35,980 bases of DNA, taken from the NCBI GenBank assembly GCA_020073305.1, contig JAIQFK010000038.1:1-35980 (forward strand), given 5' to 3'. The stretch comes from Terriglobia bacterium (GTDB lineage: Bacteria; Acidobacteriota; Terriglobia; Bryobacterales; Bryobacteraceae). Position 1 is the stretch's first letter. Every line of letters begins with the position of its first letter. The notes under the pieces were generated by a model, which worked only from the letters and a program-made list of their open reading frames with translations, had not been told where the DNA came from and searched no databases. The translations under genes and the position numbers were made by a program. Positions 1 to 35,980 of this stretch are shown here, one piece after another.

Positions 1-160
1 GCCTTGGGTATCGGCCCTTGTTGCGCAGCCGCTCGCTGCCGCAGTGCGGGCACGATTTCAGCCCGTTATGCCGGGCAGAAATCCTCACCCCACCACCGCT
101 GATCTGTAAATCGGTAATCTCATAGTCGGGCAGTCCTAATACGATCTCTGATTTGATCAA
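1..160 (-). CDS. ISL3 family transposase, N-terminal fragment (cut by window edge)
   Basis: Minus-strand reading of 160 down to 1 gives about 53 residues, starting IKSEIVLGLPDYEITD after the initiator and containing the zinc-binding pair CPHCGS, typical of the N-terminal zinc finger of ISL3 transposases. The family cuts and joins DNA during transposition with a DDE catalytic domain, which would lie outside this window. The start is TTG at 160-158, chosen because a GGAGG ribosome-binding site (complement of 168-172) lies 7 nt upstream. No frame disruption is visible in this part, so whether the element is still active cannot be judged. Confidence 0.8.
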   Translation of the reverse strand, partial: MIKSEIVLGLPDYEITDLQISGGGVRISARHNGLKSCPHCGSERLRNKGRYPR

Positions 161-228
161 AACAATTCCTCCAAGAATGTTTTATCAAGTCAGGAATCCT
201 GGGCTGCCCCCATTTCTGATGAAGAGCC
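1..228 (-). mobile_element. ISL3-like insertion sequence, 5' (transposase-start) end
   Basis: The outer end of an insertion sequence that continues beyond the left edge. On the minus strand it begins GGCTCTTCATCAGAAATGGG at 228, the kind of GGCTCTT-type terminal repeat known from ISL3 elements. About 68 nt later a transposase reading frame starts, running out of the window. The opposite end and the target duplication are outside the window, so the boundary at 228 is inferred from one end only. Confidence 0.55.
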
Positions 229-347
229 ACCTTCAGCCCGGTTATTCCCAGGCTTCTGCCGTTTTGAGCCCCCGGACGGATCGAAGGGTATTAGAGCACA
301 CTCTTGGTGTCGACCAACTCGAAGGCACCTACACAACCCTGCGAGCC

Positions 348-526
348 ATGAACGATGAAACTCCCCTCGCTGAGAGATTGCTGCACCTCGATGCCACCGA
401 ACGGGTTTCGGAGAAAGATCTGGAACAAGAACGCGCCCAGGGCCGATCCTGCTGGTCGTGAACCATCCCTTCGGCATCCTCGAGGGTACGGTTCTACTTG
501 CGTTACTCTCCCGGCTGCGTTCCGAT
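348..526 (+). pseudogene. Decayed PlsC-like acyltransferase fragment
   Basis: Two adjacent frames together spell part of a lysophospholipid acyltransferase (PlsC) type protein. Around 390-445 one frame reads [13 protein letters not shown], and from about 448 another reads [24 protein letters not shown] resembles the NHxxxxD-type acyltransferase block I, with the position after G altered in this subfamily. A frameshift near 445 separates the two parts, and the sequence stops resembling the family at about 526, where it runs straight into GH63-like sequence. There is no full gene: the C-terminal two thirds are missing. Such acyltransferases act on membrane lipids; here the product is presumably lost. 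Confidence 0.45.
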
Positions 527-815
527 GTGCTGTGGTCCAAGCAGCTCTATCACTATGTGGTCCGGGATTGGGAAAATGGCGATCCTGCATTCCTTGCGCC
601 GCCTGCCGAACGGGCGAAACCGCGACTGGACCATCTCTACAACGCCGACGTGATCTCCATGCCGAACAAATGGGAGTACCCCTGGTACCCGGCTTGGGAC
701 ATGGCTTTCCACTGTCTCTCACTGCGCTGGTCTATCCCGAATTCGCGAAGAAGCAGCTCGTGCTCATGACGCGCGAATGGTACATGCATCCCAATGGACA
801 GCTTCCCGCATACAA
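525..815 (+). pseudogene. Decayed GH63 family glucosidase fragment
   Basis: Conserved blocks of a bacterial GH63 alpha-glucosidase-like protein are visible but spread over frames. [11 protein letters not shown] starts near 525. A RNRDW block sits out of frame near 613-629. [18 protein letters not shown] and WDMAFHCL follow in the first frame, and then from about 721 another frame gives [20 protein letters not shown] and [10 protein letters not shown]. At least three indels are needed to join them, and the homology ends at LPAY (about 812), where the family normally continues for several hundred residues. It lies just upstream of an intact glycogen debranching gene, suggesting the remains of an alpha-glucan cluster. 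Positions 816-917 show nothing recognisable. Confidence 0.7.
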
Positions 816-917
816 GTTGCTACAACAGAGTGGTGAGCCCGCAATGACGGAGCAGACTACCGGCAAAGAGGAACGACGTGTGCGCCTTCGCGTGAAGACT
901 CCACAACTGCAGGCAGC

Positions 918-2930
918 ATGACTATGGCGCCAGTGGATGAGACTGTCTGCCACAACCTGGATCTCGCGTCCCGTCGCGAATGGCTGGAGACGAACGGGAT
1001 CGGCGGGTTCGCATCCTCTACCATCACGGGGTTGAACACCCGCCGCTATCACGGACTGCTGGTGGCGGCAACGAAGCCTCCAGTTGGCCGCATGGTCCTG
1101 CTGTCGAAAATTGAGGAGGCGCTCGTCATTGATGGCCGCCGCGTGGAACTCTCATGCAATCGCTATCCGGGCGTGGTGCATCCTCACGGGTACCTGCACC
1201 TGAAGGAGTTCCGGCGCGACCCGTTTCCGGTATTTGTGTACGACGCCGAGGTCTTCATTCTCGAAAAGTCCGTCTTCATGATTCACGGCGAAAACAGCAC
1301 CGTCGTTCAGTACGAACTTCGGGTGCCGAAGAACGTGAGGCCAACTATGTGCGCGCTCGAACTGCGTCCGCTGATTGCCTTTCGCGACTACCACAGCACG
1401 ACGCACGAGAACGGGGCTCTCAACCCGTTACTGGAGATCGAGGCGGGATCAGTGAAAGTGGCGCCGTACCAGGGCCTGCCGCCGCTCCGTCTGGCCCACA
1501 CCCCGGGCGATGTCCGAGGAACTGGCGACTGGTACCGCAATTTCGAATACACCATCGAGCTGGAGCGCGGCCTGGACTACCGGGAAGATCTGTTCAATCC
1601 GTTCGTGCTGCGCTTCGATCTGAACCACAACCCGCGGCCCACGGTGGTGGCGTCAGTCGAGGGCCGCAGCGTCGAGTCGGTCGAAGTCGCTCGCGCAGAT
1701 GAAATCCAGCGCCGAAAAAAAGTTCTGACCGCCGCGCCGTTGAAAGATCCGTTCGTCAAAGAGTTGGTCGAAGCAGCCGATCAATTCGTCGTTCAGCGAG
1801 GCAAGGGCAGCACAGTCATTGCCGGTTACCACTGGTTTGCCGACTGGGGCCGCGACACCATGATTACCCTTCCCGGCCTCACTCTGGTGACGGGCCGACC
1901 GGAAGCAGCCAAGGGCATTCTGCTTGAATTTGCCACTCACGTCGACCGCGGCATGCTCCCCAACCGGTTTCCCGACGCCGGCGAAACGCCGGAATACAAC
2001 ACGGTGGATGCCACCCTGTGGTATTTCGAAGCCGTACGCGCCTTGGTCGCGTACACCGAGGACTACGATTTCGTGCGCACAAAATTGTATTCCGTGCTGG
2101 CGGATATCATCGCCTGGCACGAACGCGGTACTCGCTATGGGATCCGTGTGGACGGTGATGGTCTGCTCATGGCCGGCGAGCCCGGAGTCCAACTGACGTG
2201 GATGGACGCCAAAGTAGGCGACTGGGTGGTGACTCCGCGGCAAGGCAAGCCCGTCGAGATCCAGGCGCTCTGGTACAACGCCCTGCGCGTGATGGAGGAC
2301 TTGGCTCATCACTTCGGTCACGACTCCGATGGCTCCCACTACAAGGAATTGGCGGACCGCGTACGAAATGCCTTTTCGAATCTCTTCTGGAACGAATCCA
2401 CCGGTTGTTTGTACGATGTCGTGAACAGCGAGGTTCGCGACGGCTCCATTCGCCCGAACCAGATTTTCACCGTCAGTCTGCATCACAAGATGCTTTCGCC
2501 GGAGAAAGCCAGGAGCGTCGTCCAGGCCGTCGAGCAGCATCTTCTGACGCCGTACGGTTTGCGCAGTCTGGCGCCGGGCGACCAGCAATATCGCGGCCGT
2601 TTTGAAGGCGGTCCGTTCAGCCGCGACAGCGCCTACCATCAAGGCACGGTTTGGCCGTGGCTGATGGGGCCGTTTATCACGGCTTACCTCGAAGTAAACG
2701 GGCGATCGGCAGAGGCGCGAAAACGGGCGGAGGGATGGTTGGCGGAATTGCGGCATTACCTGGAAAATGAAGGTCTCGGCCAGATTCCCGAAGTTTTTGA
2801 CGGTGATGCTCCCCAGCGTCCGGGCGGCTGCCTGGCGCAAGCGTGGAGCGTCGCCGAAGTGCTGCGCGCCTTGGTAGAGGATGTGTACAGCACGGCGCCT
2901 GCACCGGCACGCGCTCGTGCCACTGGTTAA
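918..2930 (+). CDS. Glycogen debranching enzyme (amylo-alpha-1,6-glucosidase type)
   Basis: A 670-residue cytoplasmic enzyme expected to remove alpha-1,6 branches from glycogen or related alpha-glucans. The N-terminal domain (about 1-270) has the characteristic block [20 protein letters not shown] followed by YHGLLVAA. The C-terminal (alpha/alpha)6-barrel carries [17 protein letters not shown] (about 300-320), the family's best-known motif, and later [14 protein letters not shown]. Length agrees with the bacterial/archaeal GDE family. The ATG at 918 (or 924) lacks a strong Shine-Dalgarno sequence. Upstream lies a decayed GH63 gene and downstream an unrelated exported protein after a 143-nt gap. 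Assignment to the family is secure; the exact substrate is inferred. Confidence 0.9.
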
Positions 2931-3073
2931 TGGCCTTATATGAAAGATAAATCCGGACCCCTTTCAGCCGAGCGCGAGTTCTTTACCGCGCTCCTCGAGA
3001 GCAACGTCGAAGCCCTTGATCGAGTCTGAGGGCGCGGCTGTTTGGTTGGAGTAGAATCGTCGTTGTCTGAGAC

Positions 3074-4750
3074 ATGGGAATGAGAAGAAGCCTCGTCGCC
3101 TTGGCTGTCTGGTTGTTGGCGCCATGCGCGATATCTCCGCTCGCGGCAGCCACCCTGCCTCGCACGGCTTCAGGAAATAGAGGGCTGGTCGTGTCCGGCA
3201 AAAGCGCCGCCTCCGCGGCGGGAGTCCAGTTGCTGGAACAGGGCGGCAACGCTGCCGACGCAGCAGCCGCCAGCCTTCTCGCTCTGAGCGTGACTCAGGT
3301 GGGCGCATTCTGCATCGGCGGTGAAGTTCCGGTGCTGGTTTACGATGCCGCCACGAAAAACATCAAAGTGCTGGCGGGCCAGGGTGCCGCGCCGCTGGAC
3401 CCGAAAGCCATCGATTGGTACATGAAGAACGGCATTCCTGGCAGTGATATCCGCGCGGCCGCAGTGCCCGCGGCTCTAGACCTCATCGTGACGCTGCTGC
3501 GATTGTACGGCACCAAGAGCTTCGAAGATGCCGTACGGCCGACCCTGGAAATTCTGGAGGTGGGTGGCCCCAGTTCGTACATTGACACCTCAGAAGGCCG
3601 GAGGATAGAAACCGGCCGCAACTGGCAAGCCGATCTCGCACGGACTTTCCGCAAGCTCATCGAAGCCGAGCAGAAGACGGAAGGAAGCAGGAATGACCGG
3701 CTCCAGGCCGTTTCGGATCGCTTCTACCGCGGCGACATCGCGGACGCCCTGGTCGAGTGGTACATCGCCAAGGGAGGATTCCTGCGCAAGGCCGATCTGG
3801 CGGCGCACAAGACTCGAGTGGAGGATCCGGTCCAGGCCAGCTATCGAGGCTACACGATTTATAAGTGCGGTCCGTGGACGCAAGGTCCCTACCTGCTGGA
3901 AGCTTTGCGGCTGCTGGAGGGTTTCGACATCAAGGGCATGGGATTTCTCTCGGCGGACTACATTCATGTGGTCGCCGAAGCCATGAAGCTTGCCATGGCG
4001 GATCGCGACGAGTACTACGGAGACCCGCTATTTGTTGATGTGCCGGTAAAGGCCCTGCTCTCGGACCCGTACACGAAAATCCGGCGGCCGCTCATTGACA
4101 TGAGCCGGGCGTCGCTCGATATTCGCCCCGGAGACCCTGTTCATATGCGCCCGCTCAAGATACCAACGCCGCAGCCGCCGCTACCGGGCGGCACTACGAC
4201 CTTGTGCGTCGCCGATCGCTGGGGGAATGTGATTGCTGCGACTCCGAGCGGGTTGGGGAGCACTGCCGGCGTAGCGGGCGACACCGGAATCATCCATGGT
4301 GCGCGCCTGGTCAGCCTGAATACCTGGAAGGGTCATCCCAACTGCATTCAACCGGGGAAGCGCCCGCGCGTCACGCTGACCCCTACACTGGTTCTGAAGG
4401 ATGGAAAGCCGGTGCTCGGCATCAGTGTCGCGGGAGGCGATCTGCAGGACCAGGCGGCCTTGCAACTCATCCTGGATTACGTCGAGTTTGGAATGCTGCC
4501 GGAACAGGCGGTATCGGAGCCTCGATTTGCGACCGCGCACCATACCGGCTCTTTTGGACAAAACAAACCCACGCTGGGCAGCTTGCAGGTTAATGTCAGG
4601 GTCGCGGAACCGGTTCAGGAAGAGTTGAAGAGGCGCGGACACGCGTTGACCGTTACACACGGTGCGATCGGAGGGGTGAACATGTTGTTCCTCGACCCTA
4701 AGTCCGAGGTCGCTTTCGGAGCGGGGCCCGCCGTTGGGAAGGTGAACTAG
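3074..4750 (+). CDS. Gamma-glutamyltransferase family protein, exported
   Basis: A 558-residue N-terminal-nucleophile hydrolase family protein. Residues 1-26 form a signal peptide ending in the run PLAAA. The GGT fold is shown by GVQLLEQGGNAADAAAA (about 50-66) near the N-terminus, YRGYTIYKCGP in the middle, and GGTTTLCVAD (about 372-381), which contains the threonine (Thr375 by alignment) that in GGT becomes the N-terminus of the small subunit after self-cleavage and acts as nucleophile. The usual glycine-rich GGxGGGxF block is replaced by FCIGGEVPVLV, so the substrate may differ from glutathione. It precedes a Tat-exported protein by 37 nt, probably in one transcript. Confidence 0.85.
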   Translation: MGMRRSLVALAVWLLAPCAISPLAAATLPRTASGNRGLVVSGKSAASAAGVQLLEQGGNAADAAAASLLALSVTQVGAFCIGGEVPVLVYDAATKNIKVLAGQGAAPLDPKAIDWYMKNGIPGSDIRAAAVPAALDLIVTLLRLYGTKSFEDAVRPTLEILEVGGPSSYIDTSEGRRIETGRNWQADLARTFRKLIEAEQKTEGSRNDRLQAVSDRFYRGDIADALVEWYIAKGGFLRKADLAAHKTRVEDPVQASYRGYTIYKCGPWTQGPYLLEALRLLEGFDIKGMGFLSADYIHVVAEAMKLAMADRDEYYGDPLFVDVPVKALLSDPYTKIRRPLIDMSRASLDIRPGDPVHMRPLKIPTPQPPLPGGTTTLCVADRWGNVIAATPSGLGSTAGVAGDTGIIHGARLVSLNTWKGHPNCIQPGKRPRVTLTPTLVLKDGKPVLGISVAGGDLQDQAALQLILDYVEFGMLPEQAVSEPRFATAHHTGSFGQNKPTLGSLQVNVRVAEPVQEELKRRGHALTVTHGAIGGVNMLFLDPKSEVAFGAGPAVGKVN

Positions 4751-4787
4751 TGACGACACTCTGGCGAAGGGGGATAGGAGCAATTCC

Positions 4788-6284
4788 ATGTTTGATCCGG
4801 AGGTGAATCGCAGAAGCTTTCTCAAGACGGCGGCCGGGGCCGCTGGCGCGCTTGCCGTATCCGGCCCGTCGGGCGCAGCGTTGTCTTCGAAGATGATCGG
4901 CATCCAGGTCGGCGCCGTCTCGTTCGTGGATGAAGGCACCGAGAGAGTGCTCGATGCGCTTCAGGAACGGGCCTATGTGAACACCCTGTTCCTCGCCGTA
5001 TTCACCTATGGGCGTGGCATCGCGGGAAGGCAAATTCCAGGCCAACCGCTGCCCGATCACGGCAAGCAGGAGTACGATCTCAAATTTCACGGGGGCAACT
5101 TCGCCACGCCGCACCCGCAGTATTACAAAAACACGGTGCTGGCGGCAAAGGACACGCGCGCGCCCGACCACGGGAACCTCGACATCCTCGCCGAAGTGCT
5201 GCCGGCGGCCAAGAAGCGCGGCATGAAAACCGTCTGCTGGCTGGAAGACGTGTTCCGCACCGATCTGCCCAACATCGGGAGGTTGCAGGAACGGGATCTA
5301 TACGGGCGAAACGCCGAAACCCTGTGTCTGAACAATCCGGACTATCGAAATTTCCTGACCGGTCTGGTGGAAGACTATGCGCGCTCCTACGAGGTCGATG
5401 GCATTATGTGGGGCTGCGAGCGCCAGGGCGCGCTTTCCGACGCTCTGGGCGCTACGCATGACGATCCGCCCATCGATCCGGGAAACGTGACGTGCTTCTG
5501 CCAGTTCTGTCAGGACAAGGCGAAACAGCGCGGGATCAGCGTGGAGCGCGCCCGGCAGGGGTTTCTCGAGTTGGAGAAGTTTGTACGCGCGGCGCGCACA
5601 GGCAAGCGTCCCGTGGACGGCTACTACGTCCAGTTCTGGCGACTCCTGTTGCGGTACCCGGAGCTGGCGGCCTGGGAAATGCTCTGGACCGACAGTCTGC
5701 GCGAAATGTACGACGCTTTGTACAAAACGGTGAAGGCGGTCAAAATAGATGTGCCGGTAGGCTGGCATATCTGGCACAATAACTCCTTCAATCCGATCTA
5801 CCGGGCCGAGCAAGATCTGCACGAGCTCTCCAAATATTCGGACTTTCTGAAGATCGTGATGTACCACAACTGCGGCGGCGAGCGCATGGCTCTCTACGTG
5901 GACAACATCGGATCAACACTCTATGGCGATCTTTCGAAACAGGGCCTGCTCGAATTCAACTACGCGGTCATGAATCTGAAAGAACGCAGCTATGACCAGA
6001 TTCCCTACACGGGGCTCTCGGCGGACTACGTGTACCGCGAAACGAAACGCGCGCTCGAAGCTGTTGCCGGAACGCATACGTCGATCTGGCCGGGCATTGA
6101 TATCGACATTCCCACCGAAACCAACCACAGCAAGAGCACGCCGCAGGGCACCAAAGAGGCGGTCCTGGCTGCGTTCCGTGCCGGTGCGCCCGGTGTGCTG
6201 CTTTCCCGCAAGTACTCCGAAATGAAGCTCGCCGATCTGAGTGGCGCTGGCGAAGCGATCCGGGAGCTCAAGCTGGCCGGCTGA
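4788..6284 (+). CDS. Tat-exported TIM-barrel-like protein of unknown function
   Basis: A 498-residue protein. Its N-terminus has a twin-arginine signal (NRRSFLKTAAGAAGALAVSG), so it should fold in the cytoplasm and be exported. The mature part contains blocks typical of glycoside-hydrolase-like TIM barrels: GMKTVCWLEDVF, SYEVDGIMWGCERQGALSD, VPVGWHIWHNN and SIWPGIDIDIP near the C-terminus, where strands carry acidic and aromatic residues. A CFCQFCQDKAKQRG segment (about 235) resembles the CxxC found in hypothetical GH10-like proteins that read cell-wall or glycan debris. No catalytic pair can be named. The start has an AGGAG at 4776-4780, 7 nt away. It is probably co-transcribed with the GGT-like gene. 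Confidence 0.7.
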   Translation: MFDPEVNRRSFLKTAAGAAGALAVSGPSGAALSSKMIGIQVGAVSFVDEGTERVLDALQERAYVNTLFLAVFTYGRGIAGRQIPGQPLPDHGKQEYDLKFHGGNFATPHPQYYKNTVLAAKDTRAPDHGNLDILAEVLPAAKKRGMKTVCWLEDVFRTDLPNIGRLQERDLYGRNAETLCLNNPDYRNFLTGLVEDYARSYEVDGIMWGCERQGALSDALGATHDDPPIDPGNVTCFCQFCQDKAKQRGISVERARQGFLELEKFVRAARTGKRPVDGYYVQFWRLLLRYPELAAWEMLWTDSLREMYDALYKTVKAVKIDVPVGWHIWHNNSFNPIYRAEQDLHELSKYSDFLKIVMYHNCGGERMALYVDNIGSTLYGDLSKQGLLEFNYAVMNLKERSYDQIPYTGLSADYVYRETKRALEAVAGTHTSIWPGIDIDIPTETNHSKSTPQGTKEAVLAAFRAGAPGVLLSRKYSEMKLADLSGAGEAIRELKLAG

Positions 6285-6305
6285 CAAGACACTTGTTTTT
6301 GTCAG
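6281..6305 (+). terminator. Possible weak intrinsic terminator overlapping a stop codon
   Basis: CTGACAA (6281-6287) and TTGTCAG (6299-6305) are inverted repeats spanning the TGA stop of the preceding gene. An inner ACAAG-ACA-CTTGT hairpin is followed directly by TTTT. The stem is AT-rich, so termination would be weak. Confidence 0.35.
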
Positions 6306-6840
6306 TTGGCTCCGTGGTCCGGTGTGGCTTCGATGGATGCCCTCAGCGCTTTCGTTACTTCGCCGGCAAGGTCATGGCCTTACTACCGAAGGAACGTGGC
6401 ATCCCGTTAACGTGCACAAACTCCTTTGGCAGGATGCCGCCTGTTAAGGTCTTTGCCCTCTACCTGCTTTTTATCCAGCGGACTCCAGAGCGGGTAGACT
6501 TGTTGCAAGACTCAAAGGGATCCAGAATCCGCCAGATCCAGCCCCGTGTATTGCCTTCCGTTTAGAAATCTGTTAGGCTTTTTCGTTAACGCTAACGAGA
6601 GGCGGCAGGTTTTTGAGCCCCTGCAAAGCCGGGCGGGTGGAAGTTCATCCTCTACGCTCTCGGAACCCTCGGCACCGGCGTCCTTACGTATTTCTTTACG
6701 GCCTGGAAAAAAGGCTTCTGGTCTTTCGTTGAAACAGCCGAGCCATGCGAGGTGTCGGAGGTTTAGAATTTGTGGCCGCTTTCCAGGGCAGTACGGATGG
6801 TTGGTGACGTTCTAAAATCAAAGCATTCTTGGAGAGACTC
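6306..6840. other. Intergenic stretch with an operator and an orphan hydrophobic frame
   Basis: No intact gene is recognised here. Two things stand out. A promoter/operator lies at 6551-6596 (separate entry). The frame 6617-6766 (plus strand, ends TAG) reads KFILYALGTLGTGVLTYFF then TAWKKGFWSFVE, which looks like one transmembrane segment plus a basic, aromatic flank. That frame has an in-frame TGA at 6614 and no ATG, GTG or TTG before the hydrophobic part, so it may be a gene remnant or chance. TAAAAT at 6813-6818 resembles a -10 box but has no good -35 partner. Confidence 0.4.
6551..6596 (+). promoter_or_regulatory. Candidate promoter with LacI-type operator
   Basis: GTTAACGCTAAC (6585-6596), extended to TCGTTAACGCTAACGA (6583-6598), is a near-perfect palindrome centred on CG, the shape bound by LacI-family regulators. 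A weak sigma70-like promoter, TTGCCT (6551-6556), 17 nt, TAGGCT (6574-6579), would place transcription start at about 6586, so a bound repressor would block it. Nearly the same 12-mer occurs at 10462-10473 ahead of the TonB receptor gene, and a LacI regulator is encoded between the two. The 5' leader to the first gene would be about 250 nt. Confidence 0.5.
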
Positions 6841-7152
6841 ATGGCATACGTTCTACGCTTTGTTCAGCACTATCGTCCGGCCGATCGCGCCGTGTTCATG
6901 GAGCTTGAAGCGAAGTTCGCCGAAATCGAGCATCGCCGGGCCGATTTTCCCAAGGGCCGCCGCCTGCAGCCGTACGCGGGGCGCGAGCCAACCTGTACCC
7001 TGATTTGGGAATCGCAGTTTCCGACTCTCGCCGGAGCGCAGGAGGCCCTGGCACGAATCGAGGGCGATTCGGAACATGAGAAGCTTTTCCGGCAACAGGT
7101 GCCGTACATGACGGATGCTTACACCGAGATCTATGAAGTATTGGATCTCTGA
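6841..7152 (+). CDS. Small dimeric alpha/beta-barrel-like (NIPSNAP-like) protein
   Basis: A 103-residue cytoplasmic protein starting MAYVLRFVQHYRPADRAVF, with WESQFPTLAGAQEALARI in the middle and a C-terminal ...EIYEVLDL strand. The pattern strand, helix, WE-x-EFP-like loop, helix, strand resembles NIPSNAP/ferredoxin-like dimeric barrels found beside sugar-catabolic genes; no enzymatic residues can be named. The ATG at 6841 is preferred over an upstream in-frame TTG at 6829 because a GGAGAG sits about 7 nt before it. It is followed after 3 nt by the NagB-like gene, so it is the first gene of a three-gene run. Confidence 0.6.
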   Translation: MAYVLRFVQHYRPADRAVFMELEAKFAEIEHRRADFPKGRRLQPYAGREPTCTLIWESQFPTLAGAQEALARIEGDSEHEKLFRQQVPYMTDAYTEIYEVLDL

Positions 7153-7155
7153 TCC

Positions 7156-8073
7156 ATGGCTCAAGGAACGACCGGGACAAATCAAATGAGCCACGTGAAT
7201 CCAAGAGATCTTTATCGCTGGTGTAAAGTGCCGGCCGAAGAGCTGGCTCATCATCCCGGCTTACGGGTTCGCTTTTGCCTTGTGAAAGACTCGGAAGAGA
7301 TGGGGTCGCTCATGGCACGCGAGTTGGTTGCGGTCATCGAAGAGAACAACGCGCGGGGAAAACCGACCAGGGCCATCATCCCCTGCGGCCCGAAATGCTG
7401 GTATCAGCCGTTCACCGACCTGGTGAACTCAGGGAACCTGCCGCTACGAAATCTGACGGTCTTTCACATGGACGAATGCCTGGATTGGCAGGGCCGCCCG
7501 TTGGCCCGGAATCACCCTTACAATTTCCGGACGTTCATGGAGAAGTATTTCTATGGCGGCATCAAATCCGAACTGGCGGTTCCAGAGGAGCAAAGGTACT
7601 GGCTGCTTCCCAATACCATGGACCGCGTGCGCGCCGCGCTGGACACTGCACCAGTGGATATTACGCTCGGCGGCTGGGGGCAGGATGGCCACGTCGCTTA
7701 TAACCAAGCCCGACGGCACCCTTTCAGTCCAATAACGGTGGAAGACGTAGCGAACTCCACAATCCGCATCCAGGACAACAATCTGGACACCATCCTGGCG
7801 CTCGGACAGCGCACCTTCGGCGCCGCCTATCAGTTCGTCCCGCCGATGTCGGTGACTTTGGGAGTCTCCGAATGCCTCTCGGCCAAACGCGTACGCGTCT
7901 ACAGCGACACCGGGGCCTGGAAGCAGACCGCTCTGCGCGTCGCCTTGTTTTCTGAGCCGACGCCGGACTACCCGATGACCCTTCTGCAGCGGCACCCCGA
8001 CGCCATGATCACAGCCACTATGGAAACCGCCCGTCATCCCATCGCGGAGAATCCTGACTGGGAGTTGTTCTAG
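7156..8073 (+). CDS. Glucosamine-6-phosphate deaminase (NagB)-like protein
   Basis: A 305-residue cytoplasmic protein of the NagB/6-phosphogluconolactonase fold. NagB isomerises and deaminates glucosamine-6-phosphate to fructose-6-phosphate and ammonia. Visible family motifs are FHMDECLDW (compare MDEY, with the Asp that acts on the C2 proton), NHPYNFRTFMEKYF, and GGWGQDGHVAYNQ (compare GGxGxDGHIAFNEP), which keeps the Asp and His of the ring-opening group but has Gln where NagB has Glu. Thus the fold is clear and the exact reaction is not. An internal ATG at 7186 is an alternative start; neither has a strong ribosome-binding site. The gene lies between the NIPSNAP-like and kinase genes. Confidence 0.75.
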   Translation: MAQGTTGTNQMSHVNPRDLYRWCKVPAEELAHHPGLRVRFCLVKDSEEMGSLMARELVAVIEENNARGKPTRAIIPCGPKCWYQPFTDLVNSGNLPLRNLTVFHMDECLDWQGRPLARNHPYNFRTFMEKYFYGGIKSELAVPEEQRYWLLPNTMDRVRAALDTAPVDITLGGWGQDGHVAYNQARRHPFSPITVEDVANSTIRIQDNNLDTILALGQRTFGAAYQFVPPMSVTLGVSECLSAKRVRVYSDTGAWKQTALRVALFSEPTPDYPMTLLQRHPDAMITATMETARHPIAENPDWELF

Positions 8074-8089
8074 CGCCTGGAGGTCCGAG

Positions 8090-9190
8090 ATGCCGCAGCG
8101 CTGCCTTCGATTCAATTCACACTCCCCCTACCGCCGGCTGATCGGGGTCGGGGGAATTGGCGCCGGCATCTTCTTCGCGCTCGAGGGCAATCACACCCTC
8201 GGCCGCAATGAAAGCCGGCCAGCCCGGCTGCTGGACATCCGCGACTACTGCAAGCTTCACATCATTGCGCACTACGTCGCGGTGCTGCTGGGTGCGGATC
8301 CGTCCGGCTCGCCCTTTCACTTAGTTCCCATCGGAAAGGTGGGTGACGATGAACCCGGACACCGCATGTTGAAGGAAATGTCGGGCGTGGGCATGGATAT
8401 CGGGCGCGTTGAGATCGTCAGAAATCGGCCTACGCTCTTCAGCGTCTGCTTCCAATACCCGAGCGGAGAGGGAGGGAACCTCACGACCACGCAGTCGGCG
8501 GCGTCCGAGTTGACCGCGGAGAATGTTGCACCAGCCTCACCCTTGTTCGCGGTAGAAGGGAATCGGAGCATGGTCTTGGCGGCGCCAGAGGTTTCACTCG
8601 AGGCGCGCTACCATCTGCTCGAGCTTGCCACTGCCAGCCGGGCATTTCGCGCTGCGGCTCTCACGTCCTCGGAGATGGTGACGGCGCTCCGGCAAGGCTT
8701 CTTTTCGCTCGTCGATCTGCTCTCCATCAACGAGGATGAGGCAGGAGCCCTGACGGGCCGCGTGTTCGATCCGGCCGATCCGTACCCTTTCTTGACGGCA
8801 TGTAGCGATGTCTTGATCGCTTGCCAACCCTCCATGCGGATCGTCGTCAGCGCAGGAAAGCACGGCGCCTTTGCCTTTGCCAAGGGTCTTTGGGATCACT
8901 GCCCCGCAGCGCCGGCCTCGGTGGTTGGAACGGCGGGGGCAGGAGATGCGTTGCTGGGCGCGATTTTGTCCGGCCTTGCTGTCGGAATGCCGCTGATCTG
9001 TCCGGGTTCCCCGCGCAAGTCCATCAATGAACGCCCGCTAGGAAGTGCGCTCGACTTCGCTGTTCTGCTGGCCAGCTTTACCATCACATCTCCGCATACC
9101 ATTCACCCGCACGCGAATCTGGAGACGCTTCTCCAGTTTGCCGGAGAGCTAGGCGTCTCGTTCTCCGGCGCACTCAGCCGTCACTTCTGA
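8090..9190 (+). CDS. PfkB family carbohydrate kinase
   Basis: A 366-residue ribokinase/PfkB-type kinase, expected to phosphorylate a sugar or sugar acid using ATP. The N-terminal region has LIGVGGIGAGIFFALEG and PIGKVGDDEPGHRML, matching the usual glycine-rich start and substrate-binding block. The C-terminal signature is GTAGAGDALLGAILSGL (about 283-299), where GAGD supplies the anion hole and the catalytic Asp; the first residue is Gly instead of the usual Asp. An unusual insert (CPGSPRKSINERPLG) follows. A GGAGGT 5 nt before ATG supports the start. Gap to the NagB-like gene is 16 nt. Substrate not determinable; 2-keto-3-deoxy sugar acid or aminosugar are candidates from context. Confidence 0.85.
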   Translation: MPQRCLRFNSHSPYRRLIGVGGIGAGIFFALEGNHTLGRNESRPARLLDIRDYCKLHIIAHYVAVLLGADPSGSPFHLVPIGKVGDDEPGHRMLKEMSGVGMDIGRVEIVRNRPTLFSVCFQYPSGEGGNLTTTQSAASELTAENVAPASPLFAVEGNRSMVLAAPEVSLEARYHLLELATASRAFRAAALTSSEMVTALRQGFFSLVDLLSINEDEAGALTGRVFDPADPYPFLTACSDVLIACQPSMRIVVSAGKHGAFAFAKGLWDHCPAAPASVVGTAGAGDALLGAILSGLAVGMPLICPGSPRKSINERPLGSALDFAVLLASFTITSPHTIHPHANLETLLQFAGELGVSFSGALSRHF

Positions 9191-9202
9191 TTTAGGATCT
9201 CG

Positions 9203-9228
9203 GGAGCGCTAACGCTCCGAAACGTTAG
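9203..9228. repeat. Nested inverted repeats between convergent genes
   Basis: GGAGCG (9203-9208) pairs with CGCTCC (9213-9218) around the loop CTAA. A second, overlapping pair is CTAACG (9209-9214) with CGTTAG (9223-9228). The site lies in the 42-nt gap between the convergent kinase and LacI genes, so a bidirectional transcription stop is plausible, but no T-run follows on either strand. The second pair contains the same CGTTA half-site as the operators at 6585 and 10462. Confidence 0.35.
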
Positions 9229-9232
9229 AAGG

Positions 9233-10351
9233 TCAGACTGTGCCTGAAGGCGAAACCCGTGGGAGCGCCAATGCAGGTGCGGGAGCCGCGGACTCCCGGC
9301 CTGCAGGGGCCCGCATTTCGCGGAACAAGTGGAATGTCGAGCGCATGACCAGTTGTGGAGCCAGGAAGTGGGCTTTTGGAAGTTGGGTTCCGTGGAGAAA
9401 GTGATCTACCGCCAGACGCATGGCCAATTCACCCTGAACGTATGGCCGGCTGTAGACACAAGCAGAGATCGTACCCTTTTCAAAATACGGCCGCATTTCG
9501 CCGAACAGATCCGTAGTGACCAGCTTCAGCCGGCCGGCCAATCCCGTGGCGCCAATGGCACGACACACCGGGAGGCAGTTAGCCGTGTTTACGTAAACGC
9601 CAGCCAGCGCCTTGTGCCGCTCCAGCAGGGCAAAGCACTTCTGAAAGGCTTCATCCTCGTCGTCGTGTGCCTCGATCACCTCAGCCACAACCCCTTCGCT
9701 GCAGAAGCGCGGATAGGCCCCAAGAAAACTTTCCGTCTTCCTGCGATGGTCCTCAATGTGCAACATGCCGGTGACGATGGCCACCTGTGAACCGACAGGG
9801 ACCATGCCGCCCAACAGTTCCGCAGCGACCCGTCCGCTGGCTTCCGCATCCACACAGACTGCCGTAGAGCGCCGGCTGGCAGGTGCGTCCGTGTCCACAC
9901 AGATGACGCGGATCCCGCGACGCTCAGCCTCGTTGATCACCGGAGTCAACTCCTGAGGGCTGCCCGGTGTCAGTATCAACGCGCCTGGCCCCGCGTGAAT
10001 CAGTTCCTCAATCGTCTCTACCTCGGCCTCACCAAGACGCTCAGTCCTACGCCAGATGGTCTCGACCCCCGATAGTTCAGCGCGTTGAGCTTCCGCCGCT
10101 ATACCTTGGCAAAGCTGATCGAAATAGTAATGGATTTCACGCGGGATGCAGATGCCGATTCGAATTGGAGTGCGGCGCACGGACAGCGCCCGGGCCGCCA
10201 TGTTGGGCCGGTAACCCACACTCTTGGCGATCTCCAGGATTCGCAGGCGGGTACTTTCACGGATGCCCTTCCGGCCGTGGAGAGCACGATCGACCGTCCC
10301 AATGGTTACATTCGCCAACCTGGCAATCTCGGGAATTCCGATCCTCTTCAT
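9233..10351 (-). CDS. LacI family transcriptional regulator
   Basis: A 372-residue DNA-binding regulator. The N-terminal helix-turn-helix and hinge are clear: IPEIARLANVTIGTVDRAL, then GIRESTRLRILEIAKSVGYR and AARALSV. The rest (about 60-340) is a periplasmic-binding-protein fold for a small sugar-like effector, with GALILTPGSPQEL and VICVDTDAP. The last 30 residues are Ala/Pro-rich and low in conservation. It is divergent from the TonB receptor gene with 156 nt between, and an operator-like palindrome lies in that gap (10462-10473), with a close copy at 6585-6596 upstream of the kinase run. It is therefore the likely local repressor of both runs; the inducing ligand is unknown. Confidence 0.9.
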   Translation of the reverse strand: MKRIGIPEIARLANVTIGTVDRALHGRKGIRESTRLRILEIAKSVGYRPNMAARALSVRRTPIRIGICIPREIHYYFDQLCQGIAAEAQRAELSGVETIWRRTERLGEAEVETIEELIHAGPGALILTPGSPQELTPVINEAERRGIRVICVDTDAPASRRSTAVCVDAEASGRVAAELLGGMVPVGSQVAIVTGMLHIEDHRRKTESFLGAYPRFCSEGVVAEVIEAHDDEDEAFQKCFALLERHKALAGVYVNTANCLPVCRAIGATGLAGRLKLVTTDLFGEMRPYFEKGTISACVYSRPYVQGELAMRLAVDHFLHGTQLPKAHFLAPQLVMRSTFHLFREMRAPAGRESAAPAPALALPRVSPSGTV

Positions 10352-10419
10352 AGGTGCAGGCTACAGCGATTATAGCCAAGGCCAAGAACATCGCGTCGCC
10401 AACGCAGCCTTCCCGGGGC

Positions 10420-10448
10420 TTGACGAGGCTGTCACCGCATGCTAGCAT
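10420..10448 (+). promoter_or_regulatory. Sigma70-like promoter of the TonB receptor operon
   Basis: TTGACG (10420-10425), 17 nt, TAGCAT (10443-10448), matching TTGACA and TATAAT at 5 of 6 and 4 of 6 positions. The expected start of transcription is about 10455, just upstream of the LacI-type operator. Confidence 0.55.
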
Positions 10449-10461
10449 CCCGACAAAGGTC

Positions 10462-10473
10462 GTGAACGTTAAC
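10462..10473. promoter_or_regulatory. LacI-type operator
   Basis: GTGAACGTTAAC is palindromic at 10 of 12 positions and centred on CG (10467-10468), as is usual for LacI-family sites. It starts about 7 nt after the predicted transcription start, a classic repressor position. It differs from GTTAACGCTAAC at 6585-6596 in two bases. The reverse-strand LacI gene begins about 110 nt away. Confidence 0.55.
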
Positions 10474-10507
10474 GCGGGCACATATCAGCACAACCAGGAG
10501 GTCGCTC

Positions 10508-13500
10508 ATGCAACTTTGCGGTTCGAAGTCCATTTTGCTGTTCAGCGTGCTGGGGGTCATGGCTTCATCCAGCCTGCGGGCTGACGTAACAGGAAGTATT
10601 CTCGGTGTGGTCCGCGACCCTACGCAGGCCGTGGTTGCCAATGCGCGGATTGTTGCCACCAACGTGGAAACCAATCTCAGCAGGGAGACGATATCTGCCG
10701 CCGACGGATCCTACCGCATCCTCGCTCTCCCCCCAGGAACATATAAAGTCACGGGCACTGCGTCCGGATTCCAGCAGTACATCACCACCGACATCGATGT
10801 GAAAGTGAACGACCAGTTGCGCATCGACATCCTCCTCCAGGTTGGCAGTGTGCAACAAGAAGTCAATGTCACCGCCAACGCGGTCCAGGTGGAAACCGCC
10901 AGTACGCAGCTCGGCGACGTGATTGAGTCGAAGAAGATGCTGGCTCTGCCGCTGAACGGCCGCAGTTACATTGATCTGCTGGGGCTGCAAGCCGGCGTGG
11001 CGCCGGATTCTGCCAACACCATCGGCGGAGACCGGCAGGTCTCCGGCGGTCTCAACGCGGGCAACATCTCGGTGAATGGCCAACGCGAGACCGGGAACGC
11101 CTTCCTGGTTAATGGCGGCGACGTGAGCGAGGGCCGCAACCTGGGCGCGGGCTTGATTCCGAATCTCGATTCCATTGAGGAATTTCGCCTCATCACGAAT
11201 AGCTTCGATGCAGAGTACGGGAAGTTCAGCGGCGCGGTGATGAACGCCATCACCAAATCCGGAGCCAACGCCATTCACGGCGATGTCTTCGAGTTCATGC
11301 GCAATGACAAGTTCGATGCCCGTAATTTCTTTACCGCCAGCAAGTCTGAATTGCGGCGCAACCAGTTCGGTTACGCCATTGGCGGACCCTTCTGGAAGAA
11401 CAAACTTTTCTGGTTCACGGACTATCAGGGCACGAGAGAGGTTCGAGGCGCCGAAACCGGCATTGTGCAAGTAATCCCCGCCGCTCAGCGTCAAGGCCAG
11501 TTCGACCCAACAACGCTGACAGGCACTATCGATGGCCCCTACTGGGCGCAAGTGCTCTCGCAACGCCTGGGGTATGGTGTGACAAACGGAGAACCGTACA
11601 GCTTCGCCGGCTGCACGCTGACATCCGATTGTGTTTTTCCCGGCGGCGTGATCCCGCAGCGAGCCTGGTCGAAGCCGGCTATTAACATCTTGCCTTACAT
11701 TCCGCTTGGAAATGTTGACCCTGCAGCAGGCGTCTACTCAGACAATAGTCAAAAGAACAGGGTGCAGGACGACAAGGCCGGGCAGCGCGTCGACTTCATC
11801 AACCAAGCGACGGGTAACTGGTCGTGGTATTACCACTTCGACGACTCGAACGTATTCAACGCGATTCCCGCTGCCAGCGTCGCGGGCTTCCCGTCTTTCA
11901 CGCCCACGCGTGCCCAGCAGATTGTGATGAGCAACACCAAGACGCTCGGGCCAGGCGCGGTAAACGAGGCGCGTGTGAGCTTCTTCCGCAGCTCGACTAT
12001 TAAGGACCAGCCGAAAGGCAGCTTCGCAAAGCTGTCCGACCTTGGTTTCCTCACGGGGATAGGCACGCTGGGCATTAACCCTTCCGGGCCGTCGGGCTTC
12101 CCGCAGACCGTGCCACCGCTGTATTTCAACAACTTTAGCACCGGCGTGCCGACGCTGACCACGAAGCAGCCCAACAACACCTGGATGCTGACCGAGGGCC
12201 TTTCCAAGGTCGCGGGCAATCATACGCTTAAGTTCGGAGGCGAATTCCGGTACCTGCAAATCAACGAGCGGAATGTCGCATCGCCCAACGGCACCTTCAA
12301 CTTCGACGGAAGTGTGACCGGGGTCGATGCCGCTGATTACGAGCTCGGCGCAGTGTCCAGCGTCGGCTCTGCGTTTCAGCAGTACAGCATGCAGTTTCTG
12401 GACTCGCGGACGCGCTATGGTGGCGCGTATGCGCAGGACGCCTGGAAGGTGAAAGCAAATCTCACTTTGAACCTCGGTCTACGCTGGGAAGTCAGCATGC
12501 CCTGGTATGACACCCAAGGCAAGATCGAAACCATCGTACCCGGTGAGCAATCCAAACAATTCCCCACCGCTCCCCTGGGCTGGGTGGTGCCTGGAGATCC
12601 CGGCATCCCGTCCACTCTGGCTCCGACGCACTACAACAACTGGGCTCCGCGCCTGGGCCTCGCCTACGCACCTGGCTTCAATGACGGCATTCTGCGAAAG
12701 ATCTTCGGAGGCCCCGGAAAAACCAGTATCCGTGCGTCGTTCGGCATCTATTACACGTCCATCGAGGATCTGAACCTGTTCTACGAAGTCGGCGACCCGC
12801 CGTTCGGCAATAACTGGCAGAGCCCCAATGGCGTCCTGTTCGAGGAGCCGTACCGCACTCGCACAGACGGGGCCTCGCAAGGGCAGAAATTCCCGTTTAT
12901 TTTTCCGACTCCGGGCAGCCCGGCGAACGCGACCCTGAATTTCGCCCAATTTCTGCCGATCTCTTACGCACCGGGCTATGACATTCACAATCGCATGCCC
13001 TACGCCGAGCATTATAATTTCTCGATCCAGCGCGAATTGTCCAAGTCCACCGTACTGACGCTCGCCTATGTCGGCACCCAGGGCCATAAGCTGATCTCGC
13101 AGACCGATGCCAACCCGGGCAATACGGCTTTTTGCCTGCAACTCAACGCCAGGGGCGCCGTTGATTTGAATACCGGTCTTTCCAACCCGGCCTGCGGCCC
13201 CGGAACAGAACAGGATACTTTTCAATTGCCGAACGGCACCAAAGTATACGGAACCAGAACCAGCCTTGGCCCCGCTTTTGGGGCCAACAACACCTACACG
13301 CGCAACAGCGCGAACTCGAACTACAACTCATTCCAAGCGTCGGTGGAGCGCAAAGCCTCGGACATGACGTTCCTGGCGGCCTACACGTTTGGCAAGGCGA
13401 TGGATGATGCCTCGACTTTCGGCGATCTGATGAATTTCACGAATTACCGGCTGAGTCGATCACTGTCGTCTTTCGATGTCACTCACAACTTCGTTGCCAG

Positions 13501-14017
13501 CTACAACTGGGCTTTGCCGTTCGACCGGGCTTTCAGCGGCCTGCCGAAGCGCCTGACCCAAGGTTGGAACATCACCGGAATCACACGCTTCTCGACGGGC
13601 TTTCCGATCCATATCCGCCAAAGTCGCGGTGATTTGTCACTCACCGGCAGTAGCGCAACCGACGAGCCCAACCTGGTGGGACCGGTGGTCATCCAGAATC
13701 CACGTCGGGCCGGACCCAACGGCGCGAACACCTATTTCCTGCCGGACGCCTTCACTTCTGACCTCCTGGGACAGTTTGGGGATGCCAACAGGCAGTTTTT
13801 CCATGGTCCCGGCATCATTAACACCGATTTTGGGATGTCGAAGCGAATTTCGATTAGGGAATCCATGGCCGTCGAGGTCCGTGGAGAATTCTTCAACATC
13901 TTCAACCACGCGCAATTCAACAATCCGAGCGGCAACTTCAGCAGCAGCTTGTTTGGAGTCGTCACGGGCGCGCGCGATCCGCGCATTGGGCAGGTCAGCG
14001 CGAAGTTTTACTGGTAA
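10508..14017 (+). CDS. TonB-dependent receptor, Oar-like with carboxypeptidase-regulatory domain
   Basis: A 1,169-residue outer-membrane protein. Residues 1-25 are a signal peptide. Residues 26-115 form a carboxypeptidase-regulatory-like beta-sandwich (VTGSILGVVRDPTQAVVANA, then DGSYRILALPPGTYKV). The plug domain follows (LPLNGRSYIDLLGLQAGVAP, then FRLITNSFDAEYGKFSGAVM) and then a beta-barrel ending ...RIGQVSAKFYW with the terminal aromatic residue of outer-membrane proteins. Such Acidobacteriota receptors are thought to import oligosaccharides or peptides using TonB energy. AGGAGG (10496-10501) precedes the ATG. Its stop overlaps the next start (TAATG), so it should be translated together with the DapA-like gene. 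Confidence 0.9.
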   Translation: MQLCGSKSILLFSVLGVMASSSLRADVTGSILGVVRDPTQAVVANARIVATNVETNLSRETISAADGSYRILALPPGTYKVTGTASGFQQYITTDIDVKVNDQLRIDILLQVGSVQQEVNVTANAVQVETASTQLGDVIESKKMLALPLNGRSYIDLLGLQAGVAPDSANTIGGDRQVSGGLNAGNISVNGQRETGNAFLVNGGDVSEGRNLGAGLIPNLDSIEEFRLITNSFDAEYGKFSGAVMNAITKSGANAIHGDVFEFMRNDKFDARNFFTASKSELRRNQFGYAIGGPFWKNKLFWFTDYQGTREVRGAETGIVQVIPAAQRQGQFDPTTLTGTIDGPYWAQVLSQRLGYGVTNGEPYSFAGCTLTSDCVFPGGVIPQRAWSKPAINILPYIPLGNVDPAAGVYSDNSQKNRVQDDKAGQRVDFINQATGNWSWYYHFDDSNVFNAIPAASVAGFPSFTPTRAQQIVMSNTKTLGPGAVNEARVSFFRSSTIKDQPKGSFAKLSDLGFLTGIGTLGINPSGPSGFPQTVPPLYFNNFSTGVPTLTTKQPNNTWMLTEGLSKVAGNHTLKFGGEFRYLQINERNVASPNGTFNFDGSVTGVDAADYELGAVSSVGSAFQQYSMQFLDSRTRYGGAYAQDAWKVKANLTLNLGLRWEVSMPWYDTQGKIETIVPGEQSKQFPTAPLGWVVPGDPGIPSTLAPTHYNNWAPRLGLAYAPGFNDGILRKIFGGPGKTSIRASFGIYYTSIEDLNLFYEVGDPPFGNNWQSPNGVLFEEPYRTRTDGASQGQKFPFIFPTPGSPANATLNFAQFLPISYAPGYDIHNRMPYAEHYNFSIQRELSKSTVLTLAYVGTQGHKLISQTDANPGNTAFCLQLNARGAVDLNTGLSNPACGPGTEQDTFQLPNGTKVYGTRTSLGPAFGANNTYTRNSANSNYNSFQASVERKASDMTFLAAYTFGKAMDDASTFGDLMNFTNYRLSRSLSSFDVTHNFVASYNWALPFDRAFSGLPKRLTQGWNITGITRFSTGFPIHIRQSRGDLSLTGSSATDEPNLVGPVVIQNPRRAGPNGANTYFLPDAFTSDLLGQFGDANRQFFHGPGIINTDFGMSKRISIRESMAVEVRGEFFNIFNHAQFNNPSGNFSSSLFGVVTGARDPRIGQVSAKFYW

Positions 14018-15021
14018 TGACTGGCCCGTCTAACGAGGTCCAACCCGAAGGTCCGTGGGTTTCCAGCAGACGCAGTTTTCTCGCGGCGTTGGCCGGAGCG
14101 GCGGGGGCGGCATTCGCGCGCCCCTCGACCGATAAGCCGCTCCGTGGCATCTTCGTCATCGTCGCTACGCCATATAAAGAGTCGAAGGCCGTTGACTACG
14201 AAGACCTCGCGCACGAAGTCGAGTGGCTGAACCGATGTGGAGCGCACGGCATCGTATGGCCGCAAATGGCGAGTGATTACAACAGGCTCACGATGGAGGA
14301 GCGGTTGCGCGGCTTTGAGGTGATCGCCGATGCTGCAAAAGGCAATCGATCGGCGGTGGTTTTTGGCGTGCAGGGTCCAGACACCCATGCTGCCTTGAAT
14401 TACCTGCAGCATGCCGAGAAGTTGTCGCCCGATGCACTAATTGCCATTCCGCCCGAGAAAGCCAGTTCACTCGAAGAATATCGGGCATATTACGGTGCGC
14501 TGGCGCATGCCACCGAGCGGCCCATCTTCATCCAGGACACCGGCCCCCACCATCCTTTGCCCATGCCGGCGCCGTTCCTGATTGAGCTGGCGAGCGCACA
14601 TCCCAACCTCGGTTACGTGAAGGAGGAGCTCAGCCCGGTCCTCGAGCGGATGAGGGAGCTGCAGGCAAAGCGGCCGCCGATGAAGCGGGTTTTCAGCGGG
14701 GATGGAGGACGGGGCATGCTGGCGGAGATGAGCCAGGGTTCGGATGGCACCATGCCCGGGGCGGGGTTCACGGATGTATACGTGCAGATCTGGGATGCCT
14801 GGCAAGCCGGCGATCGCAAGAAGGCCAGAGACATATTCATGCACCTGCTCCCGCTCATTAATCTGGATGAACTGGTGGAACAGGGATACCAACAGGTGCT
14901 TTTCCGCCGTGGAGTATTCAAGACATCGGTCTCGCGAATTCCACGGATCAGCCTGTCGCCAGAAGTGAAGGCGGAGATGGATGCCGCCTTCGAAGAATTG
15001 AAACCCTACCTGCGCGTCTGA
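14017..15021 (+). CDS. Tat-exported dihydrodipicolinate synthase/N-acetylneuraminate lyase family protein
   Basis: A 334-residue class I aldolase-fold protein. Residues 1-40 contain a twin-arginine signal (SSRRSFLAALAGAAGAAFA), unusual for a family that normally works in the cytoplasm. The TIM-barrel part keeps the Schiff-base lysine (GYVKEELSP, about Lys202) and LTMEERLRGFEVIADAAKG. However, the usual GTTGE segment reads PQMASDYNR, and the tyrosine of the YNxP motif is replaced (IFIQDTGPHH). Family members cleave or form 2-keto-3-deoxy acids. ATG overlaps the receptor's TAA by one base. Followed after 95 nt by a SelA-like PLP enzyme, which fits a dehydratase-aldolase pair for a sugar acid. 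Confidence 0.75.
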   Translation: MTGPSNEVQPEGPWVSSRRSFLAALAGAAGAAFARPSTDKPLRGIFVIVATPYKESKAVDYEDLAHEVEWLNRCGAHGIVWPQMASDYNRLTMEERLRGFEVIADAAKGNRSAVVFGVQGPDTHAALNYLQHAEKLSPDALIAIPPEKASSLEEYRAYYGALAHATERPIFIQDTGPHHPLPMPAPFLIELASAHPNLGYVKEELSPVLERMRELQAKRPPMKRVFSGDGGRGMLAEMSQGSDGTMPGAGFTDVYVQIWDAWQAGDRKKARDIFMHLLPLINLDELVEQGYQQVLFRRGVFKTSVSRIPRISLSPEVKAEMDAAFEELKPYLRV

Positions 15022-15116
15022 AGACAGCGGACAGAACACAAGCAAGCATGGCAGGGAAGCCGAGTGGCGATAACCAGGCGCTTCTTGCCAGGCCCGATTC
15101 ACACGAGAGGTGACTC

Positions 15117-16364
15117 ATGGAGAGACTTACTTCAACTGATCGGCGTGCGTTCATGAAGTGGATGAGCGCGCTTCCCTTACTTGGGTACATAACAACCCAG
15201 GGCCTTTTCGAAAAGGCCTTCGGGGCGGCGAAACGAAATCGCTACAACAATATCTACACGCGGATCGGTGTCAAACCGGTGATTAACGCACGGGGCCCGT
15301 GGACGTACATCAGCGGCACTCTCGAACTGCCTGAGGTGAAGGCGGCCAAGCAGCAAGCCGCTGAGTACTTCGTCAACATTTGGGAGCTGCATCGCGCCGT
15401 CGGCCAGCGGCTCGCTCAGCTTTCTGGGGCGGAGGCGGGACTCGTCACCTCGGGAGCGGCGGGCGCCATGGCCGTGGCAACCGCAGCCTGTATCGCCGGC
15501 ACCGACCCGCGCAAGATCTGGCAGCTTCCCGACACTTCAGGGTTGAAGAACGAGGTCGTGATGTTGGGTGGACGGAGTTTGTTCGACAGTGCAATCCGAG
15601 GTGCAGGTGGGAAGCTCGTGCTGGCGAACACACACGACGAATTGCAGGCAGCCATCACCGAGAAGACCGTCATGGTTTACACCATGGCTCACGGGGAGCG
15701 GATGGAGAAGGCGTTGTCTATTACCAAAAAAGCGGGAGTGCCGATGTTGGTTGATTGGGCTGACCGCGTTCCGCCGATGGAGAATTTTATGCTGCCCGCC
15801 AAAATGGGAGTCGAGTTGTACACTTTTAGCGGCGGCAAGGGGCTGTGCGGGCCCCAGTGCACGGGTCTTCTCTTGGGCCGAAAAGACCTCATCGAAGCGG
15901 CACTTGCGAATTCTTCTCCTTGGGAGGGAGCCGTGTGTCGGCCCATGAAGGTGGGCAAAGAAGAGATCATGGGGCTGCTCGCGGCGGTGGAAGCCTGGAA
16001 GAAGATGGATTCGGGGGCTCTGGACCGCGAATGGGGCAAACGCGTAAGCCGCATCGCGCAGGTAGTCGAGACCGTGCCCGGTGTGACCACGGAGATTCAA
16101 ACTGCCTATGCGGCGCCCTCGTTATTCGTGAAATGGGACGAAGCGGCGTTCAAGCTGACGGTGGCGGACTGCGCCAAGAGATTGCTGGATGGCGAGCCGC
16201 GAATCGAGGTGGCGACCCGGCACAACCCCAGCGCGGTCCCCGGAGCGGAAGAGGGGGATCCCAAGAGGACGCACGGCGCAAGGCCGGACCGCATACAGAT
16301 CGTCTCGACGACTCTGCAACGGGCGAGGAGTTGCTCGTCGCCCGGCGGCTGCGCGAAGTCCTGA
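15117..16364 (+). CDS. SelA-like PLP-dependent enzyme with export signal, frameshifted near its 3' end
   Basis: A 415-residue reading frame of the SelA/D-glucosaminate-6-phosphate ammonia-lyase (DgaE-like) fold. It starts with a Tat-like leader (DRRAFMKWMSALPLLGY). The enzyme part begins YTRIGVKPVINARGPWTY and has GLVTSGAAGAMAVATAACIAG (about 108-128) for cofactor binding and FSGGKGLCGPQ with the PLP lysine at about 241. Family members dehydrate or deaminate amino acids and aminosugar acids, or make selenocysteinyl-tRNA; an exported protein would not do the last. A GAGAGGTGA precedes ATG. The final 14 residues come from the wrong frame (see 16318-16387). It lies between the DapA-like and exo-glucosaminidase genes. 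Confidence 0.8.
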   Translation: MERLTSTDRRAFMKWMSALPLLGYITTQGLFEKAFGAAKRNRYNNIYTRIGVKPVINARGPWTYISGTLELPEVKAAKQQAAEYFVNIWELHRAVGQRLAQLSGAEAGLVTSGAAGAMAVATAACIAGTDPRKIWQLPDTSGLKNEVVMLGGRSLFDSAIRGAGGKLVLANTHDELQAAITEKTVMVYTMAHGERMEKALSITKKAGVPMLVDWADRVPPMENFMLPAKMGVELYTFSGGKGLCGPQCTGLLLGRKDLIEAALANSSPWEGAVCRPMKVGKEEIMGLLAAVEAWKKMDSGALDREWGKRVSRIAQVVETVPGVTTEIQTAYAAPSLFVKWDEAAFKLTVADCAKRLLDGEPRIEVATRHNPSAVPGAEEGDPKRTHGARPDRIQIVSTTLQRARSCSSPGGCAKS

Positions 16365-16387
16365 ATGAGGCCAGGAAAGCGGCGTAG
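16318..16387 (+). other. Apparent one-base deletion; displaced 3' end of the SelA-like gene
   Basis: The family's C-terminus is expected after IQIVSTTLQ. In the annotated frame the sequence then turns into RARSCSSPGG and stops at 16364. One base further on, the other frame reads GEELLVARRLREVLNEARKA and stops at 16387. Inserting a C at about 16320 would restore TTLQPGEELLVARRLRE, a natural continuation. This is either a real mutation or a sequencing error. Confidence 0.75.
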
Positions 16388-16470
16388 CAACATTGTGTTC
16401 GTCCTGGCCCAGCGACTCAATTGAACTAAACCCGCTGTGTAATCATATTCCAAGTCAGGAGCGTCAATCG

Positions 16471-19173
16471 ATGTCAGGCGTGCGAAGTTCGCTACTGCTG
16501 CTGTTTCTCATCATCAACCTGGTTGCTTCCAACGCCCTCTACGCAACTCGCCCGGACGCGTCCAGTTCCCCCGAAATCCTCCTTCGCGAGCGTTGGGCTA
16601 TTCAGTCCTCGTCGGACGTTTCCGACACCGGCGGAGTGATTTCGACTCCCGGCTACAACTCTCGCGATTGGTACAAGGCCACGCTCCCCTCCACCGTGCT
16701 CAGTGCTCTGGTGCGAGACGGTGCCTACCTCGACCCGTACATCGGAATGAATCTGCGAGCAATCCCCGGCGGCGCTTACCCGCCGTTCACTGACTTCGCA
16801 AATTCTCCCATGCCGCCGGACAGCCCATTCCGGCACTCGTGGTGGTACCGCTGTGAGTTCACCGTGCCGGCGGGGTACAAGGGGAAGACCCTGTGGTTGG
16901 ATTTCGATGGCATCAACTTCCGCGCCAACGTGTGGATGAACGGTCGCCGGATCGCATCATCCGACAAGATGGCCGGGACCTGGAGGCGGTTCGAGTTTGA
17001 CGTGACGGCAGCGGCACGCCCGGGCGAGAGCAACGCGCTGGCGGTTGAGGTGTTTCCGCCGCAAGCGCACGACCTGGCAATCACGCTGGTCGACTGGGCG
17101 CCCATGCCGCCGGACAAAGAGATGGGCATCTGGCGCGATGTTCGCCTTACGGCCACCGGCCCGGTGGCCTTACGCTACCCCGCTGTCTTTACGCGGCTCA
17201 ACCTGCCTTCCGCCGAACTCACGGTGCGGGCGGAGCTGAAGAATGCCGCGGATCATCCTATTGAAGGCGTGCTGAAGGGCGAGATCGAAAACATCGAGTT
17301 CTCGCAGCCCGTGCGGCTTGGTGCACACGAGACACACGTGGTGCATTTCACACCAAAGGAGTTCGCGCAACTGAAGATGGCGAACCCCCGTTTGTGGTGG
17401 CCGGCTGCCGTGGGTCCGCAAAATCAGTACCCGCTGGAGCTACAGTTCGAAATCAATGGTGAGATTTCCGATTCGAGCCGAACGCGTTTCGGCATTCGCC
17501 AAGTGACCTCCGAGGTGGATGAAAAAGGGCACCGCGTGTTTCAAGTCAATGGAAAGAACATTTTGATCCGCGGAGCCGGTTACAGTTTTGACATGCTGCT
17601 GCGCTCCACGCCGGAGCGCCAGGAGGCGGAGCTGCGATATGTTCGCGATCTGCATCTGAACGCGATCCGGATGGAAGGCAAGCTAGAGGACGAGTACTTT
17701 CTGGAGCTTTGCGATGAAATGGGCATCCTGGTGATGCCGGGCTGGTGTTGCTGCGACCAATGGGAGAAGTGGGACGAGTGGGACGCCGAAAACGAGTCGG
17801 TCGCTGCCGATTCCCTGCGGGATCAGATCCGCCGCCTCGAGCGTCATCCCTCCATATTCACGTGGTTAAACGGCAGCGATTTTCCGCCTCCGCCCAAAAT
17901 CGAGAAGATGTATCTGCACATCTTCCAGGAGTCTGAGTGGCCCAATCCCACGGTGTCTTCGGCTTCGAATAAGGCGACGACCGTCGGCGCCAGCGGCGTG
18001 AAAATGACCGGCCCGTACGAGTATGTGGCCCCGTCATTTTGGTATCTCGACACTCACCTCGGTGGGGCTCACGGCTTCAACACCGAAACCAGCCCCGGAC
18101 CCGCCATACCGCCGATCGAGAGCCTGCGCCGCATGCTGCCGGAAGATCATCTCTGGCCGATCGATTCGGTTTGGGAATACCACGCGGGCGGCATGTCCGG
18201 CACGCTCAGTATTTTCACCGAAGCACTCAATCAGCGCTATGGCGCGGCGAACTCGGTCGAAGATTACGCCCGCAAGGCCCAGGTACAGGCCTACGAAGGC
18301 CATCGCGCCATGATGGAAGCCTATGGCCGCAATAAGTACACGTCCACCGGAATCATTCAGTGGATGCTGAACAATGCCTGGCCCGGCATGATCTGGCACC
18401 TGTATGACTGGTATCTGCGGCTCGGCGGCTCGTACTTCGGTGTGAAGCTCGCCTGTGAGCCGCTGCACGTCCAGTATTCATACGACGACCGGTCGATCGT
18501 GGTGGTGAACTCGTACTATCAGTCTTTTCCGCGGCTTAAGGTCACAGCGAAGGTATACGACCTGGACATGCGTGAGAAATTCGCGAAGGAAGCCACGCTC
18601 GATGTGACTCCCGACAGCAGCACGCGCGTGTTCACGTTGCCGGAGATTGCCGGTGTCAGTTCCACCTATTTTGTGGACTTGAAGCTGGAGTCCTCCGCAA
18701 AGTTGGCTAGCCGCAACTTCTACTGGCTCTCCACGAAACCGGAGACGATTGACTGGGACCGATCCAATCGGGACCCTTCCGGCGAGTACCAAATCTCAAC
18801 GTGGACGCCCACCAAGACGTTCGCCGACTACACCGCGCTGAACAGTTTGCCGGCGGTTGATTTGGAAGCGACAGCCCAGTCTCGGCAGGATGGGCCGCAG
18901 AGTTCCACGACCGTTACCCTTCACAACCCGAGCCGGACGCTGGCGTTTGCCGTGCGATTGAAAGTGAACCGGGCGCCTCTGGGGTATGTCAGCCGCGAGG
19001 CTCCAACCGACTACGAGGTATTGCCGGTTCTCTGGCAGGACAACTACTTCCCGCTATTGCCGGGGGAAACAAGGCAGGTTACAGCCACGTACAATGCTAA
19101 GGATCTGGGTCACTCCGCGGCGTTTGTTGAGGTCGAAGGCTGGAACGTGAAGCGGAAAGTGGTCCAGCCGTAG
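16471..19173 (+). CDS. GH2 family exo-beta-D-glucosaminidase-like enzyme, exported
   Basis: A 900-residue glycoside hydrolase with a signal peptide (SLLLLFLIINLVASNALYA). Domain order is sugar-binding, immunoglobulin-like, TIM barrel, then two C-terminal beta domains. The catalytic motifs fit the exo-glucosaminidase subfamily, in which the acid/base is Asp rather than the usual Glu: NGSDFPPP with Asp at about 470, and HGFNTETSPGPAIPP with the nucleophile Glu at about 539. This subfamily releases glucosamine from the non-reducing end of chito-oligosaccharides. CAGGAG at 16456-16461, 9 nt before ATG, decides the start over an in-frame ATG at 16393. It follows the SelA-like gene and precedes an ornithine cyclodeaminase-like gene. 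Some relatives act on mannosides. Confidence 0.8.
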   Translation: MSGVRSSLLLLFLIINLVASNALYATRPDASSSPEILLRERWAIQSSSDVSDTGGVISTPGYNSRDWYKATLPSTVLSALVRDGAYLDPYIGMNLRAIPGGAYPPFTDFANSPMPPDSPFRHSWWYRCEFTVPAGYKGKTLWLDFDGINFRANVWMNGRRIASSDKMAGTWRRFEFDVTAAARPGESNALAVEVFPPQAHDLAITLVDWAPMPPDKEMGIWRDVRLTATGPVALRYPAVFTRLNLPSAELTVRAELKNAADHPIEGVLKGEIENIEFSQPVRLGAHETHVVHFTPKEFAQLKMANPRLWWPAAVGPQNQYPLELQFEINGEISDSSRTRFGIRQVTSEVDEKGHRVFQVNGKNILIRGAGYSFDMLLRSTPERQEAELRYVRDLHLNAIRMEGKLEDEYFLELCDEMGILVMPGWCCCDQWEKWDEWDAENESVAADSLRDQIRRLERHPSIFTWLNGSDFPPPPKIEKMYLHIFQESEWPNPTVSSASNKATTVGASGVKMTGPYEYVAPSFWYLDTHLGGAHGFNTETSPGPAIPPIESLRRMLPEDHLWPIDSVWEYHAGGMSGTLSIFTEALNQRYGAANSVEDYARKAQVQAYEGHRAMMEAYGRNKYTSTGIIQWMLNNAWPGMIWHLYDWYLRLGGSYFGVKLACEPLHVQYSYDDRSIVVVNSYYQSFPRLKVTAKVYDLDMREKFAKEATLDVTPDSSTRVFTLPEIAGVSSTYFVDLKLESSAKLASRNFYWLSTKPETIDWDRSNRDPSGEYQISTWTPTKTFADYTALNSLPAVDLEATAQSRQDGPQSSTTVTLHNPSRTLAFAVRLKVNRAPLGYVSREAPTDYEVLPVLWQDNYFPLLPGETRQVTATYNAKDLGHSAAFVEVEGWNVKRKVVQP

Positions 19174-19241
19174 CTTCGTTTGATCGCGCCACGCGAAACT
19201 CGATGGGAGCTAAGCTCATACTTCGTTACCTCTCACCATAA

Positions 19242-20216
19242 ATGACAGAAAGCATGCTTTACCTTTCACGCGAAGCAGTCGAAAACCTGGGCTTGAAGAT
19301 GGCCGAGATTGTGGACGCGGTCGAGGCCGCATTCAAAGACAAAGGACAGGGCAAGGTGGAGATGCCGCCCAAGCCGGGTATTCACACCCGGCCAGATGCT
19401 TTCATCCATGCCATGCCGGCTTACCTCAAGTCGAGCGAGGCTGCCGGAATGAAGTGGATCTCGGGCTACCCGCAGAATATGGAGCGGGGTCTGCCTTATA
19501 TATCAGGCTTGATGATCTTGAACGACCCCGACACTGGATTCCCGTTATCGGTGATGGATGCGACGTGGCTCACGGCCATGAGGACAGGCGCGGCGACGGC
19601 CGTGGCCGCCAAATACTTGGCTCGCCCCGATTCGAAAACGGTGGCGATCCTGGCGTGCGGCGTCCAAGGCCGATCCAATCTGCAGGCGCTGCAGGTGGTT
19701 CTCAAAAGTCTCGACAAGGTTTATGCCTACGACATCCGTGATGAAGCCGCGAGCCGCTTCCGTGAAGAATGCCGTTCATCACGCAACATCGCATGCACGG
19801 TCTGCAGCTCGCCGGAACAGGCGGTCCGCTCCGCGGACATTGTTGTGACATCCGGACCCATTCTCCGAAATCCCTCACCGGTGATCGTCCCGGATTGGCT
19901 CAAACCAGGGGTCTTCGTTTGTCCCCTCGACTTCGACTCGTATATGACGCCCGCCGCTTTTCACGCGGCCGACCTGTTTTGCACCGACGATATCAATCAG
20001 CTCCGCTACTATCAGAAAGCCGGGTACTTCGCAGACATCCCCGCCCAGCCGGTTGACCTGGGTGCTATCGTGGCCGCGGGCGTACCGCGCCGAAAGTCGG
20101 CCCGCGATCGGATCATTTCTGTGAATTTAGGGTTGGCGCTTGAGGACGTCGCGACCGCGCAGTTGATCTACCGCCGGGCCCTGGCTGAGGGCGTGGGCGT
20201 TCGATTGCCATTATGA
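19242..20216 (+). CDS. Ornithine cyclodeaminase/mu-crystallin family protein
   Basis: A 324-residue NAD(P)-binding protein. Conserved points are GMKWISGYPQN (compare KWxxxFPxN with the substrate-binding Lys), AMRTGAATAVAAKYLA with the substrate-binding Arg, and the Rossmann start ILACGVQGRSNLQAL. The usual VGAD-type catalytic block is replaced by DFDSYMTPAAFHAAD, so it is unlikely to be a true ornithine cyclodeaminase and may be an amino-acid or imine reductase/dehydrogenase. No signal peptide is seen. It follows the GH2 gene by 68 nt at the end of the forward run, and may act on an amino acid or imine made by this locus. The family is certain and the substrate unknown. Confidence 0.8.
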   Translation: MTESMLYLSREAVENLGLKMAEIVDAVEAAFKDKGQGKVEMPPKPGIHTRPDAFIHAMPAYLKSSEAAGMKWISGYPQNMERGLPYISGLMILNDPDTGFPLSVMDATWLTAMRTGAATAVAAKYLARPDSKTVAILACGVQGRSNLQALQVVLKSLDKVYAYDIRDEAASRFREECRSSRNIACTVCSSPEQAVRSADIVVTSGPILRNPSPVIVPDWLKPGVFVCPLDFDSYMTPAAFHAADLFCTDDINQLRYYQKAGYFADIPAQPVDLGAIVAAGVPRRKSARDRIISVNLGLALEDVATAQLIYRRALAEGVGVRLPL

Positions 20217-20272
20217 GAACATCGCGATCGGTTGAGCGGGTCGCAAGTGCAAGTGATTGATACCAAATAGAC

Positions 20273-20303
20273 TTGCAGCTTCATTCGATAAATGAGGTAT
20301 GAT
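20273..20303 (+). promoter_or_regulatory. Candidate promoter with palindrome upstream of the sulfite reductase gene
   Basis: TTGCAG (20273-20278) and TATGAT (20298-20303) are spaced 19 nt, a little long for sigma70. Between them lies TCATT-CGATA-AATGA (20281-20295), a perfect 5-bp inverted repeat around a 5-nt spacer, placed where a repressor or a spacer-distorting activator would bind. The region is AT-rich relative to its neighbours. Confidence 0.45.
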
Positions 20304-20353
20304 GATAAGTCGAATCACCCGATTGTCTATCGACCTGGTAGGGGACGTCGAAT

Positions 20354-22618
20354 ATGAAAGCCAGCAACCCTCTTTGGAAAGACCGGCTGCTTGAGCGGAT
20401 GCCGCCCCAGTGGGCCAAAGAAGTCGACATTTACGAAAACGAAATTGCTCTCCGGAAGCAGGGCAAGATCGACGAGAAGGTGTTCGCCGAAACCCGGCTC
20501 CGCCGCGGCTCCTATGGCCAGCGCTACGACAATGGCCAGCGGCACGACGGCCGCACCACCCGCAAACTCGGCTATCCCAACGTTTCTCTCACCAAAGGCC
20601 CCAACACGCTGTGGGACGCGCCCGGGATGCAGCGCATCAAGATTCCGTTCGGCGGGCTGAACTCGGAACAGCTCGAAACACTAGCCGAGCTGGCTGAGGA
20701 ATATTCGGACGGCATCGCGCACGTGACCACGCGGCAGGATTTCCAACTGCATTTCGTGCACATCGAAGACGTGCCATCGCTGCAGCGCAGGCTGGCCGCG
20801 GTGAACATTACCACACGGGAAGCTTGCGGCAATACGGTCAGGAATGTCACTGCATGCCCTTACGCGGGCATTTGCCGCGACCAGACCTTCGATGTCACAC
20901 CCTACGCCAAAGCCACCGCCTACTATCTGCTGGGGCATCCGGATACGCAGAATTTCGGCCGCAAATTCAAGATCGCTTTCTCCGGCTGCCGCGACAACGC
21001 TTGTTCGCTGACGCGCATCCACGACATCGGCTTGATCGCGGTGACGCGCGAGATCGATGGCCGCATCCGCCGTGGTTTCGAAATGTATGTCGGCGGCGGC
21101 CTGGGCACGGTTCCTTATCAGGCAAAATTGTTTGAAGAGTTCGTACTCGAAGAAGAACTCCTGCCTCTCTGCCAGGCCATCTGCCGCGTTTTCGCGCGGC
21201 TGGGCGAAAAGAAGAACCGCAACACCGCGCGCCTGAAGTTTCTGGTGGTCAAGCTGGGCATGGAGGAATTCAAGCGCCTGGTGCTGGAAGAGCGGGCGAT
21301 TCTGCCGCACGACGATCGCTGGGCCGCCTATCTGCAAGATGTGGAGCAGTACGAGGAGAAGGCGCTCAAGCCGCCCAGCCTGCTGCAGATCACGCCCGCG
21401 GCGCCGGCAGGCTTTGAAGCATGGCGCCAGACCAACGTTTATGCGCAGCGGCAGCCCGGGTACGCGACGGTCACGGTGGCTTTGCCGCTGGGCGACATCA
21501 CCGCCACGCAGCTGCGCAAACTGGCAGATCTGGGCCGCAAGTACGTGAACGGAACGTTCCGGTCCACCGTGGAACAGAACATCATCCTGCGCTGGGTCAG
21601 CGAGGCCGATCTGCCCGCGCTCTTCGCCGAGCTGAAGGAAGCCGGTCTGGACGAAGCGGGCGCCGGCACCATTGTGGACATCGCCGCCTGCCCGGGCACC
21701 GACACCTGCAAGCTTGGCATTTCTTCTTCGCGCGGTTTGGCGGGAGAGTTACGCACCCGTCTTTCAGAGCAGGGCGCCGCGATGGACGAGGCCATCCGGA
21801 ACCTCCACATCAAGATCAGCGGCTGCTTCAATTCCTGCGGCCAGCACCACATTGCCGATCTCGGGTTTTACGGGGTCAGCCGCAACAAGAACGGCTACAC
21901 GGTTCCGCACTTTCAGGTGGTCTTGGGAGGCCAGTGGACCGAAAACGCCGGCTCATATGGCCTGGCCATCGGCGCCGTACCCTCCAAGCGCATCCCCGAG
22001 ACCGTCAACCGCATTACCGGCCGCTACCTGGCTGAACGCCAGAAGGGCGAGAGCTTCCAGGCATTCGTCCGGCGGATCGGCAAAGCGGAATGCCGGAAGA
22101 TGCTGGATGACATGACCGGGGTGCCGCAGCATGATGCGGATCCATCCTTCTACGTCGACTGGGCGGATGCGCGCGAGTACACCATCGGCGACATGGGCGC
22201 CGGCGAGTGCGCCGGTGAGGTGGTGTCGCCCATCGAGTTCGCGCTTGCCGCCTGTGAACGCGAGGTCTTCGAAGCTCAACTTCTGCTGGACCGCGGTGAA
22301 GCGGAGATGGCCGCACGGCAGGCTTATCAATCTATGCAGAAGGGCGCCACGGCGCTGCTCGACTGGAAAAACATCTCCCATTCCGGCACGCCGGACGGCA
22401 TTGTGGAGCAGTTCCGCGCGCATTTCTATGACACGCAACTTTTCTTCGATCCCTTCACCGGAGGAAAGTTCGCGCACTACTATTTCGCGGCTCACCAGCA
22501 TGCCGGCGATCGCCACGACCCGGAGACCGCGCATCGCCTGATCGAAGAGGCGCAACTGTTCATCGAAGCCTGCCATAGCTGCTACGGCAGGATGATCGCC
22601 CAGCCGGCCATCGTATGA
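20354..22618 (+). CDS. Siroheme sulfite/nitrite reductase with extra C-terminal helical domain
   Basis: A 754-residue cytoplasmic reductase. Two pseudo-symmetric halves are visible. The siroheme/[4Fe-4S] ligands are Cys446, Cys452 (CPGTDTCKLG), Cys491 and Cys495 (GCFNSCGQH). The N-terminal half has THVTTRQDF-like IAHVTTRQDFQLHF and CPYAGICRDQ. Family members reduce sulfite to sulfide or nitrite to ammonia with six electrons from ferredoxin or NAD(P)H. Residues about 620-754 (SPIEFALAACEREVFEAQ onward) add an all-helical HEPN-like domain not found in the basic enzyme. A GGGGA lies ahead of the ATG. The stop overlaps the next start (ATGA). Sulfite is favoured by the neighbouring sulfur gene. 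Confidence 0.85.
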   Translation: MKASNPLWKDRLLERMPPQWAKEVDIYENEIALRKQGKIDEKVFAETRLRRGSYGQRYDNGQRHDGRTTRKLGYPNVSLTKGPNTLWDAPGMQRIKIPFGGLNSEQLETLAELAEEYSDGIAHVTTRQDFQLHFVHIEDVPSLQRRLAAVNITTREACGNTVRNVTACPYAGICRDQTFDVTPYAKATAYYLLGHPDTQNFGRKFKIAFSGCRDNACSLTRIHDIGLIAVTREIDGRIRRGFEMYVGGGLGTVPYQAKLFEEFVLEEELLPLCQAICRVFARLGEKKNRNTARLKFLVVKLGMEEFKRLVLEERAILPHDDRWAAYLQDVEQYEEKALKPPSLLQITPAAPAGFEAWRQTNVYAQRQPGYATVTVALPLGDITATQLRKLADLGRKYVNGTFRSTVEQNIILRWVSEADLPALFAELKEAGLDEAGAGTIVDIAACPGTDTCKLGISSSRGLAGELRTRLSEQGAAMDEAIRNLHIKISGCFNSCGQHHIADLGFYGVSRNKNGYTVPHFQVVLGGQWTENAGSYGLAIGAVPSKRIPETVNRITGRYLAERQKGESFQAFVRRIGKAECRKMLDDMTGVPQHDADPSFYVDWADAREYTIGDMGAGECAGEVVSPIEFALAACEREVFEAQLLLDRGEAEMAARQAYQSMQKGATALLDWKNISHSGTPDGIVEQFRAHFYDTQLFFDPFTGGKFAHYYFAAHQHAGDRHDPETAHRLIEEAQLFIEACHSCYGRMIAQPAIV

Positions 22619-23220
22619 GTTCGCAAACGGCGGAAGAAGTCCAGCTCCAGCATCTCAACGTCAAGATCTTTGCGCAGGAACCCGCATCCATCGATCTCGC
22701 CGGCGCTATTCCGGTCTTTCACCGCTGGATCCAGGAAAACGTGTGCGAAGAGTTGTTGATCGACGTGGCCGATTACCGGCACGTGCCGGCCGGGCCCGGC
22801 GTGCTGCTGGTGGGTCACGAGGCCAACTACAGTCTGGACCAGTCATTCCGCAAGCTCGGCCTGCTCTACAATCGCAAGGCGCCGCAGGACGGAAGCCCGC
22901 AGGATAAACTGCTGCAGGTCTTTTATTCCGCACTCGAGGCTTGCCGCCGCCTGGAACAGGAACCGGAGTTCCGCGGAAAGCTGGCATTCAACGCCGGCGA
23001 TTGTGAAGTGATCATCAACGACCGCCTGCTCGCGCCTAACACCGAGAGTACCTGGCAAGTGTTACAGCCTGAGTTTGCCCGCTTCTGTGACGGGCTCTAT
23101 GGCCGTACGGGTTATGCGCTCCACCGCCTTGGCGAACCCCGTGAGCGCTTCCGCGTGGGCATCAAGGCAAACGCGCCGCTGGAGGCGCGCACACTCCTTG
23201 AGGCGCTCGACGGCGCGTAG
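22615..23220 (+). CDS. Unknown protein translationally coupled to sulfite reductase
   Basis: A 201-residue protein whose ATG overlaps the stop of the reductase gene by 4 nt, so it is almost certainly co-translated with it. No family was recognised. Visible features are a middle block GVLLVGHEANYSLDQSFRKL, then LLQVFYSALEACRRLEQEP, and FAGDCEVIINDR-like AFNAGDCEVIINDRLLAPN, ending in a short Leu/Ala helix. No signal peptide, membrane segment or metal motif is evident. Context suggests a subunit, an assembly factor or a partner for the reductase's extra helical domain. It is followed by 81 nt and then a convergent gene. Confidence 0.75.
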   Translation: MSSQTAEEVQLQHLNVKIFAQEPASIDLAGAIPVFHRWIQENVCEELLIDVADYRHVPAGPGVLLVGHEANYSLDQSFRKLGLLYNRKAPQDGSPQDKLLQVFYSALEACRRLEQEPEFRGKLAFNAGDCEVIINDRLLAPNTESTWQVLQPEFARFCDGLYGRTGYALHRLGEPRERFRVGIKANAPLEARTLLEALDGA

Positions 23221-23301
23221 CGCGGGACCGCCGGCACTCGAGCCAAGACATCCCGATCATCCGCCGAAAGCTGAGAAGCGGTCCGTCCTCTCTGGCCGCG
23301 G

Positions 23302-24702
23302 CTAGGCTGGCGAAACCACCGGTAGTTTAGCGGCATCCCAGGCGGCGAGGCCGCCGGCCATCTCGATCAAATGGGTGATCCCATATTGATGCAGGATGCT
23401 GACGGCGATCGAAGAGCGGTAGCCGCCCGCGCAATGGACGGCAATACGGCGGTCGCGGGGGATTTCGGCGATACGCTCCTGCAAATGGTTGAGCGGAATA
23501 TTCACGCTGCCATCAATATGTTTGGTCTCCCACTCGCGCGGATTTCTGATATCCAGCACCAGAGGCGGGTCCGCGCTCGCTAACTCCTCCGCCACCATCG
23601 GCGCGCTGATGCGCTCGGTTGGCCACACCAAGTCCGGCCGGCTCGCCAGCGCTTCCATGCCTCCCTGCAGGTAGCCTTTGACGTGATCGAAACCGATACG
23701 GCCCAGCCGTAAGGCGGCTTCCTGTTCGCGTCCGGGCTCAGCGATGATCACGATGGGCTTGGCGCGGTCGAGTACCGTGCCTGCCCAGGTGGCGTATTGG
23801 CCGCCGAGCCCGATGTTAATGCTGCCGGCGAGGTGACCCTTGGCGTACTCGGCGGGGTCGCGGACGTCCAGAATCTGAGCGCCCGCATCTCCCATCCGGA
23901 GGACCTCGGCGAGATCGACGGGATGGAGAACCTGTTCGAGATTCCTGTCCAGCGTGGTGCGCTCGCGGGTGTTGAGGATGGCGTCATAGGTGAAGTACGG
24001 CGGAGCGTCGGGCTGGTCGGCCGTGACGAGACGAACAAATTCCTCTTTTGTCATGGGCTGTAGGGCGTAGTTCAAACGCCTTTGATCTCCGAGCGAAGAG
24101 ACCGTGTCGGAGGAAAGCTTCTTCCCGCAGAGGGAGCCTGCGCCGTGGGCCGGATAGACGAGAGTCTCGTCGGGAAGCGGCAGGAGTTTGCTGTGCAGAG
24201 AATCGTAGAGATGGGCGCCGAGGTCGTTGGCTGTCCACCCGAGCGAAGCACGCAGGTCAGGGCGGCCGACGTCTCCGATGAACAGAGTGTCTCCGGTGAG
24301 CACGGCGTAGGGTTTTGCAGAGTCTTTCTGGAGATCGAAGACCAGGATCGAGATCGACTCAATCGTGTGGCCGGGGGTTTCGAGGACTTGCAGGCGCAGT
24401 CCAGGGAAGTCAAGAGTATCGCCATCCTTCATCGCGACGAAAGCATATTCCGCTTTGGCGCGGGAGCCGAGATGGATGGTCGCGCCGCAACGGTCGCGCA
24501 ACTCCAGGTGACCGGCGACGAAATCGGCGTGGAAGTGGCTGAGGAAGACGTGGCGGATCTGGAGGCCAAATTTCTCGGCATCGGCCAGGTACTGCTGGAT
24601 ATCACGCTGGGGATCGACAATGATGGCCGTCGAACTCGCCTCGTCTCCGAGCAGATAGGACGCGTGGGCCAGGCAACCCAGGTAGTACTGTTTCAGAATC
24701 AT
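23302..24702 (-). CDS. Metallo-beta-lactamase fold hydrolase with two rhodanese domains
   Basis: A 466-residue protein of the persulfide-dioxygenase-like class. Residues 1-240 are a metallo-beta-lactamase domain with LSHFHADFVAGHLEL (metal site HxHxDF), ETPGHTIESIS, LTGDTLFIGDVGRPDL and VYPAHGAGS. Two rhodanese domains follow. The first (about 260-355) has AEPGREQ in the active-site loop and lacks the catalytic Cys. The second (about 370-460) has HCAGGYRSS with the catalytic Cys. Such proteins oxidise or transfer sulfane sulfur and detoxify persulfides, which would yield sulfite. It is convergent with the sulfite reductase pair, in keeping with a shared sulfur role. Confidence 0.85.
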   Translation of the reverse strand: MILKQYYLGCLAHASYLLGDEASSTAIIVDPQRDIQQYLADAEKFGLQIRHVFLSHFHADFVAGHLELRDRCGATIHLGSRAKAEYAFVAMKDGDTLDFPGLRLQVLETPGHTIESISILVFDLQKDSAKPYAVLTGDTLFIGDVGRPDLRASLGWTANDLGAHLYDSLHSKLLPLPDETLVYPAHGAGSLCGKKLSSDTVSSLGDQRRLNYALQPMTKEEFVRLVTADQPDAPPYFTYDAILNTRERTTLDRNLEQVLHPVDLAEVLRMGDAGAQILDVRDPAEYAKGHLAGSINIGLGGQYATWAGTVLDRAKPIVIIAEPGREQEAALRLGRIGFDHVKGYLQGGMEALASRPDLVWPTERISAPMVAEELASADPPLVLDIRNPREWETKHIDGSVNIPLNHLQERIAEIPRDRRIAVHCAGGYRSSIAVSILHQYGITHLIEMAGGLAAWDAAKLPVVSPA

Positions 24703-24789
24703 AGAAACCTTTCGAGTTTAGCGCAGCGCGCAACTCGACGGCCCATTCGGGACTTGCAAATGCCCCGTGGATTGCGGCACAGTGACGGC

Positions 24790-25083
24790 ATGCCCCCCGG
24801 TGTCCTGCGTATGATGATGGGGGCATTCTGCGTTCTTTTCGGTTATGCGTTCGGGAAGTCCGCCATGCGCCTGCGGCGCGGCCGGGAGCGCCGATCCAGA
24901 ACCACTGCCTGGGCCCTTCGCACAATCGTAACCGGCGCGGCGGCTGCCTGGCGCGCCGGCTTCGACATCATCACCGTTACCGTCATCACTCTTTCGGCTC
25001 TTTCCTTTGCGGGCGGAGCGTACCTCGAGTGGCGTCCCAAGCACGAGGAAGAACTCGACCGGGTCATCTTCCCGAACGAATGA
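24790..25083 (+). CDS. Small two-segment membrane protein
   Basis: A 97-residue protein of unknown family. Two hydrophobic segments are separated by a basic loop: VLRMMMGAFCVLFGYAFGK (about 5-23) and GFDIITVTVITLSALSFAGG (about 60-79), with LRRGRERRSR between and an acidic tail (KHEEELDRVIFPNE). A longer open frame extends upstream to 24082, but that part is antisense to the rhodanese gene; the ATG at 24790 is where membrane-protein composition begins. It overlaps the next gene by 4 nt (ATGA), suggesting coupled translation with the metallophosphoesterase. Function unknown. Confidence 0.6.
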   Translation: MPPGVLRMMMGAFCVLFGYAFGKSAMRLRRGRERRSRTTAWALRTIVTGAAAAWRAGFDIITVTVITLSALSFAGGAYLEWRPKHEEELDRVIFPNE

Positions 25084-25943
25084 GAGTGCTCGTTCACGCC
25101 ACTGCGCTGCTGCTCGCGCTCGCCCCGCTCCGAGCGGCATCCCCGCCTGACACCTTCCGATTCGTTGTCCTGGGCGACCGCACAGGCCAAGCACAGCCGG
25201 GCATTTTCGAGGAGGCGCTCCGCGAGGCGGCAGTCGAGAATCCCGCGTTTGTCGTCAGCACCGGCGACTTGATCGAGGGGCCGAACGACGCGATCGCGGA
25301 GTCCGAGTGGCAGGCACTCGATCAGATTCTGACGCCCTTCCGGCGGTATCCCCTGTATGAAGCCCCTGGGAACCACGACGTCTGGTCTGAAAAGTCGGGA
25401 GGATTATTCCAAAAATACACGGGGCGCGCGCTGCACTACAGCTTCGATTATCGGCAAGCCCATTTTACGGTCCTGGACAACAGCCGGTCCGAGCAGTTCT
25501 CGCAGGCCGAGATGACGTATCTCGAAAAGGATCTGGCGGCTCACGCGACGCAGCCGGTGAAATTCATCGTCTCGCACCGGCCGTCCTGGGTGCTTGACGC
25601 GATCCTTCGCAATCCCGAGTTTACCTTGCACCGGCTCGCGAAAAAGTATGGCGTGCAAGCGGTGATTGCCGGTCATGTTCACCAGATGCTCCACGTAGAT
25701 CTCGGTGGAGTCGACTATATCTCGATGCCGAGTTCGGGTGGACACCTCCGGCTGTCCAAAGGATACGAAGATGGTTGGTTCTACGGGTATGGATTGGTCG
25801 CGGTGAGCGGAAAGGCCATCCAATTTCAGATCAAGGAACTGCAGCCGCCGCATGGCAAGGGCCGCGTGACGACGCCGCGGGACTGGGGCTCGGCGGGATT
25901 GGTCGATCGAGGAAAGGCGGCTGCGCTCTCTTTGAGCCATTGA
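25080..25943 (+). CDS. Exported calcineurin-like metallophosphoesterase
   Basis: A 287-residue protein with a signal peptide (VLVHATALLLALAPLRAA). Metal-binding motifs are in family order: VVLGDRTG (GDxH-like, with Arg in place of His), VSTGDLIEGPND (GDxx), APGNHDVW (GNHD), a later SHRP and VIAGHVHQM (GHxH). It should hydrolyse phosphomonoesters or diesters outside the cytoplasm; substrate unknown. The start at 25080 overlaps the stop of the membrane-protein gene (ATGA) and is preferred to an in-frame start at 25029, which would put a non-signal stretch first. The convergent ABC-F gene ends 7 nt away. Confidence 0.85.
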   Translation: MRVLVHATALLLALAPLRAASPPDTFRFVVLGDRTGQAQPGIFEEALREAAVENPAFVVSTGDLIEGPNDAIAESEWQALDQILTPFRRYPLYEAPGNHDVWSEKSGGLFQKYTGRALHYSFDYRQAHFTVLDNSRSEQFSQAEMTYLEKDLAAHATQPVKFIVSHRPSWVLDAILRNPEFTLHRLAKKYGVQAVIAGHVHQMLHVDLGGVDYISMPSSGGHLRLSKGYEDGWFYGYGLVAVSGKAIQFQIKELQPPHGKGRVTTPRDWGSAGLVDRGKAAALSLSH

Positions 25944-25950
25944 CCTTCAC

Positions 25951-27903
25951 TCACCGGTTCGCTTCGATCGTCTGCGCCACGTCCTCCCACTCTGCCAGAA
26001 GGCTCTCCAAATCTCTGCGGCGCGCGCTCAGCAGTTCGCTCACACTCCTGGTCTCTTCCGCGCTTTTGAAATTGGCCAGCGCCTGCTCGTAATCGGCGAT
26101 CTCCACCTCGAGCCGTGTGACCTCGTCTTCGATGGCGCGCCTGCGCTCTTTCATCTGGCGCAGCTTGATGGGATTCAGGCGCTTGTCGGCGGCCGGTTTT
26201 GGCGGCGGCGGTGTTGCGGGCTTGGCCGGCGCCGCCGCGGGCGCCTTCTCTTCGGCCTCCAACCCCGGTTCTCCCGGCGCCGGAACGGCTGCCGTGCCGC
26301 CGCCCTGTTTCCTCCACAAATAATCTTCGTAGTTCCCTGGATAAACGTGTACCGCGCCGTCGCCGACCTCGAAGATCCGCGTGGCCAGCTTGTCGATGAA
26401 GTAACGGTCATGCGACACGAACACCACCGTGCCGGAGAATTCCTCGAGCGCCTCCAGCAGCACGTCTTTGGCGCGCATGTCCAGGTGATTCGTCGGCTCA
26501 TCCAGCAACATGAAGTTGCCGGGCACCATGAGCATGCGCGCCAGCGCATACCGGTTGCGCTCGCCGCCAGAAAGCACGCCGATGGCCTTGAACACGTCGT
26601 CTTCGGAAAATAGAAAGCAGCCGAGAATCGAGCGCAGCTCGGTGTTGGTGGCGCGCGGAGCGACCGCCGCCAGATCATCAATCATCCGAACTTTCGGGTC
26701 CAACTCCTTGTATTGATCCTGCGCGAAGTAGTCCGACGCCGCATTGTAGCCCAGCGTGTACTCACCGGCGGTCACCGGCTCGATGCCGGCCAGAATCTTG
26801 ATCAGTGTCGATTTCCCTGCGCCGTTCACGCCCACCAGCGCCACGCGGTCGCCGCGCTCGATCACAAAATTCACGTCCGAAAATACCAACTTGGCCCCGT
26901 AGCTCTTGGCCACGTTGCGGAACTCCGCCACCACGCGCCCGCTCGGCTTCGGTTGCGGGAAGTGGAAGCGAATTGCCTGCTCGGCAGGCGGCAGCTCGAT
27001 CCGCTCGATGCGCTCCAGTTCCTTGATGCGGCTCTGTACCTGCCTGGCCTTGGTGGCCTTGTAGCGGAAACGGTCGATGAATGCTTCCAGGTGCTGGATT
27101 TTATCCTGTTGGTTCTTGTAGGCCGATTCCAGTTGCGCGCGGCGCTCCGTCTTCAGCTCTTCATACCTTGAAAAATTGCCGGAATAGAAATTCACGTGCT
27201 TGTTCCACAGCTCCGCGATGCGCTTCACGGTCACATCCAGAAAAAACCGGTCGTGCGAAACCAGAACGTAGGCGTGCGGATATTGCTTCAAGTAGTCTTC
27301 CAGCCAGTTCCGCGCTTCCAGATCCAGATGATTGGTCGGTTCGTCGAGCAGCAGCAGGTTGGGCTTCTCGAGCAGCAGCTTGGCCAGCGCGATGCGCATC
27401 TGCCAGCCGCCAGAAAATTCTTCTGTGGGCCTTTTCCAGTCCTCGCGGCCGAAACCCAGTCCGGTAAGCACTGCGCCTACCTGCGCTTCAACGGCGTATC
27501 CGTCACGCGCGCGGAACTCGTTCTCGGCGCGATGGAAGCGCTCCGACACCTGCGCGTATTCGGCGCTCGTCGAGTCCAGCTCCGCCATGCGCGCGGTCAG
27601 CGTTTCCTGCTCCTCCTCGAGGGCGCGCAGCCCGGCGAAAACCGTCATGCATTCGGCGAAGACCGAGCGGCCGGAAAGCGAAAGTCCATCCTGCGGCAAA
27701 TACCCGACAGTCACGCCCTTCATGAGTGTTTGGGTTCCGCCGTCGAGCCCATCGATGCCCGCCAGAATCTTCAACAGCGTGGTTTTCCCCGTGCCGTTCG
27801 CGCCCACCAGGCCGGTGCGCTCGCCCGTGGTGACGAGCCAGTCGAGTTCTTCGAAAAGGGTTTTCGGTCCGAAGCGCTTGAGCGCGCCTGTCAGTTGAAT
27901 CAT
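25951..27903 (-). CDS. ABC-F family ATP-binding protein
   Basis: A 650-residue protein with two ABC ATPase domains and no membrane segment. Domain 1 has Walker A GANGTGKTT, signature FSGGWQMRIALA and Walker B LLLLDEPTNHLD. Domain 2 has GVNGAGKST, LSGGERNRYALA and FMLLDEPTNHLD. Between them is the ABC-F linker (ARNWLEDYLKQYPHAYVLVS region then a basic helix pair). An Ala/Pro-rich stretch (about 545-585) leads to a C-terminal coiled coil (RRAIEDEVTRLEVEIADYEQ). ABC-F proteins act on the ribosome, in translation or antibiotic protection; the Uup-like C-terminus fits a housekeeping role. Start at 27903 agrees with the usual MIQLTG-type beginning. Confidence 0.9.
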   Translation of the reverse strand: MIQLTGALKRFGPKTLFEELDWLVTTGERTGLVGANGTGKTTLLKILAGIDGLDGGTQTLMKGVTVGYLPQDGLSLSGRSVFAECMTVFAGLRALEEEQETLTARMAELDSTSAEYAQVSERFHRAENEFRARDGYAVEAQVGAVLTGLGFGREDWKRPTEEFSGGWQMRIALAKLLLEKPNLLLLDEPTNHLDLEARNWLEDYLKQYPHAYVLVSHDRFFLDVTVKRIAELWNKHVNFYSGNFSRYEELKTERRAQLESAYKNQQDKIQHLEAFIDRFRYKATKARQVQSRIKELERIERIELPPAEQAIRFHFPQPKPSGRVVAEFRNVAKSYGAKLVFSDVNFVIERGDRVALVGVNGAGKSTLIKILAGIEPVTAGEYTLGYNAASDYFAQDQYKELDPKVRMIDDLAAVAPRATNTELRSILGCFLFSEDDVFKAIGVLSGGERNRYALARMLMVPGNFMLLDEPTNHLDMRAKDVLLEALEEFSGTVVFVSHDRYFIDKLATRIFEVGDGAVHVYPGNYEDYLWRKQGGGTAAVPAPGEPGLEAEEKAPAAAPAKPATPPPPKPAADKRLNPIKLRQMKERRRAIEDEVTRLEVEIADYEQALANFKSAEETRSVSELLSARRRDLESLLAEWEDVAQTIEANR

Positions 27904-27937
27904 TGAGGATGAAGCGCGGAGTCTTTTCTATTTTAGG

Positions 27938-28363
27938 CTAGAAGAGGTCTGAGTCGAGACCCGCGATGAACTGAATTCCGGGAACAATCTGGCCCGCCAG
28001 TCCGCGATCGTTCGTCAAGAAGAGATCGACTCCCGCTTCCGCCGCGCACGCCAGGTGGATCGCATCGGCGGGGGAAACACGGAGGCCCGCGCGAATCTTT
28101 GCATAGTGGTTCGCGGCATCGCTCGTGAAAGGCAGCACTTGAATGAACGGCGGCCGGAACGCCTCGCGAATGCGATCGGCCATTTCAAGTGCTCCTTTCT
28201 TGTAGGGACCAACCAGTGTTTCTGCAACCGCGAAGGCGCTGGTGCAGAGCGAATCCTTTCGCTGCTCCATGCGTGTGAGAATGTGCCGGATGCGATCTGC
28301 ATGAACCGGATGCTCCTCGAACCAATAAACGAAGAGCATCGTGTCCCAGTAGATCAAACTCAT
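27938..28363 (-). CDS. VapC-like PIN domain ribonuclease toxin
   Basis: A 141-residue PIN protein, presumably cutting RNA. It begins with the PIN motif SLIYWDTMLFVYWFEEHP (first acidic residue), has an internal Glu in AVAETLVGP, and SPADAIHLACAAEAGVDLFL with the third acidic group, then TNDRGLAG. Length and residue pattern match VapC toxins. It overlaps the preceding gene by 4 nt (ATGA), the arrangement of a toxin following its antitoxin. The upstream partner is not one of the usual AbrB, Phd or ribbon-helix-helix antitoxins. It lies 34 nt upstream of the ABC-F gene start on the same strand. Confidence 0.85.
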   Translation of the reverse strand: MSLIYWDTMLFVYWFEEHPVHADRIRHILTRMEQRKDSLCTSAFAVAETLVGPYKKGALEMADRIREAFRPPFIQVLPFTSDAANHYAKIRAGLRVSPADAIHLACAAEAGVDLFLTNDRGLAGQIVPGIQFIAGLDSDLF

Positions 28364-28755
28364 CGACCGATCTTGTCCTGGATGTCAGAAAGCTGCTGTC
28401 GCTCCCCCTTGATGAAATTTTCCCATTCGCCGCCTTCCTTGAAGATGTCTTTTGCAATGCCGCGGAGTTGCCACAGCGGATTCGGTTCGCTCGCACCCGC
28501 GGAATCGATTTCGAATGTGAACTTGACCGTAGTGCTCATGCCCGACGGCGGCCCGGTTTCATCCTTTAGCCGTAGATGATTTTCTGATTGGAAACGATCG
28601 GCTCTCAAGGCGGTGCACACCCACGCAATTCGATTCTTCAGGCCCAGTGCCTTTTGAACGTCGCCAGCCGTTACCGACACAGTCTTTTCACCCCGCGCTT
28701 GTGCAGGCCGGACGTACCTCTCGAGGACGTACTGCCGGATCGTGTCAGCATTCAT
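28360..28755 (-). CDS. Unknown protein, putative antitoxin partner of the PIN toxin
   Basis: A 131-residue protein of no recognised family. The first half (IRQYVLERYVRPAQARG, then VSVTAGDVQKALGLKNR) looks like a winged-helix or helix-turn-helix segment followed by a conserved Ala/Arg block. The middle has TTVKFTFEID and the C-terminus is charged and helical (GEWENFIKGERQQLSDIQDK). Position first in an overlapping pair with a VapC-like toxin, and direct repeats in its own promoter (28766-28793), suggest an autoregulating antitoxin. Other possibilities are a DNA-repair or restriction-associated accessory protein. Start at 28755 may give a leaderless message. Confidence 0.65.
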   Translation of the reverse strand: MNADTIRQYVLERYVRPAQARGEKTVSVTAGDVQKALGLKNRIAWVCTALRADRFQSENHLRLKDETGPPSGMSTTVKFTFEIDSAGASEPNPLWQLRGIAKDIFKEGGEWENFIKGERQQLSDIQDKIGR

Positions 28756-28761
28756 ATGATT

Positions 28762-28793
28762 ATCGTATCAATGCTCATCATGCATATCAATGC
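28762..28793 (-). promoter_or_regulatory. Promoter and direct repeats of the PIN-toxin operon
   Basis: On the minus strand TTGATA (28790-28785), 17 nt, TACGAT (28767-28762) makes a good sigma70 promoter. Its start would fall at about 28755, the ATG itself, so the message may be leaderless. GCATTGATA occurs twice (28793-28785 and 28774-28766), 19 bp apart on the same DNA face, and the first overlaps the -35. This looks like a binding site for the operon's own antitoxin. Confidence 0.5.
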
Positions 28794-28796
28794 CTA

Positions 28797-30116
28797 TTAT
28801 GCCCGTTTGCTAAACCTATGAAAACACACCCACGCCCCACCCGCCAGCAGTACAAATCCTCCCGTCAACTTCAGCTCGAACAGCCACACCGACGACACAT
28901 CGCCTGGTGGCACGAACGACAGCACGACGGCCAGCACCGTCACCACCAAGCCTGCGGCGCTGCTCAACCGTTGGCCGTACTTCCAGGCCGCCGCGAACAT
29001 GTATAGGAACGGCACAAAGTAAGTGATCACCGTCATGTCCACCAGGAGTTGATAGCCGGTCCGCAGATTCTCTCCCGCCTGCATCGCGACAACGAAAACC
29101 GTGCAGGCTCCGCTCAAGATCAGGATCGAGAGATGCGGCGTTCGCCATCGCGGGTGAAGCCGGCTGAAAACCGGGGGCAGATAATGATCGATCCCAATCA
29201 CAAAAGGCAGCCGCGCGCTTCCTGCGATCCACGCGCCAAGCTGTCCCATCACACCGAGGCAGATCGCGAATGCCATCACCAGGGGCAGCCCGCCGAATCC
29301 CATGCGTGTTCCCGCCGCCCTGGCGGCTTCGACGAGACCCGTCACGATGCTGATCCGGTCAGGTGGAACGAGGACCAGCAGGGCCAGCGTACCCGCGATG
29401 TAGAACACCGCGATGCCCAGCCCCGCAATCCACGCTGCGCGCGGCACGTTTCGCTTTGGATCCCGAATCTCGCCGCCCATGATGGCCCCCAGCTCGAGGC
29501 CTCCAAACGCGAACGCGATTTGCGACCAGAAGTTAAGCTTGTCCAGGTTCCATTCCGGCATGATACGGATGGCCGTCACCGATCCGAATCGCAGCCATAC
29601 CAGCAGGCCGAAGCCGATGATCAGTGCGCCTCCGAGGTACGTGGAAAGCCCGCCCAGGTTGTCGGTCCATTTCCCGACGGAAAGTCCGGCGATGTTGGTG
29701 ATCGACGCGATCCACAAAATCGCGAGGCAGATGATCACCAGCCAAATGCGATTCTCCGCGAACCCCAGGGCGGTCGCCGCCATACCGACGCCCGCAAGCA
29801 GCAGGCTCGGAAAATAGAAGACATTGCTGAGCCAGTAGCACCAGCCACAGAGGAACCCGTGCCAGTCGCCGAACCCGCGGCGCGTCCAGACGTAGATGCC
29901 TCCTTCTTCGGGAAAGCGCCGCGAGAGCCCCGATACCACCACCGCGGACGGCACGAAAAACAGCGCCGCCGCAAGGATCCACAAGGTGATGGATCCCGGC
30001 CCCGTGTGCGCAGCTGCCGCCAGCCAGCGGATGCCGGTCACTGCCGCAATGTTGAATAGGACGAGGTCGCGCAGGCCTAGTTCGCGCCGTAATGTGGGGG
30101 TGGCGCTATCGCTCAG
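28797..30116 (-). CDS. APC superfamily amino acid permease, non-ATG start
   Basis: A membrane transporter of about 439 residues with roughly a dozen transmembrane helices, expected to move amino acids or polyamines across the inner membrane. The first helix block LGLRDLVLFNIAAVTGIRW is typical of the family but contains no ATG. The obvious starts are GTG at 30041 (which would remove half of helix 1) or CTG at 30116, which has a GGAG 5 nt upstream. I chose CTG because it keeps helix 1 and the basic leader TLRREL. An upstream ATG in another frame (about 30193) suggests a frameshift as an alternative. Other blocks: FPEEGGIYVWTRRGFG and FAFGGLELGAIMGGE. Confidence 0.75.
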   Translation of the reverse strand: MSDSATPTLRRELGLRDLVLFNIAAVTGIRWLAAAAHTGPGSITLWILAAALFFVPSAVVVSGLSRRFPEEGGIYVWTRRGFGDWHGFLCGWCYWLSNVFYFPSLLLAGVGMAATALGFAENRIWLVIICLAILWIASITNIAGLSVGKWTDNLGGLSTYLGGALIIGFGLLVWLRFGSVTAIRIMPEWNLDKLNFWSQIAFAFGGLELGAIMGGEIRDPKRNVPRAAWIAGLGIAVFYIAGTLALLVLVPPDRISIVTGLVEAARAAGTRMGFGGLPLVMAFAICLGVMGQLGAWIAGSARLPFVIGIDHYLPPVFSRLHPRWRTPHLSILILSGACTVFVVAMQAGENLRTGYQLLVDMTVITYFVPFLYMFAAAWKYGQRLSSAAGLVVTVLAVVLSFVPPGDVSSVWLFELKLTGGFVLLAGGAWVCFHRFSKRA

Positions 30117-30376
30117 GCGCGCTCCACTCCCAAAGGGCTGGTTGCGGGCAAAAAGGGGATTTCGAAGAATGCGGTCACTTTCCTGCGATTCATGGGCGAA
30201 CTAGAACATGATAGCCCAGCCTACTGGCGAGCAAAGGAGGAACCGAGCGCCGGGCCGCGGAGCCCCGACACGCCTCCGCGGCGCCATCCGCTACTCGGAC
30301 AGGAGAAGGAAATGGCCCGTCATTTACTAGAGACGCATCAGGCGGCCATTTGGTTTTAGCCATTCGTCCCGATGCC

Positions 30377-31078
30377 TTACAGCCAGTACTGCCACTGATT
30401 CCTCATCAGGACGTACGCGGCCAGGCATGCATTGGTGACGGCATGCGCCAGAATGCAGTCGGCCAGGCTTCGCGTCCGCGTCATCCACCAGTTGAACAAA
30501 ACACCCGCGATCAGCCCCACATCCCAATACGAACCGTGCTCGGTCGCGAAAAGCACGGCCACCAGCCAGAACGACTGCGGAGCATAAGTACCCAGCGGGA
30601 CCTTGCGGAAATCCCTCGAGATCAGCCAGCGCATCAGCCACCCACGCCAGAACAGCTCCTCGAGAATCGGCACATTCACCGCGCTCGATAGCACGCGAAA
30701 AGTGATAAACACGATACTGACTCTTACGCCCGCGGGAAGGGAACTCTTCGGCGCACCGACAATGCTGTTGTGAAACAGCCAGCTTTCCCGATACGCCGGC
30801 CACAACACGTCGGGGCCCACCCAGATCGCGAACAGCACCACGCCGAGCGCCGTGCTTCCCCAGAAATTCATCAGCCGCCAGGTGATGATCCGCCGAGAGC
30901 AGAATAGCGTCACACCGAAGACAACAAAAAATCCGACGGCGGAACTGATTTCCAGCAACCGAGCCGGCACGTATCGACCCAGCGCCAGCAACGCCAGAAA
31001 CAAGATGAAGGGGACAACGTACGGGACCGCCGGGTGGCGCAGGATTTTACCTGAGGCCTCTGTAGATTCGATTCTCAT
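30377..31078 (-). CDS. CPBP (CAAX-type) membrane metalloprotease
   Basis: A 233-residue protein with about six to eight transmembrane helices. The CPBP/Abi motifs are present: EELFWRGWLMRW (EExxxR, about 140-151), FATEHGSYWDVGLIAG (His motif) and LAHAVTNA (third motif). The family cleaves or processes peptides within the membrane. It resembles the CAAX-protease-related group associated with PEP-CTERM/exosortase systems, and a PEP-CTERM protein is encoded next door on the other strand (31402). Whether it processes that protein is only inference. The C-terminus is aromatic (NQWQYWL). Confidence 0.8.
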   Translation of the reverse strand: MRIESTEASGKILRHPAVPYVVPFILFLALLALGRYVPARLLEISSAVGFFVVFGVTLFCSRRIITWRLMNFWGSTALGVVLFAIWVGPDVLWPAYRESWLFHNSIVGAPKSSLPAGVRVSIVFITFRVLSSAVNVPILEELFWRGWLMRWLISRDFRKVPLGTYAPQSFWLVAVLFATEHGSYWDVGLIAGVLFNWWMTRTRSLADCILAHAVTNACLAAYVLMRNQWQYWL

Positions 31079-31401
31079 TGGTTCAGAGTATTTCTCGTAT
31101 CGATGTCAGCAGTCCAGCGCCGCATCGTCCGATTCATCGTACCGGTACTTACTATCAATCCATTGACAGGAAGCTGCTCACAAATCCATCCTAAAACTAA
31201 CGGAACAAGAAGCGTACGTAACGTGGAGGGCCGATGGATTTCGGAGGAATTAGGCCGGGTGTTCACGTCCGCATAAAACGCTCGACACCCTTTCATCCAG
31301 CTTCAGTGATCTTTGGGCGGCGATAGGTCGCCCGCGCACGATACGCATTGGCTTGGGTTTGATCGGACAGCCGCAGGTGACGGGTACCTTTGAGCACGCA
31401 A
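31079..31401. other. Divergent intergenic region
   Basis: Separates the CPBP protease gene and the PEP-CTERM gene. A perfect TTGACA lies at 31163-31168, but no acceptable -10 follows at 16-18 nt. No RNA gene or repeat was recognised. Promoters for both genes must lie here. Confidence 0.4.
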
Positions 31402-32535
31402 ATGACTAAGATGAGGCAGCACGATCAACGTTTGAGGACCCGCCACTCGGGCTTGCGCGCCGCTCTGGCAGGCGCAGCACTGTCAGTGGCGTTGCTCGCC
31501 TCGTGTGTCGCGGGTTTCTCCGCATGGGCTAACCGCTACGCGGAAGGCCCTGCCGCGCCTAGCCCCAGAATCGCCCGCTTCGAGGGACCTAAAGGGGCGG
31601 CGGCTCCGGCGTTGCGGCCCGTCTACCCGTTTTCCATCATTCCGGGAGGGGCATACAACGCCGCCGAACTCCGGATTAGATTACGTTCAGACCCGGTTGC
31701 TGCACTCCACTACCGTCAGTTTCAATTGACGCGCGTGAGGCGCCTCGAGGCGCATTCACTCTCACGCGTTTACGTTTCCTACCGCAAAGGCGACTCGATT
31801 TTCTGGACCCGCAAGCCAGTCCAACTCGCCAATGGCGAGGCCCTCCTCACCGACGGAGTTCTGCTCGCGCGCGCACGGTGTGGAAACCGCATCTCCATAA
31901 TTCCGCAGCAACCCGTTGCGGCGTTGGACCCGCCTCCCGGCATTCTGGATATTCCAAAATACTGGCTCCCAGCGCTTGGTGAGCCGCTGCTGCCTCCGGA
32001 GCAGCCTGCCGAGTCACGGACGCGGGCGGTGCCGGTGTTGCCGGGAAACCCGCCTCAGGAAATCGGCGCGAAGCGATCCAAATGGTGGCTCCCACTGCTT
32101 CCGTTACCTGCCCTGTTCGCGCTGCATGGGGGCCACCACGGCAACTCGGTCTTGCCCGTTCAACCGCCACCGGTTCAACCGCCGCCCGTTCAACCGCCGC
32201 CCGTTCAACCGCCGCCTGTCCAACCACCGCCGGTTCAGCCGCCGCCGGTTCAGCCGCCGCCGGTTCAGCCGCCACCGGTTCAACCGCCACCGATTCAGCC
32301 GCCGCCACCGGTTCAACCGCCTCCGCCCGTTCAACCTCCGCCACCGGTCCAACCGCCACCCGTCCAACCACCACCGGTCCAACCGCCGCCACCGATCGAA
32401 CCACCGCCGCCGGTTCTACCGCCTCCCGTGGTTACCCCCGTCCCGGAGCCCAGCTCACTAGCACTCCTCCTGGCTGCGCTGGTAGCGATGGCGGGGACTC
32501 ACTACTGGCGTCAGCGATCCGCGAAGTCCCGCTGA
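31402..32535 (+). CDS. PEP-CTERM sorted protein with proline-rich repeat
   Basis: A 377-residue surface protein. Residues about 10-40 (SGLRAALAGAALSVALLASC) are a signal or anchor segment. A globular part follows to about 250 with no recognised family. Residues about 254-340 are about 15 QPPPV or QPPPPV units, forming a stiff stalk. The C-terminus is a PEP-CTERM signal: VPEPSS (from about 347), a hydrophobic helix LALLLAALVAMAG and a basic tail WRQRSAKSR. Exosortase recognises such tails, cleaves and anchors the protein. The start is uncertain between ATG 31402, ATG 31411 and TTG 31390; no strong ribosome-binding site. Confidence 0.75.
   Translation: MTKMRQHDQRLRTRHSGLRAALAGAALSVALLASCVAGFSAWANRYAEGPAAPSPRIARFEGPKGAAAPALRPVYPFSIIPGGAYNAAELRIRLRSDPVAALHYRQFQLTRVRRLEAHSLSRVYVSYRKGDSIFWTRKPVQLANGEALLTDGVLLARARCGNRISIIPQQPVAALDPPPGILDIPKYWLPALGEPLLPPEQPAESRTRAVPVLPGNPPQEIGAKRSKWWLPLLPLPALFALHGGHHGNSVLPVQPPPVQPPPVQPPPVQPPPVQPPPVQPPPVQPPPVQPPPVQPPPIQPPPPVQPPPPVQPPPPVQPPPVQPPPVQPPPPIEPPPPVLPPPVVTPVPEPSSLALLLAALVAMAGTHYWRQRSAKSR
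32155..32430 (+). repeat. 15-bp coding tandem repeat (QPPPV units)
   Basis: Units such as CAACCGCCGCCCGTT repeat with a 15-bp period, with some 18-bp units that add one proline. They encode the proline-rich stalk of the PEP-CTERM protein. Length change by slippage would keep the frame. Confidence 0.85.
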
Positions 32536-33351
32536 GGGCAGCACTGCCAATCCAGGCGGTCACACATTCTGCGCAGCACCTTTGCGGCAACTGCCTCACG
32601 CCGGTGTTCGCCATTTTGTGATTTCACCCACCATTGTTAGAGGGGTGGTTGGGAAATCTGCATTTGGATAGTCGAGCGAACACTAACTGTAGTTAGCATT
32701 CACACTCGCCACCCGCTCCTATCTCCTTGATTCACGGAGAACGCACCCAGACTCAACCACCGCGGCTTACTTTTTGGCTAGTTGAATGCAATACCTTTTG
32801 GCATCCGCGAGCCTAAAACAGCGCTTACGGATAGGGGGCATCGCTCATGGCGCCGGGAAGACGGTGGAGCGATCTCACCGCGACACCCTAACGAAAAGGT
32901 GGAGGACGTGCAGACAACCGCAACCAATTCTGACGCTCGAACCGTCGAGCGGTCGATGCCTACAGAGTGTGCAGCCGGTGTTGTGCTGACGCAGGCGCAG
33001 CGCGACGACGCCGCCTATCGTATCGAGGCCTTCTTACGCGAACGCAAGAGAGTCGGCCAGCAAAGGCGCAGGCAGGAATGCGAGGACCGCATCCGAAACA
33101 GCGAACGGGCACGCGAGCGCTACCACATGATGGCAAAGAACAAAGCAGGGACAGATTCACCGTTCGCACCAAGGTCCATTTAACACTTCATAACTCTCGA
33201 TGCCATCCGGGTGGACGCTCCTCCCCGGCCGCCGTTGTCAGACGGGTTTGCCTGTGTCTCTAACTTATGGCAATCTTGTCATATTCCCTAAACTCGGTCA
33301 CATCTGGAGAGCACCACACGAACAAGCGCGGCAGACCGTCAGGAGCATATG
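32536..33351. other. Long intergenic region with possible RNA structure
   Basis: Mostly featureless apart from a weak small frame (32899-33183). Positions 32840-32846 (ATCGCTC) and 32867-32873 (GAGCGAT) can pair around a GGCGCC-containing loop. Alternatively CGGTG (32862-32866) can pair with CACCG (32876-32880), with the second arm then in its loop. These two stems exclude each other, as in switching RNAs, but no known riboswitch core was recognised. No promoter could be placed with confidence. Confidence 0.35.
32899..33183 (+). CDS. Small hypothetical basic protein (doubtful)
   Basis: A frame of up to 94 residues using GTG at 32899 (GTG at 32908 and ATG at 32956 are alternatives). The C-terminal half is charged and helical: AYRIEAFLRERKRVGQQRRR, then RNSERARERYHMMAKNKA. 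No family is recognised. The GGAGG at 32901-32905 is too close to any start to be convincing. It might be a small nucleic-acid-binding protein or not a gene. Confidence 0.3.
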   Translation: MEDVQTTATNSDARTVERSMPTECAAGVVLTQAQRDDAAYRIEAFLRERKRVGQQRRRQECEDRIRNSERARERYHMMAKNKAGTDSPFAPRSI

Positions 33352-35457
33352 ATGCCATTGGACGTTGCAGGACTCTTGCCGTTTCACTTCTCCAGAACGG
33401 CGGCCCCGTTGCTGCTCGCATCATGGTGTCTGGCGGACCTCCCTATCGCGAAGGCGCAAGACGTACTCACCCATCATAATGACATTGCCCGCACCGGCCA
33501 AAACCTGAACGAAACCACCCTGACGCCGAACGACGTGAACTTCAGTTCGTTCGGAAAGCTCTTCACGATTTCCGTAGACGGCAAGGTGGATGCTCAGCCG
33601 TTGTACGTAGCAGGCATTGCGATTCCCGCACAGGGCACGCACAACTTACTGATTGTAGCCACCGAGCACGATACTGTTTATGCATTCGACGCGGATACGG
33701 GCGCTTCGATCTGGAAAGTTTCCATGTTGAAATCCGGGGAAGCGCCATCGGACAATCGCTCCTGCGGTCAGGTCACGCCAGAGATCGGCATTACTGCCAC
33801 ACCCGTGATTGATCGTACTCGCGGGCCAAATGGCGCGATCTATCTCGTCGCGATGTCTAAGGATGGCGCGGGGAATTACTATCAGCGCCTGCACGCGCTC
33901 GATCTCGCCACGCACGCGGAATTGTTTGGCGGGCCCAAGTTGGTTCAGGCAACTTATCCCGGCACCGGTGACAACACCGACGGCACGAAGGTGATATTCG
34001 ACGCCAAGCAGTACAAGGAGCGGCCGGGCCTGTTGTTACTCAACGGTACCGTGTATACGGCGTGGGGATCTCATTGCGACATTCGCCCGTATACAGGTTG
34101 GGTCATGGGATACGACGCCGCGACTCTCGCGCAGACAACCGTCCTTAACGTGGTTCCCAATGGCAGCGAAGGCGGGATCTGGATGTCGGGGGCCGGACTC
34201 GCCGCGGACGCATCGGGGAACATCTACCTGCTCAATGGCAACGGAGATTTTGACATGACCCTGAATGGCGGCGGCTTTCCCGCCAACGGCAACTATGGCA
34301 ACGCGTTCATGAAGCTGTCCACGTCGGCTGGTCTGGCCGTCGCCGATTACTTCGAAATGGACAACGAGGTGCCCGAGAACGCCAGTGACGCCGATCTCGG
34401 CTCCGGAGGCGCGATGGTGCTGCCTGACCAGAACGACAGCCTGGGCAAAGTCTGGCGCTTGGCCGTGGGTGCGGGCAAAGACAGCAATCTGTATCTGGTG
34501 AACCGCGATTCGATGGGTAAGTTCAGCTTGAGTAATAACAACGTCTATCAGGAACTTGCGGGAGCGTTACCGGGCGGAGTCTGGGCCATGCCGGCTTATT
34601 TCAACGGCACCGTCTATTACGGTTCCGTCGGCAGCCCCATCTATGCGTTTCGGTTCGCGAATGCGAAGCTTTCAACCACGCCGGTTGCGCAAACGGGTAA
34701 TGCATTCGGTTACCCGGGATCCATACCCAGCATCTCGGCGAACAACAACACCAACGGCATCGTTTGGGCCGCCGAGAATTCGAATCCCGCCGTCCTGCAT
34801 GCCTACGATGCGACTAACCTGCGTGAGCTTTACAACAGCAACCAGGCGGCGGGCGGCCGCGACCATTTTGGAGCAGGGAACAAGTTCATCGCGCCCACCA
34901 TCGCCAACGGCAAAGTGTACGTGGCAACCACGGCGGGTGTTGGCGTCTTCGGCCTCTTGCATCCCGCGCCGTTGCCGCCCACATCGCTGAGCGCCGGCTC
35001 AGTCGGCGGCGGCGCGGCCCCCTGCGACCCGGACAAAGACGGAACGGTCAACGTTGCTGACGTACAACTGGCCATAGATATGGACCTCGGCATGTTGACT
35101 TGCACGCTCACTGTCGAGGGAACTGCCCTCTGCAATATTGCCGTTGTGCAACGCCTGATCAACGCCGCGTTGGGCTTAGGATGCGTCACAGGCCCCGGCG
35201 TCACTGCCCACAGCGTGAATCTAACTTGGACGGCCAGCGCCTCCACTAACGTGGCTGGTTACAATGTCTATCGGGGAAGCACGTCAGGTGGACCGTACAC
35301 GAAAGTCAACTCAGGCTTAGTCGTTGGTACCACTTATACCGACACCAGCGTCCAGCCTGGTCAGACTTACTACTACGTGGCCACGGCGGTAGACAGCAAC
35401 AGCACTGAAAGTGCCTACTCCTCCCCGCCGGCCCAGTCGGTCGTACCTTCCTCGTAG
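33352..35457 (+). CDS. Exported PQQ-type beta-propeller protein with dockerin-like and fibronectin III domains
   Basis: A 701-residue secreted protein. A signal-like hydrophobic segment (LLLASWCLADLPIAKA) covers about 20-36. Residues 37-545 contain propeller blades of the PQQ/pyrrolo-quinoline-quinone-like type: IVATEHDTVYAFDADTGASI, VYTAWGSHCDIRP, and IVWAAENSNPAVLHAYDA. No catalytic PQQ-binding residues can be assigned. Residues about 557-605 form a dockerin-like calcium-binding pair (CDPDKDGTVNVADVQLAIDM then NIAVVQRLINAALGLG); the rest is a fibronectin type III domain (VNLTWTASASTNVAGYNVYR). AGGAG at 33341-33345 favours the second ATG (33352) over 33349. Confidence 0.8.
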   Translation: MPLDVAGLLPFHFSRTAAPLLLASWCLADLPIAKAQDVLTHHNDIARTGQNLNETTLTPNDVNFSSFGKLFTISVDGKVDAQPLYVAGIAIPAQGTHNLLIVATEHDTVYAFDADTGASIWKVSMLKSGEAPSDNRSCGQVTPEIGITATPVIDRTRGPNGAIYLVAMSKDGAGNYYQRLHALDLATHAELFGGPKLVQATYPGTGDNTDGTKVIFDAKQYKERPGLLLLNGTVYTAWGSHCDIRPYTGWVMGYDAATLAQTTVLNVVPNGSEGGIWMSGAGLAADASGNIYLLNGNGDFDMTLNGGGFPANGNYGNAFMKLSTSAGLAVADYFEMDNEVPENASDADLGSGGAMVLPDQNDSLGKVWRLAVGAGKDSNLYLVNRDSMGKFSLSNNNVYQELAGALPGGVWAMPAYFNGTVYYGSVGSPIYAFRFANAKLSTTPVAQTGNAFGYPGSIPSISANNNTNGIVWAAENSNPAVLHAYDATNLRELYNSNQAAGGRDHFGAGNKFIAPTIANGKVYVATTAGVGVFGLLHPAPLPPTSLSAGSVGGGAAPCDPDKDGTVNVADVQLAIDMDLGMLTCTLTVEGTALCNIAVVQRLINAALGLGCVTGPGVTAHSVNLTWTASASTNVAGYNVYRGSTSGGPYTKVNSGLVVGTTYTDTSVQPGQTYYYVATAVDSNSTESAYSSPPAQSVVPSS

Positions 35458-35489
35458 CGGCCGGCTTCCCAACAATTGCACAATCCGCT

Positions 35490-35765
35490 CTTTGCACGGA
35501 GCACGGAGCGGTGATGCTGGCAAACGTACTCCAGAGCCCCGTGGCAGTTCGTGCGAGCATCCAGGTGGTGCGCGCATTCGTCCACCTGCGCCAGATGCTC
35601 GCGGGCTACGACGAACTGGCTCGAAGGATTGAAGCCCTGGAGCGGAAAATGGGGAAGCACGACGCTAAGGGCGAAAACGGGACGGCGAAAACGGGACGGG
35701 CGAAAACGGGACGGCGAAAACGGGACAGACGCATTTTCGGGCGAAAACGGGACAGGAAGCTGTGA
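35490..35765 (+). pseudogene. C-terminal remnant of an ORF6N/KilA-N-type phage protein gene
   Basis: The frame reads TEHGAVMLANVLQSPVAV then VRAFVHLRQMLAGYDELARR and IEALERKMGKHDA, the usual end of the ORF6N DNA-binding protein family, with the coiled coil after it. The N-terminal ORF6N domain is missing upstream (only AGFPTIAQSAL and then the previous gene's end). After KHDA the frame runs into the tandem repeat, giving KGENGTAKTGRAKTGRRKRD. It is a truncated, probably dead gene next to mobile DNA. Confidence 0.6.
35669..35753 (+). repeat. Tandem GGCGAAAACGGGAC repeat
   Basis: Five units of 14 or 15 bp: 35669-35683, 35684-35697, 35698-35712, 35713-35726, and after 12 unrelated bases 35739-35753. 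The core is (G)GGCGAAAACGGGAC. The alternating 15/14 lengths suggest the ancestral unit is a 29-bp pair. It lies at the junction of the ORF6N remnant and the IS1182-like element. Confidence 0.85.
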
Positions 35766-35817
35766 AAAAATCGAGGCGCTCACTTGAAAATATTCGGTGA
35801 ATCCGTAAACTCGATTT

Positions 35818-35980
35818 GTGGACACCAACCAACATGCAAGCGAGGCACTCCGTTTCGAGGAGATCGATCGTGCCCAGAGCGTCCTGCTGCCGGTAGACAT
35901 TGAGGGACTCATCGGCGAAGAGCACCCCGCTCGCAGCATCTGGAGCTTTGTCGGCCGTTTGGATCTGGATGCCTTCGTCG
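35818..35980 (+). CDS. IS1182-like transposase, N-terminal fragment (cut by window edge)
   Basis: The frame from GTG at 35818 reads LRFEEIDRAQSVLLPVDIEG then LIGEEHPARSIWSFVGRL, the hallmark start of IS1182/IS5-superfamily (DDE) transposases: a D-R-x-Q-xx-L-xP block, then EDHPAR-like EEHPARSIW. GTG is used because a TAA stop at 35806-35808 leaves no earlier start. The rest lies outside the window. The element's left terminal repeat could not be identified; it should lie between about 35755 and 35817. Confidence 0.8.
   Translation, partial: MDTNQHASEALRFEEIDRAQSVLLPVDIEGLIGEEHPARSIWSFVGRLDLDAFV

Follow-up and report, generated by a model that had tools for sequence, protein, structure and literature searches.

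The window, by which we mean the whole stretch of 35,980 nucleotides analysed here, carries two consecutive forward-strand genes that encode a DapA-like protein of 334 aa (14017-15021) and a SelA-like protein of 415 aa (15117-16364). ORF calling and profile matches agree with the sequence-only reading that both genes are real and lie between a TonB receptor (an ORF of 1169 aa, 10508-14017) and a GH2 protein of 926 aa. The receptor gene overlaps the start of the DapA-like gene by one base. The end coordinate of 16387 given in that reading has been corrected, as it is part of another frame and the SelA-like ORF stops at 16364; over its last residues the SelA-like frame is shifted with respect to the homologues. 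The features are as follows.

7156-8073, forward strand: distant relative of NagB (glucosamine-6-phosphate deaminase), without leader (TIGR00502 59.5 bits, under the cut-off of 236.9)
8090-9190, forward strand: PfkB-family sugar kinase (PF00294, 80.7 bits)
9233-10351, reverse strand: LacI-type regulator (Pfam LacI, Peripla_BP_4), divergent from the receptor gene
10508-14017, forward strand: TonB-dependent outer-membrane receptor with CarboxypepD_reg domain (Pfam OMP_b-brl_4 619.6 bits, CarboxypepD_reg, TonB barrel)
14017-15021, forward strand: DHDPS/NAL-fold protein with leader and the L-2-keto-3-deoxyarabonate (L-KDA) dehydratase signature Q173/K202/E204
14017-14133, forward strand: Tat-type leader of the DapA-like protein, RR at residues 18-19
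15117-16364, forward strand: SelA/DgaE-like PLP enzyme with leader; PLP lysine K241, D213, R275
15117-15230, forward strand: Tat-type leader of the SelA-like protein, RR at residues 9-10
16317-16387, forward strand: apparent frameshift, with the conserved C-terminal tail of the homologues in a different frame (ORF 15845-16387)
16471-19173, forward strand: GH2 exo-beta-D-glucosaminidase, CsxA type (PF18368 Ig_GlcNase; 2vzs match)
19242-20216, forward strand: ornithine cyclodeaminase/mu-crystallin family protein, putative member of the locus (PF02423, 232.8 bits)

The GH2 protein, whose start we placed at the ATG at 16471 and whose N-terminus looks Sec-type by eye, matches the solved CsxA exo-beta-D-glucosaminidase (2vzs) over residues 68-923, thus near its full length, with E 3.3e-172. 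The earlier description of this neighbour as exo-glucosaminidase-like therefore holds. The NagB relative and the PfkB kinase may be linked to the locus. To our knowledge, CsxA has no link to an exported lyase.

For comparison, a phylum sample of 297 genomes gave 31 with matches, and SelA-like loci were taken from 22 of these (the host's own genome included) and from all 15 other matching genomes in an order sample of 120; the loci fetched are the best-scoring places, a subset of the matches. L165 and L216, whose contigs are of the same length, are apparently one Granulicella locus, and L165 alone was counted. The 71 DapA-like loci, many with short flanks, were reduced to 62 by removing duplicates and those lacking a match at E 1e-20. 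ORF starts were called mechanically.

Both proteins begin with a leader, SSRRSFLAALAGAAGAAFA in the DapA-like and DRRAFMKWMSALPLLGYI in the SelA-like protein. With the window's proteins included, the RR pair is invariant in 9 of 9 aligned DapA-like and 13 of 13 aligned SelA-like proteins, and a leader test was passed by 55/64 SelA-like and 48/64 DapA-like proteins as against 178/1305 other genes of the same loci (6.3 and 5.5 times the background, respectively). Thus the Tat-type leaders pointed out earlier are common to most homologues. The nine SelA-like failures are mostly over-long starts, with L183 having NRS for NRR; the 16 DapA-like failures include nine proteins with an RR-x-C variant and one without a leader. 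The leaders are N-terminal extensions: residue 4 of solved DgaE aligns at residue 45 of the window's SelA-like protein, the alignment to solved L-KDA dehydratase begins at residues 40-41 of the DapA-like protein, and the structure model of the latter has a low-confidence helix at 18-32. We do not take the curated Tat models as proof of export, since their scores lie under the cut-off: TIGR01409 gives the DapA-like protein 12.9 bits (cut-off 16.7), matches 2/9 of its relatives at E up to 1 and does not match the SelA-like protein up to E 1. The pattern of a Tat substrate, RR followed by a hydrophobic stretch and kept in homologues, is nevertheless present in both families, and the host genome encodes TatC. 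Both proteins, whose families usually act in the cytoplasm, thus appear, from their leaders, to be sent across the inner membrane. Leaderless relatives exist among SelA-like (Haladaptatus, Sinorhizobium) and DapA-like proteins (L144 of Chloroflexi). The leader-bearing SelA-like proteins were not found to be monophyletic: the leaderless Sinorhizobium relative falls with a branch in which several members have an extra C-terminal domain. Loss or gain of leaders may therefore have happened repeatedly.

The SelA-like protein matches PF03841 (25.5 bits), the DgaE family TIGR01437 (144 bits, under the cut-off of 385.3) and NF047797 (135.4 bits, threshold 600). The sub-cut-off TIGR01437 match and the alignment to solved DgaE support its earlier description as DgaE-like. 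Its PLP lysine, an Asp and one Arg (K241, D213 and R275 in the window) are kept in 63 of 63 SelA-like proteins; D213 presumably plays the role that the Asp has in fold-type I PLP enzymes. The two histidines of DgaE have a different fate, as neither the His-162 nor the His-163 column contains His in any of the 63 proteins. Three of them, the window's included, have a His somewhere within the span 159-166, and the pairwise alignment to DgaE puts the window's H192 at His-162 and a Gly at His-163. The three phosphate-binding arginines are kept in 13, 10 and 1 of the 63 and are S, A and T in the window, each being present in 3/3 DgaE-family sequences; these columns were set by counting along the Priestia sequence because the DGL sequence was covered only to residue 299. 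Such a loss fits the unphosphorylated substrate suggested previously. The host genome has seven SelA-like genes, the window's counted. We know of no activity for any exported SelA-like or DapA-like member.

The DapA-like protein belongs to the DHDPS family (PF00701, 62.4 bits), and its best solved match by sequence is the Azospirillum L-KDA dehydratase (7c0c); in a structural search with its model, where the identity to that enzyme is 24%, the top nine matches are all L-KDA dehydratase. Its Q173, K202 and E204, kept in 39, 40 and 40 of 40 sequences, correspond to Gln143, Lys171 and Glu173 of the Azospirillum enzyme, that is, to the signature of a Schiff-base Lys, a Gln replacing Tyr and a Glu at Lys+2. 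According to the passages of PMC9795676 that concern it, Glu173 is reported from no other DHDPS/NAL enzyme. Glu200, which serves the dehydratase as second base, is not kept, with no Glu in column 230 or the adjacent 229 of the 40 sequences; the leader is a further difference. The Azospirillum enzyme itself is cytoplasmic. As for the aldolase proposed in the sequence-only reading, the active site speaks against it: the catalytic Tyr of DHDPS/NAL aldolases is absent, Q173 standing in its place, and the region of the GxxG motif reads VWPQ or VWPA. In our opinion, the signature points to an exported 2-keto-3-deoxy-acid dehydratase.

The idea that the two genes form a conserved exported pair had to be abandoned in view of the neighbourhood counts. 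Of 53 SelA-like loci, the window alone has a DapA-like gene within 6 kb of its SelA-like gene; conversely, when 63 DapA-like loci were viewed with their flanks (up to 10 kb per side, many shorter), a single SelA-like gene turned up, at L089, 3.4 kb off and on the opposite strand. The window's SelA-like clade supplied 22 more loci, 20 of them in other genomes and the remaining two being L067 and L068; in these the sole DapA-type match, at L197, is weak (45.9 bits).

Other genes do recur beside SelA-like genes: within 3 kb there is a RidA in 16, an amidohydrolase in 18 and an RraA-like gene in 10 of 53 loci, against 1, 0 and 0 of 62 DapA-like loci, a contrast that may be somewhat inflated because the loci used to build these profiles were mostly SelA-like, and a DapA-like locus gave the PQQ profile. 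RidA is missing within 3 kb in 37/53 loci. An RR motif is present in 14 of the 20 RidA ORFs found within 6 kb, and another 5 begin with a strongly hydrophobic stretch; six of the 18 loci that bear these ORFs come from a single family. Lactonase relatives are near 5/53 and FAD-oxidase relatives near 2/53 SelA-like loci, the Granulicella oxidase having no visible leader. On a Granulicella tundricola plasmid the SelA-like, RidA, amidohydrolase and RraA-like genes stand in a single run. In some relatives, then, larger and apparently exported gene sets do surround the SelA-like enzyme, which retains something of the earlier idea of an exported enzyme set. The exported RidA/amidohydrolase/SelA set of Granulicella is not present at the window, where the 6 kb on either side of the SelA-like gene contain neither RidA nor amidohydrolase; on another contig of the same genome there is a RidA that starts with a hydrophobic stretch and shares 59% identity with the RidA of L192. 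DapA-like relatives adjoin PQQ dehydrogenases in 16/62 loci and enolase-superfamily proteins, four of them with RR, in 5/62, neighbours that would fit a supply of 2-keto-3-deoxy acids to the DapA-like enzymes. These RidA, amidohydrolase and RraA-like partners lay outside the view of the sequence-only reading.

Besides L-KDA dehydratase and CsxA, three known systems are close enough to compare. The DgaE/DGL system has the same PLP family and core residues, its amidohydrolase partner recurs here, and so does the lactonase partner that it has in Klebsiella; unlike it, our SelA-like enzymes have leaders, lack the phosphate-binding arginines and His-162/163, and have RidA and RraA-like neighbours in place of KDGP aldolase. 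In the Ong oxidative chitin pathway of Pseudoalteromonas (OngB deacetylase, OngC deaminase, OngD RidA), as presented in parts of PMC9537276, GlcNAc1A is deacetylated and deaminated without prior phosphorylation and a RidA-family protein is essential, but OngB and OngC are predicted to be cytoplasmic, and OngC, which has the PLP fold type III, is not SelA-like. The Pseudomonas periplasmic PLP enzymes PvdN and PtaA are exported by Tat already folded with cofactor; they serve siderophore tailoring by other reactions, and the relevant passages of PMC6206403 describe no RidA or deacetylase partner.

From the family resemblances, leaders, active-site residues and neighbourhoods we infer a route of extracytoplasmic, phosphate-free breakdown of amino-sugar acids, to which the window would contribute the exported dehydratase and the CsxA-type GH2; we give it a probability of about 0.48. 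Two kinds of exported sugar-acid enzyme would here be joined behind one TonB receptor, which would import oxidised or deacetylated chitin fragments that the GH2 enzyme may trim to glucosamine and D-glucosaminate (GlcN1A). The C3 hydroxyl of unphosphorylated GlcN1A, or of a similar 2-amino acid, would be eliminated by the SelA-like enzyme after its export by Tat, folded and with cofactor bound. As portions of PMC9529869 state, the DGL mutant H163A releases an enamine, RidA is named as an enzyme degrading such enamines, and in water the free compounds survive for no more than seconds. Since the SelA-like enzyme is without DgaE's His-163, enamine release would be expected, and hydrolysis would give a 2-keto-3-deoxy acid and ammonia, perhaps helped in many relatives by an exported RidA nearby; given the short lifetime of the enamine, RidA may be dispensable. 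The DapA-fold enzyme would then dehydrate the 2-keto-3-deoxy acid, with no aldolase role. More tentatively, Acidobacteriota may possess a complete, phosphate-free extracytoplasmic pathway for amino-sugar acids (sugar oxidase, lactonase, deacetylase, SelA-type lyase, RidA, aldolase/dehydratase), in which the lyase could have given up its proton donor because the reactive enamine is formed where it meets no cytoplasmic PLP enzymes and an exported RidA removes it.

It is also possible, though somewhat less likely than our proposal, that the two enzymes serve separate pathways and became neighbours by gene shuffling, the SelA-like one deaminating N-deacylated D-amino acids or similar compounds and the DapA-like one taking 2-keto-3-deoxy acids from aldonates via PQQ dehydrogenases and enolase-superfamily dehydratases. 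The recurrent neighbours of the two genes indeed hardly overlap, the seven SelA-like genes of the genome suggest several substrates, and the different PLP deaminase OngC uses D-serine and D-threonine besides GlcN1A, as indicated in part of PMC9537276. Against this, in the window the genes are consecutive on the same strand, after the receptor and before the CsxA-type exo-glucosaminidase, and both enzyme types would converge on 2-keto-3-deoxy acids.

The pathway as first drawn, an exported DgaE-type dehydratase with an exported KDG aldolase, now seems improbable to us. DgaE-family similarity, the DHDPS fold and the CsxA-type neighbour speak for it, and its leaders, DgaE likeness, unphosphorylated substrate and CsxA-like GH2 carry over into our proposal; its aldolase and conserved pair do not, given the missing Tyr and GxxG and the Gln/Lys/Glu signature, and the aldolase candidates beside SelA-like genes are RraA-like rather than DapA-like. 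That the leaders are unused and both enzymes stay in the cytoplasm we consider very improbable: the sub-cut-off TIGR01409 scores and the leaderless relatives would suit it, but RR and a hydrophobic stretch recur across divergent homologues far above background, and the RidA partners bear leaders too.

A literature search, judged mostly from its search results, found no publication that deals with exported SelA-like/RidA gene sets, and in the pathways compared deamination and the later steps of amino-sugar-acid breakdown are cytoplasmic. If our proposed extracytoplasmic route is correct, a deaminating and dehydrating route outside the cytoplasm would revise the view of how carbon and nitrogen are gained from chitin and chitosan; RidA would acquire an extracytoplasmic role, and the reason why DgaE retains His-163 could be tested directly. 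With its operon on a named plasmid, Granulicella tundricola makes the route testable.

The two genes lie, as the sequence-only reading had placed them, between a TonB-type receptor gene on one side and a GH2 protein gene on the other:

14017-15021 (+), the DapA-like protein, with a DHDPS/NAL fold
15117-16364 (+), the SelA-like protein, a DgaE-like PLP enzyme

The receptor gene ends on the base with which the DapA-like gene begins, and 95 bases separate the latter from the SelA-like gene. The GH2 protein is a near full-length relative of the exo-beta-D-glucosaminidase CsxA; a LacI-type regulator, a distant NagB relative and a PfkB kinase are encoded on the 5' side. Compared with its homologues L067 and L068, the SelA-like protein has its C-terminal tail (16317-16387) in another frame, through either a sequencing error or a real lesion. 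Further along, at 27938-28755, a PIN-domain gene (PF01850) overlaps the small gene upstream of it in a toxin-antitoxin-like manner.

In both proteins about 40 residues precede the start of the alignment to solved relatives, and RR is invariant in the aligned 9 DapA-like and 13 SelA-like proteins. Under a stricter rule (RR, then a hydrophobic stretch free of D, E and K), the Tat-type leaders proposed earlier are predicted to be common to the homologues: 55/64 SelA-like and 48/64 DapA-like proteins pass, against 178/1305 other called genes at the same loci. A curated Tat model did not reach its cut-off in a profile scan of the DapA-like and SelA-like proteins. TatC is encoded in the window's genome, and passages of PMC6206403 on PvdN and PtaA show that PLP enzymes can cross via Tat already folded.

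The solved relatives of the SelA-like protein are 8t7j and DgaE, with SelA itself only weakly related. We compared 63 SelA-like proteins from these loci, the window's included, with three DgaE-family sequences. The PLP lysine, one aspartate and one arginine are present without exception. None of the 63 has His in the columns of His-162 and His-163, where the histidine loop may be misaligned by one or two residues; the window's protein has a single His (H192) in that region. The three phosphate-binding columns, placed by counting along the Priestia sequence and with the DGL sequence covered to residue 299, hold Arg in 13, 10 and 1 of the 63 proteins, and in the window's protein at none. According to the portion of PMC9529869 available, mutation of His-163 in DGL leads to release of the enamine, and its authors tie such enamines, which last only seconds in water, to RidA; the PLP lysine is printed there as Lys-217, although it is residue 213 when counted from His-163.

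Of 53 loci (the window itself, 6 more from the same genome and 46 from other genomes), 16 have RidA, 18 an amidohydrolase and 10 an RraA-like protein within 3 kb of the SelA-like gene; the corresponding numbers at 62 DapA-like loci are 1, 0 and 0, a contrast that may be inflated since the profiles were built mostly from SelA-like loci. At a distance of up to 6 kb, RidA is present at 18 loci, six of which (L162-L167) belong to one family. This range covers 20 RidA ORFs: an RR motif is seen in 14, and the N-terminus of 5 others is strongly hydrophobic. Each of two scanned RidA proteins has three RidA domains; such chains with hydrophobic N-termini stand beside SelA-like genes at L192 (10546-11793) and L186 (7732-8934), and the window's genome encodes a relative that is 59% identical to the one at L192 (G000:C9:50202-51371, L201). 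Lactonase (5/53) and oxidase (2/53) relatives are rare. A named plasmid record has such genes together:

Granulicella tundricola pACIX902 (L216, NC_015065.1), 1783-13110, a single run: CarboxypepD_reg receptor-like protein, RraA, SelA-like, RidA, SelA-like, amidohydrolase, lactonase, BBE oxidase

Six of these products (RraA, both SelA-like proteins, RidA, amidohydrolase and lactonase) have leader-like N-termini, while the BBE oxidase has no leader-like stretch there. The plasmid counterparts in Klebsiella (amidohydrolase-DgaE-KDGP aldolase-lactonase) and Priestia (amidohydrolase-DgaE-KDGP aldolase-kinase) are without RidA.

A conserved DapA-SelA pair does not emerge from these neighbourhoods: among the 53 SelA-like loci, only the window has a DapA-like gene nearby. 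Within the SelA-like clade to which the window belongs, a RidA gene is adjacent in L186, L191 and L192, and L188 has both RidA and an amidohydrolase close by. The window is an atypical member of this group, with a DapA-like neighbour and a frameshifted SelA-like gene, and with no RidA nearby and no amidohydrolase within 6 kb.

Some other SelA-like loci deserve mention. L085 (9398-11032), L071, L069, L081 and L084 (13922-15604) encode a subtype with an extra C-terminal domain, for which no Pfam family was named in L085; a relative on a Sinorhizobium plasmid (L214) has a similar tail, lacks a leader and adjoins phosphoenolpyruvate mutase genes. In the window's genome, another of the SelA-like genes is immediately followed by a gene for a PIG-L deacetylase with an RR leader (L072, 10701-11630).

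We disagree with the aldolase reading of the DapA-like protein. Its best solved relative by sequence is L-2-keto-3-deoxyarabonate dehydratase, as are the nine best structural matches of its AlphaFold model (pLDDT 88.2); DHDPS structures come next with similar TM-scores, and because of this the fold alone is not decisive. In that dehydratase, as the consulted sections of PMC9795676 describe it, Gln143 replaces the aldolase Tyr, Lys171 carries the Schiff base, and Glu173, a residue that no other DHDPS/NAL enzyme is reported to have, removes the C3 proton. The equivalents are kept in 40 DapA-like relatives (Q173 in 39/40, K202 and E204 in 40/40), while Glu200, the second base, is not. Therefore the protein probably works like this dehydratase, yet we do not file it as one.

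In our opinion, the simplest account is a deacetylase-lyase route that handles oxidised amino sugars and has been moved out of the cytoplasm. Its logic closely resembles that of the Ong pathway of Pseudoalteromonas, in which, per the excerpted text of PMC9537276, GlcNAc1A is deacetylated, GlcN1A is deaminated to KDG, and a RidA protein of unknown role is required. In the window, a CsxA-type enzyme, if it acts on chitosan, would remove the need for a deacetylase, and the 2-keto-3-deoxy acid would next be the substrate of the DapA-like dehydratase; substrates and reaction order are presumptive. The chemistry is already known; in the literature searched we found no description of it outside the cytoplasm, of an enzyme that has lost phosphate binding and the proton donor, or of the exported partner set.

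At other loci, the DapA-like dehydratase may use what an enolase-superfamily dehydratase produces. Enolase-superfamily proteins are encoded within 6 kb of the DapA-like gene at 5/62 loci, four of them (L092, L096, L099, L105) with RR leaders, which suggests a wider exported sugar-acid route; the fifth (L144, Chloroflexi) is without RR, and its DapA-like neighbour has no room for a leader. PQQ dehydrogenases, whose family was verified for a single member, occur within 3 kb at 16/62 loci. The DapA-like family comes mainly from Acidobacteriota; one of its genes is also present on a contig titled Bifidobacterium breve (L122, CALQBJ020000081.1), probably a mislabelled MAG.
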